Below, piece after piece: positions 1 through 64,000 of a stretch of DNA of 64,000 nt. The stretch is taken from contig JAHCAR010000003.1 in NCBI GenBank assembly GCA_019634795.1, positions 204,716 through 268,715 on the forward strand, in the 5' to 3' direction. The notes under the pieces are model-generated. The model was given only the letters and a program-made list of their open reading frames with translations. It made no database searches and was not told where the DNA came from. The stretch comes from Dokdonella sp. (lineage in GTDB: Bacteria; Pseudomonadota; Gammaproteobacteria; Xanthomonadales; Rhodanobacteraceae). How positions within the stretch are numbered: position 1 is the first letter of the stretch; the number at the start of each line of letters is the position of its first letter. The position numbers and the translations under genes are program-made.

Positions 1-333
1 CAGCACTCGTGATCGTGCCCAGTACAGATCCGTGCCGTCCTTGAAGATTACGTATACGTAGGAGGCGCCGAAGAACGAATAGCCGCGCACCACCGTCGCA
101 CCCGGTACCGCCAGCATGGCGGTCTCCAGCGGATAGGTGACCTGGTCCTGCACCACCTGCGGGGCCTGTCCCGGGTATGAGGTCTTGACGATGACCTGCA
201 CATCCGACAGGTCCGGAATCGCGTCCACTGGTGTGCGTTGCAGCGCGTACAGGCCCGCGATAACGACAAAACCCAGCGCCAGCAGCACGAACACGCGATT
301 GTTCAGTGACCAGCGGATGATCGCGGCGATCAT
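1..333 (-). CDS. cusA: Heavy-metal efflux RND permease (CusA-like), N-terminal part only
   Basis: Inner-membrane proton-driven permease of a tripartite metal exporter. Only about 111 N-terminal residues lie in the window; the gene runs off the left edge. Reading leftward from the ATG at 331-333, the protein opens [15 protein letters not shown], a first transmembrane segment, then [14 protein letters not shown] and [17 protein letters not shown], which are typical of the first periplasmic loop of CusA/CzcA (HME-RND) pumps. The ATG overlaps the stop of the adaptor gene by 4 bp (ATGA), so it is the third cistron of an outer-membrane factor / adaptor / permease operon. The Met- and His-rich adaptor next door favours Cu/Ag, but the specificity-determining membrane segment lies outside the window. 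Confidence 0.9.
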
Positions 334-1811
334 GGCTGCATCTCATGTGCAGAGTGGTCGTTGACGGTCTCGGAGTCGTCCTCCGTGTGCATCGTCGCGT
401 CCGGTTCCGTCATGTCCATTCCCATGTCATGTGCGGAGTGGGGGCTGGCGGCTTCGGATTCGTCTTTTCTTGTGTCGTCCGCCGTGTGTGTTGCCGCATG
501 CGGGCCGCTCATGTCCATGCCCGACATGTCGCTAGAGTCATCAGGTTCTGCCACCGGACCGGAGGTTTCGTCACAAGCTGACTTGCCGGCGCTCAGCCGC
601 AGTGTGGCGGCATCGATATTGGCTTCCGAATCGATCATGAACTGTGCCGAAGTCACGACCCGCTGGCCCGCGCGCAAGCCCTTGCGAATTTCCACCTGGT
701 CACCGGATGTGGCACCGGTTTGCACCGGGCAGACATCGAAGCGGCCATCACCCTGAGCGACTACGACCCGCTTGCTTTGCCCGGTTTCAATCAGGGCCAG
801 CGCCGGAATGTACACCGTATCGTTCTGTGCAGCGGTTTGCAGACCGACATGTGCATACATGTTCGGCTGCAGGCGTCGGTCCGGATTGGGCAGGCGCACG
901 CGCACCTTGACCGTGCGGGTCATGGCACTGACGTCGGGATAGATGTAATCGACCGTGCCTTGCCAGCTTTCGCCAGCAAAGGCATCAAAGGTGACATCCG
1001 CTACCTGTCCCTTATGCAGCAGCGCGGTATTGGCCGGGTCGACTTCCACCAGCACCCACACGGTATCAAGATTAGCCAGCTGCATCACCTGCGTGGCGGG
1101 CATCACCCAGGCGCCTTCACTGACCCCTAGCTTCATCACCACGCCAGTCGATGCGGCATAGCGTGCCACCCGGTTGCCGACCTTGCGCGTGCGCGAGAGT
1201 TGTTCGATTTGTGCATTGCTGAAACCGAACGAGCGCATGCGCTCGCGCGAGGTGGCAATCAATGACTGGCTGCCACTGGCCAAAGCGGTCAAGTATTCGC
1301 GCTCGGCGGTGGCCAGTTTTGGCGAAAACAGGGCATACAACAGCTGACCCTTGCGTACCGGGTCGCCCACGCTCTTGACTGCCAGCTTTTCCACCCAGCC
1401 TTCGGCGCGGGTGTTGATACTCGTGAGCGTGTCTTCGTCATAGCCCACATAGCCGACGGCCTCGATACGATTGGCCAGTGATCCCCGCATGACCTCTGCG
1501 GTGCGTACGCCCAGATTGTTGACCACAGCCGGGTCAATCCTGACATCACTGCTTTCGCTACTTCCGCTGCCGTCTGCGTACACTGGCACCAAGTCCATGC
1601 CCATAGGTGACTTGCCTGGCTTGTCGCTACGGAAGTTCGGGTCCATGGGCGCCTTCCAGTAGAGAGCCTTGCGCTCCGGCGTCGCGATTTCCGAAGCGGC
1701 GGCCTGATCCGTACTCGCCGCCGTGTGGCCGCGCTTGCCGAGCAAATATCCGGCAACCAGTGCAAGCGATACGGCGATGAGGGCCAGGAGAATCAATCTA
1801 GATTTTTTCAT
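330..1811 (-). CDS. cusB: RND periplasmic adaptor with Met/His-rich tail (CusB-like)
   Basis: Membrane-fusion subunit linking the permease to the outer-membrane channel. I start at MKKSRLILL (493 aa), where the ATG overlaps the upstream stop (ATGA); a frame 14 codons longer is open but lacks this coupling. Residues 5-25 form a signal anchor. Residues about 51-78 ([20 protein letters not shown] and following) match the heavy-metal-binding domain seen in CusB proteins. The barrel-sandwich and beta-barrel regions follow. The last about 65 residues form an unusual tail of two imperfect repeats rich in Met, His and Asp ([14 protein letters not shown]... then [14 protein letters not shown]..., each followed by HSAH-type motifs), probably an extra periplasmic metal-capture segment. 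Copper or silver export is inferred from family and tail; no single residue proves the ion. Confidence 0.9.
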
Positions 1812-3196
1812 GGCGTCGTATCCTGAGAAGTAGTTGATTGCAGAGACGGCCACAACGAGCCACCGGTCTGGTAATTGAGGGAAGCCAGCTGGGTAAAGAA
1901 ATCGGCGCGTGCACGGGCCAGCTCGAGTTTGGCCATCAGGTATTGCCGTTCAGCGGTAATCAGCTTCAGAAAGTCGCCACTGCCACTGCTGTAGTCGGCC
2001 TCTGCAGCCTGCATATTGAGCTCGGCCAACGGAAGCATCTTGCCCTCGTACAGGTGGACCGTTGCGACGGCCTGAACAGCAGTGGCGCGCGTTTGATCGA
2101 GATCGCTAAGCAACTGGTTGCGAGCATCGGCCAGTTTGGCCTCACTCTCACGCAAACGTGCATTGGCCTCACTCACCTCGCCGCGATGGTTACCGCCGAA
2201 CGGAATGTTGATCGCGACGCCTACGGTGAGGCGTTTTGCCGGCAGGTCCATGATGCTGTTGTAACCTGCCAGCAAGCTGATATTCGGATAGTTGTTCTTG
2301 TGCGCAAGATCGACCCGATTCTGTCTCGCGCGGATGGTGGCATCGATGCTCCGCAGCATCGGATAGTGCGCCAATGCAGCGTCCTGCAGGGCTGCGGGGG
2401 TCGGCAGTGCGATTTCTTGGGGCAGAACGAACGGTGCGGGTACTGGGGTATCCGGGTCGAGATTTTGCAGCGCGTTGATCTTCGCCTGCACCGTGCGCTG
2501 CAAACGCGTGAGCTCCAAGGCCTGATTCTGCAAGCGAACCAATTCGACTTCTGCCTGCAGTACATCCTGTTGCGGCGACTGCCCGGAGGCGTAGGCCGTT
2601 TCTGCAACCGCACGCAGACGCGTCACCAAAATGACGTTCTCGGTATTAATGGCGAGCGCGCTATACGCGTAGAACCACTGGGCGTAGGTGGCACGTGCCA
2701 GCGTAACCAGGCGCAAGCGCAGGTCGGACGTTTGCTGTTCGGCCGATTCCGCCTCAGCGGCCGCCATCTTGGTGCGCAGAGCCAGAGTGCCCGGCCAAGG
2801 CAACTTCTGGCTGAACTGCGCGTTTTGATTCAGCCCCTGTCGTGGACTACCGGCGGTATTCGGCGCCACCACATAGCTCAGCATCGGATCGTCCAGCGCA
2901 CCCGCCGATTCGATCCGCGCGCTGGCCGCATCGGCCGCCGCCTGCATCGCCTCAATGCCCGGATTGCGTTGCAGAACCTGTTGTACCAGCCGTTCGGCGG
3001 AAAGCCCCGTCGTGGCAGGCTCAGGGGCGTCAGGCAGTTTTTCGACCCTTGCGAGTCGCCATGCGTCGACGCTCTGCTGACCTGCCGGAGGAGGCGCGTG
3101 GGCCGCCTGCACTGAGGGAGCTGCCGCCATGACTCCTGACGCGAGCACGACCAGTCCCGACGCCGCAAAAAGTCGGACAAAATGTACCAAAATCAC
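1808..3196 (-). CDS. Outer-membrane efflux factor (TolC/CusC family)
   Basis: Outer-membrane channel of the tripartite metal exporter, first cistron of the minus-strand operon. Two outer-membrane-efflux repeats are visible (from LSAERLVQQVLQRNPGIEAM, and later LTVGVAINIPFGGNHRGEV), with the long alpha-helical coiled segments typical of the family. I choose a GTG start at 3196, giving VILVHFVRLFAASGLVVLAS, a convincing signal peptide, and a 462-aa protein. The frame stays open to 3352, but the extra 52 residues (Ser/Cys/Trp-rich) look non-coding. No strong ribosome-binding site precedes the GTG, so the exact start is uncertain. The stop overlaps the adaptor ATG (ATGA). Confidence 0.87.
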   Translation of the reverse strand: MILVHFVRLFAASGLVVLASGVMAAAPSVQAAHAPPPAGQQSVDAWRLARVEKLPDAPEPATTGLSAERLVQQVLQRNPGIEAMQAAADAASARIESAGALDDPMLSYVVAPNTAGSPRQGLNQNAQFSQKLPWPGTLALRTKMAAAEAESAEQQTSDLRLRLVTLARATYAQWFYAYSALAINTENVILVTRLRAVAETAYASGQSPQQDVLQAEVELVRLQNQALELTRLQRTVQAKINALQNLDPDTPVPAPFVLPQEIALPTPAALQDAALAHYPMLRSIDATIRARQNRVDLAHKNNYPNISLLAGYNSIMDLPAKRLTVGVAINIPFGGNHRGEVSEANARLRESEAKLADARNQLLSDLDQTRATAVQAVATVHLYEGKMLPLAELNMQAAEADYSSGSGDFLKLITAERQYLMAKLELARARADFFTQLASLNYQTGGSLWPSLQSTTSQDTTP

Positions 3197-3485
3197 GCGT
3201 GAACACTTTTTCGAGCTCGAAGAATTCGCCGTACCAAAGCGAGTACGAATCCAGCCCCACGAACAAGATGAAGGCCAGACCAGGATTGTGCAGAAAAGCA
3301 GTCGAACCGAGCGCAAACCCGTGGGGCGCGATGAATCAGTGAAGGAAATCATGTTTGTTGCCTTGCGACACGACTTGGCTCACGCCAAGAAAATAGGTGC
3401 AATGGCTAGGTGTCATCGTGAGACAACCACGCCGATGTGTGTGGTGGCGGCACAGTAGAGTGCCAGACCGACATCAGGACGGAGC

Positions 3486-3884
3486 TCAGATCAGCAACAA
3501 ACTGGCGGGATGGAGAGTAGGTCGGTGCCAGGAAAGGGCAGGAGCGGGCGCAACCGACAGACCAAGGGCCGGCGCCTCGCTGGCCGTCGACAGGCAGGCG
3601 ATGAAAGAAGCAGTTGGGACGAAGGGCAGGCTGGGGACGCGGCTCGACGTGTCACCTTGATCTCCCTGGCTGCAATGCATCTTGCAAATGGGCGACAAAT
3701 CAGTCGGAGGCGCTTCATGACATCCAGCCAGCGCGGTCACATGCGAATAATCGGCATGACCTGATGCCAGACTTGCCAGAGACGCCGTCGGGTGCAAGAC
3801 GAGGGCAAATTGCGACCACAGCAGCATCAATCCTGCAAGCAAAGCGAGGCGTGACTGAAGGCGGTGGCGGCGGAAGCGATTCAT
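3486..3884 (-). CDS. Small exported Cys/His protein upstream of the cus-type operon
   Basis: 132-aa predicted protein with a basic N terminus and a hydrophobic signal segment (residues about 12-36), then a short soluble part containing the metal-ligand-like motif CKMHCSQGD. It lies upstream of the efflux operon on the same strand, about 290 bp before the outer-membrane factor. Small exported proteins of this style, some annotated CopL or DUF2946, commonly precede copper-resistance operons in Xanthomonadales. The assignment to that group is by position and composition only; I cannot confirm homology. The C-terminal half is low-complexity, rich in Ala, Ser and Pro. Confidence 0.5.
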   Translation of the reverse strand: MNRFRRHRLQSRLALLAGLMLLWSQFALVLHPTASLASLASGHADYSHVTALAGCHEAPPTDLSPICKMHCSQGDQGDTSSRVPSLPFVPTASFIACLSTASEAPALGLSVAPAPALSWHRPTLHPASLLLI

Positions 3885-3920
3885 GATGTCCTAGTTATAA
3901 CCCTGACTGGGACGTGGACC

Positions 3921-3936
3921 CTTGACCGAGGTCAAG
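3921..3936. promoter_or_regulatory. Perfect dyad, possible metal-regulator operator
   Basis: Inverted repeat CTTGACC-GA-GGTCAAG, 7-bp arms and a 2-bp spacer, in the intergenic region between the minus-strand efflux cluster and the plus-strand ATP-grasp-like gene. The arms contain TTGACC on both strands, as in many metal-responsive promoters where the -35 element overlaps the operator. No matching -10 at standard spacing was found, so which direction it controls is unclear. Confidence 0.4.
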
Positions 3937-4012
3937 TAGTGGCAATCCATGCGACTTACCCTCAGACAGTTCTGGTATAGATTGGTTCCGAGGCGTTGAC
4001 TGGACTTCCGGA

Positions 4013-5350
4013 ATGGACGAATCACACAATCTTAATAAGGTTAAGCCAACCTGCGGAGTCTGCGCTCCGGACTATTCTGCAGACACACTCAATGAAAAGT
4101 GTTTCTGTGTCGCCATCGAGCCAGAGAGATTGCGTTCGGAACTGGAACAATTGCTGGTGGCGCGGGGCGCTTTCGCATCAATGGCACAAACGCACCCGCA
4201 TCTGTTCGCCTCGGTGCCTGTCTACGTTCCCCCGATCGCCATAGCGCAGATTGCGGACGTGGTCGAAGCCGTCGAGGCTGTTACGGCACTTCCGGCGTTT
4301 CGAAATGCCGTCATGGAGTGGGCGCCCGACATTGCACGAAAGAATCCAGGGTCGCCTGGTGGACTTCTAGGTCTGGATTTCCATCTGACCACCGCCGGTC
4401 CCCGGCTCATCGAGATCAACACCAATCCAGGTGGCGTGTTGCTCAATTCCCTGCTCGGACAGGCGCAGCGCATCTGCGTGCCAGAACAAATGTTGGCTAC
4501 GAGCAATGCGTCGGGCGTGGACAGTGCAATCATGGATATTGTTGCGACAGAATGGCGCCTCCTGCGAGGAGCGCAAGAGCTGGAGTTCCTGGTGATCGTC
4601 GATGAATCGCCGGAGGAACAATATCTATACCCGGAATTCCTCCTGTACCAGGATCTGTTTCGACGGAACGGCTATCGAGCTGAGATCTGCAGTCCATCGG
4701 ATCTCGACTTTCGAGAGGGACGAATCTGGCTGGCCGATGCGCCTGTGGATTTTGTCTACAATAGGTTGACAGACTTTTCGCTAGTGGAATCTGGAAACCG
4801 TGCGTTGCGCGACGCTTACCAAGCCGGAGACGTGGCACTCTCGCCACATCCGCATGCTCACGCGCTGCAAGCAGACAAGCGCAATTTCACGCTGCTGGGA
4901 GATTCGGCCTTTCTTGCAAAGGCAGGAGCCACGCCCGCTTCAGTGGAAGTCTTGTTCGACGCAATTCCGAAGACTCAGCTTGTCTCGCCGGAGAGCAGAG
5001 ACTGGTTGTGGGCGAATCGCCGGCAGTTCTTCTTCAAGCCCGCAGCTGGCTATGGGAGCAAGGCGGCCTATCGGGGCGAGAAATTGACCCGGCGCGTTTG
5101 GGATGAGATCGCCTCTGGCACTTTTGTTGCTCAGGAGTTAATAAAGCCAAGCGAGCGTCACGTCAACGATGATGGCCGTCCGCACAAGGTTGATATTCGG
5201 TGCTATGCCTATCAAGGCAAGGCGTTGCTGTATGCGGCACGCCTGTACCAGGGGCAGACCACTAATTTTCGCACGCCTCTCGGCGGATTCGCGCCCGTAC
5301 TGACCATGCCTCAGCCAAATCCAAAGAAAGCCGAGCAGCCTCGTGAATAA
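4013..5350 (+). CDS. Uncharacterised ATP-grasp-like protein
   Basis: 445-aa cytosolic protein. Several stretches resemble ATP-grasp ligase folds: LIEINTNPGGVLLN (acidic/Asn metal-site style), FFFKPAAGYGSKAAYRG (ATP-binding Lys plus a glycine-rich loop) and FVAQELIKPSERH followed by KVDIRCYAYQGKALLYAARL. The order suggests a non-standard or permuted ATP-grasp. The N terminus carries closely spaced cysteines (CGVCAP then CFCVA), a possible metal or redox site. The next gene, a small membrane protein, starts with a GTG inside this gene's last codons (8-bp overlap), so the two are translationally coupled. It sits between a Cus-type and a Dme/Czc region. Substrate unknown; a peptide-bond- or ester-forming ligase would be the family expectation. 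I start at the ATG at 4013; no strong ribosome-binding site is visible. Confidence 0.75.
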   Translation: MDESHNLNKVKPTCGVCAPDYSADTLNEKCFCVAIEPERLRSELEQLLVARGAFASMAQTHPHLFASVPVYVPPIAIAQIADVVEAVEAVTALPAFRNAVMEWAPDIARKNPGSPGGLLGLDFHLTTAGPRLIEINTNPGGVLLNSLLGQAQRICVPEQMLATSNASGVDSAIMDIVATEWRLLRGAQELEFLVIVDESPEEQYLYPEFLLYQDLFRRNGYRAEICSPSDLDFREGRIWLADAPVDFVYNRLTDFSLVESGNRALRDAYQAGDVALSPHPHAHALQADKRNFTLLGDSAFLAKAGATPASVEVLFDAIPKTQLVSPESRDWLWANRRQFFFKPAAGYGSKAAYRGEKLTRRVWDEIASGTFVAQELIKPSERHVNDDGRPHKVDIRCYAYQGKALLYAARLYQGQTTNFRTPLGGFAPVLTMPQPNPKKAEQPRE

Positions 5351-5807
5351 GCTGACTCGCGTCATACGAAGTCCATTTCCCAAGTTTATGGCGCTGACAG
5401 TGGCAATTGGATTCTTCCTGAATGAATTCTGGGAAATGGCTCAGATGGCTGCATACGTTGAGACGACTGGCCAGCCTTGGACGAAAACCCTGGCACTTTG
5501 CACGCCTGCTGCGTTCGGTGACGTCGTCATTCTGCTTGGCCTCTACTCGATTGCCGCATTGGCTTCAGCTGATCCGACCTGGGGATTGCGAGGCAAATGG
5601 AATCAATACCTCACAACAATATTGATGGGACTGGGTGTGGCGGCGTTGATTGAACATGCCGCGCTCAGCACTGGCCGCTGGTCCTACAATTCGGATATGC
5701 CGGTGGTTCCATATCTCGGAGCAGGGTTCTGGCCACTCCTTCAGATGGCCGTCTTGCCACCGACGACTTTCTGGTTGGCCAAGCATTGGACAGTTCGAGA
5801 AAATTGA
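5343..5807 (+). CDS. Small integral membrane protein coupled to the ATP-grasp-like gene
   Basis: 154-aa protein with about four hydrophobic segments (residues about 15-35, 52-75, 88-110, 122-145). The GTG start at 5343 overlaps the end of the upstream coding region by 8 bp, and the shared operon suggests a joint function. Polar positions in the first helix (FFLNEFWEMAQM) and a conserved-looking YNSDMPVVPYLGAGFWPLLQ stretch could line a substrate site. I do not recognise a named family. It could be a membrane partner or transporter for whatever the ATP-grasp-like enzyme makes. Confidence 0.7.
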   Translation: MNKLTRVIRSPFPKFMALTVAIGFFLNEFWEMAQMAAYVETTGQPWTKTLALCTPAAFGDVVILLGLYSIAALASADPTWGLRGKWNQYLTTILMGLGVAALIEHAALSTGRWSYNSDMPVVPYLGAGFWPLLQMAVLPPTTFWLAKHWTVREN

Positions 5808-6031
5808 CCGGATCACTCTGCTCTAGTGCAGGGAACCAGTTGAACTATGGGGAACATGGTCGAGGGTAGGGAAGAATTGGATGCTAGGCTGCCGTATCCA
5901 ATAGCTCTAGCGGACCGTAGGAGCGTCGATTGAAGGGCCGATTGTCGTCGTGCGCCCACTCGGATCGATAGCTCCAAGGGTGACCAGGATAGATGTCACC
6001 CATCTTGAACAATCGGAATGTTGGTGGAGAT

Positions 6032-7351
6032 ATGAAAACTTCTGAGAGCAGGTCGCCCCAGTACCGAAAAGATAGTCTGACCTTGGTCGGAGCGGTTGCG
6101 CTTGGAACCGGGGTGATGATTGGCGCAGGAATATTTGCGCTGACAGGCCAGATGGCTGAAATGACCGGGCGACTTTTCCCACTGGCTTTTCTTTCAGCCG
6201 CATTGATTGTTTCTTTCAGCGCCTACTCATACGTAAAAATGTCGAATGCTTTTCCGTCGGCTGGCGGAATAGCCATGTACTTGGAAAAGGCCTACGGACG
6301 TACGCTGACAACAGCCTTTTTTGCCTTGTTGATGTACTTCTCAATGGTCATTGCCCAGAGCTTCTTGGCTCGTACATTTGGCGCCTACACCCTGCAGTTG
6401 TTCGACATTGAGGATTCCAGCTTGCTGGTGCCCACGTTGGGCGTGGGATTGTTGCTGGCCGCTTTCCTAGTCAATTTATCTGCAAACCGAATGATCGAGG
6501 GTGTGACTACGGTGCTCGGATTCATCAAAGTAGGCGGCATCATTCTGTTTGGCGTTGTTGGCGTCACGGTTGCAGATTCGATCGAAGTCAATTTCACAAC
6601 CCAGAATCTCGATGTATCTTTGACAGGGTTTCTTGGTGCCACTGCTCTCGGCATACTGGCCTTCAAGGGTTTTACCACCATTGCGAACAGTGGCTCGGAG
6701 TTGAAAGACCCGCACCGCAATGTCGGCAGAGCTATCATAATTTCGATCGCGCTTTGCGTCGTTATCTACGCGTTGGTTGGCTTCGCGGTCGCGAGCAATC
6801 TGTCTCTTCAGGAAATTGTCGACACGAGAAACTACTCGCTGGCGGCAGCTGCCAAGCCGGCACTAGGAAAATACGCGGTGTGGTTTACGGTTGTCCTGGC
6901 AATGCTGGCGACAGCAGGCGGAATCATTGCCAGCATTTTTGCCGTCTCTCGGATGCTGGCCATGCTGACTGAGATGAAGCTCGTTCCCCACCGTCATTTA
7001 GGGATGCCGGGTAGCATCCAAAAACACACCCTGGTTTACACGGTTGTCTTGGGGTTGCTGCTAACTGCGTTTTTCAATCTGACACGTATCGCAGCTTTGG
7101 GGATCATCTTCTATCTGATAATGGACATGGCAATTCATTGGGGCATATTGCGTCATCTTCGGAGAGAAATTGGCGCCCGTAGCGCTGTTCTTGTTAGTGC
7201 TATCGTTCTTGATCTTATCGTCTTGGTTGGATTTTTCTGGGTCAAAATATCCAGCGATCCGCTGGTCGTGGGGGTCGCTTCTGCAGTAATGGCGTCAATC
7301 TTGGCTGTAGAAGCAATCTTCTTGCGACGCAATCCCATCGCGCCCAAATGA
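6032..7351 (+). CDS. APC-superfamily amino-acid/polyamine permease
   Basis: 439-aa secondary transporter of the amino acid-polyamine-organocation superfamily, in the inner membrane, with about 12 hydrophobic segments. The N terminus carries the family's first-helix signature (GAVALGTGVMIGAGIFAL), whose unwound Gly-rich segment binds substrate, and AFKGFTTIANSGSELKDPHR matches the sixth helix and following loop. I start at MKTSESRS because a GGTGGAG ribosome-binding site lies just before it; 13 upstream codons are also open. It stands alone, about 220 bp after the membrane-protein gene. Base composition is less GC-rich than the core region to the right, as expected for island DNA. Substrate not determinable from sequence. 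Confidence 0.88.
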   Translation: MKTSESRSPQYRKDSLTLVGAVALGTGVMIGAGIFALTGQMAEMTGRLFPLAFLSAALIVSFSAYSYVKMSNAFPSAGGIAMYLEKAYGRTLTTAFFALLMYFSMVIAQSFLARTFGAYTLQLFDIEDSSLLVPTLGVGLLLAAFLVNLSANRMIEGVTTVLGFIKVGGIILFGVVGVTVADSIEVNFTTQNLDVSLTGFLGATALGILAFKGFTTIANSGSELKDPHRNVGRAIIISIALCVVIYALVGFAVASNLSLQEIVDTRNYSLAAAAKPALGKYAVWFTVVLAMLATAGGIIASIFAVSRMLAMLTEMKLVPHRHLGMPGSIQKHTLVYTVVLGLLLTAFFNLTRIAALGIIFYLIMDMAIHWGILRHLRREIGARSAVLVSAIVLDLIVLVGFFWVKISSDPLVVGVASAVMASILAVEAIFLRRNPIAPK

Positions 7352-7440
7352 AGACAAGTGACAACGGGTTGCCAAAGATTGGGGAGGGCTGCATGCCAGC
7401 CTAGTAGTTCTCCCTTCGAGATTCGACTATGGGCTCTCGG

Positions 7441-7713
7441 CTATTTGAGGTACGAACGCAGCAGTGACACTACGTTGGTTACTTCATTTTCCCGAACAGT
7501 GCTATTGGCCTCCTCTGCAATGTGCTCGCGCAAGTGCTCGCCCAACACCTCAAGCAGCAGTCCCTGGACAGCACCGCGTACGGCCGCGATTTGAGTCAGA
7601 ATCGCCGTGCATTCTGCGTCTTCAGTGAGTGCCTTTTCTATGGCGGCGAGCTGTCCGGCAATGCGGCGGGTTCGGGCCAGTAATTTCGACTGATTGCGGA
7701 CAACGTGCGACAT
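7441..7713 (-). CDS. dmeR: CsoR/RcnR-family metal-sensing repressor (DmeR-type)
   Basis: 90-aa all-helical repressor of the CsoR/RcnR (DUF156) family. The metal-ligand fingerprint of the Ni/Co sensor RcnR is present: His3, Cys35, His60 and His64, with Arg/Lys-rich helix 1 for DNA contact. It is divergently transcribed from a DmeF-type cation-diffusion transporter. The family is known to bind G/C-tract operators and release them on metal binding, and such an operator lies between the two genes. Ni2+/Co2+ control of dmeF is therefore inferred. FrmR-type aldehyde sensors share Cys35 and His60 but start with Pro2 and lack His3 and His64, so they are less likely. Confidence 0.9.
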   Translation of the reverse strand: MSHVVRNQSKLLARTRRIAGQLAAIEKALTEDAECTAILTQIAAVRGAVQGLLLEVLGEHLREHIAEEANSTVRENEVTNVVSLLRSYLK

Positions 7714-7727
7714 GGGCGGCTCCTTGT

Positions 7728-7746
7728 TATACCCTAGGGGGGTATA
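7728..7746. promoter_or_regulatory. G-tract operator between dmeR and dmeF
   Basis: TATACCC-TA-GGGGGGTATA: an AT-flanked C/G tract forming an inverted repeat, 14 bp upstream of the dmeR start and 16 bp upstream of the dmeF start. This is the known operator architecture for RcnR/DmeR-type regulators. The right arm also supplies a TATATT that could be the dmeF -10 element, so repressor binding would block the promoter. Confidence 0.8.
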
Positions 7747-7762
7747 TTCTCACGAGTTGCCC

Positions 7763-8722
7763 ATGATGACACTTCAGGACGTCGCTGCTGAGCGAACGCA
7801 CTCTCATGCGTTTGACGAAGGCAATCCCCTAGCCGAACGAAACACCGGTCGGGCCATGTGGCTGACGATCATCATGACGATTGTAGAAATCACGGGTGGC
7901 TGGATCTACAACTCGATGGCCTTGCTCGCTGATGGCTGGCACATGAGCTCGCATGCCCTGGCCTTGGGCCTTTCGGTATTCGCCTATGCATGTGCACGCC
8001 GATTCGCGGCGGATCGACGATTTGCCTTCGGAACCTGGAAAATTGAGGTCCTCGGCGGCTACACGAGTGCAATCCTATTGTTGTGCGTGGCTGCGCTGAT
8101 GGCCTTCCAGTCAATTGAACGCCTGATCACGCCGCTTCCGATTCACTATTCGCAAGCCATTGTGTTGGCGGTATTGGGGCTGGCGGTCAATCTGATCTGT
8201 GCCTGGCTACTGCGTGGTCATCATTCTCACGATCATGGCCATGGTCACGAACATCACAGCGGCCACGCGCATCATCACGACCTGAATCTGCGTGCTGCCT
8301 ATCTGCACGTACTTGCTGATGCGGCGACATCGGTGTTCGCGATCATTGCGCTGGTCGGCGGCATGCTGTGGGGAGCACGATGGCTTGATCCGTTGATGGG
8401 GATTGTTGGTTCGATCCTGGTCACGGTCTGGGCTGTTGGACTTCTTCGCGACACCGGCAAGGTGTTGCTCGACGCGGAAATGGACTCGCCAGTCATTCAA
8501 GAGGTGCGCGAAGTCATGGCCGCGTGCGACCCGAAAGCCATCATCACCGACCTGCATGTCTGGCGTGTTGGCAAGGGCAAGTTCGCTTGCGTTTTGAGTC
8601 TGGTGACTCATAGCTCCATGAGCGCCGATGACTTTAGAACTCACTTGGCCGAGCACGAAGAGCTGGTTCATGTAACCGTCGAAACGACAATAGTTCCGTC
8701 AGGCGAACTGGGTCAAGGATGA
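7763..8722 (+). CDS. dmeF: Cation-diffusion-facilitator Co2+/Ni2+ exporter DmeF
   Basis: 319-aa CDF transporter, an inner-membrane metal/proton antiporter moving divalent cations from cytosol to periplasm. Six transmembrane segments are visible. The second-helix site reads LLADGWHMSSHALALG, the His-containing variant of DmeF-like members, and the fifth-helix site HVLADAATSVFAI gives the second HxxxD pair. Between them a cytosolic loop (residues about 152-172) is very rich in His with alternating Asp and Gly, a metal-trapping loop. The C-terminal domain has DLHVWRVGKGKFACVLSLV. I start at the first ATG of MMTLQDV; upstream in-frame codons would overlap dmeR and its operator. Regulation by the divergent DmeR is inferred from the operator. 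Confidence 0.93.
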   Translation: MMTLQDVAAERTHSHAFDEGNPLAERNTGRAMWLTIIMTIVEITGGWIYNSMALLADGWHMSSHALALGLSVFAYACARRFAADRRFAFGTWKIEVLGGYTSAILLLCVAALMAFQSIERLITPLPIHYSQAIVLAVLGLAVNLICAWLLRGHHSHDHGHGHEHHSGHAHHHDLNLRAAYLHVLADAATSVFAIIALVGGMLWGARWLDPLMGIVGSILVTVWAVGLLRDTGKVLLDAEMDSPVIQEVREVMAACDPKAIITDLHVWRVGKGKFACVLSLVTHSSMSADDFRTHLAEHEELVHVTVETTIVPSGELGQG

Positions 8723-8876
8723 ATCCTGCAGAAGTCGCCAATTTGAAGTCAATTTGCAACAAGAGCAAAGCGTCAGGCGGTGCGAAGTACAGCCGTCGCT
8801 GCACGCGCGAATTGGCCACGCTATACCATAGGAGCGCCAAAAACGCCCCCTTCACTTGCGAGTGGTTGTAGTCGCT

Positions 8877-9272
8877 ATGAACGTGTCGTACTCTAATTAT
8901 GTGCACCGACCCAACCGACACCTGCCATCAATCTTGCGCGCCAGTTTTCTGGCGCTGCTGGTGCTTGGGGTGATGATCCGGCCAATGATTGGTCAGCTTG
9001 GGGCGCTGCATGCTGCTGAACATGTGACCTTGGGTAGCGTGAGCGAGCATGGGCACGACCATTCCGGCGACCGAGATCAAATGCCAGATCCCGATCACAC
9101 CAAGGGTGCTCATGGATTGATGCACCAGGGTGATACGGGTTCTGCGGCCAATATCTGGACTGCCGGGATTCAATCCCCAGAAGCGCCACCTGCGTCCAGA
9201 TTGCCGCAAGCCGACCTGGCTTCATCTCGGCCGCAGGTACTCACCTCACCGTTCCGACCTCCGATCGCCTGA
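8877..9272 (+). CDS. Small exported His/Asp-rich protein ahead of czcCBA
   Basis: 131-aa protein: basic N terminus, hydrophobic segment (residues about 18-45), then a His/Asp-rich part (EHGHDHSGDRDQMPDPDH) and a Pro/Ser-rich tail. Such small exported proteins often precede czc-type operons, and periplasmic metal binding is an inference from composition. It ends about 60 bp before czcC on the same strand. The ATG at 8877 has only a weak ribosome-binding site. A diverged copy of the first about 95 bp of this locus is found at 18,183-18,292, which shows that the 5' region was duplicated within the island. Confidence 0.6.
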   Translation: MNVSYSNYVHRPNRHLPSILRASFLALLVLGVMIRPMIGQLGALHAAEHVTLGSVSEHGHDHSGDRDQMPDPDHTKGAHGLMHQGDTGSAANIWTAGIQSPEAPPASRLPQADLASSRPQVLTSPFRPPIA

Positions 9273-9334
9273 CGCATCCAGCCGCTGGATAGCGGCATGA
9301 GTACTGCTGTCTGTCGATCTATCGGAGGTTCTCT

Positions 9335-10581
9335 GTGAATTTGCGTTGTCTGCTGGTCCTGGCCTTGGCCGGGACTTGCGGTGCAGTCCCGTCGGGACGC
9401 GCCGCCGAACCCCTGCGTCTTGAGGAAGCGGTCGCCCGCGCCCTGGCGGCCAATCCCTTGCTGGTGGCGGAAGCCGCTGAACTGCGTGCCATCCGGGCGC
9501 GCGCCCAACGCGAGGGCATGCCCCCGCAATATGTCGTATCGGGCGATTTCGACAATGTTGCGGGTACGGGAACGCTCAGCGGCGGCGAATCGGCCGAAGC
9601 CACGTTGCGCTTTGGCCGTGCAATCGAACTGGGCGGCAAGCGGGCCGCGCGTCAGGCGCTGGGCAATGCCGAAGTCAACCAGCAACAGACTCTGGCGGAA
9701 GCTGCCCGGATCGATGTTGCCAGTCGTACCACGACACGATTCATCGAGGTCGTCGCCGATCAGCAGCGTCTTGAACTCGCCGAAGAGCAGGTCAGGCAGG
9801 CCGAGGCCACGCGTCAGGAGATCGCCACCTGGGTCGCCGCGGCCAGGGACCCGGAATTTCATCTTCGCGCCGCCGAGATTGCCGTCGTCGAAGCCGAGCT
9901 GGCGCGCGAACATGCCGAGCATGAGCTGGCCAGTGCGCGGATGACCCTGGCGGCAAGCTGGAGTGCGCTGAATCCCGATTTTGAATCGGTCATCGGTGAT
10001 CTGCAGGAGCTGCCGGTTGTAGAGCCGTTCGAGACGCTCGCGGCACGCCTGCCAATGACGCCCGAGCAGCGAGCATTCCTGCTGGAGGCTGAGACAATCG
10101 CCGCCCGGCGCCGAGTGGCTACGGCCAGTGCCAAACCGGACATTTTCGTCACCCTTGGCGTGCGACGGCTGGAGGCTCTAAACGATCAGGGCCTGGTGAT
10201 GTCGGTGTCGATGCCGCTGGGCAGCCGGTCCCGTGCCGCCTATTCGATCTCCGAAGCCGACGCACAACTGGATGCCTCGGACGCGCGCCGCGATGCATTG
10301 CGTTTCGAAAGCCACCAGGCCTTGTTCGAAAAGTACCAGGAGCTCAACCACGCCAGAACCGAGGTCGAATCATTGCGCATCCGCATGCTGCCCAAGGCCG
10401 AGCAGGCCGTGGCGTTTACCCGTGACGGATTCAAGGTCGGAAGATTCTCGTTCTACTCGCTGGCCCAGGCGCAGAAGACCCTGTTCGAACTGCGCGAACG
10501 AGATGTCGAAGCTGCCGCCCGTTATCACACCCTGCTGGTCGAGGTTGAACGCCTCGCCGCTGTTGCCACGGAAGCCACGCC

Positions 10582-10585
<4 letters not shown>
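9335..10585 (+). CDS. czcC: Outer-membrane efflux factor (CzcC-like)
   Basis: 416-aa TolC-family outer-membrane channel of a Czc-type cation exporter. Signal peptide residues 1-24 end at SGRAAEPL. The two homologous halves each contain long alpha-helical stretches and the AEAELRAIRARAQ style heptads of the channel tunnel. GTG start at 9335, preceded by a good GGAGG ribosome-binding site. Its stop overlaps the ATG of the adaptor gene (ATGA). First gene of a five-gene operon (czcC, czcB, czcA, hupE-like, anchor protein). The likely substrates (Zn, Cd, Co) are inferred from the czcA membrane motif. Confidence 0.92.
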
Positions 10586-15735
<5,150 letters not shown>

Positions 15736-15746
15736 TCGAGGCTCGC

Positions 15747-16412
15747 ATGACACTTCCCGAAACCCGGAACCAGAACTTGCCCAGCACGCGGCAACTGCTC
15801 AAGGCCACAGGTCTGTCCATTGTCGTGGCTGCGCTGTTGCTGGTGACTCTTGTCCTTCCAGCCGAATACGGTATTGATCCCACCGGCATCGGTCACCGAC
15901 TTGGACTCGATGTGCTCACTGCAGTACCCGAAGCTGCCGAGCCCCAGTCGCTGACCGCGCAAGCAGCATTGCCCATCGCCACTTCCGAAGCCGATGCAGC
16001 AAATGCCGCGCTTGCGGCGAGGGCGGAAGCCGCCTTTGGCAAGTCAGAAAGCCAGACACTTGATGCCGGGGCCGTATCGGCAGCCACCGGGCCAGTGCGT
16101 CGAGACTCGATGTCCGTCGAGCTGGCGCCGGGCAAGGGCGCCGAGGTCAAATCGCATCTGAAGACAGGTGAAGGCCTGGTATTCCACTGGGTTGCCAGCG
16201 GCGATGTTGCTGTCGACATGCACGGCGAACGTGAAGGCGTAAAGGACGCGTGGACGAGCTACGCGGTAGAAACCGCACAGCGCGAATCCTCGGGCACCTT
16301 CGTGGCGCCGTTTGACGGCAGCCATGGCTGGTACTGGAAGAACAACAGTGCCGAGCCGGTGACGGTGGAAATCGAGGTCGTTGGCTTCCAGCCCGACCTC
16401 TACCGACCCTGA
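15747..16412 (+). CDS. Membrane-anchored periplasmic accessory protein of the czc operon
   Basis: 221-aa protein with one N-terminal transmembrane helix (residues about 22-42), an Ala-rich linker (about 65-105) and a C-terminal beta-rich domain (SMSVELAPGKGAEVKSHLKT through HGWYWKNNSAEPVTVEIEV). Proteins of this architecture are often annotated as transmembrane anchor proteins next to HupE/UreJ-like genes in metal-efflux operons. It follows the hupE-like gene by 11 bp. Its role is unknown; assistance to the efflux complex is inferred from the conserved neighbourhood. Confidence 0.75.
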   Translation: MTLPETRNQNLPSTRQLLKATGLSIVVAALLLVTLVLPAEYGIDPTGIGHRLGLDVLTAVPEAAEPQSLTAQAALPIATSEADAANAALAARAEAAFGKSESQTLDAGAVSAATGPVRRDSMSVELAPGKGAEVKSHLKTGEGLVFHWVASGDVAVDMHGEREGVKDAWTSYAVETAQRESSGTFVAPFDGSHGWYWKNNSAEPVTVEIEVVGFQPDLYRP

Positions 16413-16484
16413 GGAGGGTCAGCTTTGCCCCTGATTGCCACACCTATTCTGGCGAGTTGCTCGCCACTCAACTGGAGTACTGCC

Positions 16485-16745
16485 ATGATCCTACGTTCCT
16501 TGATTGTTGCTAAGCTCGCTACTTCCGCACTCTTGTTGGCCGCCAGCGTGCATGCCCACGATCCGAGCTTGCATGAAGACACCGCACCGCCAAAAGCCAA
16601 GGCAAAGCCTGTGAATTGCGAACAACTGGCTGATAACGATCACTATTCGAACAACATGGGCGATCCCGACATCAAGGCATTGAAAGCGCAATGCGATGCC
16701 GAGATGAAGGCCGACGCTGAGCCAGTGCCCTCAACAGGTAGCTAA
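16485..16745 (+). CDS. Small exported protein at the end of the czc operon
   Basis: 86-aa predicted exported protein. MILRSLIVAKLATSALLLAA followed by SVHAHD is a signal peptide with an AHA cleavage site. The mature part is charged with two Cys (VNCEQLADNDHYSNNMGD ... KAQCDAEM), likely a disulfide or metal pair. A GGAG ribosome-binding site lies 7 bp before the ATG. It sits 72 bp after the anchor protein and just before a hairpin. Function unknown; periplasmic and metal-linked by context. Confidence 0.65.
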   Translation: MILRSLIVAKLATSALLLAASVHAHDPSLHEDTAPPKAKAKPVNCEQLADNDHYSNNMGDPDIKALKAQCDAEMKADAEPVPSTGS

Positions 16746-16754
16746 CAGTGGCAT

Positions 16755-16779
16755 GTGCCGCAGTTTGGGACTGCGGCAC
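16755..16779 (+). terminator. Hairpin at the end of the czc operon
   Basis: GTGCCGCAG / CTGCGGCAC, perfect 9-bp stem with a 7-nt loop, 10 bp after the last small gene and followed by a TG-rich tail (CTCCGTTGTTGTTG) rather than a pure T run. Likely a terminator for the czc operon, and it may also serve the convergent EamA gene. Confidence 0.6.
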
Positions 16780-16862
16780 CTCCGTTGTTGTTGTCAAATC
16801 TCGTCTCACTCTGATTCGGGGATTGCATTTCCGAAGCAAATTCAAGCGAAAGCCTGAAGGTC

Positions 16863-17933
16863 CTAACTGTGTCCGTGCCGATGGTGGAGGTCCGGATAGT
16901 GCGGATGCGAGTGCTTGATCGGCTCGTGGGTGTGCTGGTGAGAATGCGGTTCGCTTCCATCCCACCCAAAATCATGTGCGTGCTGGTGGTGGTCATCATG
17001 TATGTGCAGATGCACGTGTTTCAGAGCCTCGTGATCGTGCTCATGATCGTGATTCTCACTAACGTGCAGCCAGACACCCAGCGCCATTAACGCACCGGCT
17101 ATCCAAAAGCCTATCTCTGGGGATTCGCTCAATATCAAGAGCGACAAGGCTGCACCGACAAATGGCGCTGTCGAAAAATAGGCTCCAGTGCGAGCCGCGC
17201 CAAGATGACGCAAGGCCAGGACGAAGGCCACAAGACTGATTCCATAGCCGATCAGGCCAATCGTACCCGCCGAAACCACGCGCAACGCATCCGGAAACCG
17301 CTGTCCGAGCGCCAAAGCTATCGCGATATTGATCGCGCCAGCCACGCCCCCCTTGATTGCGGCAATCTGAACGGGATCACCGCCCGACACTGCGCGCGTC
17401 AGGTTGTTGTCGATGGCCCAGCAAGCGCAAGCGCCGACGATGGCAAATGCTCCCCAAGGCAGACCTGCCGATGGGGCCTGGGACAAAGACAAGATAACGC
17501 CCCCGGCAACAATGGCTAGCATGCCCAAGAAGATGCGGACATCTACATTCTCGCGGAACACGATCCAGGCAACCAGGGCCGTCAGGACACTCTCCGTGTT
17601 GAGTAGCAGCGATGCCGTCGAGGCGGGGGTATTTGTTAATCCGAGCATCAACAGCACGGGGCCCAGCACCCCGCCGAAGAGCACCGCCCCCGCCATCCAA
17701 GGTAAGTCGCAATGTTGAAGGGCTGCCTCCGAATGCGCTACCCGGGGTCGCATTCGCCGGACTAGCAACCAGATGCCGAGTCCAAGGCCGGAGCCTGCGT
17801 AAAGCAACCCTGCCAGCAGGATCGGGGATATCTCGACCACCAGCAATTTAGCCAGCGGCGTACTTGCGCCAAAGGACAGCGCAGCAACCAATGCAGGGCC
17901 AATGCCCGGTGTTAGTTTAAGCCAGCTTGTCAT
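16863..17933 (-). CDS. EamA/DMT-family transporter with His-rich C-terminal tail
   Basis: 356-aa membrane protein: ten transmembrane helices in two EamA repeats (residues about 10-140 and 150-285), the drug/metabolite transporter fold. The last about 65 residues are a soluble tail with 23 His, alternating with Asp and Glu (NHDHEHDHE ... HVHLHIHDDHHQHAH ... HSHPHYPDLHHRHGHS). His tails of this kind are common in metal transporters or metal-buffered proteins but are not standard in EamA carriers. The gene is convergent with the czc operon. Metal export or sensing is inferred; the classical EamA role is metabolite export. Confidence 0.85.
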   Translation of the reverse strand: MTSWLKLTPGIGPALVAALSFGASTPLAKLLVVEISPILLAGLLYAGSGLGLGIWLLVRRMRPRVAHSEAALQHCDLPWMAGAVLFGGVLGPVLLMLGLTNTPASTASLLLNTESVLTALVAWIVFRENVDVRIFLGMLAIVAGGVILSLSQAPSAGLPWGAFAIVGACACWAIDNNLTRAVSGGDPVQIAAIKGGVAGAINIAIALALGQRFPDALRVVSAGTIGLIGYGISLVAFVLALRHLGAARTGAYFSTAPFVGAALSLLILSESPEIGFWIAGALMALGVWLHVSENHDHEHDHEALKHVHLHIHDDHHQHAHDFGWDGSEPHSHQHTHEPIKHSHPHYPDLHHRHGHS

Positions 17934-18182
17934 GCGGGCAATGATGCAGGAATCTGGCGCCAGCCGAGAAGTTGATGCCTGTCAACCACAGATGTTCGTA
18001 TTGACCACGACCGGCACCCTGAACCAGCATCCGGGCGAGCTTCATGTCGACTGATCAATCATTCAGACTTAGATCATGGCCGTCCGCGACCGATAGACGT
18101 TCATTGGCTAAACTGAGCAACACATCGGCGTACTGATAAAGGGTGGTCGGTGCTGATGATCAATCTCGTCGGTGTGCGCAAT

Positions 18183-18292
18183 TTATGGTTGTAGTCGAAT
18201 TGAATGCGTCGAACTCCTCTAGCTATTTGCACCGATCTGGCTGGCGGGCTGGCACCTGCCATCAATATTCCGCGCCATTTTCTAGCTTTGGG
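18183..18292 (+). pseudogene. Decayed copy of the exported His-rich gene's 5' region
   Basis: The otherwise gene-free stretch 17,934-18,314 contains an imperfect copy of 8866-8965. Blocks TGGTTGTAGTCG (12 of 12) and CACCTGCCATCAAT (14 of 14) are identical, with GCACCGA, CGCGCCA and TTTTCT also shared in the same order. Small insertions and substitutions destroy the reading frame (the ATG is changed and the hydrophobic segment is lost). I see no other feature in this interval apart from a 24-nt motif at 18,158-18,181 that recurs at 32,477. Confidence 0.7.
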
Positions 18293-18314
18293 GGAGCACC
18301 AACAGAACTAGCAC

Positions 18315-20105
18315 TCAGTCCGGTGCGCGCAACAAGACTTCATGGGGAAGCACCATCTCCTGGAAGAATTCTGACGCGACGCCCTCCTCGATCGCGGTGG
18401 ACAAGGTCAAGTGGGTCTTTGCGCGGGTCATGCCGACGTAGCACAAGCGCCGTTCCTCCTCAATTGGGGAATCCATGTGTGGAAGCAAACCATGCCCCAT
18501 GCCCATAATCCAGACGTAGTCGAACTCCAGCCCCTTGCTGCCGTGCAAAGTCATTAGTGCAATGGCGCGCGGATCGTGTTCCTGCTTCTTGTCGAAGCGC
18601 TCCATCAAGTCAATAGCTCGGATCTTGCTAGCGACATCACCTTGCAGACCGAGGATGCATTGGCAGGCTGCTTCGGCAATTTTCGCAGCCTTCTGCGAGC
18701 GGTCTACTGCAACTGTCATGCCGGCAATATGGTTGATAGCGCCTTCATAGTCCGCTTCGTCCAGCTTCTTGCTCACGGTCAATAGTGAGGCAGCCATCGG
18801 TGCCCAAGCCTGAAGCGCTTTCTTGTCGAGGTTCTTTTGCCAGTCCTTGGTCAAAAGGAACGGCACAGGACTATCCATGCCACGGGTTGCATTGGAAACG
18901 GCGCTGGTCAAATCGCGACAGGCCTGCTCTTCATGGAGATGCATGACGATGCCGCGCGAACCGCGACCGGCGAAGGCGCCTAGCAGGTTGCGGATCTTTT
19001 CGGGAATCCCGCCTGACCAAAAGTTCGGCTTGCCTTTGACGTAGTACGGCACATTGGCGCTAGTCAGCATGACTTCGGCGGAGCGCAGCACGTTGTTGGT
19101 GCGCGCGAGAATAGCGGCGGTGCATTGCTCGCCCTTGCGGTTAATATTGGGTCGCGAATTGAGGAATAGGCCAGCGGCTTTGGCTTCTTCTGCCTCATCA
19201 TAGAAATCCTTGCGGACCACTGCGCCGGGATCGGATTCGTTGGTTGTTATGGTTTTTCGAATGCGTTCTCTGTTCTTGATGATGAGTCGAATGGCGTAAG
19301 TCAGGACACTCGCCGAACAACGATAGGTGATGCCCAACGTAATTTCTTCGGCCTCAGTTTCGTCAGCAAAAGCGCGCATTGCCGTGAACCCGAGCGCATG
19401 GCGAAACCCGTAAATTGACTGATCGTCATCTCCGACACATGTCAATATCTTCCCACGGTCAACATGCGCCATGAGCCATGAGTACTGCGTGTGATCGACA
19501 TCCTGCATTTCATCGACAAGCAAGTGGGTACAGTCGATCGGATCGAGAATTCCTGAATGCAATCCGTTTGCTGCTTGAATGATCAAGTCGTCAAAGTCGT
19601 ACGCCTCCTGCTCAAAGAGAAGTTTCTGGTAGGAGATGAGTGCGCGGGCGAGTGGCCCCTTGGGATTCTGCGGCGGAATGCGTGACGCCTTGGCATCTGC
19701 CATTTCTTTCAAGAACTGTTGTTCAGGTTGCTCACTCGCTTCGGCCTGCCAAGCCCTCCGTCTAAGAATGTACGACTGGTCTTCGGAAAGAACGTTGAGG
19801 GGCGGCGAGCCTGCATTCTCGCGATAGTGTTTGAGTTGCTTCATTGCCAACGAATGAAAAGTGCCGGTGATGATGCGGCCACTCGCAGTCTGCCCCAAGG
19901 CTTTCTCCAAGCGCTCGGACATCTCCTTCGCAGCATCTTTGGTAAAGGTGATTGTGGCCACGCGGGCGGCGGGGTTGCTCTGAAGCAAGCGCTTGGCGCG
20001 TTCGACAAGGACGCGGGTCTTGCCGCTGCCCGGGCAGGCCGAAATAAGACAATGGCCCGGCGAGTCGACACCACGTTGTTGCTGAGGGTTGAGTAGCATG
20101 TTCAT
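18315..20105 (-). CDS. UvrD/Rep-type superfamily 1 helicase
   Basis: 596-aa ATP-dependent 3'-5' DNA helicase of the UvrD/PcrA/Rep class. Motif I ACPGSGKTRV (residues about 24-31), Ia ATITFTKDAAKEM, II LLVDEMQDVD (Met replaces the usual third residue of the DExQD box), III VGDDDQSIYGFR, V TLHGSKGLEFDYVWI and VI VGMTRAKTHL are all present, so it looks active. It is shorter than UvrD (about 720 aa) and lacks the C-terminal extension. The ATG overlaps the stop of the upstream gene (ATGA), but that gene is split by an IS21 element, so transcription from its native promoter is probably impaired. A role in island transfer, repair or phage defence is possible; the sequence does not decide. Confidence 0.9.
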   Translation of the reverse strand: MNMLLNPQQQRGVDSPGHCLISACPGSGKTRVLVERAKRLLQSNPAARVATITFTKDAAKEMSERLEKALGQTASGRIITGTFHSLAMKQLKHYRENAGSPPLNVLSEDQSYILRRRAWQAEASEQPEQQFLKEMADAKASRIPPQNPKGPLARALISYQKLLFEQEAYDFDDLIIQAANGLHSGILDPIDCTHLLVDEMQDVDHTQYSWLMAHVDRGKILTCVGDDDQSIYGFRHALGFTAMRAFADETEAEEITLGITYRCSASVLTYAIRLIIKNRERIRKTITTNESDPGAVVRKDFYDEAEEAKAAGLFLNSRPNINRKGEQCTAAILARTNNVLRSAEVMLTSANVPYYVKGKPNFWSGGIPEKIRNLLGAFAGRGSRGIVMHLHEEQACRDLTSAVSNATRGMDSPVPFLLTKDWQKNLDKKALQAWAPMAASLLTVSKKLDEADYEGAINHIAGMTVAVDRSQKAAKIAEAACQCILGLQGDVASKIRAIDLMERFDKKQEHDPRAIALMTLHGSKGLEFDYVWIMGMGHGLLPHMDSPIEEERRLCYVGMTRAKTHLTLSTAIEEGVASEFFQEMVLPHEVLLRAPD

Positions 20106-20337
20106 GCTGCTCCTGCCGCGGGTTTGTTGTGAGTCTTCCTGTTGATTTGATTCTCGTGGGTCTCGGCTATGTCGACCGTCGTGTCCATTTCCGTCTCAAG
20201 CTCGCACTGGCCTAACGCGCCGTCCCGGCCTTCGGCAGCTTCGGGGGCTCCGCGTTTTTCAATCTTGGCAGTGGCGGCTGCGGCCTTACCCGCGCGCTTG
20301 AGGCAGACGTTTGCGCGTGGACCTTGAAACTTGGGGG
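20102..20337 (-). pseudogene. 3' part of an ORF split by the IS21 element
   Basis: Continuation of the gene that starts at 23,107. After the element and one target copy are removed, the frame runs on without interruption as ...KFQGPRANVCLKRAGKAAA... and ends in ...NKPAAGAA with a TGA overlapping the helicase ATG. The intact protein would be 122 aa, rich in Ala, Glu and Lys. Family not recognised. Confidence 0.8.
20331..20337. repeat. Target-site duplication, left copy
   Basis: TTGGGGG directly abutting the left end of the IS21-family element; the identical 7 bp abut the right end at 22,968-22,974. Confidence 0.9.
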
Positions 20338-20372
20338 TGCGTATTTCGCTGATCGTGACCGCTCGTTTCGGT
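20338..20372. repeat. IS21 left terminal inverted repeat
   Basis: Starts TGCGTATTTCG and contains ATCGTGACCG and TTTCGGT. It aligns with the reverse complement of the right end with one 1-nt gap and a few mismatches. A second internal copy of GATCGTGACCGAT follows. Confidence 0.9.
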
Positions 20373-20429
20373 TGATCGTGACCGATCCAACCTGAGTCGT
20401 TGTGCGTTGGAGTTAGTGTACGTCAGCGG

Positions 20430-21188
20430 TCACGATGATGGGTCGGATTTGGCTTTTTCGGGTTGCTTTCGGCGCATCGATTCGCCCTTCAGGGCAATGC
20501 GGTGCGAGCGGTGCACGAGGCGGTCCAGAATGGCATCGGCGAGGGTCGGATCGTTGAGCCAGGCATGCCAATGGTCGATGGGTAGCTGGCTGGTGATGAC
20601 GGTGGACTTGCTGGTGCTCCGGTCGTCGATGACTTCGAGCAGGTCGTGGCGGGCCGCCTGATCCAGGGGCGTCATGCCCCAGTCATCCAGGATCAGCACG
20701 TCGATGCGCGCGAGCTGGGTCAGAAGACGACCGAAGCTGCCGTCGGCATGGGCCATGCGCAGCGTCTCGGTCAGACGTGGAACGCGTTGATAGAGCACCG
20801 GGAAGCCTTGGCGACAGGCGTGCTGGCCGAGCGCACAGGCCAGCCAGGTCTTGCCGACTCCGGTCGGTCCGGTGAGCAGGAGGCTTTGTCCCTGACGGAT
20901 CCAGTCACCGCCGGACAAGGTGGCGATCAGGCGCTTGTCGAGGCCGCGACCGGCGCTGTACTGAACATCTTCCAGACAGGCCTGGGCGTGTTTGAGTTTG
21001 GCAGCACGCAACAGGCGTTCGAGCCGTCGGCCGTCGCGCCAGGCGCGCTCGCGATCGACCAGCAGACCAAGGCGATCCTCAAAGGCGAGGTCCGCGCAAG
21101 CCGGCAGTTGGCGTTGTTCTTCGAGGGCGCACGCCATGCCGTCAAGCTTGAGCGTGCGCAACTGGTCCAGGGTGGGATGGGTCAACAT
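20430..21188 (-). CDS. istB: IS21 helper ATPase IstB
   Basis: 252-aa AAA+ ATPase, DnaC-like, that assists the IstA transposase in target selection. Walker [15 protein letters not shown] (residues about 105-112), Walker [10 protein letters not shown] and sensor-like STVITSQLP are visible. I start at MLTHPTLDQ because a GAAGGAGATG ribosome-binding site lies just before it. The gene lies 10 bp after istA. Intact, length normal for IstB (about 250). Confidence 0.95.
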
Positions 21189-21198
21189 GACATCTCCT

Positions 21199-22767
21199 TC
21201 AGTGGGGGTTGGGTGGATCCTGGTAGTAGGTCGAGCCGCGCAGGTTCTCGTGCGCCGGACTGATCCAGTCGCTCTGGGTTTCCGCAACCGGCAAGGGTTG
21301 CTGATCCAGCCCGCCGCGCAGGATCGAGAGGACCGACTTGCGCGTGCGAGCACCCGTGGCAACGGCGCGTGCACAGGCCGCTTCCAGTCGTGGCGGGCCA
21401 TACTCTCGGGCCAGCGACAACAGGCCCAGGCAACTGCGATAGCCCATCTCCGGATGCGGGCGATCGATCAGCAGATGGGTGACGAGGTGCGCGGTCGCCG
21501 GACCGATATCGGCGGCCCAGCGCTGGAAGCGCCCGGGTGTCCATTCCCGATGAGCGCGATGCGCTGCGGGCATGTGCTCGGCCACCGTGGTGTGACGCCC
21601 GCGTCCCTCGGCACGTGCATGGCTCGCGACCCGCTGGCCGCCATGCAGGATCTCCACTGTCGTATCGGTGATGCGGGCTTCGAGGGTCTTGCGCACCAGC
21701 GCATGCGGCACGCTGTAGTAGTGGCCGTCGATGTCGACGTGGTAATCGATATTGACCGTGCACGGCTTGAACCGGGCGACTTCAAAGGGCTGGGTCGGCA
21801 AGGGCCGCAAGGCTGGGCGGTCGAGCGTCTCGAACCACTCCCGGCGATTGCCCGGCAGCTTTTTGAACGCGCGCGCATTCAGTTCGACCAGCAACTCGGC
21901 GATGGCCTGGTTGAGCGCGGCCAGGGTGAAGAACACCTGATGGCGCAAGCGAGCCAGGATCCAGCGCTCGACCACCTGCACGCCCACTTCGACCTTGGCC
22001 TTGTCCTGCGGCTTGCGCGGGCGCGCCGGCAGGATGGCCATGCCGTAATGTTCAGCGCACGCCTGGGTGGCCCGATTGAGCACCGGCTCATAGCGATCCG
22101 CCCGCGTCACCAGGGCGCGCGGGTTGTCCGGCACCACCAGCGCGGGCACACCACCAAAGAAGGCCAGGGCCCGACTCAGGCCGTGCAGCCAGTCTGGCTG
22201 CGTCTCGCCCGGCGTTGCGCAGGCATAGGTGTAGTTCGACGCACCCAGCACTGCCACGAAGATGTGTGCCCGGCGCAGCTCACCGGTGTCCGGATTGACG
22301 ATCGCCACCGTCGGACCGGCGTAGTCGATGAACAGCTTCTCGCCCGCGCGATGGATCTGGCGCATCGAGCGCCGCTGCGCTCCGGCATAGTCGTGGTAGT
22401 TCTGACAGAACTGGGTGTACTGGTAGGTCGCCTGTCCGGCATGCGCCTGGCTGTATTCCTGCCAGAGCAGTTGCAGGGTGACCCCCTTGCGGCGCAGTTC
22501 GCGATGCACCCAGGGCAAGTCGATGGCGGCGCGATCGCCGCGCACGAGCGCCGGCACCGGGCACAGGCGCGCCTGAATCTCCGCCTCATCCAGCCTCGCT
22601 GCTGACACCCCGTCCAACCCGGCAATCCGGGCCCGTGCCACGTACTTGCTGACCACGCCTTTGGACAGGCCCATCGCCCGTCCGATCCGCTCGTGCGACA
22701 AGCCGCACTCGAACTTCAATCGAAGTATTTCCTTGATGTCACGCATGGCCACTCGCGGTGTTGGCAT
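21199..22767 (-). CDS. istA: IS21 transposase IstA
   Basis: 522-aa DDE transposase. An N-terminal helix-turn-helix ([20 protein letters not shown] then [12 protein letters not shown]) binds the element ends. The catalytic rve domain shows the triad Asp in FIDYAG, Asp in [10 protein letters not shown] and Glu in [12 protein letters not shown]-terminal beta-barrel region follows. Length is typical for IS21. It is transcribed with istB in the same direction as the interrupted host gene. Confidence 0.96.
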
Positions 22768-22931
22768 CGCTCCCCCGAAACCGGGAAGGATGCGCCGTGA
22801 AAGTCATGCACAACGAACACAGGTGGGGCGTTTCGGTAAGGTGTGACCGATGATTCCGGAAACCGGGAGAAATCGGTCACGATCGACCGAAACAGACGGT
22901 CACACCTTAGCGAAATGACCGGTCACGCCTT

Positions 22932-22967
22932 ACCGAAATGGGCGGTCACGATGGACCGAAATACGCA
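22932..22967. repeat. IS21 right terminal inverted repeat
   Basis: The reverse complement begins TGCGTATTTCGGTCC and contains ATCGTGACCG and ATTTCGGT, matching the left end. Inward of it, three further TTTCGNT/GTGACCG units are spaced at roughly one-turn multiples. Confidence 0.9.
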
Positions 22968-22974
22968 TTGGGGG
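22968..22974. repeat. Target-site duplication, right copy
   Basis: TTGGGGG, identical to 20,331-20,337; together they mark the 7-bp staggered insertion of the IS21 element. Confidence 0.9.
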
Positions 22975-23107
22975 CGTTTCGAAGGGCCGTTTGGCTTTCG
23001 CGTGAGTTCCTGGATTCCTGGGCGTGGGTCTCGGTGTCCGGGAGTGACTCGAGAGCGTATCCGGGGAACTGGACATCAGTCAGGGCGGATGTTGTTTCGA
23101 TGGTCAT
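22968..23107 (-). pseudogene. 5' part of an ORF split by the IS21 element
   Basis: Starts at an ATG (23,107) preceded by an AAAGGAG ribosome-binding site and reads MTIETTSALTDVQFPGYALE ... ALRNAP before running into the element. Joined to the part beyond the element it gives a 122-aa uncharacterised protein coupled to the helicase gene by an ATGA overlap. The exact frame restoration shows the gene was intact until insertion. Confidence 0.8.
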
Positions 23108-23307
23108 GGCGCACTCCTTTGTTGTGGGACTCCATTGTTGGGCCATTTGGTGGCACCGAGGGGGGCGCGCGAGGCCGGTTTATCGCGTCTTTCGCGGAGG
23201 TTTTTGCACACTTCGGGCGATTCCTCCCTCTCGAGCAATATTTGGACGCCTGGCTCGACATCCCTCCCGGCTTGTGAAGCGCTACACCGCACGTCAACAT
23301 CCGACAC
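23104..23307 (-). CDS. Possible small gene upstream of the interrupted ORF
   Basis: 67-aa open frame from a GTG (VSDVDVRCSASQAGRDVEPG ... LLEREESPEVCKNLRERRDK). Its stop overlaps the ATG of the interrupted gene (ATGA), the same coupling as seen throughout this island, which favours a real gene. No recognisable family, no clear ribosome-binding site, so the call rests on the overlap and charged composition. Confidence 0.35.
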   Translation of the reverse strand: MSDVDVRCSASQAGRDVEPGVQILLEREESPEVCKNLRERRDKPASRAPLGATKWPNNGVPQQRSAP

Positions 23308-23508
23308 CGATCATGCGCGATCTTGGGGGTTCGGCGGTCATGGTTTTGCCTTGGTTGCGACTGAGCCTGGTCGTGGACGATTCCACGAACGAAAGTTGCT
23401 GCTCGCGCGAGCTAGCTGTCATTGCGATGCAGAGATCCAACCCAAAAGAGGTGCGCGCGAATACGCGCGGGGGTCGAGCACCGACGCCAGTTTCTGGTAG
23501 AGCGCGAA

Positions 23509-23778
23509 TTACTGTTCGGGCGTGGTGTCAGTCGTCTCTTCGCTCTCGGGTACCTGAGCGGCAGGAATGTGCTGAGCCAACGCTTCAAGACGGCATTCAA
23601 AGTATTCACACAGCTTGTCGAGAATGTCAGTTCGCGTGACGTAGCCTCGGATATTCGCCATTCGAGACAAGGTCATACGATGAAGCCCTGTTTCCCGAGC
23701 GACTTCTTCCATGGTGATGATTCGACCGAGACGGAAGGACCGATCAGCGATGAGTTCTTTTAGTCGGTAGCGGATCAC
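23509..23778 (-). CDS. Cro/C1-type helix-turn-helix regulator
   Basis: 89-aa protein beginning VIRYRLKELIADRSFRLGR with a Cro/C1 HTH (ITMEEVARETGLHRMTLSRM) and a following helix DILDKLCEYFECRLEALAQH, the layout of compact XRE regulators. I use the GTG at 23,778 because family members begin MIRxRLKEL; the open frame extends 30 codons further without a family match. It is divergent from the HTH/integrase genes, with a promoter and palindrome in between, so it probably controls them and itself. Confidence 0.82.
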   Translation of the reverse strand: MIRYRLKELIADRSFRLGRIITMEEVARETGLHRMTLSRMANIRGYVTRTDILDKLCEYFECRLEALAQHIPAAQVPESEETTDTTPEQ

Positions 23779-23824
23779 TGCGACACCAGCATGAACGAAT
23801 GATGCTATGAAGTTACGTATTAGC

Positions 23825-23852
23825 TTGACAAGTTGCAAGCGTGTGCTACGGT
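23825..23852 (+). promoter_or_regulatory. Promoter for the HTH-integrase-HD operon
   Basis: TTGACA (23,825-23,830), 16-bp spacer, TACGGT (23,847-23,852). A consensus -35 with a fair -10, about 60 bp upstream of the first gene's ATG and just before an inverted repeat. Confidence 0.6.
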
Positions 23853-23858
23853 GCGTCA

Positions 23859-23884
23859 CGAATGACACTTTCTAGTGTCGTTCG
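23859..23884. promoter_or_regulatory. Inverted repeat, probable repressor operator
   Basis: CGAATGACACT-TTCT-AGTGTCGTTCG: 11-bp arms with one mismatch, located just downstream of the -10 and upstream of the HTH/integrase genes. Position and symmetry fit an operator for the divergent Cro/C1-type regulator. Confidence 0.6.
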
Positions 23885-23910
23885 CACCTCACTAGCATAG
23901 GATCTGCCCG

Positions 23911-24147
23911 ATGAACCCAACCTACCTTACTACCGACGAGCTGGCGGACCGGATTCGCTACGACGCTCGCACAATCCGCAATCAGCTAAAAGACTCGGTG
24001 TTGCTGGAGGGAGTTCACTACTTCCGCCCGTTCGGTGGCCGGAAGATGCTCTTTATCTGGGAAGCCATCGAACGCGACATGATGCTGGCTTCGCTCGCCA
24101 ATGCACCGCTGGTGCCACTGAGTGCGGGTGGCGTAGCTCATGGGTAA
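23911..24147 (+). CDS. Small winged/HTH DNA-binding protein (excisionase-like)
   Basis: 78-aa protein, MNPTYLTTDELADRIRYDAR then TIRNQLKDSVLLEGVHYFRPFGGRKMLFIWEAIERDM. This is an AlpA/excisionase-style helix-turn-helix followed by a wing. The integrase ATG lies inside its last codons (8-bp overlap), so the two are co-translated. Small HTH proteins in this position usually act as recombination directionality factors or integrase regulators; that role is inferred. Confidence 0.75.
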   Translation: MNPTYLTTDELADRIRYDARTIRNQLKDSVLLEGVHYFRPFGGRKMLFIWEAIERDMMLASLANAPLVPLSAGGVAHG

Positions 24148-25369
24148 GGTCCGAGCTCGAAAGGAGACTGGAAAGCTGTACTTCGACTTCGTCTACTTCG
24201 GCCAGCGTTGTCGGGAGCAGACGGCTCTCGAAGATACCCCTGCCAATCGCAAACGAGTTGGGGCAGTGATGAAGCGCCTTGATGCCGAGATTGCAGCCGG
24301 CGTTTTCGACTACCGAGCCAATTTTCCAAACAGCAAGAACGCGGACAAGCTGGAAGCCGGCTTCCAGGGTACGGAAAACGGCAACGGGGCGGACTTTCGA
24401 AACACTATGGGGGAGTCCGCTCAAGCCCATTCACCGTTGTTCTCGGACTTTTCCGAAACGTGGCTTGCCGAGAACGAAGTGCGGTGGCGCCGCACTACGC
24501 GCGGTCTGCGTAGGGACATGATTCGAAGTCACCTGCTGCCCAAGTTTGGCGCCAAGCGGGTAGGGCAGGTGACTCGTGCCGAGTTGCTTGAGTTTCGGGC
24601 AGAGCTGGCCAAGCGACGGGGCAAGCAGCCGGACTCGACAATCTCCCCCAAAACCGTCAACGAAGTCATGGGCGTTCTCAGCAATATTCTTGATGAGGCG
24701 GCAGATCGCTATGAATTCGTCAGTCCGGCACAGCGCATCAAGCGACTCAAGGTGCCTCGAAAGGACATTCAACCCTTCAGCCTCGACCAGGCAATCCGCA
24801 TTATCGATTCGGCAAGGTCTGATTTCCGCCACTACTTTGTCACCCGGTTCTTTACAGGAATGCGAAGTGGTGAGGTGCATGGCCTCAAATGGAATTTCGT
24901 GGATTTCGACCGACGGCAGATTCTGGTACGGGAAACCTTTACTCATGGCGAGCAAGACGGCACCAAGACCGATGGATCCATGCGCGAGATCACGATGAGT
25001 GAGCAGGTATTCGAAGCGTTGAAAGCCCAGCACGAGTTGACCGGACACTTGGGTGACTACGTGTTCAGTAGTAGGAATGGAATGCCCATCGACCTCGCAA
25101 ACTTCGTATCCAGGGTGTGGAACCCATTGCTCGATCACCTCGCGCTCAAGCGGCGTAGGCCATACCAGATGCGTCATACGGCGGCCACATTGTGGCTTGC
25201 GTCTGGCGAAAATCCCGAATGGATTGCGCGCCAGTTGGGTCATTCGACAACCGAGATGCTGTTCCGTGTCTATTCCCGCTATGTGCCGAATTTGACCAGG
25301 CGCGATGGATCAGCTTTCGAAAGCATGCTCAGAGAAAACGCTGTGCGCAAGGTGGAGGAACGGAAATGA
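24140..25369 (+). CDS. int: Tyrosine integrase with Arm DNA-binding domain
   Basis: 409-aa site-specific recombinase. The N-terminal about 65 residues (GKVRARKETGKLYFDFVYF, RCREQTAL) match the DUF3596-type arm-binding domain of phage and island integrases. A SAM-like core-binding domain follows (residues about 95-185), then the catalytic domain with Arg in FTGMRSGEVHGLKW, Arg in YQMRHTAATLW, His in QLGHSTTEM and the nucleophile Tyr in FRVYSRYV. The first His of the HxxR box is Tyr, a substitution I believe is frequent in this subfamily. It is coupled to the upstream HTH gene and to the downstream HD gene (ATGA). No att repeats for it were identified in the window. Confidence 0.93.
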   Translation: MGKVRARKETGKLYFDFVYFGQRCREQTALEDTPANRKRVGAVMKRLDAEIAAGVFDYRANFPNSKNADKLEAGFQGTENGNGADFRNTMGESAQAHSPLFSDFSETWLAENEVRWRRTTRGLRRDMIRSHLLPKFGAKRVGQVTRAELLEFRAELAKRRGKQPDSTISPKTVNEVMGVLSNILDEAADRYEFVSPAQRIKRLKVPRKDIQPFSLDQAIRIIDSARSDFRHYFVTRFFTGMRSGEVHGLKWNFVDFDRRQILVRETFTHGEQDGTKTDGSMREITMSEQVFEALKAQHELTGHLGDYVFSSRNGMPIDLANFVSRVWNPLLDHLALKRRRPYQMRHTAATLWLASGENPEWIARQLGHSTTEMLFRVYSRYVPNLTRRDGSAFESMLRENAVRKVEERK

Positions 25370-26202
25370 ACGCAATGAACAGCCAGCAAGCAAGATGCAT
25401 CCCTGCAGCAATTCTGAGCTGTCGGAATCCGCCTTCCGGGTCAAAGGAACCTGCACGTGTCCAGTTGATGAATGCGGATCTCACTCGAGAGGCAATCGAC
25501 TGGACGGAAACCTGGCTGATCGAGGACTCGTCGCGTGTGCATCTCGGGCTAGCAACCGTACTTGAAACTCGCGAGGGGGGTCGAGACGAGCTTATACTGC
25601 TGGATTGGAAATCCGACTCCAGCCTTGATCTGCTTGCGCTCTTGCCTGAAACGATCTGCCCGGTGGAGGGCACAGTGGCTCAGGTTCGCGAAGTTGTCGC
25701 AAACCTCAAAGTCCCGGAACTGCGGAACTTCGTCCTCCAGGTTTTCGAGCTCAAGGACGTATTCAAATATTTTTGGACGTGCCCAGCGTCCATTCGAAAT
25801 CATCACGAATTCGCAGGAGGTTTGGCCGTACACAGCCTGGAAGTGGTGACTGCGGTCACCCAGCTCAGGAATCTTGGACAGACGGATCTCTGCATCGCTA
25901 TCGTTTACGCATTGCTTCATGACGTGGGCAAGATTTGGAGCTACGAAAACGGGACGCTGACCGCCGAAGCTGCAGAGCTCGGTCACGAGCATCTCGGATT
26001 GGAGCGCATGCTGCCGTCACTTCAACGGCTTCGCCGCCAGTGGCCGAAAGGGGGATTGGTGCTCCATGGCCTATTTTCCGGCGGGGGATACCGTGAGGAC
26101 AAACGGCGCGGGCGTGCCATCGGGAAAATTGTTCGCTCGCTTGATGCCTTTAGTGCAGAGAAATACATGGCACGTCCGAAAAGTCAGAGATTCAAGAGTT
26201 GA
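25366..26202 (+). CDS. HD-domain phosphohydrolase-like protein
   Basis: 278-aa protein. After an N-terminal region of about 130 residues, an HD domain reads NHHEFAGGLAVHSLEV ... VYALLHDVGKIWSY ... ELGHEHLGLERML, with the metal-binding His, His-Asp and His spacing of YhaM / TraI_2-type proteins. YhaM is a 3'-5' exoribonuclease, and TraI_2 domains occur in mobile-element relaxases; which applies here is open. The start ATG overlaps the integrase stop (ATGA), so it belongs to the integrase operon. The HD pair is intact, so it is probably a nuclease or phosphohydrolase. Confidence 0.8.
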   Translation: MNAMNSQQARCIPAAILSCRNPPSGSKEPARVQLMNADLTREAIDWTETWLIEDSSRVHLGLATVLETREGGRDELILLDWKSDSSLDLLALLPETICPVEGTVAQVREVVANLKVPELRNFVLQVFELKDVFKYFWTCPASIRNHHEFAGGLAVHSLEVVTAVTQLRNLGQTDLCIAIVYALLHDVGKIWSYENGTLTAEAAELGHEHLGLERMLPSLQRLRRQWPKGGLVLHGLFSGGGYREDKRRGRAIGKIVRSLDAFSAEKYMARPKSQRFKS

Positions 26203-26385
26203 TCCACTTGATCTACGGCCGGTTTCGAAATCAGATCTTCAATGCATTTGTTGTATATTGATATTGAGCTACGTGTTCCCAGACTTCTGGTGATATAGGC
26301 CCGGTTGGCAGACAGATGAAAGATGGTCGCTCAACGATCTTTCTAGTGAAGCTGTGAGTCCGATGAGCAGGTTTCAGGAGAAGGT

Positions 26386-28254
26386 ATGAAAGGATTGCTT
26401 GTATTTCCAGATGACGTCGCGGCAGTTGACCTGTTGCACGCGGAGCCGCTTGCAAGAACCATCGTCGAAGTAATGCAGGCCCATCCGAAGCACGGACTAG
26501 TACTGGGCATCCATGGAGATTGGGGCGCAGGGAAGTCGACGGTTCTTTCGCTGGTGGAGAGTGGGCTGGCCAAGCAAAAGAGCGTGGCGACTCTTTGGTT
26601 CAACGGATGGGAGTACGAGGGCTTCGAGGATGCCAAGATCGCGATCTTGGAAGGGATTGTTCGGCACCTCCAGCAGAACGAGAAGTACTTCGAGAAGGCG
26701 AAGGACCACTTTCATCGCCTGCGCAAACGCATCGACTATATGAAACTGGCTCGAGCCGCCGTGGTCGGCGGTGCTGGAATGCTGGCGGCAGGTCCGGTGG
26801 GACTGGCATTGATGCTTCCCACATTGCTCGACCCCAACAAGGCGGGGGAGAACTTCGACAATGCGACGGGCATTTTCAAGGATGCCGATGGTAAGGACGA
26901 CCCACTTGATCTGCATGGCTTTCGCCGGGATTTCCTTGCCATGCTGGAAAAGGCTGACATCGCACAGCTGGTCGTACTCGTAGACGATCTGGATCGTTGC
27001 CTTCCAAAAACCGCTATTGGTACCTTGGAGGCCATACGGCTACTGATATCGGGAGAGCGCACTGTCTTCGTCCTTGCCTGTGACAGGTCCATGATCGAGT
27101 ACGCGGTACGTGAACACTTTCCTGAGCATCCGGGCATGAAGGGGGACGAGTATGCGAGGAAGTACCTCGACAAGCTGATTCAGATCCCATTCGTGCTTCC
27201 CGTGCTTGGTCCGCTTGAGGTCGGTATCTACGTGCAGTTGCTCCTGCTCGAGGGGATATTCGGCAGTGCCGATCCCGGTTTCATCAAAGTGCTGGAGCAG
27301 GCGAGGGAGTTATCCAAGAGGCCTTGGATCGACCAGCAGTTGGACATGGCGCCAATCCATGATGCTCTGTCGAAGAACGAGTCGGCAAAGGAACTGCATT
27401 CGCTGATGCTGGGCATTGCGCCGGTGCTGGCTGCAGGGACGGAAGGCAACCCGCGGCAGATCAAGCGCTTCATTAATGCGGTCTTCGTACGCCGACGGGC
27501 TGCGGAAGCACGCGGTTTGGCGGAGGAAGTTCAAATCGCTCCTCTGATGAAACTTATGCTGGCCGAGTATTTCCACCGTGACCTGTTCGATGCAATTGCC
27601 AGCGAGAGCCGCGATGGCGATGGCAACAGCAAACTCGCTCGGCAATTGGAGGCGCCGCCAGCGGAGGACGCTGCAACGAAGAAGAGGGGCGGCAAAACCG
27701 TAGAACCGGTAGAGAAAGGCGAAGCGGTTCGGAGCGATTTTATTAACGACCCCAAGATTGTAAAATGGGCGGCCTTGGAACCGAAGATTGCCGACCTTGA
27801 CTTACGGCCATACCTGTTCGTAATTCGCGATGCTAGGCTCGTGTCCGCATCCAATCTGCCCGCCGAGGTCGCCGAACTGGTCGGTTTGGTCGGACAAGGA
27901 AAGTCGCTACTCGCGGAGAAAGCCAAGGTACAAAAGCTGACGCCCGAACTACGCGGGCTACTCGCTTCGGAGCTGGCGACACGGCTGACCACGGCGACCG
28001 ATGCCAGCAGGCAGTCCGCCTCTGCCAAGGGCATGAAGGACCTGATAAACCTGGATCCTAGCGTCGCGGGTATTGTTGACAGGGCCTTCGTCTCGCTGCC
28101 TATCTCGGCCATTGGGACTTGGATATCCGACCTCAGTCAGTTGGTCGAGTCGGGGACCAACTTCAGGTTGTGGTTGCAACAGGCGGTCGAACACGGCGCC
28201 AACAGGCAGCTTGCCTCGTTGATCCAGGCGTTACTGTCGAAACGCAGCAACTAG
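26386..28254 (+). CDS. qatA: QatA: KAP-family P-loop NTPase of the Qat defence system
   Basis: 622-aa ATPase. Walker A GDWGAGKST (residues 44-52), Walker B LVVLVDDLDRC (about 200-210) and the KAP-type insert containing hydrophobic stretches (about 125-150) are clear. KAP NTPases are often membrane-associated. It is the first gene of a cluster whose order NTPase / unknown / QueC-like / TatD-like DNase is exactly that of QatABCD, an anti-phage system reported from large-scale defence screens. A CAGGAGAAGG ribosome-binding site precedes the ATG. The 183-bp leader (26,203-26,385) is AT-richer and probably holds the promoter. qatB follows after 10 bp. Confidence 0.93.
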   Translation: MKGLLVFPDDVAAVDLLHAEPLARTIVEVMQAHPKHGLVLGIHGDWGAGKSTVLSLVESGLAKQKSVATLWFNGWEYEGFEDAKIAILEGIVRHLQQNEKYFEKAKDHFHRLRKRIDYMKLARAAVVGGAGMLAAGPVGLALMLPTLLDPNKAGENFDNATGIFKDADGKDDPLDLHGFRRDFLAMLEKADIAQLVVLVDDLDRCLPKTAIGTLEAIRLLISGERTVFVLACDRSMIEYAVREHFPEHPGMKGDEYARKYLDKLIQIPFVLPVLGPLEVGIYVQLLLLEGIFGSADPGFIKVLEQARELSKRPWIDQQLDMAPIHDALSKNESAKELHSLMLGIAPVLAAGTEGNPRQIKRFINAVFVRRRAAEARGLAEEVQIAPLMKLMLAEYFHRDLFDAIASESRDGDGNSKLARQLEAPPAEDAATKKRGGKTVEPVEKGEAVRSDFINDPKIVKWAALEPKIADLDLRPYLFVIRDARLVSASNLPAEVAELVGLVGQGKSLLAEKAKVQKLTPELRGLLASELATRLTTATDASRQSASAKGMKDLINLDPSVAGIVDRAFVSLPISAIGTWISDLSQLVESGTNFRLWLQQAVEHGANRQLASLIQALLSKRSN

Positions 28255-28264
28255 GGGAAGAGTA

Positions 28265-29134
28265 ATGGGGACATCGGCAAGCTACGGCGGTCCGAAAGGA
28301 ACCAATCCACTGATTCCGTCCTGGGTGGACACGCCGCTTCCCGGCGAGGCAGCTGCGCCGGCCGGCGATGACGGGAAGCAGCCTCCCGACGGCGGCGAAG
28401 ACGCGTACGATGGTGAGCTCGACAGGCCACCGGCACCAGCACTTGATCCCAACAGGCTGAAACCCCTTCGTGCGGCAATCCGGATCTCGGCCCGCTCGGG
28501 TGGCTCTGAGATTCGGGCAATGCGCGCAGCGGCACGTCATTTCGTTAGCAAATCGATGGGCGGTGCCAGTCGGGGGGCGCAGCGGATGGGAGTGGCGCGT
28601 CGCGCCGGCGGCAGGTTGGTCCAGGCATTCTCGGCGCTCGCGGCAGGGGGCGTGTCGCAGTTGGCGCGGGTGCTGCGACTTGGATCGCTCGCGGGCCTGT
28701 CGACATCCCAAGTGTGGGATCGGCTTGCGGAGTTTGTTTGCTCCGACGGCGGATCGATCGATGAAGCCATCGTCAAGGCAGCGTTTTGTCAGACGCTGAA
28801 GCAGGAGATGGACAATGGAATGACGGATCTGCTCGACGCGAATTCAGAGCAGCTTGCATCTTTTTTCGAACGCTTCATCGGCGAATGCGTAATCGAAAGA
28901 CTTTCCCAGGAGGGTGGGAGTCTTCTGGAGCAGAACGGTGTTTCCGCGGCAGCGGCATTCGCCCACATGCAGACGCTTCGTTCGCTGGTATCCGTGTTCA
29001 TCGCTCAGCGGCTGGGTGCTCGTGCAGGGCACGGATTATCAGTGAAATACGATTCCCGCCGGATCGATGTGATTGTTGCTGGGACCCTGCGAGATGCGAT
29101 CGCGGCCGTCGGCGAATGGGGAGAAGGCGAATGA
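28265..29134 (+). CDS. qatB: QatB: defence protein of unknown function
   Basis: 289-aa protein beginning MGTSASYGGPKGTNPLIPSW, the N-terminal style of QatB proteins. A Pro/Asp-rich linker (about 25-65) precedes an Ala-rich helical domain with several amphipathic segments (HFVSKSMGGASRGAQRMG, LVQAFSALAAGGVSQLARVL). No enzymatic motif is seen. Its place between the KAP ATPase and the QueC-like gene supports the assignment; the biochemical role in the system is not established. The stop overlaps the qatC ATG (ATGA). Confidence 0.85.
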   Translation: MGTSASYGGPKGTNPLIPSWVDTPLPGEAAAPAGDDGKQPPDGGEDAYDGELDRPPAPALDPNRLKPLRAAIRISARSGGSEIRAMRAAARHFVSKSMGGASRGAQRMGVARRAGGRLVQAFSALAAGGVSQLARVLRLGSLAGLSTSQVWDRLAEFVCSDGGSIDEAIVKAAFCQTLKQEMDNGMTDLLDANSEQLASFFERFIGECVIERLSQEGGSLLEQNGVSAAAAFAHMQTLRSLVSVFIAQRLGARAGHGLSVKYDSRRIDVIVAGTLRDAIAAVGEWGEGE

Positions 29135-30492
29135 GCCGGCAACGGATAGTGCTGACGTGGAACGGGGAACTGCCGAGGAAGTTCCGTGGTAGATTTTCCT
29201 ATTCCGTCCAGCTTGCTGCGCAACAGAAGAAGGTACGCTTCGGGCTTCACCAACTGCTGCGAGAACTAAAGCTCCAACACCGGCGGCCGGATCCTGTTGC
29301 GCTGGAGCTCGCCTTCGTCGCGGTTGCGGTCTGGATTGCAGACACGCGCCTGTCGCGTGCGGAGTTCTCCGAGGACAATTGGACGCGCGAGATCGAAATT
29401 GTTGTGCCCGTAAGGAATCCGGGCGCGTGGGAGGAACATGCCGCGCAGCTAGCGAGAATCCTGGGCACGCTGAGCGGAGACATCTGGACGGTCAGGTTCT
29501 ATCGGGCTGACCAAGCGCTGCGCGCCTACATCAAGGACAAGTGCGCCGATGCGCGGCCTCGTCAAGATGCGCCGCCCATTGCGCTATTCTCGGGCGGGCT
29601 GGACAGCTACGTCGGAGCCATCGATGCACTTTGCGGGGACCGTGTCCAGCCCGTCTTCGTCGGTCAGACCGACGCCGGAAACTCCGTCACAGTAAATGAA
29701 CTGAAGGCGCTTCTGGAGCGAGGACGCGAAAGTCCCCTCGCGCTGTTCCGGTGGCAAATGTCCTGCAAGGCGGGCGACCTCGGAGAGGGGTTTTCTGGTA
29801 GCGGCGAGCTGACGATGCGGGCGCGTTCGTTCCTATTCTTTGCCGCCAGCGTCCTAGTTGCGACGGCACATGGAAGCAGAATGATTCTTGTCCCGGAAAA
29901 CGGTTTCATTTCCTTAAATGTGCCGCTCGATCCGTGGCGCTTGGGCGCGCTTACAACGCGAACGACGCATCCGTATGTGATCGCACGTTTCAACGAGTTG
30001 CTGGCCTCCCTCGGTCTGTCGGCTGCGTTGTCGAATCCTTTCCAAGGAATGACCAAGGGCGAGATGCTCGCGCAATGCGCAGATCGAAAACTTCTTCGAC
30101 AGGGGCTCGGTTCCACCGTTTCCTGCTCAAAGCCCAAGTGGGTGAGGCGCTATCGGGCCCAGCATGGAACTAGTCATTGCGGCGTCTGTTGGCCGTGCCT
30201 GATTCGACGAGCTGCCGTGCGGCGCGCGTTCCCTTCCTGGAGCGACCCGACCAGATATGTGAATGAACAATTGTCTCATTTGCACGACGAGCCCGGTGAA
30301 GCAGGGCATGTGGTCCGTTCGATCCAATACGGCCTCAACATTCTGCGTGAGCCGGACGCGAAGTTGCGCTTATCCTTGGCAACTGTGGCGCCGCTTCGGG
30401 ACGTGGAGGACCAGATCGCCGATCTCGTCGGTTGCGTGCGCAGAGGGCTGGCCGAGGTCGCGCGTGTAGTCGGATTGCGCGCGCCGAGATGA
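29131..30492 (+). CDS. qatC: QatC: QueC-like PP-loop protein of the Qat system
   Basis: 453-aa protein of the adenine-nucleotide alpha-hydrolase fold. The PP-loop SGGLDSYVGAIDAL (residues about 151-164) follows an N-terminal domain of about 140 aa absent from QueC itself. Near the C terminus, VSCSKP ... HCGVCWPCLIRRAA supplies the zinc cysteines of QueC-type enzymes. QueC makes preQ0, a 7-deazapurine; QatC is thought to modify a substrate by related chemistry. I start at MSRQRIVLTWNGEL, whose ATG overlaps the qatB stop; the frame is open upstream only because it runs through qatB in another frame. Confidence 0.92.
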   Translation: MSRQRIVLTWNGELPRKFRGRFSYSVQLAAQQKKVRFGLHQLLRELKLQHRRPDPVALELAFVAVAVWIADTRLSRAEFSEDNWTREIEIVVPVRNPGAWEEHAAQLARILGTLSGDIWTVRFYRADQALRAYIKDKCADARPRQDAPPIALFSGGLDSYVGAIDALCGDRVQPVFVGQTDAGNSVTVNELKALLERGRESPLALFRWQMSCKAGDLGEGFSGSGELTMRARSFLFFAASVLVATAHGSRMILVPENGFISLNVPLDPWRLGALTTRTTHPYVIARFNELLASLGLSAALSNPFQGMTKGEMLAQCADRKLLRQGLGSTVSCSKPKWVRRYRAQHGTSHCGVCWPCLIRRAAVRRAFPSWSDPTRYVNEQLSHLHDEPGEAGHVVRSIQYGLNILREPDAKLRLSLATVAPLRDVEDQIADLVGCVRRGLAEVARVVGLRAPR

Positions 30493-31235
30493 TGTCCACG
30501 CCAAGCCGTGTCGACGCACACTGTCATGTCGATCTGTTGGACAATTGGCAGGAAGTCATCCGCAAACTTGAACGTAGGGCGCAGTTCACGCTTGCCGTGA
30601 CTACAACGCCGAAGGCGTGGGCGACGGAGCAGGAGTTCGCGCGCCATTGCCGGTATGTTCGGATCGGGGTCGGCCTGCATCCGCAAGTGGTGCGTGAGCG
30701 TATGGCTGAACTCCCCCTTCTGGAGCGTGCGATCGGCGACAGTCGATTTGTGGGTGAAGTCGGGCTTGATGCATCGCCGATGCACAAGGACAGCCTTCCT
30801 GACCAGCGAAAGGTCTTGGGTCGGGTCTTTTCGGTCTGCACCGAAGTGCGGGGGCGCGTGCTGTCTTTGCACAGCTTGCGCGCGGCAGGCTTGATTTTGG
30901 AGATGCTCGAAGAAACCAAGGTACATGAGACGAATACCATCATCTTTCATTGGTTTACTGGTAGTGCATCGGAACTTAAGCGTGCCTTGTCTATGGGCGC
31001 GAAGATTTCTGTCAACGCTGACATGCTCCGAACCGAGAGAGGGAGATCGCACGCGCGCATGGCCGGACCAGAGTGCACTCTCACTGAGAGCGATGCTCCT
31101 TTTACGAGGGCGCACTCCTCGGTTGATGGGGTTCCTAACATGGAGCCAGCGATTAACGCTTTGGCTGAGTGTTGGGGCGTATCGGTACCAGTGGCTATGA
31201 GCAGCGTAGCGCACTTAGCTCACCGGTACTGGTAG
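30489..31235 (+). CDS. qatD: QatD: TatD-like metal-dependent DNase of the Qat system
   Basis: 248-aa TatD-family hydrolase (TIM barrel, two divalent metals). Metal ligands are visible in order: VDAHCHVDLL (His-x-His), VGEVGLDASP (Glu), LSLHSLRAAG (His), IFHWFTGS (His) and LTESDAPF (Asp). The catalytic set is complete. The start MMSTPSRVD overlaps the qatC stop (ATGA). In the Qat system the TatD homologue is expected to be the nuclease effector; the exact target is not known from sequence. Confidence 0.93.
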   Translation: MMSTPSRVDAHCHVDLLDNWQEVIRKLERRAQFTLAVTTTPKAWATEQEFARHCRYVRIGVGLHPQVVRERMAELPLLERAIGDSRFVGEVGLDASPMHKDSLPDQRKVLGRVFSVCTEVRGRVLSLHSLRAAGLILEMLEETKVHETNTIIFHWFTGSASELKRALSMGAKISVNADMLRTERGRSHARMAGPECTLTESDAPFTRAHSSVDGVPNMEPAINALAECWGVSVPVAMSSVAHLAHRYW

Positions 31236-31441
31236 TCATATGTTGCGTGGGAAGAGCGTACTGCTCTCTCGGGCCAAAAACAGTTCGACTCAAGGAGAAA
31301 CTAATCGCCGAATTTCCACTTTGCGTCGAGTTGCAGCTGTCGCCATCGGGCCAGCGCCCGACGCTCAGTATTTGACGACCGGCCAACGATGTCCGCCGAA
31401 GCCTAGGTAGTATCCAGTCGACTTGAAAGCATGGCGAACCT

Positions 31442-32071
31442 TTACCATGCAGAATTTACTCGAATTGGAGACAGCGGAACCTCCCGAACCTCACCCTTCT
31501 GGTTACCGATCGACAAGCTGGCCTGGATTTTCCAAGGTGATGGTCGGTACCAATCGCATGCGGCCGTGATCAAATCTTCGTTGGCGCGGCGCCGATAGAA
31601 ATCGTCAATGAGTTCGCGCGAGAGTGAGTTGTTTGGTAGATGCGCGTGCGATGCAGAAAGAGAAAAGACTTCGGGAAATGGTCGGGCCGCAGCTTTCGAT
31701 CTCTGAAGCATCCGTGGCGGGAAGTTCGCTTTTGGACGTTGGCGCTGCGCCTGTTCTTGGAACAAAGGTGCTTGAAAGTCGATGACCTTGTCACCTGCCT
31801 CCACCCAGCAATGAAACGCCTTGTCATCAGAAGCTACTCCGTACGGCGTTGGCAAGCCAAAAGCAATCACGTCCGCGCCGTCCATCGGAAGTCTATATGC
31901 GGCCGCACCAAATACAGGCACAGCGTGCGTTCCGTGGCGCATCTTCAAAAGTTCTGCGCCGATGATCCCAAAGTAGCTACAGGCTAAAGAGGGATCTCCA
32001 TCTTCGTTGAGAAGCAAGCCATGAATCACGCGGAAAATTCGCTCGTAGTCACGAAGCGTCAGCACGCTCAC
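31442..32071 (-). CDS. DUF2026-like protein, papain/transglutaminase-like fold
   Basis: 209-aa protein. ACSYFGIIGAELL, FHCWVEAGDKVIDFQAPLF and YRRRANEDLITAA match the DUF2026 pattern as I remember it. The order Cys (ACSYF), His (FHCWVE), Asp (DFQAP) is that of a papain- or transglutaminase-like catalytic triad. I use the GTG at 32,071 because a GGAG lies about 9 nt upstream; the frame is open for 14 further codons. It sits between the Qat system and an antitoxin-like gene, convergent with qatD across a 206-bp gap in which I see nothing. Defence role possible, not shown. Confidence 0.65.
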   Translation of the reverse strand: MSVLTLRDYERIFRVIHGLLLNEDGDPSLACSYFGIIGAELLKMRHGTHAVPVFGAAAYRLPMDGADVIAFGLPTPYGVASDDKAFHCWVEAGDKVIDFQAPLFQEQAQRQRPKANFPPRMLQRSKAAARPFPEVFSLSASHAHLPNNSLSRELIDDFYRRRANEDLITAACDWYRPSPWKIQASLSIGNQKGEVREVPLSPIRVNSAW

Positions 32072-32523
32072 TGAAAAAGTCTCCGGGAAGGTTGAATTGA
32101 AAACCAACGCCAAGATAGCCCCAAACGGGATCTATTCCATAACCCTAATATTGCTCATTCTTGATGCGATGCAGCATGGCTCTCTGCAAAATCGCCCTGT
32201 TGCGTCCGTCGCACGGCCTTATCCGACTCCATAGCATTGGGATGATTACCGGCTGGAGAGGTGTCGCTACTCCGTTGGACTCGGGCCGCCGGCTCGAAGC
32301 GGTCGTGCAGTGAAACCTACTCACATTCTTCGAGCTCCAGGTGCCAGGGACTTCAACACTGAAGGTCCGCTGTGGGCGATTTCTGCCCTTCAAGAGTACC
32401 GATGAACAGCCACAGCAATATTCCGGCCAAGCTGATCAACTAACCGGTGTGCTGATCACCGCCAATCGGTTCAGACGATCAATTTTATCGGTGTGCGCAA
32501 CTGCAGCCAGTCAGCGACCCGCG
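32072..32523. other. Gene-free interval with a dispersed 24-nt motif
   Basis: No convincing coding region. At 32,477-32,500 it holds GATCAATTTTATCGGTGTGC followed by GCAA, 21 of 24 identical to 18,158-18,181 in the same orientation; both lie in gene-free decayed DNA. The interval may be remnant DNA from lost mobile elements. Confidence 0.4.
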
Positions 32524-32781
32524 CTACTGGTAGGCACCACTAATGTACGCGCCGAGAGCCCTGCGGACGGAGTCAATTCCGTCTGGGTCGATCAAAAGAT
32601 CCGTTGGTCGCGAGCCACCAAGTGCCGGCTGTGGTCGCGCTAGCCACTCCTCGAACCATTGATCGAAATCGAATCCGGGCGGCACCGCCCCTTGCGTGTC
32701 GAGGGCTGACTTGAGGTGGAGTCTGACTTCCTCTAGCTCTGCAGGCAGAATAGCTGATGGGGGCATGTCGACATCCCTCAA
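32524..32781 (-). CDS. Orphan MbcA/ParS-type antitoxin-like protein
   Basis: 85-aa protein. FDQWFEEWLARPQPALGG then RPTDLLIDPDGIDSVRRALG and AYISGAYQ match the C-terminal toxin-binding domain of MbcA/ParS/Xre antitoxins (DUF2384), including the W..PQPALGG..P.DLL core. The N-terminal HTH half is missing or reduced, and no RES-type toxin gene lies next to it. It may be a solitary remnant or an anti-defence regulator. Start at 32,781; a second Met at 32,766 is possible. Confidence 0.6.
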   Translation of the reverse strand: MRDVDMPPSAILPAELEEVRLHLKSALDTQGAVPPGFDFDQWFEEWLARPQPALGGSRPTDLLIDPDGIDSVRRALGAYISGAYQ

Positions 32782-32880
32782 AACCTGACCTCATGATACC
32801 CCACTACCTGTCTGTATCTTGGGGAGCTCGACTGTCTACAGATGGGAAGCTTCGGGTGTGTGGCGTGAGGTCGGTTCAGG

Positions 32881-35800
32881 TCAGCTTTTGTTTCTTTGTA
32901 GTGCTCTGAGAGCGCGTCCCAGAAGCGCGGCTAGAAGCACGGAATTGCGAACTCGCCTGCCGTTGGAACGACGGGTCACAAGAAGACCCAGCCCTTGCCA
33001 GCCTGCTGGGGGAAAGAAGTCGCGCGCAGTGGAGACAGGCAGCAGGATGGATTTCTGGTCTAGCCACCTCTTGGCGACCGAGAGACTGTCTACCCCCACG
33101 ATATTGGTCACTACCGCGTTGCATATGAATTTGGACGTTGGATTTAGTGAGTCAATAGCTTTTGGGAGTTTAGTTGCCACCAGCTCGAACTCCTCTTCGC
33201 TGCTGACTGCGATGTAGCCGCTCATTGGGTCGACACCTCGAAGCACGATGTCCCACGCTGGCTGCAGAGTTGGATCCTTGATCGCATGAGCCAGGCAATC
33301 CAAAATCCAGGATTCATCCACACGCGTCCCCTGAACCACAATCGTTTTCCGCATCGTAGCTATTGGTGCGCTAGCGGCATCGTTTGGGATGCCGGAAGCG
33401 AACTCCGGCAGACTCAACCCATATACATTTGTGTTTGTTGCTTCGAACAGTGTTGTTTGCCATTTCGCAGCCTCCGTTTGCGTCAAGTGCAGTGCACTCG
33501 ACACCAAGCCTGGTTCACCTGTTCGAATTCCTCTCAAGATAGCTTTGGCCACCGCAACAGTGGCAATCCTGCGCATGTCTGGCCCGACTGTCTCTGACGA
33601 TTCGCCCTTGTCACCGCCGTCGACTTCATCCGGGTGGAAATCAGTCCAAGTATCCATTAGACACGGAATTGCGCTGTTGGGTTCGAAGGAAGAAATCTTC
33701 GCCCTACTGAGTCGCTTTCGGCCGGAGGCCGGCGCCAGTCCTGCTAGAACTGAAAGCGCAGTGCTTGAGAGTTCTGCGGCCCGAGTTCGAGAACCCGGTG
33801 GTTGGATTAGCCCGGCTACATGAATATAGGTTTCCAGCGACGTGCGCATGCGCGAATGCCCGCGCCGGGATCTGTATTCTGCCGCGTGTGCCTGGCCCAT
33901 AGGCACGTTGGATCCAATGGCTCTGACGATAACGTCTCTTTTGGGCAACCAGCCGCGAGCACTGGATGGGACAGCCTCGCGCAATCCGGCCAACAAAGCA
34001 TCGTCTGCCATGAGCGCCAAGAACTCGTTGCTGGCAGAAGTATGCCTCCACCAGTAGGGTCGCGCGTCGGCTGCTCCAGTTACTTGACGCAGCGTCGGCG
34101 TAATCCAACACGTGAGGCGAGAGGTATCCATCGGACGCAAAGTTTCTGCGTCCAGAAAGAATGCGGTCCTATCACCGTCTGCACGCCATCGAAGGTCGTT
34201 TGTTTCATCCCTCCAGCGGAGCACGTCTCCCCAGCTACTCGCGGGCATCGTCTCTTCCAAACCCAGATGACGCACGCTTCGATTTGTTTTAGCGCCCACG
34301 TATGGGTTGCGTCGAACCAGCAATGCTCGTCGTCCATCAGAGATGACCAGCTCACGCACTTGGCGCAACAGCGTCTCCGAGGTGCGTGCGCCAGAGGCAA
34401 AACCCAAGCTTAGCGCTGCGGTCGCGGCCTCCAGATCACTTGTGGAACCACGTGAAGTTTGAGCGGTACGCTTTGTTTCTTTCAGCAGTTCGATGGCTTG
34501 CGAGATCTCGGAGGGAGTAACGTAGCCGACATCCGGAAAGCACCGGCCGTTTCGGCCGCTTCGGCCAATCGCGACGGACGGTGCTAGGCCTTTGGCAACC
34601 AAATAGCTATGGAAGTATGCGAGATAATCCTCCACTTTGCGGCTGTAGCTTGCAGATACAGAATCGAGACAATCACGATAAAGATCGTGGAAGTCCTCGG
34701 CATCCATGTCGCGAATACTGGCGTCAGGACGTTGAGCCAGAATCTGTGTGGCCGCCCCCAGCAAATACACATATACGGAACTTTGTTGGACAAACTTTTT
34801 CCATGGCGTGCCAAAGCGCAATCGATCATGTGCATATGCAGTGAAGGCGCGCATGAAGGAGTAGTCTTCTGGCCAAGCGGCGAGGCACTTTTCGAGGCGC
34901 TCAATAGTCTCTTTTCTAATAGCAGCGTCCGTTTGCACCTTGGCCTTGACGTATTTCAATTGGACAAACTTCTTTGAGTTTGTCTCGCTGCTCAGATCTA
35001 CATCGCACGGGAACGTCTTGATCTGGCCCTTCTTGTATCGAATAATCGCTTTGAGCGATTCGTAGGTTAGTGGCTTTGTTCCTGTATCCCTTGAGCGGCT
35101 CGGTGCCGGTGAATCGAGAGGCTCGGGTGTCAGCGCTTTGCCTGTTGTTGCAACCGCACCTTGAAACAACGAGATTACTCGATCGGAAGAGATTGCTGCT
35201 GAGGTAACTTCGCCCGTCCAAATGGCCCGCAATGGGGGAGGGGATTCGAAGCGGTGCGTCAAGGCGGCTGCGGCCAACAGAGCATCCAACGTTTCGGTGT
35301 GTGCGCCCGCGAAGATGCGCCTGGGTACCCATGCAGAAACAATGGCCTTGAGATCGGACGGTTCAATGGCGTCTGGTATGTATTGGCGGGCGCCAACGGC
35401 GGCCAATGCCACCGCCCCGCGCAGCAATTCGGATGTCGCTTTAGGCGGACCCAAATTTGGATCAGGCAGAAATGTTGGCACCACTATCGCGTCATTGAGT
35501 CCACGCAGTCGCTGTGCCTGGCGAATTCCTGAAACGATTCCCACTAGGCGAGTCTCGTCGGCCACTCCGTGCCAAAAGATAAGTGCCAAGAGCAGATGAA
35601 GTAAGCATCTATCGCCGTCAGGGATGGCTTTGCAATCGGCAAGCTCCTTGGAAAAATGATGCCGCAAGTAGTTTATTGCCGCATAGCCTGGAACGAAGTC
35701 CGAATGGAATACGCTGGGTGTAGGTGGAAATATATGGAAGCGCGGCAAACGTTTGACCTTCCAAGCGTGTTCCGTTTTTCCCCTCATCAGAAATTTTCGA

Positions 35801-38658
35801 AGGGCCTCTATGCGCAGCTCTATCTCTGCGATACCTTCCGCCTCCTTGCATACGAGGTCCGCCAGGAGCGAGACCTGGTCCGAACTGATGACATTCTCAT
35901 TGGCGGGTGAACTGGCCAAATCAGGCATGGCCACTAAAACTGTTTGTTCGACCAATTGTGTGATTGTTGTGCCCGATGATTTGCGCAACTCAGAGACGTG
36001 CTTTCTTTGCTCCTGAAAGCGACGTTTCTGACTTGTATTAATCTGCTGAATCACTTTGGTGATATTTTCTTTCAGTGGGGGGCGATGTCGCTCGAACACA
36101 TGAAAGTTGCTCGATCCGCCCATCAACGGGAGCCAGCCATCCGCCTTCAACATCTCGTCTACGTATTCGCTGGTGGTCTGCAAGTAGTGTTGGGGATCCA
36201 TGAAGCTCTCTTCCCCAAAAGGTTGAAGGCCAGCCTCCACGTGTCCAAGAAGCGCTTGAACGTACCCGCCTGGACACCCTGCCTCTCTCAAAGTAGTGGC
36301 AGTTCGATGGCGCAGAAAGTTGCGAGGCAGGATCCATCCGTCTGGCAATCGGGAGTCGAGCGCTTCGAGTTCCATGACGCGTACGCCAGCGCCATGGAAC
36401 ATGAACAGCAACGGTGAGGAGCCATCCAGCGCACCCTTGGCGGCGGCGCGCTGCGCTGGCGTAATTGCTCGATTGACGACCAATCGCTCCAGATGCTCGC
36501 CGTAGGCTGCGAATGAGGACTTGAGCATTGGGCACAAGGGAACCAAACGGGCGAAATGTCGTTCATCCGAAACCTTGTCGGAGATCACCGCAATCGACGT
36601 TGGCAGGCACAAGGCGGTGGTCGTGAGTTTTCCTAGCCGAAAGGTCGGTCGAAATGTCGTTGCTGCCATCAGCATCAATGCAAGGCTTGGAACGATTTCG
36701 CCGTGCAGTTCTATCGCACGCCGCCCTGTTGTACGCGTTGCCCGCGGAGACTGGATCAACCTTCGACAGACCGATGGTGCAATGCTGGCCGCAGCTTCTT
36801 TTGTCAGCATCAATCGACTTCCAGCCCGGCCTTGAGAACCAGGCGAAAGGCTGGGAGTAAAGCCATGACGTCCGATGGCTATGGCGTAATTCGCCTGGAT
36901 GTCTGACATGCGTGCCGAGTAGTACGACGTGGGTGTCGTGGCGACGCCGAGCGGATCTCCGCAAACCAGTTGGGACAGGCCAATGTCACCTGACTGCACC
37001 AACACTTCCAATTGATGTGCTCGATGCATCCTGGCCAAGGTGAATCGTGGCTCGGCATCTCGCTCAGTGGCAAGCCAATCACCAATGTGTGCTAACAACT
37101 CTTCCAGGGGCGCAGCGAAAAGGTAGCCCTCCGGAGTTGGTGGCAGGCAAGCCACGATTTCACAGAGCTCTTGCGGAAGGTGGATCTCAATTCGATCTCC
37201 AACCGGGGCCAAGAAGGCTTGTTGCTCTTCACTTGGTTTGAAACGAGGATCTGTTCCTGGAAGCGACATCGAAAGCAGACCGTCATTTGGCCGCACCCGG
37301 TCTTCGTTGCCATCCAGATTTTCTGAATCCTCGGTTCGAAGGCAGTGAGCACGGCTCGCGGAAAATCCCGTACAGGCGCAGAGGAGTGCCAAGGCGGCAG
37401 CCTCGCGCAAGGATGAGTTGGAGTCATCCCGACAGGATTGCCACTTCTTCCAAAGCTGTTCCTTGCTGTAACGCATTTCTGGCGCTGTAAGAGCGTCCCA
37501 CTGCCCTCGCGCCCATACACCTTGGCGCATGGCGCAACGCGCTCGAACGGCGAATGCCCGGCTTTTTGGTACCGAGGCTTCGGAGCGAGAGCTTTCGGTG
37601 ACAACGACTTCTTCGGGCGTGATTCGATCCTCGATTGTCTCTGCATCACGAGCAAGGTCTGCCAATGTCTCCGGCGATGGCGCGACCAGCGATCCGCGTA
37701 GAACGCGGGCTGTGATGCGGTCGTGAATCGGGGTCGGGGCGCTACGGACAATTCCTGATCGCGAACCGGGTCTGTGTTCGCGTGGGGCAGGGGATCTGCG
37801 AACTACTTGACTCTCTGTGGCACCTTCGCCCTCAGAGGTTGGTTCCAACTGCGCTGGAGTTTGGGCGAGCACGAAACCTTGCAGGGGCTCGGCTCCTGAT
37901 GGGCGCTCTGGCGAAGCCGTGTCGGTGGATGGGGGTGAAAGCCGATCAGAGACCAAATAGCCGTATTGCTTTACGAGCCGCAGGGGCGCGAGAACAGCAT
38001 TCACAACATCGGAGAGTTCCGGACGTCTACTGAGGATTTCGTTCGCTGTGGCGAGGCAGATTTCTGTATCTGGAACTGCCGTGATCGTCGTTGCCAAAAT
38101 AGCGAGTTCGACACGGGCGTCGCCTGTTGGGGGATTCTCAAGTGCTTTTGCGAAGACGCTGCGACCACGAAAGATGGGTGCGACTATCTCCCTCCGGTAG
38201 ATGACGTGGCCTCGGTAGCTCTGCTCAACATCTTTTCTAAACCAATCATCCGATGCGCACGCGAGGCAGGCCAGCCAGACTGCCAGTCTATCGAGGTTGC
38301 GCAGTTCGTCGCTTGGATCGCGGGTCGACAATGCGCGGTAGAGAGTTGGCTCAGTTGCTTCCTTCCAGCGAGAGTAATTTGCTGCTCGCAATTTTGTGAG
38401 TCGAGGCAAGCCACGAGCCACGAAGCGTTCAAGGTCCTCGAAGATTTCCGTGAGCGGCACTCCCCGGAGCACAATCCCCGCGTCCTCAATGCTCAGAGAA
38501 AGCAGTGTCGCTACTACATGCTGCAAGTCCCAAGGTCCGTCGCTTGGCGATTGAAGGAAGGCAAGAAAGACTGAGCTCGAAAACTTCAGTTCTTCACGCT
38601 CCCGCTTCCTCACGTACCAAGGAGTCTTGAACCAGCCCTCTCCGCGGAATTTCGCCAT
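32881..38658 (-). CDS. Giant (1925 aa) protein with two tyrosine-recombinase-like cores
   Basis: Uninterrupted 5.8-kb reading frame. The first recombinase-like core lies in about residues 420-830: Arg candidate in ACTGFSASRAHCL, an HxxR-like box in NFLRHRTATTLREAG (about 783), LLGHVEAG (about 803) and Tyr candidates in HYLQTTSEYVDEML (about 822). The second lies in about 1350-1620: GFASGARTSETLLRQVREL (Arg, about 1425), RPYWWRHTSASNEF (Arg, about 1536), RRGHSRMRTSLETYIHVAG (His and Tyr, about 1603). N-terminal (1-400), central (830-1350) and C-terminal (1620-1925) regions match nothing I know. It starts 236 bp from a tRNA-Arg 3' fragment, the usual position of an island integrase. Two active sites in one chain would recall the paired TnpA/TnpB recombinases of Tn554 fused together. 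Activity is inferred. Confidence 0.8.
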   Translation of the reverse strand: MAKFRGEGWFKTPWYVRKREREELKFSSSVFLAFLQSPSDGPWDLQHVVATLLSLSIEDAGIVLRGVPLTEIFEDLERFVARGLPRLTKLRAANYSRWKEATEPTLYRALSTRDPSDELRNLDRLAVWLACLACASDDWFRKDVEQSYRGHVIYRREIVAPIFRGRSVFAKALENPPTGDARVELAILATTITAVPDTEICLATANEILSRRPELSDVVNAVLAPLRLVKQYGYLVSDRLSPPSTDTASPERPSGAEPLQGFVLAQTPAQLEPTSEGEGATESQVVRRSPAPREHRPGSRSGIVRSAPTPIHDRITARVLRGSLVAPSPETLADLARDAETIEDRITPEEVVVTESSRSEASVPKSRAFAVRARCAMRQGVWARGQWDALTAPEMRYSKEQLWKKWQSCRDDSNSSLREAAALALLCACTGFSASRAHCLRTEDSENLDGNEDRVRPNDGLLSMSLPGTDPRFKPSEEQQAFLAPVGDRIEIHLPQELCEIVACLPPTPEGYLFAAPLEELLAHIGDWLATERDAEPRFTLARMHRAHQLEVLVQSGDIGLSQLVCGDPLGVATTPTSYYSARMSDIQANYAIAIGRHGFTPSLSPGSQGRAGSRLMLTKEAAASIAPSVCRRLIQSPRATRTTGRRAIELHGEIVPSLALMLMAATTFRPTFRLGKLTTTALCLPTSIAVISDKVSDERHFARLVPLCPMLKSSFAAYGEHLERLVVNRAITPAQRAAAKGALDGSSPLLFMFHGAGVRVMELEALDSRLPDGWILPRNFLRHRTATTLREAGCPGGYVQALLGHVEAGLQPFGEESFMDPQHYLQTTSEYVDEMLKADGWLPLMGGSSNFHVFERHRPPLKENITKVIQQINTSQKRRFQEQRKHVSELRKSSGTTITQLVEQTVLVAMPDLASSPANENVISSDQVSLLADLVCKEAEGIAEIELRIEALRKFLMRGKTEHAWKVKRLPRFHIFPPTPSVFHSDFVPGYAAINYLRHHFSKELADCKAIPDGDRCLLHLLLALIFWHGVADETRLVGIVSGIRQAQRLRGLNDAIVVPTFLPDPNLGPPKATSELLRGAVALAAVGARQYIPDAIEPSDLKAIVSAWVPRRIFAGAHTETLDALLAAAALTHRFESPPPLRAIWTGEVTSAAISSDRVISLFQGAVATTGKALTPEPLDSPAPSRSRDTGTKPLTYESLKAIIRYKKGQIKTFPCDVDLSSETNSKKFVQLKYVKAKVQTDAAIRKETIERLEKCLAAWPEDYSFMRAFTAYAHDRLRFGTPWKKFVQQSSVYVYLLGAATQILAQRPDASIRDMDAEDFHDLYRDCLDSVSASYSRKVEDYLAYFHSYLVAKGLAPSVAIGRSGRNGRCFPDVGYVTPSEISQAIELLKETKRTAQTSRGSTSDLEAATAALSLGFASGARTSETLLRQVRELVISDGRRALLVRRNPYVGAKTNRSVRHLGLEETMPASSWGDVLRWRDETNDLRWRADGDRTAFFLDAETLRPMDTSRLTCWITPTLRQVTGAADARPYWWRHTSASNEFLALMADDALLAGLREAVPSSARGWLPKRDVIVRAIGSNVPMGQAHAAEYRSRRGHSRMRTSLETYIHVAGLIQPPGSRTRAAELSSTALSVLAGLAPASGRKRLSRAKISSFEPNSAIPCLMDTWTDFHPDEVDGGDKGESSETVGPDMRRIATVAVAKAILRGIRTGEPGLVSSALHLTQTEAAKWQTTLFEATNTNVYGLSLPEFASGIPNDAASAPIATMRKTIVVQGTRVDESWILDCLAHAIKDPTLQPAWDIVLRGVDPMSGYIAVSSEEEFELVATKLPKAIDSLNPTSKFICNAVVTNIVGVDSLSVAKRWLDQKSILLPVSTARDFFPPAGWQGLGLLVTRRSNGRRVRNSVLLAALLGRALRALQRNKS

Positions 38659-38893
38659 CTACGTTCCCGTGCCATACACCGATACGGCCCAAGCCGCACA
38701 CTTGATGGTAATCCATGATTGGTATTATTTGTGACAGTATCGAGCTGCTGAAGTTGAATCTGGGATCTGGATTGCTCAATCAGTCACAAAAGTACATCAA
38801 ATGGAATGATAATAAACGTAGGTAATACAGGGCGATAGGAAAATAAGGGTGATTTACGGCATTCAAGTCAAGGTAATATATTCGAAGTGTAAC
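38659..38893. other. AT-rich junction between the giant gene and the tRNA fragment
   Basis: Notably AT-richer than both sides. It contains an 8-nt direct repeat AGGTAATA (38,820-38,827 and 38,871-38,878) and, on the minus strand, TTGACT (38,871-38,866), a -35-like sequence that could drive the giant gene. Suitable place for recombinase arm sites and promoter; no gene seen. Confidence 0.4.
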
Positions 38894-38941
38894 TGGCTAC
38901 GAACTTGGTGGTCGGGAGTTCGAATCTCTCCGGGCGCGCCA
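38894..38941 (+). other. 3' half of tRNA-Arg(ACG), probable island attachment site
   Basis: GGCTACGAAC carries an anticodon loop CTACGAA (anticodon ACG). The following GGTGGTCGGGAGTTCGAATC... gives the variable loop and a T arm (GGGAG-TTCGAAT-CTCTC), then CGGGCGC-G-CCA as the acceptor 3' strand, discriminator base and encoded CCA. The matching 5' half (acceptor GCGCCCG and D arm) is absent; upstream sequence is unrelated and AT-rich. Integrative elements commonly duplicate the 3' part of the tRNA they enter, so this is read as the right attachment site, with the intact tRNA gene expected beyond the left edge. Confidence 0.8.
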
Positions 38942-38953
38942 TAAAGAAGCATC

Positions 38954-38988
38954 AAGGGTCAGGAAGTTCGCGCTTCCTGGCCCTTTTT
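38954..38988 (+). terminator. Rho-independent terminator of the tRNA locus
   Basis: AAGGGTCAGGAAG / CTTCCTGGCCCTT stem (13 bp with one G-T pair), 6-nt loop, followed by TTTTTG. It lies 13 bp after the tRNA CCA and is the native terminator of the tRNA-Arg gene, hence core DNA. Confidence 0.85.
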
Positions 38989-39103
38989 GTTTGGCCGCGG
39001 CCCGCAATGGCGTGCCAGTCGGGCAGGGCGCCCGCGATGCCGGTCTGAAGCAGGCTTCACGGAAATGAGCGGGCCGCTGCCGCATCCTGTCCTCTCGCTC
39101 AAG

Positions 39104-40654
39104 ATGCCGACGCTCATGATCAGACTCTTCTGCACACTGATGGTCCTCGGCTGGTTTGCCCCGGCCATGGCCCAGCCGGCGTTCGATTGCGTGGCACCGG
39201 CAGCGCCGCAACTGGCCAGCCCGACCGTGCTCGGCAACGGTTCGCCGGGCAGCGTCAGCACCGCCGCCCTGCAAGCCGCCCTCGATGCGGGCGGGCCGAT
39301 CCGGCTCGATATCGGCGCGTCGACGCTGACGGTCAGTGCCGAACTGCGCATCACCCGCGCCACCCAGCTCGATGCCGGCGGCGCGACCTTGTCCGGTGGC
39401 AATGCGCGGCGGGTGATCCGGGTCGACAACCCGAACAACCAGAACTATACCTTCGACCTGCTCAACGCGACGATCGCCAACGGCTCGACGCCGACAGGCT
39501 CGGGAGCCGGCCTGTGGAAGCCGACCGGCGGGCCCTGGCAGGCCGTGACCATCCGCATCTTCCATTCGAATTTCGCCAACAACCACGCCATCGCCACGGC
39601 CCAGGACGACGGCGGTGGCGGCATCTACGTGGTGGGCGCCAGCGAGTTGAGCCTGGTCGACGTGATGATGAGCGGCAACACTGGCTCGAACGGCGGCGCG
39701 ATCTATTCGCTGGGCTCGAAGCGGGTCAACCTGTTCGACAGCGAGCTCTCGGTCAACACCGCGACCGGCACGGGCGGCAATCCGGGCAATGGCGGCAATG
39801 CCGGCGCGATCGGCATCGACGGCGCCGACCGCTACGTCAACCTGTGTCGCGTGCGCATGCTGGGCAACCAGTCCAATGCCTACGGCGCCGGCCTGTTCAC
39901 CACGGTCTACGACACCACCAGTTTCACCCGGATCCTCGACTCGACCATCCAGGGCAACAACAGCGTCGGCACCAGCAATGCGCACACGGGCGGCGTCTAC
40001 CTGCAGGGCGGTCCGTTCTCGATCCGCGGCTCGACCTTCCGCGACAACCAGGCCGCCGGTTACGGGGGATTGTCGATCTTCGATCACCAGACCGCGACCC
40101 TGATCCGCGCCTCGGGCGACATCAGCAACAGTACCTTCGTCGGCAACATCGCGCGGACCGGACTCGGCGGGGCGATCAACCTGCAGGGCAGTGGTGGATT
40201 GATCCTGCAGAACCTGACCATTGCCAACAACGTGGCCCAGTGCGACGTCTGCTTTGCCGGTGGAATCAGCAACGGCAACGGGCTCGCGATCACGATGCGC
40301 AATACCGTTTTCCTCAACAACACCGGCGGCAATGCCTACAACCCCTGGGCCATGCTGCATCCGGTCAGCGGCAGCAACAACATGCAGTGGCCGCAGACCC
40401 GGCCGGTTTCGAACCAGCCCGAGACGGCGGTGACGCCGGGCGCGCTGTTCGCCAACGCAAACCTTGGCGCGATCGCCGACAACGGCGGGCTGACCGAGAC
40501 CATGGCCCTGACCGCGGCATCGCCGGCCTTCAATGCGGGTACCGCTTCCGGCGCCTTGCCGACCGACCAGCGCGGACAGCCACGCTGGGGCGCGGTCGAC
40601 ATCGGCGCCTACGAACTGCAGGCCGACCTGATCTTCGCCAGCGGCTTCGACTGA
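39104..40654 (+). CDS. Secreted right-handed beta-helix protein
   Basis: 516-aa exported protein. MPTLMIRLFCTLMVLGWFAP then AMAQPAFD is a signal peptide. The mature part is a repetitive Gly/Asn-rich solenoid with recurring NNxAxGxGGAI, SxFxGNxA and LxNxTIxNN patterns (the polymorphic-outer-membrane-protein / choice-of-anchor Q type of beta helix), ending in DQRGQPRWGAVDIGAYELQ. The extreme C terminus ADLIFASGFD is a short sorting-like tail I associate with secreted proteins of Rhodanobacteraceae relatives. Starts at 39,065 and 39,116 are alternatives; no strong ribosome-binding site. First protein-coding gene of the core side of the junction. Function unknown, probably surface or secreted. 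Confidence 0.82.
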   Translation: MPTLMIRLFCTLMVLGWFAPAMAQPAFDCVAPAAPQLASPTVLGNGSPGSVSTAALQAALDAGGPIRLDIGASTLTVSAELRITRATQLDAGGATLSGGNARRVIRVDNPNNQNYTFDLLNATIANGSTPTGSGAGLWKPTGGPWQAVTIRIFHSNFANNHAIATAQDDGGGGIYVVGASELSLVDVMMSGNTGSNGGAIYSLGSKRVNLFDSELSVNTATGTGGNPGNGGNAGAIGIDGADRYVNLCRVRMLGNQSNAYGAGLFTTVYDTTSFTRILDSTIQGNNSVGTSNAHTGGVYLQGGPFSIRGSTFRDNQAAGYGGLSIFDHQTATLIRASGDISNSTFVGNIARTGLGGAINLQGSGGLILQNLTIANNVAQCDVCFAGGISNGNGLAITMRNTVFLNNTGGNAYNPWAMLHPVSGSNNMQWPQTRPVSNQPETAVTPGALFANANLGAIADNGGLTETMALTAASPAFNAGTASGALPTDQRGQPRWGAVDIGAYELQADLIFASGFD

Positions 40655-40725
40655 GCGGGCCGGCCCGATCGCCTGAAGCCCGCCAGAGGTTAGACTTCGG
40701 CCATCACTGGCGAAGGGGAATTGCG

Positions 40726-42042
40726 ATGAGGGTCAATGCGCTTGCATGGCTGATAGCGGCAATGGTGGTGGGCTCGGCCACGAACACGGAACCGGCGTTC
40801 GCCGCGGAAGCCGCGCCACAGACTATCGTTCTGAAGGCTGCACACCTTTTCGACGGACGCAGCGGCAAGCTCGACAGTCCCGGCCTGCTCGTGGTCCAGG
40901 GCAAGACCATAGTCGGCGTCGGCGCCAACGCGGCGGTTCCGGCCGATGCCCGCGTCGTCGAGCTCGGCGATGCCACGCTGCTGCCCGGCTATATCGACGC
41001 GCATACCCACATCGCTTACGACTACAACGAGAACTGGGCGCAGGGCTTCTACGAGGGCATGCTGCGCTTCCCGGTCGAGCAGTCCTTTCACGCCGCCCGC
41101 AATGCGCGGGTCACGCTGGAAGCGGGCGTGACCACCGTGCGCGAGGTCGGCGCGGCCGACTTCATCGATGTCGGCCTGCGCAATGCGATCAACGAAGGCC
41201 TGGTCGAAGGGCCGCGCATGCTCGTTGCCGCACACGCACTCGGTTCGACCGGCGGTCATTGCGACAGTTCGCCGTTCCCGCCGGACCGGGTCAAGCCGGC
41301 CGGTCCGCTCGAAGGCGTCTGCAACGGTCCCGAGGAATGCCGCCTGGCCGTGCGCGAGCAGATGAAGTTCGGCGCCGACCTGATCAAGATCTGCGCGTCG
41401 GGTGGCGTGCTCTCGGAATCCGACCCGGTCGACGTGCCGCAACTGACCCCGGCCGAGCTCAAGGCCATCATCGGCGAGGCGCATACCTGGGGGCGCAAGG
41501 TCGCGGCCCACAGTCACGGTGACCTGGCTGCGCAGCAGGCGGTCGAGGCCGGCATCGATTCGATCGAACACGGCAGCTTTCTCAAGCCGGCCACGTTGCG
41601 CCTGATGAAGGAACGCGGCGTTTACCTCGTGCCGACCCGGATGACCCAGGAATGGGTGGTCGAGAAGGCCGATACCTATCCGCCAAAGATCGCAGGCAAG
41701 GCGAGGGCGGCGGGCAAGGCGCACGGCGAGATGTTCGCCCACGCGCTCAAGATCGGCGTTCCGATCGCGTTCGGAACCGATGCGGCGGTCTTCCCGCACG
41801 GCCTCAACGCCCGAGAATTCGGCGACTACGTGAAGCTCGGCATGAGCCCGGCCGCGGCACTGATGACGAGCAGCCAGGGCTCCGCTCGCCTGCTCGGCAT
41901 CGAAGCCGAGACCGGCACCCTCGAGGCCGGAAAGTTCGCCGATATCGTCGCCGTACCGGGCGATGTGCTGGCCGACATCCGCGCCACCGAGCGACCCATG
42001 CTGGTCATGAAGCAGGGACATATCGTGCGCAAGGCGGAGTAG
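40726..42042 (+). CDS. Exported metal-dependent amidohydrolase
   Basis: 438-aa member of the amidohydrolase superfamily (imidazolonepropionase / Xaa-Pro dipeptidase-like group). A signal peptide (residues 1-25, ending AFAAE) indicates periplasmic location. Metal site: LPGYIDAHTHIAYD (His-x-His), DLIKICASGG (Lys carboxylate bridge), KVAAHSHGD (His), SIEHGSF (His) and FGTDAAVFPHG (Asp). Start ATG 40,726 has an AAGGGGA ribosome-binding site; the frame is open far upstream only because it overlaps the preceding gene in another frame. Substrate unresolved, likely a cyclic amide or dipeptide. Confidence 0.9.
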   Translation: MRVNALAWLIAAMVVGSATNTEPAFAAEAAPQTIVLKAAHLFDGRSGKLDSPGLLVVQGKTIVGVGANAAVPADARVVELGDATLLPGYIDAHTHIAYDYNENWAQGFYEGMLRFPVEQSFHAARNARVTLEAGVTTVREVGAADFIDVGLRNAINEGLVEGPRMLVAAHALGSTGGHCDSSPFPPDRVKPAGPLEGVCNGPEECRLAVREQMKFGADLIKICASGGVLSESDPVDVPQLTPAELKAIIGEAHTWGRKVAAHSHGDLAAQQAVEAGIDSIEHGSFLKPATLRLMKERGVYLVPTRMTQEWVVEKADTYPPKIAGKARAAGKAHGEMFAHALKIGVPIAFGTDAAVFPHGLNAREFGDYVKLGMSPAAALMTSSQGSARLLGIEAETGTLEAGKFADIVAVPGDVLADIRATERPMLVMKQGHIVRKAE

Positions 42043-42225
42043 GGAGGCTCATCCTTGGCTTGTAGTCGGGGAATTCGTCGCCACATCGGCCAGGGCCTGC
42101 GGCGGCGAATGCATCCGTTTCCGGTTTGGCCATTCGCGCGCGTATGTGATTGTCGGGACACAGGTATCTGGTGAGCCCGGCAGGCGTCGCGTATAGTCGT
42201 GGTTCGACTTTCCTGGTGGAATTTC

Positions 42226-43422
42226 ATGTTCGATTCGATTGTCACGTTTCTTACCAATGGCCTGACCCATGCGTCCTGGCCGATGCTGGTCGTCTATTTC
42301 ATCGTCGTCTCGCAGTTCACGATCTTCTCGGTGACCCTGTACCTGCATCGCAGCCAGGCCCACCGCGGCGTCGACTTCCACCCGGTACTCGCCCATTTCT
42401 TCCGCTTCTGGGCCTGGTTCTCCACGGCCATGGTGACCAAGGAGTGGGTGGCGATCCACCGCAAGCACCACGCCAAGTGCGAAACCGCGGAAGATCCGCA
42501 CAGCCCGCAGATCTACGGCATCAAGAAGGTGCTGCTCGATGGCGTCGACCTGTATCGGACGGCGCGCAAGGATCCGTCGATCACCGAGAAGTACGGTCGC
42601 GGTACGCCGGACGACTGGCTCGAGCGCAACATCTACGGCCGCTATCCGGAATTCGGTCCGACCCTGATGCTGTTCCTCGGATTCGCCCTGTTCGGCCTCT
42701 GGGGCGTCGTCATCTGGGCCTGCCAGATGATCTGGATCCCGTTCATGGCCGCCGGCGTCGTCAACGGACTCGGCCACTGGTGGGGCTATCGCAACGTCGA
42801 AAGCGACGACACCTCGACCAACCTGACGCCGTGGGGCTTCGTCATCGGTGGTGAGGAACTGCACAACAACCATCACGCCTTCCCGAGCTCGGCCAAGTTC
42901 GCCCTGCGCAGCTTCGAGTTCGATATCGGCTGGGCCGCGATCCGCATGTTCGAAGCGGTCGGCATGGCCAAGGTCCTTCGCGTGGCGCCGTCGCTGGACA
43001 TCCGCAACGACGTGCATGCGCCGGACAACGACACGATCAAGGCCCTGCTCACGCACAAGTTCCAGGTCATGACCGATTACTTCCGTGGCGTCACCGCGCC
43101 GACCCTGCGCGAGGAAGTTGCCCATGCCGGCGCCAGCCTCAAGGAGTTGCCGCGTCGCCTGCGCAAGGCACTCTCGAGCGGCGGCCGCTGGCTCGATCAC
43201 GATGCGCGCGAACGGCTCGGAACCTGGGTCAGCCAGCGACCGGCCATGGCCACGGTAATGGACTATCGCCGCCGCCTGCACGAGCTGATGGAAGGGCGCA
43301 ATGGTGAAGCCATGCTCGAAGCCCTCAAGCAGTGGTGTCGCGAAGCCGAGGCCAGTGGCATTCGCGCGCTGCAGGAGTTCGCAAATCGGATCAAGGGTTA
43401 CCGCCTCGCGCACGCCGCCTGA
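42226..43422 (+). CDS. Membrane acyl-CoA/fatty-acid desaturase
   Basis: 398-aa integral-membrane di-iron desaturase. The three histidine boxes are present: HRSQAHRG (residues about 42-47), HRKHHAK (about 83-87) and HNNHHAF (about 214-218). Four hydrophobic segments flank them. It would introduce a double bond (delta-9 type) into acyl chains, adjusting membrane fluidity. The C-terminal about 100 residues are a soluble helical extension longer than in minimal desaturases. The ATG at 42,226 follows GGTGGA. A strong terminator follows 32 bp after the stop. The 183 bp upstream contain a possible TATAGT -10 element. Confidence 0.92.
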   Translation: MFDSIVTFLTNGLTHASWPMLVVYFIVVSQFTIFSVTLYLHRSQAHRGVDFHPVLAHFFRFWAWFSTAMVTKEWVAIHRKHHAKCETAEDPHSPQIYGIKKVLLDGVDLYRTARKDPSITEKYGRGTPDDWLERNIYGRYPEFGPTLMLFLGFALFGLWGVVIWACQMIWIPFMAAGVVNGLGHWWGYRNVESDDTSTNLTPWGFVIGGEELHNNHHAFPSSAKFALRSFEFDIGWAAIRMFEAVGMAKVLRVAPSLDIRNDVHAPDNDTIKALLTHKFQVMTDYFRGVTAPTLREEVAHAGASLKELPRRLRKALSSGGRWLDHDARERLGTWVSQRPAMATVMDYRRRLHELMEGRNGEAMLEALKQWCREAEASGIRALQEFANRIKGYRLAHAA

Positions 43423-43453
43423 TCTGCTGCCTGCCATTGCGATGAGATGGAAG

Positions 43454-43478
43454 ATGCCCGCCTCGAGCGGGCATTTTT
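43454..43478 (+). terminator. Terminator after the desaturase gene
   Basis: ATGCCCGC-CTCGA-GCGGGCAT stem of 8 bp, followed by TTTTT; classic rho-independent terminator. Confidence 0.88.
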
Positions 43479-43591
43479 CGTTACGCGCCCCGGTCCCCAT
43501 GGCCCGCTCCTTGCAGCTTGCAGGCGCGCCACCGGATCCTGCCGGGCGGCTAACCCAATCCGCGGCTTTTCCAGACAAAAGGTGACCCTCC

Positions 43592-43957
43592 ATGTCCAAG
43601 TTCAACCGACTCGCGCTCTGCGTTTCCGTGCTTGCGGTCCTGCTCGCTTCTTCGGCCCATGCCGGCAAGGGCGATTCCAAGGTCATCATCGTCAACAAGT
43701 CGAACTGGGCGATCCACGAGATGTATTTCTCGCCGACCGATGACGACGAATGGGGCGAAGACCAGCTGGGCAGCCACACGATCGAAACCGGCGATCAGTT
43801 CACCCTGACCGGCGTGCCTTGCGACGATTGGGACGTCAAGGTCGTCGACGAGGACGGCGACGAATGCGTGGTGCCCGATGTCGCCCTGTGCGCGGACAAC
43901 GACAAATGGGTGATCAAGGACAGCGACCTGCTCGCCTGTCAGGCCGCAAGCGAGTAG
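43592..43957 (+). CDS. Small acidic exported protein
   Basis: 121-aa protein with a signal peptide (residues 1-24, ending SAHAGKGD) and an acidic mature part of about 95 residues: KVIIVNKSNWAIHEMYFSPT, then DDDEWGEDQLG, a beta-rich segment and Cys at four positions (VPCDDWD, DECVVPD, ALCADND, LLACQAAS), enough for two disulfides. Preceded by a GGTGACC region. No known enzyme motif. Proteins of this build are found in several Xanthomonadales; function unknown. Confidence 0.75.
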   Translation: MSKFNRLALCVSVLAVLLASSAHAGKGDSKVIIVNKSNWAIHEMYFSPTDDDEWGEDQLGSHTIETGDQFTLTGVPCDDWDVKVVDEDGDECVVPDVALCADNDKWVIKDSDLLACQAASE

Positions 43958-43985
43958 AGCCCTCTTCGCGCAAGATCGAGCTCGC

Positions 43986-44018
43986 CGGATGGAATCCGTG
44001 TTCGACGGATTCCATCCG
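43986..44018. terminator. Perfect 14-bp hairpin between convergent genes
   Basis: CGGATGGAATCCGT-GTTCG-ACGGATTCCATCCG, 14 perfect pairs and a 5-nt loop, located between the stops of the small exported protein (+) and the MscS channel (-). No T run on either side, so it is probably a bidirectional or rho-assisted terminator, or an RNA 3'-end protector. Confidence 0.6.
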
Positions 44019-44028
44019 CCAGGGAGGG

Positions 44029-44889
44029 TCAGGCAGCCTTCGGCTCGGCCTTGTTCCCGAGGCTCGGTACGCCGCTGACCAGATGCAGGTCGCGTTGCGG
44101 GTACGGGATGCTGATGCCTTCCTTGTCGTAGCGCTTCTTGATCTGTTCAGTCAGCTCACAGCGTGTGGCGAACCAGTCGGCATTGCCGACGTGGCAGCGG
44201 ATGCCAAGGTTGACGCTGCTCTCGGCCAGTTCATAGACGAAGACCGACGGCTCCGGTTCGGCCAGCACGCGCGAGTCGGACTTCATTGCCTCCATCGCGA
44301 TGGCGCGCGCCTTGTCGATGTCGTCGGAATAGCCGATCCCGATGACGAGCTCGACGCGGCGCATCGTGTCCGGCGTCAGGTTGATGATCGAGTCGTTGGT
44401 GATCAGCGAATTGGGCAGGGTGATCACCTGATTGTCGGCGCCGCGCAGCCGGGTCTGGAAGATGCTGACCATCTCGACCTTGCCGGTCACGCCGTTGATG
44501 GTGACGATGTCATCGACATGGAACGGCCGCAGGGTGACCAGCATTACACCCGAGGCGATGTTCGACAGCGAATCCTTGAGGGCGAGGCCAATCGCCAGGC
44601 CGGCCGCGCCAAGCACCGCGAACATCGAGGTCATCGGTACGCCCAGCACCTGCACAACGGCCAGCAGCAGGACCACCTGCAGCACCACCAGGATGATGCG
44701 GCCAAGGAACAATGCCGCGGTCGCCTCGATCTTGCTCTTGTTGAGCTTGCCGCCGATCCAGGTCGCCAGCATGCGCGCGAGCTTGAGGCCGATCAGCAGC
44801 AAGATCAGGGCGCCGAGCAGGCGCCCGCCGATCGATATTCCGAGATCCACCCATTTGGCATGTTCGGGAGCGTTGAGCCAATCCATCAT
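44029..44889 (-). CDS. mscS: Small-conductance mechanosensitive channel MscS
   Basis: 286-aa channel, the same length as E. coli MscS. Three transmembrane helices are visible; the pore helix reads MFAVLGAAGLAIGLALKDSL then SNIASGVM, the Ala/Gly-rich TM3 signature. The beta domain follows (LVTLRPFHVDDIVTING) and a C-terminal alpha/beta vestibule domain (VELVIGIGYSDDIDKARAIA). It releases osmolytes during hypo-osmotic shock. I start at MMDWLNAPE, preceded by AGAGGAG; 15 upstream codons are open. Confidence 0.92.
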   Translation of the reverse strand: MMDWLNAPEHAKWVDLGISIGGRLLGALILLLIGLKLARMLATWIGGKLNKSKIEATAALFLGRIILVVLQVVLLLAVVQVLGVPMTSMFAVLGAAGLAIGLALKDSLSNIASGVMLVTLRPFHVDDIVTINGVTGKVEMVSIFQTRLRGADNQVITLPNSLITNDSIINLTPDTMRRVELVIGIGYSDDIDKARAIAMEAMKSDSRVLAEPEPSVFVYELAESSVNLGIRCHVGNADWFATRCELTEQIKKRYDKEGISIPYPQRDLHLVSGVPSLGNKAEPKAA

Positions 44890-45180
44890 CGCGATCTCCT
44901 CTCTGATCAAGGGACGAAGCGCCCGCGGGCGCACGGCCGTTCAGTTTAAACACATCGGCATTGACCCCCGGCTGACTGCGAAGCGGCGCATGCCCTGAAT
45001 CGCGCATTGCTCCTGCGATGGCCTGAGTCCGTCGCGGTATGCTTCATGCGTGAATACCGCATTCGACAAGCGTCCGCCGGCCAGGCGCGAACGGCACGAG
45101 TTCCGCCGCACAGCCGTGCAAATGGCTCAGGAATGTGGAAGTCGCAGTCGCTGGCCGACGCAAGCCGGGGCATCGCCTTG

Positions 45181-46344
45181 ATGCGCACCTGGCTGCTGCT
45201 GATCCTGCTGCTTGGCTGTGGCGTGCTGCTGTGGCAGTGGCACGGCACAGGTCCCATTCCGCTCGAACGCATCGAAGCGCCGCGAGCCGCAACCGGGCAG
45301 ATCGAAAGGCCGGTTCCGCCCGAGGCAATGAGAGTTCCGACCGTCAGCGCGGAAGGGCCGGAAGTCGAGGTCCCGATCGGAGCTGATTCCGACGAAACTT
45401 CGTTGATGGATGTGGCCCTGGCAGCGATGCATGCCGCCCAGCTGGACCAACCCTGCCTGGCCGGAACGGCCAGCAAGGCCGAGGCGAGAAAGGTCGCCAT
45501 CCATCGTTGGGTCGACGAATCCGGAATTCTGCACTTTTCCGACCAGGCGCCGGTGGGCAAGGCGGTTGGCCATCGGCAGATCGAAGTCGAGGGGCTGCCG
45601 CCGATCGTCGTCAACGCCAGCGGCTACGATGTCAATCTGCCCGATTTCCTGGCCCAGCGTGCGGTCGCCGATGCCCAGGCCATTGAACGAATCCTGCGCG
45701 GTTCGCTCGGCGTCGATGGCGACCCCGGCCTCGTCCTCAATGTCGAATTCATCGCCTCGGCGCAGTCCTATGCGCAGCGGGTCGGCAATCCGCTCATGAT
45801 CGGTTCGGAGGGCACCTACTCGATGGCGGATCGCACGATCCATGTGCGCCTGCAGGATCAGAAGGAGGCCAATTTCGAGATCCTGCGCCATGAAATCACC
45901 CACGCCCTGATCCACGAGCGGATCGGCAGCCTGCCGACCGCGCTCAACGAGGGCATGGCCGGGTATTTCGAGCGTCTCGAGGTGTCCGGTCTCGGCGCGC
46001 GCGTCGAGATCCATGAATCGACGGCCAGCCTGCGCAGCGCAGCGGTCGGGGGCGATGGCCACGAGGAACTGGTCGATCTGCTGGCCCGCGACGGCATGCT
46101 CTTCTACGCGGCCGGCCGCGAGCAGCGTTATCTGCGCGCCTACGCCCTGATCGCCGTGCTGATGGGCAACCCGGACGGCCGGCAGGCCCTCGGCGCCGTG
46201 CTGTCCGCGCAGCGCAGCGCACCGTGTCGCCCGATAGCCAGCGAACGGCTGCTGGACGAGCACTATCCGGGTGGCCTGGTGAAACTGGCCAGGGACTGGG
46301 CAGGCTGGCTGCGCGATCCGCCGAGGACTGTGCAGGCCTATTAG
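45181..46344 (+). CDS. DUF4124 protein with HExxH metallopeptidase-like domain
   Basis: 387-aa protein with a single N-terminal membrane segment (MRTWLLLILLLGCGVLLWQW). A DUF4124-type motif IHRWVDESGILHFSDQAP (residues about 102-119) is followed by a zinc-peptidase-like domain: ILRHEITHALIHERIG (HExxH) and LPTALNEGMAGYFE with a downstream Glu. The combination suggests a periplasmic or membrane-tethered zinc protease. The start is uncertain: in-frame ATGs also exist at 45,133 and earlier, none with a clear ribosome-binding site. The gene lies in front of the rpsF operon promoter and is separately transcribed. Confidence 0.75.
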   Translation: MRTWLLLILLLGCGVLLWQWHGTGPIPLERIEAPRAATGQIERPVPPEAMRVPTVSAEGPEVEVPIGADSDETSLMDVALAAMHAAQLDQPCLAGTASKAEARKVAIHRWVDESGILHFSDQAPVGKAVGHRQIEVEGLPPIVVNASGYDVNLPDFLAQRAVADAQAIERILRGSLGVDGDPGLVLNVEFIASAQSYAQRVGNPLMIGSEGTYSMADRTIHVRLQDQKEANFEILRHEITHALIHERIGSLPTALNEGMAGYFERLEVSGLGARVEIHESTASLRSAAVGGDGHEELVDLLARDGMLFYAAGREQRYLRAYALIAVLMGNPDGRQALGAVLSAQRSAPCRPIASERLLDEHYPGGLVKLARDWAGWLRDPPRTVQAY

Positions 46345-46357
46345 CACCCGGGGTACC

Positions 46358-46386
46358 TTGCCCCGAAGGCCCGAATCCCTTAATAT
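46358..46386 (+). promoter_or_regulatory. Promoter of the rpsF-rpsR-rplI operon
   Basis: TTGCCC (46,358-46,363), 17-bp spacer, TAATAT (46,381-46,386). It gives a leader of about 90 nt before the rpsF ATG containing two hairpin-forming stretches (CTTCGC...GCGAAG and CCGCAC-TGC-GTGCGG). Operons of this type are known to be autoregulated by an S6:S18 complex binding the leader; whether these hairpins are that motif is untested. Confidence 0.7.
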
Positions 46387-46482
46387 CCGCGCCCCTTCGC
46401 AGGTCCAAGGCGAAGTTTCTTGCCTCACCGCTGGTCGGGAGGCTGCCCCCGCACTGCGTGCGGACACCCACAAGGAAATGCC

Positions 46483-46938
46483 ATGCGTCATTATGAAGTC
46501 GTGTTCCTGGTCCATCCGGACCAGAGCGAACAAGTGCCCGCCATGATCGATCGTTACAAGACGATGATCGAGTCCGACGGCGGCAAGATCCATCGACTGG
46601 AAGACTGGGGCCGGCGCCAGCTGGCGTTCCCGATGCAGCACCTGGCCAAGGCGCACTACGTGCTGTTGAACATCGAAGTCAGCCAGACGGTTCTCGACGA
46701 ACTGCTCTCGGGCTTCCGTTTCAACGACGCGGTCCTGCGTCATCTGGTGATCAAGCGCGACGCGCCGGTCACCGAGATGTCGGCGATCATGAAGAACAAG
46801 GACGACAAGGGCGACCGTCGCCGTCGTGATGACGACGGTGGTTTTGGTGGCGATGATTCCGACGATCGCGGCGGCCGTCCCGAGCGCAGCGAACGCAATG
46901 CGGAAAGCGCCGAATCCTCATCCGCCAGCGCCGACTGA
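46483..46938 (+). CDS. rpsF: 30S ribosomal protein S6
   Basis: 151-aa S6. [40 protein letters not shown] and [16 protein letters not shown] are conserved S6 sequences; it binds S18 and 16S rRNA in the platform. The C-terminal about 45 residues form an extended acidic/arginine-rich tail ([20 protein letters not shown] and following), longer than in many S6 proteins and in the style of the glutamate tail of E. coli S6. AAGGAAATGCC precedes the ATG. First gene of the S6-S18-L9 operon. Confidence 0.97.
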
Positions 46939-46964
46939 CGCCCCCGAATCCAGGAGTTGCCACC

Positions 46965-47189
46965 ATGTCCAAATTCTTCCGTCGCAAGAAGTTCTGCCGC
47001 TTCACCGCCGAAGACGTCGTCGAGATCGACTACAAGGATCTCAACCTGCTTCGCCAGTACATCACCGAGACCGGCAAGATCGTGCCGAGCCGCATCACCG
47101 GCACCAAGGCGCGCTACCAGCGCCAGCTCGCCGTGGCCGTGCAGCACGCACGCTTCCTCGCCCTGCTGCCTTACAGCGACAGCCATTGA
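46965..47189 (+). CDS. rpsR: 30S ribosomal protein S18
   Basis: 74-aa S18 ([60 protein letters not shown]). It pairs with S6 on the small-subunit platform. It lies 26 bp after rpsF with an AGGAG ribosome-binding site. Confidence 0.98.
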
Positions 47190-47274
47190 TCTGAATACCC
47201 GGCCCGGCAGCGGGCCGATTCGGACAGCGCAAGCTGCGCCGGAATGATCCGGCGCTAACGAATTGGAGTCTTCC

Positions 47275-47727
47275 ATGCAACTGATCCTTCTGCAGAAAGT
47301 AAAGAACCTCGGCAACCTCGGCGACAAGGTCAACGTCAAGCCGGGCTACGGCCGCAACTACCTCGTGCCGCAGGGCAAGGCGGTGCCGGCCACGGCCGAC
47401 AACCTCGCCAACTTCGAAGCGCGTCGCGCCGAATACGAGGCCAAGGCCAACCAGCTGCTCGGCGCCGCCGCCGCTCGCAAGGCCCAGTTCGATGGTGCCG
47501 ACGCGGTGACGATCAAGGCCAACGCCAGTACCGAAGGCAAGCTGTTCGGCTCGGTCGGCCCGCGCGACATCGCCGAGGCGTTCACCGCGATGGGCCTGGC
47601 CCTGGACAAGAACGAAGTGGTGCAGGGCGAAGGCCCGATCCGCCACATCGGCGAGTTCGAGGTTCGCATCCATCTGCACGCCGACGTCGATTCGACGGTC
47701 AAGGTCGTTGTCGTTCCCGACAACTGA
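47275..47727 (+). CDS. rplI: 50S ribosomal protein L9
   Basis: 150-aa L9: N-terminal 23S-binding domain ([35 protein letters not shown]), long connecting helix, and C-terminal domain with [14 protein letters not shown] and [17 protein letters not shown]. It stabilises the L1 stalk base. I start at MQLILLQ, with GGAG 8 nt upstream; four codons upstream are in frame but not conserved. Last gene of the operon. Confidence 0.97.
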
Positions 47728-47750
47728 TCAAACGTTCCAACGTCACGATG

Positions 47751-47784
47751 AAAACGGGCGCCTCGGGGCGCCCGTTTTCGTTTT
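47751..47784 (+). terminator. Terminator of the rpsF operon
   Basis: AAAACGGGCGCC-TCGG-GGCGCCCGTTTT, 12-bp perfect stem, then CGTTTT. The A/U ends make it usable in both directions. Confidence 0.9.
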
Positions 47785-47798
47785 CATGTCGCAAGTTC

Positions 47799-47807
47799 TT
47801 ATCCACA
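47799..47807. promoter_or_regulatory. Consensus DnaA box upstream of dnaB
   Basis: TTATCCACA, a perfect 9-mer DnaA-box consensus, about 105 bp before the dnaB ATG, followed by two looser matches of the type TGTCCACCG/TTGCCCACC. It may couple dnaB expression to DnaA level; a single strong box does not indicate an origin. Confidence 0.55.
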
Positions 47808-47910
47808 GACTTGCCCACCGCAATCAGCGAACTGTCCACCGACTTGTCCGTCGCAGTCCGTGAGACGCGCGGCTACTATGCCGGTCCCAACTTTTTCGCC
47901 GCTTCTCACC

Positions 47911-49302
47911 ATGTCCGTCGTCGTAACCGAACGCAAACCCGCCGTCAACGTCGAGACCCTGCGCGTGCCGCCGCACTCGATCGAGGCGGAGCAGGCCGTG
48001 CTCGGCGGTCTCATGCTGGCGCCCGAATCCTGGGAACGGGTCGCCGATCGCATCAGCGAAGAGGATTTCTACCGCCGCGACCATCGCCTGATCTTCCGGG
48101 CCATCAACCAGCTCAGCGAGAAGGACCAGCCCTGCGACGCGGTGACCCTGGGCGAGTGGTTCGATGCACAGGGCATGGCCGAGCAGGTCGGCGGCGTCGC
48201 CTACGTCATCGAGCTGGCCAACTCGACGCCGAGTGCGGCCAACATCGTCGCCTACGCCGACATCGTTCGCGAAAAATCGGTGCTGCGGCAACTGATCGAT
48301 ACCGGCACCGAAATCACCGGCGACGCCTTCCAGCCCGAGGGCCGGAGCAGCCAGGAGCTTCTCGAAACCGCGGAGCAGAAGGTCTTCCGCATCGCCGAGG
48401 CGGGTTCGCGCGGCCGCAAGGGCTTCGTGTCGATGCGCGCCGCGGTCAAGGATGCCTTCCAGATCCTGCATCACCGCTACGAAAACCGCGGCTCGATCAC
48501 CGGCCTGCCGACCGGCTATACCGATCTCGACGACATGACTACCGGCCTGCAGCCCTCGGACCTGATCATCATTGCCGCGCGTCCGTCGATGGGCAAGACC
48601 GCGCTGGCCCTGAACATGGCCGAGAATGCGGCGATGCGGACGAAGAAGGCCGTGGCCGTTTTCTCGATGGAAATGTCTTCCTCGCAGCTGGCCTTCCGCC
48701 TGATCTCTTCGATGGGCCGGATCAACCAGCAGCACCTGCGCACCGGCGACCTCGCCGAGGAGGAATGGCCGCGCGTGACCAGCGCGATCACGATGCTCAG
48801 CGAGGCGAGGATCTTCATCGACGACACGCCGGCCCTGTCGCCGGGCGAACTGCGCGCGCGCGCCAGGCGCCTCAAGCGCGAGCACGACCTCGGCCTGATC
48901 GTGATCGACTACCTGCAGCTCATGCAGGTGCCCGGAAACAAGGAGAATCGCGCCACCGAAATTTCAGAAATTTCGCGTGGACTGAAGGCCCTTGCCAAGG
49001 AGCTCAATGTCCCAGTGATCGCGCTGTCCCAGCTCAACCGTTCGCTCGAACAGCGCACGGACAAGAAGCCGATGATGTCGGACCTGCGCGAATCGGGCGC
49101 CATCGAGCAGGATGCCGACGTCATCATGTTCATCTACCGCGACGAGTACTACAACCCGGATTCGCCCGAGAAGGGCGTCGCCGAAATCATCATCGGCAAG
49201 CAGCGAAACGGCCCGACCGGCTCGGTCAAGCTGGCCTTCCTCGGCCAGTTCACGCGCTTCGAGAACCTCGCGGTCGACCGCTACACGGAACACTTCGAGT
49301 GA
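47911..49302 (+). CDS. dnaB: Replicative DNA helicase DnaB
   Basis: 463-aa hexameric 5'-3' helicase of the replisome. N-terminal DnaB domain (RVPPHSIEAEQAVLGGLMLA), linker helix and RecA-like motor with Walker A ARPSMGKTALALN (residues about 222-234), Walker B LGLIVIDYLQLMQ, and ALSQLNRSLEQR plus the arginine finger region EIIIGKQRNGPTGSVKL. No intein is present. I start at MSVVVTERKP; upstream codons are open but unconserved. The stop overlaps the alr GTG start (GTGA). Confidence 0.97.
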   Translation: MSVVVTERKPAVNVETLRVPPHSIEAEQAVLGGLMLAPESWERVADRISEEDFYRRDHRLIFRAINQLSEKDQPCDAVTLGEWFDAQGMAEQVGGVAYVIELANSTPSAANIVAYADIVREKSVLRQLIDTGTEITGDAFQPEGRSSQELLETAEQKVFRIAEAGSRGRKGFVSMRAAVKDAFQILHHRYENRGSITGLPTGYTDLDDMTTGLQPSDLIIIAARPSMGKTALALNMAENAAMRTKKAVAVFSMEMSSSQLAFRLISSMGRINQQHLRTGDLAEEEWPRVTSAITMLSEARIFIDDTPALSPGELRARARRLKREHDLGLIVIDYLQLMQVPGNKENRATEISEISRGLKALAKELNVPVIALSQLNRSLEQRTDKKPMMSDLRESGAIEQDADVIMFIYRDEYYNPDSPEKGVAEIIIGKQRNGPTGSVKLAFLGQFTRFENLAVDRYTEHFE

Positions 49303-50381
49303 GCCGGGCGACCAGCGCGACCATCCATCTCGGTGCGCTGCGCGACAACCTCCGGCGCTCGCGCGAGCTGGCCCGGCCGGCCCGGGTCATGGCCGTGGTC
49401 AAGGCCGACGGCTACGGCCACGGGCTCGAACGCGTGGCCCGCGCCTTCGACGAAGCCGACGCCTTCGGCGTCGCCTGCATCGCCGACGGACAACGCCTGC
49501 GCGCGGCCGGCGTTGCCCGTCGCATCGTGGTCCTGTCGGGCATAGACGAAGCGGCCGATATTGCCGAGATGCATCGCCTCGGTCTCGAATCGGCGATCCA
49601 CCACCGCAGCCAGATCGACTGGCTCGAGGCCGACCCCGATCCGCGCCCGCTCAAGGTCTGGCTGAAGATCGACACCGGCATGCACCGACTCGGCTTTCCG
49701 CCCGAACAGGTCGCCGCCGCGCATGCGCGGCTGCTGGCGCTGCCGAACGTCGATGCCGACATCGGCCTGATGACCCATTTCGCCAATTCCGATGTGTTCG
49801 ACGATGCGCAGACCGCGGCTCAGATCGAATGCTTCGAGCGCATTGCCACGGAGTTTCCGGGGCCTCTTTCACTGTCCAATTCCGCCGGTCTGCTCGGCTG
49901 GCCCAAGGCGCGCGGCCACTGGGTGCGTCCGGGCGGCGTGCTGTATGGCATTTCCGTGGTCGAAGGCCGCACCGGCGAAGACTTCGGTTTCCGCCCGGCG
50001 ATGACTTTGTCGAGCAAGCTGATCGCGATCAACCGGATCGGCAAGGGCGAGTCGATCGGCTATGCGGCGAGCTGGACCTGTCCCGAGGACATGGACGTCG
50101 GCGTCGTCCAGATCGGCTATGGCGATGGTTATCCGCGCTCGGCCAGTGCCGGCACGCCGGTGCTGCTGAACGGGCGCCGGGCGCCTCTGGTTGGTCGTGT
50201 CTCGATGGACCTGATCACGATCGACCTGCGCAAGCACGGTGATGCAAGGGTCGGCGATGCGGTCATCCTCTGGGGCAAGGACCTGCCGGTCGAAGAGGTC
50301 GCGGCCCGGGCCGGCTCGATCGGCTATGAACTGGTCTGCGGCATGACCCGCCGCGTGCGCTTCCTCGAGGATCCGAACTGA
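49299..50381 (+). CDS. alr: Alanine racemase
   Basis: 360-aa PLP enzyme converting L- to D-alanine for peptidoglycan. The PLP lysine is in VMAVVKADGYGHG (residue about 34), the opposing catalytic Tyr in SIGYAASWTCPEDM, and GYGDGYPRSASAGTPVLLNG and VGRVSMDLITID are family signatures. A GTG start at 49,299 overlaps the dnaB stop by 4 bp; the frame continues upstream only as a shadow through dnaB. dnaB-alr-radA is a common Xanthomonadales arrangement. Confidence 0.96.
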   Translation: MSRATSATIHLGALRDNLRRSRELARPARVMAVVKADGYGHGLERVARAFDEADAFGVACIADGQRLRAAGVARRIVVLSGIDEAADIAEMHRLGLESAIHHRSQIDWLEADPDPRPLKVWLKIDTGMHRLGFPPEQVAAAHARLLALPNVDADIGLMTHFANSDVFDDAQTAAQIECFERIATEFPGPLSLSNSAGLLGWPKARGHWVRPGGVLYGISVVEGRTGEDFGFRPAMTLSSKLIAINRIGKGESIGYAASWTCPEDMDVGVVQIGYGDGYPRSASAGTPVLLNGRRAPLVGRVSMDLITIDLRKHGDARVGDAVILWGKDLPVEEVAARAGSIGYELVCGMTRRVRFLEDPN

Positions 50382-50382
50382 T

Positions 50383-51768
50383 ATGGCCAAGGCCAGGACT
50401 GCCTACGTCTGCGCCGAATGCGGCGCCGAACATTCGAAGTGGCAGGGGCAGTGCACCGATTGCGGGGTATGGAACAGTCTCTCCGAAATCGTGCTCGAGC
50501 CGGCCACGCGATCGAATGCGCCGGCGGGTCGCCGCGGCGGCTATGCCGGCGCCGTCGATGCTGCCCGGGTGACCCAACTGGCCTCGATCGCCGCCGAGGC
50601 CGACCAGCGCAATGCGACCGGTATCGGTGAACTCGACCGCGTGCTCGGTGGCGGACTGGTCGGCGGCTCGGTGGTCCTGATCGGAGGCGATCCGGGCATC
50701 GGCAAGTCGACCCTGCTGCTGCAGATGCTCGGGACCATCGGCCAGCGCATGCGCGGGCTCTATGTCACCGGCGAGGAAAGCCTGGCCCAGGTGGCCGCGC
50801 GGGGCCGGCGTCTCGGCCTGTCTCTCGAAGGCCTCTCGGCCCTGGCCGAAACCTCGATCGAGCGCATCCTCGCCGAGGCCGCGAGCAGCAAGCCGGAAGT
50901 CCTCATCATCGACTCGATCCAGACCATCTGGACCGAACTGCTGACCGCGGCGCCGGGCTCGGTCAGCCAGGTGCGCGAATCGGCGGCACGACTGGTCCGC
51001 TTCGCCAAGGAGACCGGCACCAGCGTGTTCCTGGTCGGCCACGTGACCAAGGAAGGCGGCATCGCCGGGCCGCGCGTGCTCGAGCACATGGTCGATGCGG
51101 TGCTCTATTTCGAGGGCGAATCGGGCAGCCGCTTCCGCATCCTCAGGGCGTTCAAGAACCGTTTCGGTGCTGTCAACGAACTCGGCGTGTTCGCCATGTC
51201 CGAGGGCGGCCTCAAGGAGGTTCCGAACCCATCGGCAATATTCCTGTCCACGCATGCCCAGCCGACCCCGGGCAGCGCGGTCATGGTCACGCGCGAGGGC
51301 ACCCGTCCGCTGCTGGTCGAGGTGCAGGCGCTGGTCGATGCTTCGCCGCTGGCCAACCCGCGACGCGTCGCGCTCGGTCTCGAACAGAACCGGCTGGCCA
51401 TGCTGCTTGCGGTCCTGCACCGGCATGGTGGCGCCGCGGTCTACGACCAGGATGTCTTCGTCAACGTGGTCGGCGGCATCCGCGTGCAGGAGACCGCGGC
51501 CGACCTGCCGGTCCTGCTGGCCGTGCTGTCGAGCTTTCGCGATCGTGCCCTGCCGGAAAAACTCGTCGCCTTCGGCGAAGTCGGCTTGTCGGGCGAGATC
51601 CGGCCGGTACCGAACGGCGAGGAACGGCTGCGCGAGGCCGCCACCCACGGTTTCCTGCATGCGATCGTGCCCAAGGCCAATGCGCCGAAGAAATCGCACA
51701 TCGGCAAGCTCGCGATCATCGCGGTCGACCGTCTCGGCGACGCACTCTCGGCGACTTCCGAACTCTAG
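50383..51768 (+). CDS. radA: DNA repair protein RadA
   Basis: 461-aa RecA-like ATPase promoting branch migration in homologous recombination. A C4 zinc finger (YVCAECGAEHSKWQGQCTDC), Walker A GGDPGIGKSTLLLQ (residues about 104-112), the RadA-specific KNRFG motif in RAFKNRFGAVNELG (about 256), and a C-terminal Lon-protease-like domain with GEVGLSGEIRPVPNGEERLR. The gene starts 1 bp after the alr stop, so it is in the same operon. Confidence 0.96.
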   Translation: MAKARTAYVCAECGAEHSKWQGQCTDCGVWNSLSEIVLEPATRSNAPAGRRGGYAGAVDAARVTQLASIAAEADQRNATGIGELDRVLGGGLVGGSVVLIGGDPGIGKSTLLLQMLGTIGQRMRGLYVTGEESLAQVAARGRRLGLSLEGLSALAETSIERILAEAASSKPEVLIIDSIQTIWTELLTAAPGSVSQVRESAARLVRFAKETGTSVFLVGHVTKEGGIAGPRVLEHMVDAVLYFEGESGSRFRILRAFKNRFGAVNELGVFAMSEGGLKEVPNPSAIFLSTHAQPTPGSAVMVTREGTRPLLVEVQALVDASPLANPRRVALGLEQNRLAMLLAVLHRHGGAAVYDQDVFVNVVGGIRVQETAADLPVLLAVLSSFRDRALPEKLVAFGEVGLSGEIRPVPNGEERLREAATHGFLHAIVPKANAPKKSHIGKLAIIAVDRLGDALSATSEL

Positions 51769-51788
51769 ATTCCGATTGACGCGATCGC

Positions 51789-52589
51789 TCAGAGCGGGCG
51801 GTGCAGGACCATCTCGAGCACGAACTTGCTGCCGAAGAATGCCAGCAGCAAGACGCTCATGCCGATCAGGGTCAGGCGCACGGCGCGGCCGCCGCGCCAG
51901 CCCCAGCGCCAGCGGCCGAAAAGCAGCACGCCGAAGACCAGCCATGAGGCGATCGAAAGGATCGTCTTGTGGGCGAGGTGCTGGGCGAACAGGTCGTCGA
52001 CGAAGAGCACTCCGCTGACCAGGGTCAGGGTCAGGAAGACGAAGCCGACCCCGATCAGCCGGAACAGCAGCGATTCGGTCATGGTCAAGGGGGGCAGGGC
52101 GCGGATCAGGCCCGAGTCGATCCGGTGCCGGCGCAAGGCGCGTTCCTGCAGTGCCAGCAGGATCGCCAGCAAGGCGGCAATGCTGAGCAGGCTGTAGGCG
52201 AGCAGGGCGAAACTCACGTGCAGCTTGATCTGCCATTCCATCGGCTGGGCGACCGTGGCCGGCGCGTAGAAGACATCGAGGCCGAGCAACAGCGCGGCGA
52301 CCGGAAAGACCAGCACGCCGAGCGCCGCGACCGGCCGCACCAGGTTGACGATCAGGGTCAGCGCGGCGATGCCGAAGGCGGCCAGCGACAGCGAGGCGAA
52401 GAAATGCAGGTCGAGCCCGCCGCGGTGCAGGCCGAACATCAGGGTGCCATGCACGAGCACGGCAAGCGTCGCCAGGGCGAGGCCGATGCCGCGGGCCGGT
52501 GCCGGCAGGCGGGCGATCGGCAAGGCAAGGACGATGGTCGCGATCAGGTAGTCGGCGATCGCGAACAGGCTCAGCAGTGCGGTAGGCAT
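51789..52589 (-). CDS. ypjD: CcsA/YpjD-family cytochrome c assembly-like membrane protein
   Basis: 266-aa inner-membrane protein with eight hydrophobic helices, the size of E. coli YpjD. MEWQIKLHVSFALLAYSLLS and FAQHLAHKTILSIASWLVFG contain the conserved His residues of the CcsA/CcmC-like family, potential haem ligands, though the full tryptophan-rich WWD motif of true cytochrome-c assembly proteins is not obvious. It is divergent from ffh, the same neighbourhood as in E. coli. Precise role unknown; a haem- or envelope-related function is inferred. Confidence 0.85.
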   Translation of the reverse strand: MPTALLSLFAIADYLIATIVLALPIARLPAPARGIGLALATLAVLVHGTLMFGLHRGGLDLHFFASLSLAAFGIAALTLIVNLVRPVAALGVLVFPVAALLLGLDVFYAPATVAQPMEWQIKLHVSFALLAYSLLSIAALLAILLALQERALRRHRIDSGLIRALPPLTMTESLLFRLIGVGFVFLTLTLVSGVLFVDDLFAQHLAHKTILSIASWLVFGVLLFGRWRWGWRGGRAVRLTLIGMSVLLLAFFGSKFVLEMVLHRPL

Positions 52590-52730
52590 GCATTGAAGTT
52601 TGGCACAGCCGCCGACTCGCGGAAACGTGTGCCCCGGCGCAAGGTTGATCTTCCATCGCAGGCACGATCCTCGCCGAGGCGGGTGCGCTGATATACTAGA
52701 AGGCTACGTTTACGCCGATCTTCCGCGCCC

Positions 52731-54110
52731 ATGTTCGAATCCCTCAGCCAGCGTCTTTCCTCCACCGTAGAGCGTCTGCGCGGCCGCGGCCGCCTGACCG
52801 AAGCCAATATTCGCGAATCGATGCGCGAAGTGCGCATCGCCCTGCTCGAAGCCGACGTGGCCCTGCCTGTGGTGCAGGCCCTGATCCAGCGCGTGCAGGT
52901 GCGCGCGATCGGCCAGGAGGTCATGAAGAGCCTGACCCCGGGCCAGGCCCTGATCAAGGTCGTCCGCGACGAACTGACCGTGGTCATGGGATCGGTCAAC
53001 ACCGACCTGAACCTGGCCGCGGCGCCGCCGGCGATCGTGCTCGTCGCCGGACTGCAAGGCGCCGGCAAGACCACGACCGTGGCCAAGCTGGCGCGCTTCC
53101 TGCGCGAGCGCAAGAAAAAGAAGGTCATGGTGGTCAGCTGCGACGTCTACCGCCCGGCCGCGATCGAGCAGCTGCGCACCCTGGCCGGACAGGTCGACGT
53201 GCTGTTCCATCCATCGTCCGCAGGACAGGCACCGATCGACATCGCCGCCGCGGCACTGGACGCGGCGAGGAAGAATTTCGCCGACGTGCTGATCGTCGAC
53301 ACCGCCGGTCGCCTGCACGTCGATAGCGAGATGATGGACGAGATCAAGGCCCTGCATGCCTCGCTCGATCCGGTCGAGACCCTGTTCGTGGTCGACGCGA
53401 TGACCGGCCAGGACGCGGCCAACACGGCCAAGGCGTTCGCCGACGCACTGCCCCTGACCGGGGTCGTGCTGACCAAGACCGACGGCGACGCGCGTGGCGG
53501 CGCCGCGCTCTCGGTGCGCTACATCACCGGCCGGCCGATCAAGTTCGTCGGCGCCGGTGAAAAGACCGATGCCCTCGAGCCGTTCCATCCGGATCGCCTG
53601 GCCCAGCGCATCCTCGGCATGGGCGATGTGCTTTCGCTGGTCGAGGAAGTCGAACGCAAGGTCGACCAGGAGCAGGTCCAGAAACTTGCCGAAAAGGTCA
53701 TCAAGGGCAAGCGCTTCGACCTCAACGACATGAAGACCCAGCTCGAGCAGATGGTCAACATGGGCGGCATGGCCTCGTTGATCGACAAGCTGCCTGGCAT
53801 GGGCGGCATGTCCGAGCAGGTCAAGTCGAAGGTCAACGACAAGCAGGTCCACCACATGATCGCGATCATCAATTCGATGACCAAGAAGGAGCGACGCCAC
53901 CCGGACCTGCTCAAGGGCTCGCGTCGCGCACGCGTCGCACGCGGCTCCGGCCAGCAGCCGGCCGACGTCAACCGCCTGCTCAAGCAGTACCAGCAGATGG
54001 AAAAGATGATGTCCAAGCTCGGCAGCGGCGGCATCAAGGGCATGATGCGGCAGATGAAGGGCGCCATGCGCGGCATGGGCGGTCCCGGGGGCTTCCGGCC
54101 GCCGCAGTAG
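52731..54110 (+). CDS. ffh: Signal recognition particle protein Ffh
   Basis: 459-aa SRP54 GTPase that targets nascent membrane proteins. N domain (residues 1-85), G domain with [15 protein letters not shown] (about 107-118), [20 protein letters not shown] and [14 protein letters not shown], and a methionine-rich M domain binding 4.5S RNA ([20 protein letters not shown], then ...[20 protein letters not shown]). A TATACT -10-like box lies 34-39 bp upstream of the ATG. Confidence 0.97.
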
Positions 54111-54205
54111 CAGGCAACGGCCGTTCCGCGGCGCAGGTCGCCGGCCGGGGGCGGCGACGCGTATCAGGCGACGTCGCCGGAATATCCGGCAAACCCTTGC
54201 AGGGC

Positions 54206-54233
54206 TTTCATTTTCCTGCAAATCGGCTAAAAT
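54206..54233 (+). promoter_or_regulatory. Probable promoter of the rpsP-rimM-trmD-rplS operon
   Basis: TTTCAT (54,206-54,211), 16-bp spacer, TAAAAT (54,228-54,233), about 75 bp before the rpsP ATG, in the 198-bp gap between ffh and rpsP. Confidence 0.55.
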
Positions 54234-54308
54234 GCCCGGCTCCCTTGGCCCGACCCGGTTGTTTCCCGGCGTGCGCGCCGGAAACTTCAGCAATATCAGA
54301 GAGATACC

Positions 54309-54569
54309 ATGGTCAAGATTCGCCTTTCACGTGGCGGCGCCAAGAAGCGCCCGTTCTATCACATCGTCGTCGCCGACCAGCGCGATGCGCGCGACGGCCG
54401 CAACATCGAGCGCGTCGGCTTCTACAACCCGATCGCGGCCGGCCAGGACGTCAAGCTCCAGCTCGACACCGAGCGCGTCAAGCATTGGGTCGAGAAGGGC
54501 GCGCAACTGACCGAGAAGGTCAAGGCACTGTACAAGGCGGCATCCAAGCAGGCTGTGCCGGCGGCGTGA
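54309..54569 (+). CDS. rpsP: 30S ribosomal protein S16
   Basis: 86-aa S16 ([40 protein letters not shown]). It assists 30S assembly. AGAGAGAT precedes the ATG. The stop overlaps the rimM GTG start (GTGA), beginning the conserved rpsP-rimM-trmD-rplS operon. Confidence 0.98.
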
Positions 54570-55081
54570 CCGCGGCGGGTGACCGGTGGATCCTGGTAGG
54601 CAGGATCGTCGGGCTCCACGGTGTGGCGGGCGAGGTCAAACTCGAGTCCTACACCGAACCGCGTACGCGAATATTCCGCTACCAGCCCTGGCTGCTGAGC
54701 ACGACGACCGGGGAAAGCGAGATTTCCGGATGTCGTGGCAGGGAACAAGGCAAGGGCATCGTCGCTACGTTGCCTGAGATCACCGATCGGGATCGCGCAG
54801 CGACCCTGGTCGGCAGCGAGATCAAGGTCAGGCGTTCGGTTCTTCCCGAACCGAAGCCCGGCGAGTACTACTGGACCGACCTCGAAGGACTCGAAGTCGT
54901 CACCATCGACGGCGTTGCCCTGGGCAGGATTTCGCACCTGCTCGCGACCGGCGCAAACGACGTCATGGTGGTCCGCGACGGAGACCGTGAGCGGCTGCTG
55001 CCGTTCGTGATCGACGATTATGTGAAGACGGTGGATTTCAAGGCAGGCCGGGTCACGGTCGACTGGGATCCGGAGTTCTAG
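54566..55081 (+). CDS. rimM: Ribosome maturation factor RimM
   Basis: 171-aa 16S processing factor that binds S19 and the 30S head. RimM domain ([20 protein letters not shown]) and PRC-barrel ([38 protein letters not shown]) are clear. The start is a GTG inside the rpsP stop region (GTGA overlap); longer readings would overlap rpsP. Confidence 0.95.
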
Positions 55082-55107
55082 GACAAAGGCTTTCGGAAAC
55101 CTGCGCG

Positions 55108-55857
55108 ATGCGCATCGACGTCATCACGCTGTTCCCGGAGTTCATCGATTCCTGTGCCGGAATCGGCGTGGTGGGAAGGGCGCAGGAGCGCGGTCTGCTG
55201 CAGGTTGCAACCTGCAATCCGCGCGATTTTGCGACCGACAACCATCGCACGGTCGATGGCCGGCCGTTTGGTGGCGGTCCCGGCATGTTGATGACGATCG
55301 GGCCGTTGCGCGATGCCATCGCCAGCGTCAGGTCGGCAAGCGCGCAGTCGGCACGAGTTGTTTACATGAGTCCGCAGGGAGCGCGACTCACGCAGGAAAA
55401 GGTTCTGGAATTCGCACGCATGGATCGATTGATCCTCGTGTGCGGTCGCTACGAAGGCGTCGATGAGCGGGTTTTGGAAAACCTGGTCGACGAGGAAGTC
55501 TCCATCGGCGACTACGTGCTCTCGGGCGGCGAGTTGGCGGCGGCGGTCGTGATCGACGCGGTGGGGCGGTTGCAGGATGGCGCGCTGAACGATGCGCAGT
55601 CCGCCGAGCAGGACTCCTTCACGGATGGCCTGCTCGATTGCCCGCACTACACACGCCCGGTCAGCGATGCGCTGGGAGATGTGCCGGAAATTTTGATGTC
55701 GGGTGATCACGCGATGATCCGACGCTGGCGACGCAAGCAGGCGCTGGGAAGGACCTGGCTGCGGCGCCCCGATTTGCTGGCGCGCGTGAGTCTCGACGAC
55801 GAAGCGCGCGCCTTGCTCGATGAATTCCGCCGCGAGCATCGGGCGGCGAACAGATAG
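55108..55857 (+). CDS. trmD: tRNA (guanine-37-N1)-methyltransferase TrmD
   Basis: 249-aa SPOUT methyltransferase modifying G37 of tRNAs reading CNN codons, preventing +1 frameshifts. [44 protein letters not shown] and [16 protein letters not shown] form the trefoil knot and SAM-binding loops. Length typical (about 250). It starts 26 bp after rimM. Confidence 0.97.
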
Positions 55858-55911
55858 CAGGGCGGAACCGTCCGAACCTGCATGACGAATCCAACGATAC
55901 TGGTGAATGCC

Positions 55912-56277
55912 ATGAACCTCCTCCAACAATTCGAAGCAGAACAGATCACCCGCACCTTGCCGAAATTCAGCCCCGGCGACACGGTCGTGGTCAACGTCAA
56001 GGTCAAGGAAGGCAACCGCGAACGCGTGCAGGCCTACGAGGGGGTAGTCATCGCCAAGAAGAACGCCGGCCTCAGCTCTGCTTTCACGGTACGCAAGATG
56101 TCGCACGGCACCGGCGTCGAGCGTGTCTTCCAGTCGCACAGCCAGATCATCGAGTCGGTGGTCGTCAAGCGCCGTGGTTCGGTGCGCGGCGCCAAGCTCT
56201 ACTACCTGCGTGGCCTGCAGGGCAAGAAGGCGCGTATCAAGGAAGACCTGAGCACGCCGATCGCCGCTCAGGACTGA
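55912..56277 (+). CDS. rplS: 50S ribosomal protein L19
   Basis: 121-aa L19 at the subunit interface ([60 protein letters not shown]). I start at [10 protein letters not shown] because family members begin near this point and a GGTGA lies 7 nt upstream; a start 30 bp earlier is also open. Last gene of the operon. Confidence 0.96.
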
Positions 56278-56339
56278 GATCCACCGCGCCAGCGTATTTC
56301 CGTCTTGGAGCATTGAGTCGCGTCTGTGCTCCTCGTCGC

Positions 56340-56373
56340 AATACGGCCGCCGCAAGGCGGCCGTATTGTTTTT
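56340..56373 (+). terminator. Terminator of the rpsP-rplS operon
   Basis: AATACGGCCGCC-GCAA-GGCGGCCGTATT, 12-bp perfect stem with a stable GNRA loop, followed by GTTTTT. Confidence 0.92.
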
Positions 56374-56403
56374 CCGGGCCAGCCAGGCAGGCCCCCGGAG
56401 GCA

Positions 56404-56432
56404 GTTGAAAATCGGGCTGTGCACCCCCAACG
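56404..56432 (+). promoter_or_regulatory. Sigma-32 (heat-shock) promoter of htpG
   Basis: GTTGAAA (56,404-56,410), 14-bp spacer, CCCCAACG (56,425-56,432), close to the RpoH consensus CTTGAAA / CCCCATNT. It lies 36 bp upstream of the htpG ATG. No good sigma-70 alternative is apparent. Confidence 0.7.
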
Positions 56433-56468
56433 AGCAGGGCAGATCCAGACTTCCCGAGATCCCTGCCC

Positions 56469-58349
56469 ATGAGCACGACTGCTGAAACCCGAAAGTTCGA
56501 AGCCGAAGTCGCCCAGGTCCTGCACCTGGTCACCCATTCGCTCTACTCGCACAAGGAAATCTTCCTTCGCGAACTGATTTCGAACGCCTCCGACGCCTGC
56601 GACAAGCTGCGCTTCGAGGCACTGGCCCATCCGGACTGGATGGCCGACGATGCGGAACTGCGCATCGAAGTATCCTTCGACGCCGCGGCGCGCACGCTCA
56701 GCGTGCATGACAACGGCATCGGCATGGACCGTGACGAGCTGGTCGCCAACCTCGGCACCATTGCGAGTTCGGGCACGCGACGCTACCTCGAATCCCTCGC
56801 TGCAGACAAAAAGGCCGACAGTCGCCTGATCGGGCAGTTTGGAGTGGGCTTTTACTCGGCCTTCGTCGTAGCCGACCGCGTCACCGTGACCAGCCGCCGC
56901 GCCGGTACGCCGGCAGGCGAGGGCGTGCGCTGGGAGAGCGACGGGCAGGGCGAGTACACCCTCGAATCGGTCGACGTGCCGCAGCGCGGCACTACCGTGA
57001 CGCTGCACCTGAAGGAAGACGAAAAGGAGTTCCTCGAGGCCTGGAAGCTGCGCAGCCTGATCTCGCGCTACTCCGACCACATCGGGTTTCCGATCCGCAT
57101 GCCCAAGCTCGACGATGGCAAGGCCAGCGAGGAATGGGAAACCGTCAATTCGGCCTCGGCCCTGTGGACGCGCCCGAAGAGCGAGCTCAAGGACGAGGAC
57201 TATCAGAACTTCTACAAGTCCTTGAGCCACGATTTCAACGACGCCCTGACCTGGACCCACAACCGTGTCGAGGGCAACCAGAACTTCACCTCGCTGCTCT
57301 ACGTGCCGGCCAAGGCCCCCTTCGATTTCATGAACGGCCGCGAGGAGCGCAAGGGCCTCAAGCTCTACATCCGTCGTGTTTTCATCATGGATGCCAGCGA
57401 ACAGCTGTTGCCGGCCTACCTGCGCTTCGTACGTGGTGTGGTCGACTCCGACGACCTGCCGCTCAATGTCAGCCGCGAGATCCTGCAGCAGAATCGCCAG
57501 GTCGAGCGTATCCGCGGTGCCTGTACGAAGCGCGTCCTCGATCTGCTCGACAAGCTGGCCACCGACGAGGCGGAGAAGTACGCGACCTTCTGGTCCGCCT
57601 TCGGCAGCGTGCTCAAGGAAGGCATCGCCGAGGACACCGGCAATCGCGAGCGCATCGCCAAGCTGCTGCGCTTCGCCTCGACCCGGTCCGATGGTGCGGC
57701 GCCGACTGTTTCGCTGGATGACTACATCGGCCGCATGCAGGCCGGGCAGGAGATCATCTGGTACATCACCGCCGACTCCTACGCCGCCGCCAAGGGCAGT
57801 CCGCAGCTCGAAGCGCTCAAGGCCCAGGGGGTCGAGGTGCTGCTGATGTCCGATCGCATCGACGAGTGGATGGCGGGCTACCTGACCGAATATGCCGGCA
57901 AGAAGCTGCGCCACGTCGGCAAGGGCGAGATCGAACTCGATGCCGCCGCCAGCGAGGCGCACAAGGCCAGCGAGGAAGCGGCATCGGCCGTGGTCGCCCG
58001 GCTCAAGGAACTGCTCGGCGAGCGCGTGCGTGACGTCAAGGTCAGCCGGCGCCTGACCGAATCGCCTTCGTGCCTGGTTCTCGATGAATACGACATGGCC
58101 CTGCATCTGCGCCGTGTGCTCAAGCAGTCCGGGCACGAGATGCCCGATTCCGCGCCGGTGCTCGAAATCAACCCGGGCCATGCGCTGATCAAGCGGCTCG
58201 AGGCGGAGACCGACAATGCCCGGGCCAGCGATCTGGCCCTGCTGTTGCTCGAGCAGGCCCAGGTCGCCGAGGGCGCCCAGCTCGAGGATCCGGCGGCGTT
58301 CGTGCAGCGGCTCAACCGGGTCATTCTCGAGGCGCCGGCCGCAAGCTAG
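56469..58349 (+). CDS. htpG: Chaperone HtpG (Hsp90)
   Basis: 626-aa Hsp90 ATPase chaperone. N-terminal GHKL ATPase (LRELISNASDACDKLRFEAL, DNGIGMDRDELV, GTIASSGTRRYLE, GQFGVGFYSAFVV), middle domain with catalytic Arg region (LPLNVSREILQQNRQVERIR) and C-terminal dimerisation domain. Normal length. Expressed from a heat-shock-type promoter; followed by its own terminator at 58,429. Confidence 0.97.
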   Translation: MSTTAETRKFEAEVAQVLHLVTHSLYSHKEIFLRELISNASDACDKLRFEALAHPDWMADDAELRIEVSFDAAARTLSVHDNGIGMDRDELVANLGTIASSGTRRYLESLAADKKADSRLIGQFGVGFYSAFVVADRVTVTSRRAGTPAGEGVRWESDGQGEYTLESVDVPQRGTTVTLHLKEDEKEFLEAWKLRSLISRYSDHIGFPIRMPKLDDGKASEEWETVNSASALWTRPKSELKDEDYQNFYKSLSHDFNDALTWTHNRVEGNQNFTSLLYVPAKAPFDFMNGREERKGLKLYIRRVFIMDASEQLLPAYLRFVRGVVDSDDLPLNVSREILQQNRQVERIRGACTKRVLDLLDKLATDEAEKYATFWSAFGSVLKEGIAEDTGNRERIAKLLRFASTRSDGAAPTVSLDDYIGRMQAGQEIIWYITADSYAAAKGSPQLEALKAQGVEVLLMSDRIDEWMAGYLTEYAGKKLRHVGKGEIELDAAASEAHKASEEAASAVVARLKELLGERVRDVKVSRRLTESPSCLVLDEYDMALHLRRVLKQSGHEMPDSAPVLEINPGHALIKRLEAETDNARASDLALLLLEQAQVAEGAQLEDPAAFVQRLNRVILEAPAAS

Positions 58350-58428
58350 TCCGGACCGGCGCCGGGTTCGATACGGGGGCCGCGCGGAACGCCCCCCGGC
58401 ATCGCGGATTCTGGGTTATCGTTGGATT

Positions 58429-58460
58429 CGGCGCGGATCGTATTTCCGCGCCGTTTCTTT
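58429..58460 (+). terminator. Terminator after htpG
   Basis: CGGCGCGG-ATCGTATTT-CCGCGCCG, 8-bp stem with a 9-nt loop, then TTTCTTTCTT. It lies 80 bp after htpG and 20 bp before the aminotransferase. Confidence 0.75.
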
Positions 58461-58480
58461 CTTACAACCAATGAGTTGCG

Positions 58481-59629
58481 ATGAAGATTGAAACCAAGTT
58501 GCCAAAAGTCGGGACGACCATCTTCACGGTCATGAGCCAATTGGCCGCGAGTCACGATGCGGTCAATCTTGGCCAGGGATTCCCCGATTTCGACGGTCCG
58601 CAGGCGCTGCGCGATGCGCTGACTGCGGCCATGAACTCCGGCAAGAACCAGTACGCGCCGGCGACCGGCTGGCCGGCACTGCGCCAGCAGATCGCGCGCA
58701 AGAGCGAATCGCTCTACGGGTGCAGGGTCGATGCCGATACCGACGTCACCGTGACCTCCGGGGCCACCGAGGCCATCTTCGCGGCCATTGCGGCGGTGGT
58801 CCGCCGTGGTGACGAGGTGATCATGCTCGACCCCTGCTACGACTGCTACGAACCGGCCGTCGAGCTCAACGGCGGCGTCGCCGTGCACGTCGGACTGAAT
58901 CCGGAGGATTTCTCCGTCGACTGGCAGCGCGTCCGCGATGCGATCTCGCCGCGCACCCGCCTGATCATCGTCAACTCCCCGCACAATCCATCCGGCGCGG
59001 TCTTCGCGCCGGGCGATCTCGATGCGCTGGCCGAGATCACGCGCGATACCGACATCCTCGTGCTCTCGGACGAGGTCTACGAGCACATCGTCTTCGACGG
59101 GCGCGAGCACCAGAGCGTCCTGCGCCACGAGGAACTTGCCGCACGCAGCTTCGTGGTCAGTTCGTTCGGCAAGACCTACCACTGCACAGGCTGGAAGATC
59201 GGCTACTGCATCGCGCCGAGGGCGCTCAGCGCCGAATTGCGCAAGGTCCATCAGTACCTGACCTTCTGTACGTTCACCCCGGCCCAGGTGGCGCTGGCCG
59301 AGATCCTCGAGAAGCAGCCCGAGCACTACCTGCAGTTACCGGCGTTCTACCAGGCCCGCCGCGAGTTCTTCCGCGAGCTGCTCGCGGGGACGCGTTTCCG
59401 CCTGCTGCCGGTTTCCGGAGCCTATTTCCAGCTCGTCGACTACTCGGCAATCAGCGACAAGGACGATTTCGGCTTCTGCGAGTGGCTGGTCGCGAATGCC
59501 GGCGTCGCCGCGATCCCGGTTTCGGCCTTCTACGAATCGCCACCGCCGGACATGCGCCTGATCCGCTTCTGTTTTGCCAAATCCGATGACATCCTGCGCA
59601 CGGCCGCGCAAAGACTGAGCGCTCTCTGA
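58481..59629 (+). CDS. ybdL: Methionine/glutamine-type aminotransferase (YbdL-like)
   Basis: 382-aa fold-type I PLP aminotransferase. The PLP lysine lies in VVSSFGKTYHCTGWKIGYC (residue about 231); VNLGQGFPDFDGPQ, NSPHNPSGAVF and LSDEVYEHIVFDG are class I signatures. YbdL-type enzymes transaminate methionine/KMTB and often use glutamine. The next gene, a YafV-like omega-amidase 2 bp downstream, hydrolyses the resulting alpha-ketoglutaramate or alpha-ketosuccinamate, so the pair forms a glutamine transaminase/omega-amidase route (methionine salvage). Confidence 0.9.
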   Translation: MKIETKLPKVGTTIFTVMSQLAASHDAVNLGQGFPDFDGPQALRDALTAAMNSGKNQYAPATGWPALRQQIARKSESLYGCRVDADTDVTVTSGATEAIFAAIAAVVRRGDEVIMLDPCYDCYEPAVELNGGVAVHVGLNPEDFSVDWQRVRDAISPRTRLIIVNSPHNPSGAVFAPGDLDALAEITRDTDILVLSDEVYEHIVFDGREHQSVLRHEELAARSFVVSSFGKTYHCTGWKIGYCIAPRALSAELRKVHQYLTFCTFTPAQVALAEILEKQPEHYLQLPAFYQARREFFRELLAGTRFRLLPVSGAYFQLVDYSAISDKDDFGFCEWLVANAGVAAIPVSAFYESPPPDMRLIRFCFAKSDDILRTAAQRLSAL

Positions 59630-59631
59630 CC

Positions 59632-60444
59632 ATGACCTCCGCGCTTCCCTCGCCACTTCGCGTATCCCTCGTGCAAGGCGCCACGCGCTGGCACGATGCC
59701 GCGGCCAACCGCGGCTACTACGGCGCCCTGGTTCGCAGCCTGAGCGGGCAAAGCGACCTCGTCGTGCTGCCGGAGACCTTTCTCAGCGGCTTTACCAACG
59801 AGACCCTCGGCAACGCCGAGACCATGGATGGCGAAGGCATACGCTGGCTCGCTGCGCTGGCCGTCGAGGCGGGTTGCGTGGTCACCGGCAGCCTGGTCAT
59901 TCGCGACGGCGAGAAGTGCGTCAACCGCCTGGTCTGGGCGCGCCCGGATGGCAGCCATGCCATCTACGACAAGCGCCACCTTTTCCGCATGGCCAACGAG
60001 CACGAGCGCTATGCCGCCGGCAGCGAACGCCTGATCGTCGAGCTCAAGGGCTGGCGAATCTGCCCGCTGGTCTGCTACGACCTGCGATTCCCGGTCTGGT
60101 GCCGCAATCGCTACGCCAGGGACGAAAACCGCTTCGACTACGATCTGCTGATCTTCGTGGCGAACTGGCCGGCGCCGCGCCGGCATGCCTGGTCTACCTT
60201 GCTGCGGGCACGGGCCATCGAGAACCTGAGCTACTGCGTCGGCCTCAATCGCGTCGGCGTCGACGGCAATGACATCGCTTACGCCGGCGACAGTGCCATT
60301 CTCGACTTTCTTGGCCAGCCGCTGGTCGAGCTCGGCGGCCAGGAGCAGGTCGTCACGGCGACGCTGGATCCGGTTGCGCTGGGCGCCTTCCGGGCCCGTT
60401 TCCCGGCCTGGATGGACGCCGACTCCTTCAGCCTGGATGCTTGA
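59632..60444 (+). CDS. yafV: Omega-amidase / nitrilase-family hydrolase (YafV-like)
   Basis: 270-aa carbon-nitrogen hydrolase. Catalytic triad visible: Glu in VVLPETFLSGF (about 48), Lys in IYDKRHLFRM (about 114) and Cys in PLVCYDLRFP (about 148). It deaminates omega-amides of dicarboxylic acids produced by glutamine transamination. It follows the aminotransferase by 2 bp. Convergent and slightly overlapping at its 3' end with the LysR gene. Confidence 0.9.
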   Translation: MTSALPSPLRVSLVQGATRWHDAAANRGYYGALVRSLSGQSDLVVLPETFLSGFTNETLGNAETMDGEGIRWLAALAVEAGCVVTGSLVIRDGEKCVNRLVWARPDGSHAIYDKRHLFRMANEHERYAAGSERLIVELKGWRICPLVCYDLRFPVWCRNRYARDENRFDYDLLIFVANWPAPRRHAWSTLLRARAIENLSYCVGLNRVGVDGNDIAYAGDSAILDFLGQPLVELGGQEQVVTATLDPVALGAFRARFPAWMDADSFSLDA

Positions 60445-61366
60445 GCGGCCCGCTTTCGGCGCAGTTGGCTTCCCAGTAGGGCTCGGGTCCGAAGCGCTCG
60501 ACCAGGTAGTCGATGAGCACGCGCGTCTTCGCGGGCAGGGCGCGGGTTTGCGCGTACACGGCATGGATGGCGATCGGCGGCACGCTCCATTCGCGCAGGA
60601 TCGGCACCAGGGTCCCGGCCTTCAGATGCGGCGCGGCGATGAAGGTCGGCAGCAGGCTGATGCCATTGCCCTCGATGGTCGCAGCGGCGATGTAGTCGCC
60701 GTTGTTGACCAGCAGGTTGCCATGGATGCGCACGGCGGCCTTTTCGTCGCCGCGCTCGAAGACCAGTTCGTCGCGCCGGCTGGCCAGGGTGTAGATGAGG
60801 AATTCGTGGTTCGACAGCTCCTCGGGGCGGGTCGGTGTTCCGGCCCTCTCGAGGTAGGCCGGCGAGGCCAGCAGGACCAGGCAGGCCGGGGCGATCCGGC
60901 GCGCGATCAGCGACGAGTCCGCCAGCCGGCCGATGCGGATGGCCAGATCGAAGCCCTCGTCGACGAGATCGACCACGCGATCATTGAGGTCGAGTTCCAG
61001 TTCCAGGCGCGGGTAGCGACGCTGGAACTCGGACAACGCGGGCGCCAGGTGCAGCACCGAGAACGAGATCGGCGCGCTGACCCGCATGCGGCCGCGTGGC
61101 TCGATCTGCAGTTCGGCCGCTTCGGCTTCGGCCTCGGCGAGCTGGGCGAGCAGCTCGCTGACCCGCTGGTAGTAGTTCTTGCCGGGATCGGTCAGGCTGA
61201 TCCGGCGCGTGGTGCGGTTGAGCAGGCGCACGCCGAGCGAATCCTCGAGGTTCTGGATCAGCTTGCTGGCGAGGGCCCGCGAAATGCCCATCTGTTCGGC
61301 ACCGGCTGTGAAGCTGCCGGCCTCGACGACCCGGGTGAACAGTTGCATGCCCTGCAGCTTGTCCAT
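60428..61366 (-). CDS. LysR-type transcriptional regulator
   Basis: 312-aa regulator. N-terminal winged HTH (MQLFTRVVEAGSFTAGAEQM, GISRALASKLIQNLEDSLGV, RLLNRTTRRISLTDPG) and a periplasmic-binding-protein-like effector domain. Target genes and effector unknown. Its ATG shares one base with the stop of the arsC-like gene (TGATG), so the two form an operon, which could mean regulation of the reductase or of a redox process. Confidence 0.92.
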   Translation of the reverse strand: MDKLQGMQLFTRVVEAGSFTAGAEQMGISRALASKLIQNLEDSLGVRLLNRTTRRISLTDPGKNYYQRVSELLAQLAEAEAEAAELQIEPRGRMRVSAPISFSVLHLAPALSEFQRRYPRLELELDLNDRVVDLVDEGFDLAIRIGRLADSSLIARRIAPACLVLLASPAYLERAGTPTRPEELSNHEFLIYTLASRRDELVFERGDEKAAVRIHGNLLVNNGDYIAAATIEGNGISLLPTFIAAPHLKAGTLVPILREWSVPPIAIHAVYAQTRALPAKTRVLIDYLVERFGPEPYWEANCAESGPLKHPG

Positions 61367-61716
61367 CAGAGGATGTCCAGGATCGCCTCGGGTGGCCGCC
61401 CGATCGCGGCCTTGCCATTGGCGATGACGATCGGCCGCTGGATCAGCCCTGGATTCGCAACGAGAGCAGCCAGCAGCTCGCTGCGATCGAGCTGCGGATC
61501 GTCGAGGCCGAGATCGCGATAGGCCGATTCATCCTTGCGCATCAGTTCGCGCGGACCGATGCCGAGCATGCCGAGGATCCGCTCGAGTTCATCGGTGTCC
61601 AGCGGCGTCTTCAGGTAGTCGACCACGTGCGGCTGGATGCCACGAGCCGCGAGCAGCTCGAGTGTGGCCCGGGACTTCGAACAGCGGGGATTGTGCAGGA
61701 TGGCGACGTCGGTCAA
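61366..61716 (-). CDS. arsC: Glutaredoxin-dependent arsenate reductase ArsC
   Basis: 116-aa ArsC of the E. coli plasmid type. Catalytic Cys in ILHNPRCSKSRATLELL, and the three arginines that hold arsenate in ELMRKDES, IQRPIVIA and IGRPPEAIL match the known Arg60, Arg94 and Arg107 positions. It reduces arsenate to arsenite with glutathione/glutaredoxin. I propose a TTG start at 61,716, with GGAG 8 nt upstream; no ATG or GTG is available close by in frame. No ars exporter lies nearby. It precedes the LysR gene. Confidence 0.88.
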   Translation of the reverse strand: MTDVAILHNPRCSKSRATLELLAARGIQPHVVDYLKTPLDTDELERILGMLGIGPRELMRKDESAYRDLGLDDPQLDRSELLAALVANPGLIQRPIVIANGKAAIGRPPEAILDIL

Positions 61717-61823
61717 GGCATGCGCTCCGTTGGCCGGAGCGGCAACTTTGACCGGATCGCCGGCGGCTGGCAAGGCGACCGTCCATCGAGCCGGGTCAGG
61801 CCCGGTTCGATGATCGCCCGCGA

Positions 61824-62036
61824 TCAGTAGGCCGGATGCCGGATGCCGGTGGTGCAGCCGCGCAGCTCGCGCATCAGGATGAAGCGCTCGGCCGACGGAC
61901 GATCGGGGAAACTGGCAATGACGTCGCCACCATCGGGCGCCAGGACTTCGTATTGGGTAGCCCAGTGGCTGCCGGCCTCGACGCGATCGAGCTGGTAGCC
62001 GAGGATGTTGGCTTCGGTTCGGCGATTGGCGTGCAT
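61824..62036 (-). CDS. Small conserved-looking hypothetical protein
   Basis: 70-aa frame MHANRRTEANILGYQLDRVE, then WATQYEVLAPDGGDVIASFP and DRPSAERFILMRELRGCTTG. Balanced composition, an ATG start and a compact alpha/beta pattern suggest a real gene, but no family is recognised and the ribosome-binding site is weak. Confidence 0.5.
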   Translation of the reverse strand: MHANRRTEANILGYQLDRVEAGSHWATQYEVLAPDGGDVIASFPDRPSAERFILMRELRGCTTGIRHPAY

Positions 62037-62377
62037 GGCATGGGTCGCGTTGTTGCGAGGATGCCGACTCTAAGGATTTCATGTGTCGCGCCGGTTAACC
62101 ATGCGTTTCGGTCGCGTTATCGCGCCAGGACGTCCGCTTCGGGCGCCGAAAAGCGTTAATCAGCACACACAATGCATGCGCGCCAGTTCGGGTTTGCCAG
62201 GACGACCGGTGCGCCGTTGGTCACCTAATCGCCTGCTAGAATGCTCGCAAATCGAGTTGCCTGGAGGTGGTCCGGCCACTACCGGTCAGGAGACGTTGGC
62301 ATACAATCGCCAAGTCGACCTGGCTAGCCGGGCGGACGGGCGATAGTCATGGGTCCGAATCAAACGGGAGAGGAAAG
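62037..62377. other. Intergenic region upstream of the CsgG-like gene
   Basis: About 340 bp with no convincing gene. TACAAT near 62,300 and TAGAAT near 62,237 are -10-like, without well-placed -35 elements. Probably holds the promoters of the divergent small gene and the CsgG-like gene. Confidence 0.4.
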
Positions 62378-63094
62378 ATGAAGAAGCTTGCAATCGTGGC
62401 CGCGCTGGCCATCGCAGGAATCGGTTTTGCCGGCACCGTGCTGGCGCGCGGCGAGAAGCCATCGGTCGGCGTTGCCGAATTCAAGAACGAGTCCGGTGCG
62501 GCGTGGTGGCGCGGCGGCGTGGGCTGGGAGCTTTCGGGAATGCTCTCGAACGAGCTCTCGAGCACGGGCAGCTTCCGTGTCGTCGAGCGGGCCAAGCTCG
62601 AAAAGGTGCTCGAAGAGCAGAACCTCGCGGCTTCGGGCCGGGTGCGCTCGGGCAGCGGCGCGCAGATCGGCAAGTTGACCGGCGCCGACTACCTGGTCAT
62701 GGGCACGGTCACCTCCTATGAAGAGAACACGGCCAGCACCGGCGGTGGCATCAGCTTCAAGGGCATTTCGCTGGGCGGCAAGAAGAGCGAGGCCTATATC
62801 GCGGTCGACGTGCGCGTGGTCAATGCAACGACCGGCGAAATCGATTTCTCGCGCACCGTGGAAGGGCGTACTTCGGGTGGCGGCGTGAGCGTCGGCGTGT
62901 TCCGCGGCGGCTTCGGCGGTTCGCTGTCGCAGGAGAAGAACACCCCGGCCGGCAAGGCCATCCGCGCCGTGCTGGTCGAAGTGACCGACTACCTGAGCTG
63001 CGTCATGGTCGAGCGCAATGGCTGCGAAGACGAATATGCGGCCAAGGAACGCAAGCGCCGCGACAGCAACAAGAAGGGCCTGAAACTCGACTAG
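62378..63094 (+). CDS. CsgG-family exported protein
   Basis: 238-aa protein with signal peptide (MKKLAIVAALAIAGIGFAGT, cleavage near VLARGEK). PSVGVAEFKNESG, ELSSTGSFRVVERAKLEKVL, and IGKLTGADYLVMGTVTSYEE are CsgG-domain hallmarks (the curli secretion-channel fold). There is no lipobox Cys and no csg genes lie nearby, so it is more likely a soluble periplasmic CsgG-like protein than a curli channel. A GAGAGGAAAG ribosome-binding site precedes the ATG. Confidence 0.88.
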   Translation: MKKLAIVAALAIAGIGFAGTVLARGEKPSVGVAEFKNESGAAWWRGGVGWELSGMLSNELSSTGSFRVVERAKLEKVLEEQNLAASGRVRSGSGAQIGKLTGADYLVMGTVTSYEENTASTGGGISFKGISLGGKKSEAYIAVDVRVVNATTGEIDFSRTVEGRTSGGGVSVGVFRGGFGGSLSQEKNTPAGKAIRAVLVEVTDYLSCVMVERNGCEDEYAAKERKRRDSNKKGLKLD

Positions 63095-63122
63095 GCGTTT
63101 ACGGCCAGCAGAGAGTCAATAG

Positions 63123-63148
63123 CGGCGGAGCGCAAGCTCCGCCGTTTT
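63123..63148. terminator. Terminator between CsgG-like and RGN-rich genes
   Basis: CGGCGGAGC-GCAA-GCTCCGCCG, 9-bp perfect stem with a GCAA loop, then TTTT on the plus strand; sits between two convergent genes. Confidence 0.85.
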
Positions 63149-64000
63149 CATTCGTGCTTGCCGCCGCCAGGACCACGACGGTTGCCGGGGTGCGGCGTGT
63201 TTCCTCGACGTCCGGCGTTGCCGGTATTGCCTGCATTGCCGCCGCGCTGCGGATTGTTGCCGCGCGGGCCCTTGCCGCGGGCCTGGTTGCCGCGGCCTTC
63301 GCCACCCGCCGGTCTTGCGCGGTTGGCCCAGACACCGCCCTGGTCGCGTTGCCCGCCTTGCGGCTGGGCGCGATTGCCGCGAGCGTCGTCGTTGATCGAA
63401 TTTCCGCGTGGCGCGCGATTGCCGACCGCATCATCGGCGCGGGCATGATCGCGCGGCGGGCGATTGCCGTGGACCGGGCCGCTGCGTTGCGGATTGCCGC
63501 GCGGCGCGCGATTGCCATGCTCGACATTGCCATTCGCATTCGGATTCGGACGGCCGCCCGGGCCGCGTTGCCCGGGCTTGCGCTTGCGCGCGCCGGGCTG
63601 CGGCGAATCGGGAAACCAGGCGCGCAACACGGCCGGATTGAGGCCCGGATCGACGTATTGGGAGCCGGCGACCGGGCCCGGCTTGCCGCGCGGCCGTGAC
63701 GGACGCGGTCCGCCGCCGCCGCGCGAGCGCTTGCCCTTGTTCGCCGAGGGCGACTTCCAGCCATCGTCACGGATGCGGTCGAACTGGCCGAACTCGCGTG
63801 CCTCTTCGGTGCGCGTGCTGGTCCAGGCCTGCTGGGCCTTGGGGTCGGGTCGGAATTCGGTCGGCATGCTGCGGCGCTGGCCGATGACCGGGGCCAGGGT
63901 CAGGCAGGGTTCCGGTTCGGCAGCGCCGCACAGTTCACGCAGCGCCTTGACCTGGTCCGGTTCCAGCGGGCTGCTCTGTTCGCGCTTGAGCAGTCGCGGC
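63148..64000 (-). CDS. 3' part of a gene with an Arg-Gly-Asn-rich C-terminal tail
   Basis: The frame runs in from the right window edge without a stop: PRLLKREQSSPLEPDQVKAL, RELCGAAEPEPCLTLAPVIG, then MPTEFRPDPKAQQAW at 63,867 (a possible but probably internal Met), and a folded-looking piece ending LNPAVLRAWFPDS. The last about 150 residues are low complexity: repeated RGN, GNRAPRGN and GGN units with Pro and Gln, a basic, disordered RNA- or membrane-interacting style tail. Function not recognised; the head of the protein lies outside the window. Confidence 0.7.
   Translation of the reverse strand, partial: PRLLKREQSSPLEPDQVKALRELCGAAEPEPCLTLAPVIGQRRSMPTEFRPDPKAQQAWTSTRTEEAREFGQFDRIRDDGWKSPSANKGKRSRGGGGPRPSRPRGKPGPVAGSQYVDPGLNPAVLRAWFPDSPQPGARKRKPGQRGPGGRPNPNANGNVEHGNRAPRGNPQRSGPVHGNRPPRDHARADDAVGNRAPRGNSINDDARGNRAQPQGGQRDQGGVWANRARPAGGEGRGNQARGKGPRGNNPQRGGNAGNTGNAGRRGNTPHPGNRRGPGGGKHE

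What the first reader, a model, noticed from the sequence alone, without database searches (positions are those of the whole stretch)
32881..38658. A 1925-aa protein with two tyrosine-recombinase-like cores
One uninterrupted frame contains two separate sets of recombinase signature motifs. Set 1: NFLRHRTATTLREAG, LLGHVEAG and a Tyr-containing HYLQTTSEYVDEML, near residues 780-825. Set 2: GFASGARTSETLLRQ, RPYWWRHTSASNEF and RRGHSRMRTSLETYIHV, near residues 1425-1605. Typical integrases are 300-450 aa with one core. About 1,000 residues match nothing I recognise. Position beside a tRNA fragment suggests it integrates this island. It could be a single-chain relative of the TnpA/TnpB recombinase pair of Tn554, or one core could be degenerate and regulatory.
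Basis: partly seen in the sequence, partly recalled or inferred. Interest (0 to 1): 0.85.

Follow-up and report, generated by a model that had tools for sequence, protein, structure and literature searches.

The report
Fused recombinase pair at island end
A very long bacterial protein proves to be two neighbouring DNA-recombining enzymes joined into one chain, apparently with three recombinase folds; it sits at one end of a 76-kb mobile gene island inserted in a tRNA gene, and its divided set of catalytic residues hints at a new way of building such an enzyme.

Summary
The 1925-aa frame (32881-38658, minus strand) is real and intact. It is a fusion of two genes, here called Y and Z, that in most relatives are adjacent ORFs, often behind a small gene X; eight fused chains were examined. 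The Z half has a complete tyrosine-recombinase core (R1425, K1457, Y1535 for His, R1538, H1601, Y1611). The Y half is predicted to hold two catalytic folds in tandem, three in the chain. Their conservation is complementary: lobe 1 keeps Tyr579 (51 of 51 rows) but no catalytic Arg/His; lobe 2 keeps R670, K695, R783, H806 (52 of 52) but never a Tyr. That suggests one active site divided over two lobes, not shown. The ORF starts 236 bp from a tRNA-Arg(ACG) 3' fragment that repeats 51 nt of the intact gene 75.7 kb away, so it lies at the end of an integrated island carrying a Qat defence system. An ordinary integrase in the island belongs to a subfamily that co-occurs with Y (p about 6e-15). Best reading: YZ and Int together are the island's integration/excision machinery; which enzyme cuts at the tRNA is unproven. 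Not GMT by model; no sequence kinship found to SE elements; GInt and Tn554 not compared.

The parts
32881..38658 (-). Fused Y-Z recombinase, 1925 aa; Y half about residues 1-850, Z half about 857-1924
   Evidence: split homologues
36853..37509 (-). Y lobe 1 (residues 384-602): predicted catalytic fold that keeps only Tyr579
36922..36924 (-). Codon of Tyr579
36133..36819 (-). Y lobe 2 (residues 614-842): R670, K695, N780, R783, H806 present, no Tyr; Ser818
33805..34542 (-). Z catalytic core (residues 1373-1618): R1425, K1457, Y1535 (usually His), R1538, H1601, Y1611
38895..38945 (+). tRNA-Arg(ACG) 3' half plus a few bases, element end; 51-nt exact repeat of the intact tRNA at G000:C23:167873-167949
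24140..25369 (+). Ordinary tyrosine integrase (Int), 409 aa: Arm-DNA-bind_2 + Phage_integrase; frequent partner of Y/Z
25192..26202 (+). HD-domain / TraI_2-like protein beside Int; proteins that by reading look alike follow Int in L071 and L073
26386..31235 (+). QatA, QatB, QatC, QatD anti-phage defence system, cargo
   Evidence: PADLOC E 8e-161, 4e-51, 2e-116, 3e-75
31442..32113 (-). DUF2026 protein, cargo

Best explanation
The protein is a single-chain form of a two-gene recombinase pair (Y+Z) that, with a linked ordinary integrase (Int) and in many split relatives a small protein X, serves a class of genomic islands, several of them in tRNA genes. SHOWN by sequence or statistics: fusion of two otherwise separate genes; complete catalytic set in Z; Tyr only in Y lobe 1, R-K-R-H only in lobe 2; placement at the element end beside a tRNA 3' repeat; co-occurrence with one Int subfamily. 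PREDICTED: three catalytic folds. INFERRED: on excision the two ends join, bringing the Y-Z start next to the att core. Y and Z bind there as a heteromeric (here covalent) unit with Int; Z makes its own cuts, and Y contributes either a structural partner or a cut in which lobe 1 lends Tyr579 to the R-K-R-H pocket of lobe 2. Fusion fixes Y:Z at 1:1. The four-component plan (two complete recombinases, one degenerate recombinase-fold partner, one small protein) works like that of SE and GInt elements.
For: Split/fused homology and gene order Y then Z. Catalytic columns: Z R, K, R, H, Y 40 of 40; Y lobe 2 R, K, R, H 52 of 52, Tyr579 51 of 51 rows that reach it. Predicted folds. Element ends: 51-nt repeat, 75.7 kb; islands of 60.5 kb and 66.3 kb in two other genomes and a probable 46.4-kb one in Aeromonas caviae, each with XYZ at the fragment end; antisense tRNA 3' end within 1 kb upstream of Y in 8 of 55 eligible loci against 0.52 expected. 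Int: in 369 class genomes Y in 14, Int in 12, both in 10, Fisher p 5.7e-15. In G243 an Int remnant adjoins the intact tRNA-Gly and XYZ lies at the other end.
Confidence: 0.58

Rival explanations
1. Int alone integrates and excises the island. YZ is a separate nicking enzyme for transfer or replication, like the tyrosine-recombinase-like relaxases MobK, TcpM and MpsA, parked at the element end.
For: A complete Int is linked; recombinase-like relaxases exist (PMC8152469, passages read).
Against: Those relaxases are said to lack the core-binding domain, whereas the Z model aligns to whole XerA over 419-767 (rmsd 16.2, so domain orientation is not matched). Y/YZ lies beside a tRNA 3' end in 8 of 55 loci (one of the 8 is an intact tRNA). 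No oriT was sought.
Confidence: 0.17
2. Only Z cuts. The whole Y half is catalytically dead and structural, as Tfp of SEs and GinC of GInts are described; Tyr579 is kept for folding.
For: SE/GInt precedent (PMC10214605, passages); lobe 1 lacks conserved catalytic Arg/His; lobe 2 lacks Tyr.
Against: A dead site should drift, yet R670, K695, R783, H806 are present in 52 of 52 rows, in a family at 15-19% identity to the window row, and Tyr579 is one of only 8 invariant columns of 37 rows.
Confidence: 0.4
3. YZ is a regulator built on a recombinase fold, like YopR, MrpR and SroF.
For: These proteins appear among structural matches of Z; that some of them are repressors without recombination is recalled.
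Confidence: 0.06

Closest known systems
SE (strand-biased circularizing integrative elements: IntA, Tfp, IntB, Srap)
   Same: Four-component plan: two complete tyrosine recombinases, a recombinase-fold protein without catalytic Tyr, a small protein; overlapping genes at one end (PMC10214605, passages).
   Different: No sequence kinship of X or Y profiles to 12 proteins of 3 SE or SE-like operons, and only weak generic scores of Z to two of their first genes; here large islands with 37-55-nt tRNA repeats; Y with two predicted catalytic folds; fused forms.
GInt / Tn6571 family (ginABCD)
   Same: Three integrases plus a small protein, all needed for movement; one integrase incomplete; cargo islands, including defence genes (PMC5385486, PMC10121019, passages).
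   Different: In the passages read, GInt att repeats are 10-11 nt and the sites named are protein genes; no GInt sequence was compared here.
Tn554 TnpA/TnpB/TnpC
   Same: A recombinase pair plus a small protein (PMC10214605, passages).
   Different: No sequence compared; in the same paper both TnpA and TnpB have the RHRY motif.
Gamma-Mobile-Trio (GmtX, GmtY, GmtZ)
   Same: Three-gene mobility module on islands with defence cargo (recalled, and passages).
   Different: NCBIfam GmtY model is 441 positions and did not match at the Y or Z genes in any of 5 genomes that carry them; no model of that name hit the proteins scanned.
tRNA-targeting integrases (Arm-DNA-bind_2 + Phage_integrase)
   Same: The linked Int has this domain make-up; the att repeat is the tRNA 3' half from the anticodon arm.
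   Different: Such islands normally need one integrase (recalled); here a second, far larger recombinase adjoins the end.
Flp-type trans cleavage (recalled)
   Same: Tyr supplied by another unit than the one that activates the phosphate.
   Different: Here, if true, the donor is a tandem lobe of the same chain.

Membership tests
Tyrosine recombinase superfamily | Catalytic R-K-(H/Y)-R-H pentad and Tyr nucleophile | tested here: met
   Z half: R1425, K1457, Y1535, R1538, H1601, Y1611 (pentad as written in PMC8152469). Y half does not meet it in any single lobe.
Tyrosine recombinase superfamily | Catalytic fold | tested here: met
   Three separate regions of the predicted models match; lobe 1 is the weakest
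Gamma-Mobile-Trio | Match to GmtY family model | tested here: not met
   NF040693: 0 of 5 genomes over the cut-off, and no hit at the Y/Z genes; NCBIfam scans of 10 proteins
SE elements | Homologues of Tfp, IntB, Srap and IntA | tested here: not met
   12 proteins of 3 operons (one published SE, two picked by likeness and gene order): none related to Y or X; weak scores of Z to two (E 0.0005 and 0.017 in a 16-row set); positive controls for Y and Z hit, none was run for X. Int of the window was not compared with IntA.
SE elements | 13-19 bp imperfect terminal inverted repeats | not tested
   Direct tRNA repeats were found instead
GInt | Homologues of GinA, GinB, GinC, GinD | not tested
   No published GInt sequence was fetched
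GInt | 10-11 nt imperfect attL/attR repeats | tested here: not met
   Exact repeats of 51, 37, 47, 55 nt in four elements
Tn554 family | Homology to TnpA/TnpB/TnpC | not tested
   No sequence was compared
tRNA-integrated genomic island | Integrase plus direct repeats of a tRNA 3' end at both ends | tested here: met
ICE/IME | Relaxase or oriT / transfer genes | not tested
   Only part of the island was read
Tyrosine-recombinase-like relaxase (MobK, TcpM, MpsA) | Catalytic domain without core-binding domain | tested here: inconclusive

The most novel reading that the evidence does not exclude
The Y half is a tyrosine recombinase whose single active site is divided between two tandem catalytic lobes of one chain: lobe 1 has kept only the nucleophile (Tyr579), lobe 2 only the phosphate-activating residues (R670, K695, R783, H806). 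Fused to the complete Z core it makes a three-lobe, single-chain recombination machine for tRNA-integrated defence islands, in a family that no database model used here names.
Probability: 0.3. Interest if true: 0.9.

Novelty: new variant of a known kind. Interest (0 to 1): 0.72.

Why it matters
If right, it is an unrecognised family of island mobility systems in the window's class (14 of 369 sampled genomes; the class is Gammaproteobacteria by inference, as one of its members, G314, gives the same contig as Vreelandella maris) and beyond it (Mariprofundus, Nitrospirae and Deltaproteobacteria records), moving cargo such as a Qat defence system. The complementary loss of residues in two tandem lobes makes a divided active site directly testable with point mutants, which bears on how tyrosine recombinases split labour among subunits (Flp, Xer, SE, GInt). 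It also gives a marker for islands whose mobility genes are annotated only as hypothetical protein, integrase or site-specific integrase.

Full report
OBSERVATION. Standard family models barely see it: Pfam gives only Phage_integrase at E 0.14 on residues 782-807, NCBIfam nothing, PADLOC nothing at 0.001, PHROGs an integrase family at 1.3e-5 on 1311-1544. Relatives show that it is a real protein: the single-sequence search of 398 phylum genomes found one or both halves in 12, the window genome included.

IT IS A FUSION. In most relatives the two parts are two adjacent, same-strand, often overlapping ORFs, here called Y (about 740-915 aa when complete) and Z (about 730-1285 aa). The window chain matches the Y profile over 1-850 and the Z profile over 857-1924 (the profiles contain the window row). 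Pairwise BLAST links the two halves to split Y and Z proteins at best at about 5e-17 and 3e-12. Fused chains were examined in eight loci: window, L022, L026, L080 (cut at its start), L116, L117, L118, L120. All eight carry a Z-type GH...Y.H motif after the Y part; in L117 and L118 this motif is the main sign of Z (Pfam adds a weak integrase match at 1359-1482 of L118, E 0.034), as the Z profile did not ring at 1e-8. In the class census (369 genomes) Y was found in 14; of the 17 match rows, five lie in frames of 1495-1925 aa that are fused (window, G505:C4, G612, G412, G560), and a sixth locus (G535, frames of 521 and 1278 aa) is broken or unclear. A small gene X lies just upstream of Y in many split loci; one of four X proteins scanned looks weakly ParB-like (E 0.02, below cut-off). 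No X was found among ORFs of 100 aa or more in the window, L022 or L026 by the cleaned profile at E up to 10, and only a marginal hit (0.009) in L080.

CATALYTIC RESIDUES. In 40 Y/Z pairs (near-duplicate, partial and broken copies left out) the Z core has Arg, Lys, Arg, His and Tyr (window R1425, K1457, R1538, H1601, Y1611) in 40 of 40; the remaining His is present in 37 of 40 and is Tyr1535 in the window, a change that the published pentad R-K-(H/Y)-R-H allows (PMC8152469). In the Y half, across 52 rows, R670, K695, R704, R783, G805 and H806 are present in 52 of 52, position 780 is Asn in 44, and position 818, 12 residues after the His of GH, is Ser in 48, Asp in 3, Thr in 1 and never Tyr. 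Upstream, Tyr579 is present in 51 of 51 rows that cover it (one row starts later). In a 37-row alignment the invariant columns are only eight: Y579, R670, K695, R704, R783, G805, H806, S818. Lobe 1 has no conserved residue at the catalytic Arg/His places given by the XerD match; a basic residue at 543, two places from where Arg II would fall, is common: 37 of 40 and 44 of 51.

PLACE. An intact tRNA-Arg(ACG) lies at G000:C23:167873-167949, with a tmRNA gene some 3.5 kb before it. Part of it, 51 nt exact with a few bases beyond, recurs at window 38895-38945, 236 bp before the start codon of the fused gene; the repeat starts are 75.7 kb apart. The same layout, XYZ at the fragment end and reading inward, holds in three other genomes: Mariprofundus ferrooxydans (tRNA-Arg CCG, 60.5 kb, 37 nt exact), G243 (tRNA-Gly TCC, 66.3 kb, 47 nt exact, with an Int remnant beside the intact tRNA) and Aeromonas caviae (tRNA-Asp, 55 nt exact to a copy 46.4 kb away; that genome has other matching copies, so the partner is probable). 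A scan for tRNA 3' ends found one, antisense and within 1 kb upstream of Y, in 8 of 55 eligible loci against 0.52 expected from the hit density; one of the 8 (L123) is an intact tRNA-Val, and L044, with a tRNA-His fragment 285 bp upstream, was not eligible for want of 1 kb. Two of the 8 (window, L120) are fused chains; both fragments read as tRNA-Arg(ACG). In L070-L073, L077, L022 and L118 an intact tRNA lies instead within 0.7-3.9 kb of Int. In 47 of 55 loci nothing of this kind was seen upstream of Y.

PARTNER. The integrase at 24140-25369 (Arm-DNA-bind_2 and Phage_integrase) has a close relative in 31 of 57 distinct Y/Z loci, and in 28 of 41 with at least 13 kb. As a control, 369 class genomes were searched for it at 1e-80: 12 have it, 14 have Y, 10 have both, 2 have Int alone and 4 Y alone (Fisher p 5.7e-15; genomes are treated as independent, and the window genome is one of the ten).

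CARGO. QatA-D lie between Int and YZ. At L021, one of two XYZ loci of G395, four genes that by reading resemble Qat follow Z (not scanned with PADLOC). Elsewhere in the window the island carries what read as metal-efflux genes and an IS21-like element, and a UvrD-type helicase (the efflux and IS labels are from reading the translations).

IN PRINT. I found no description of such a fused or split pair in the eight searches made of the open-access library; the main GMT paper is not held, so absence from print is not established. Papers were seen as passages only (PMC5385486, PMC10214605, PMC8138268, PMC8152469, PMC10121019, PMC12715929, PMC12259885, PMC12039261, PMC12774648, PMC11888443, PMC10734457, PMC1464126); others only as search listings. 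Flp trans cleavage and the general features of tRNA integrases are recalled.

Noticed in passing
window 18315-20105 (-): UvrD-type helicase close to GajB models (E 7e-63); no GajA partner was looked for.
   Followed up: no
window 25192-26202 (+): HD-domain / TraI_2-like protein beside Int; proteins that by reading look alike follow Int in L071 and L073, so it may belong to the mobility module.
   Followed up: partly
L021:12124-16898: Four genes that by reading look like a Qat system directly after an XYZ module in another genome, as in the window.
   Followed up: no
plasmids collection, e.g. L038: Z-like genes on more than 200 Acinetobacter plasmid records (218 of 223 and 223 of 226 matched records); the one opened (pTol5) has a small gene, a Y-like and a Z-like gene in a row.
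   Followed up: partly
G505 (L116, L124): One genome holds both a fused chain (1825 aa) and a separate split X-Y-Z module, with two Int genes.
   Followed up: no
window 330-16412: Genes that read as efflux pumps and outer-membrane factors, suggesting heavy-metal resistance cargo; similar genes begin soon after the intact tRNA-Arg in L032.
   Followed up: no
L064, L065, L053, L074, L128: Y or Z frames broken into pieces, suggesting decaying modules or assembly errors.
   Followed up: no
L134 (E. coli plasmid) and L135 (Shewanella plasmid): SE- or GInt-like four-gene operons (integrase, hypothetical, integrase or hypothetical, small protein) on conjugative plasmids.
   Followed up: partly
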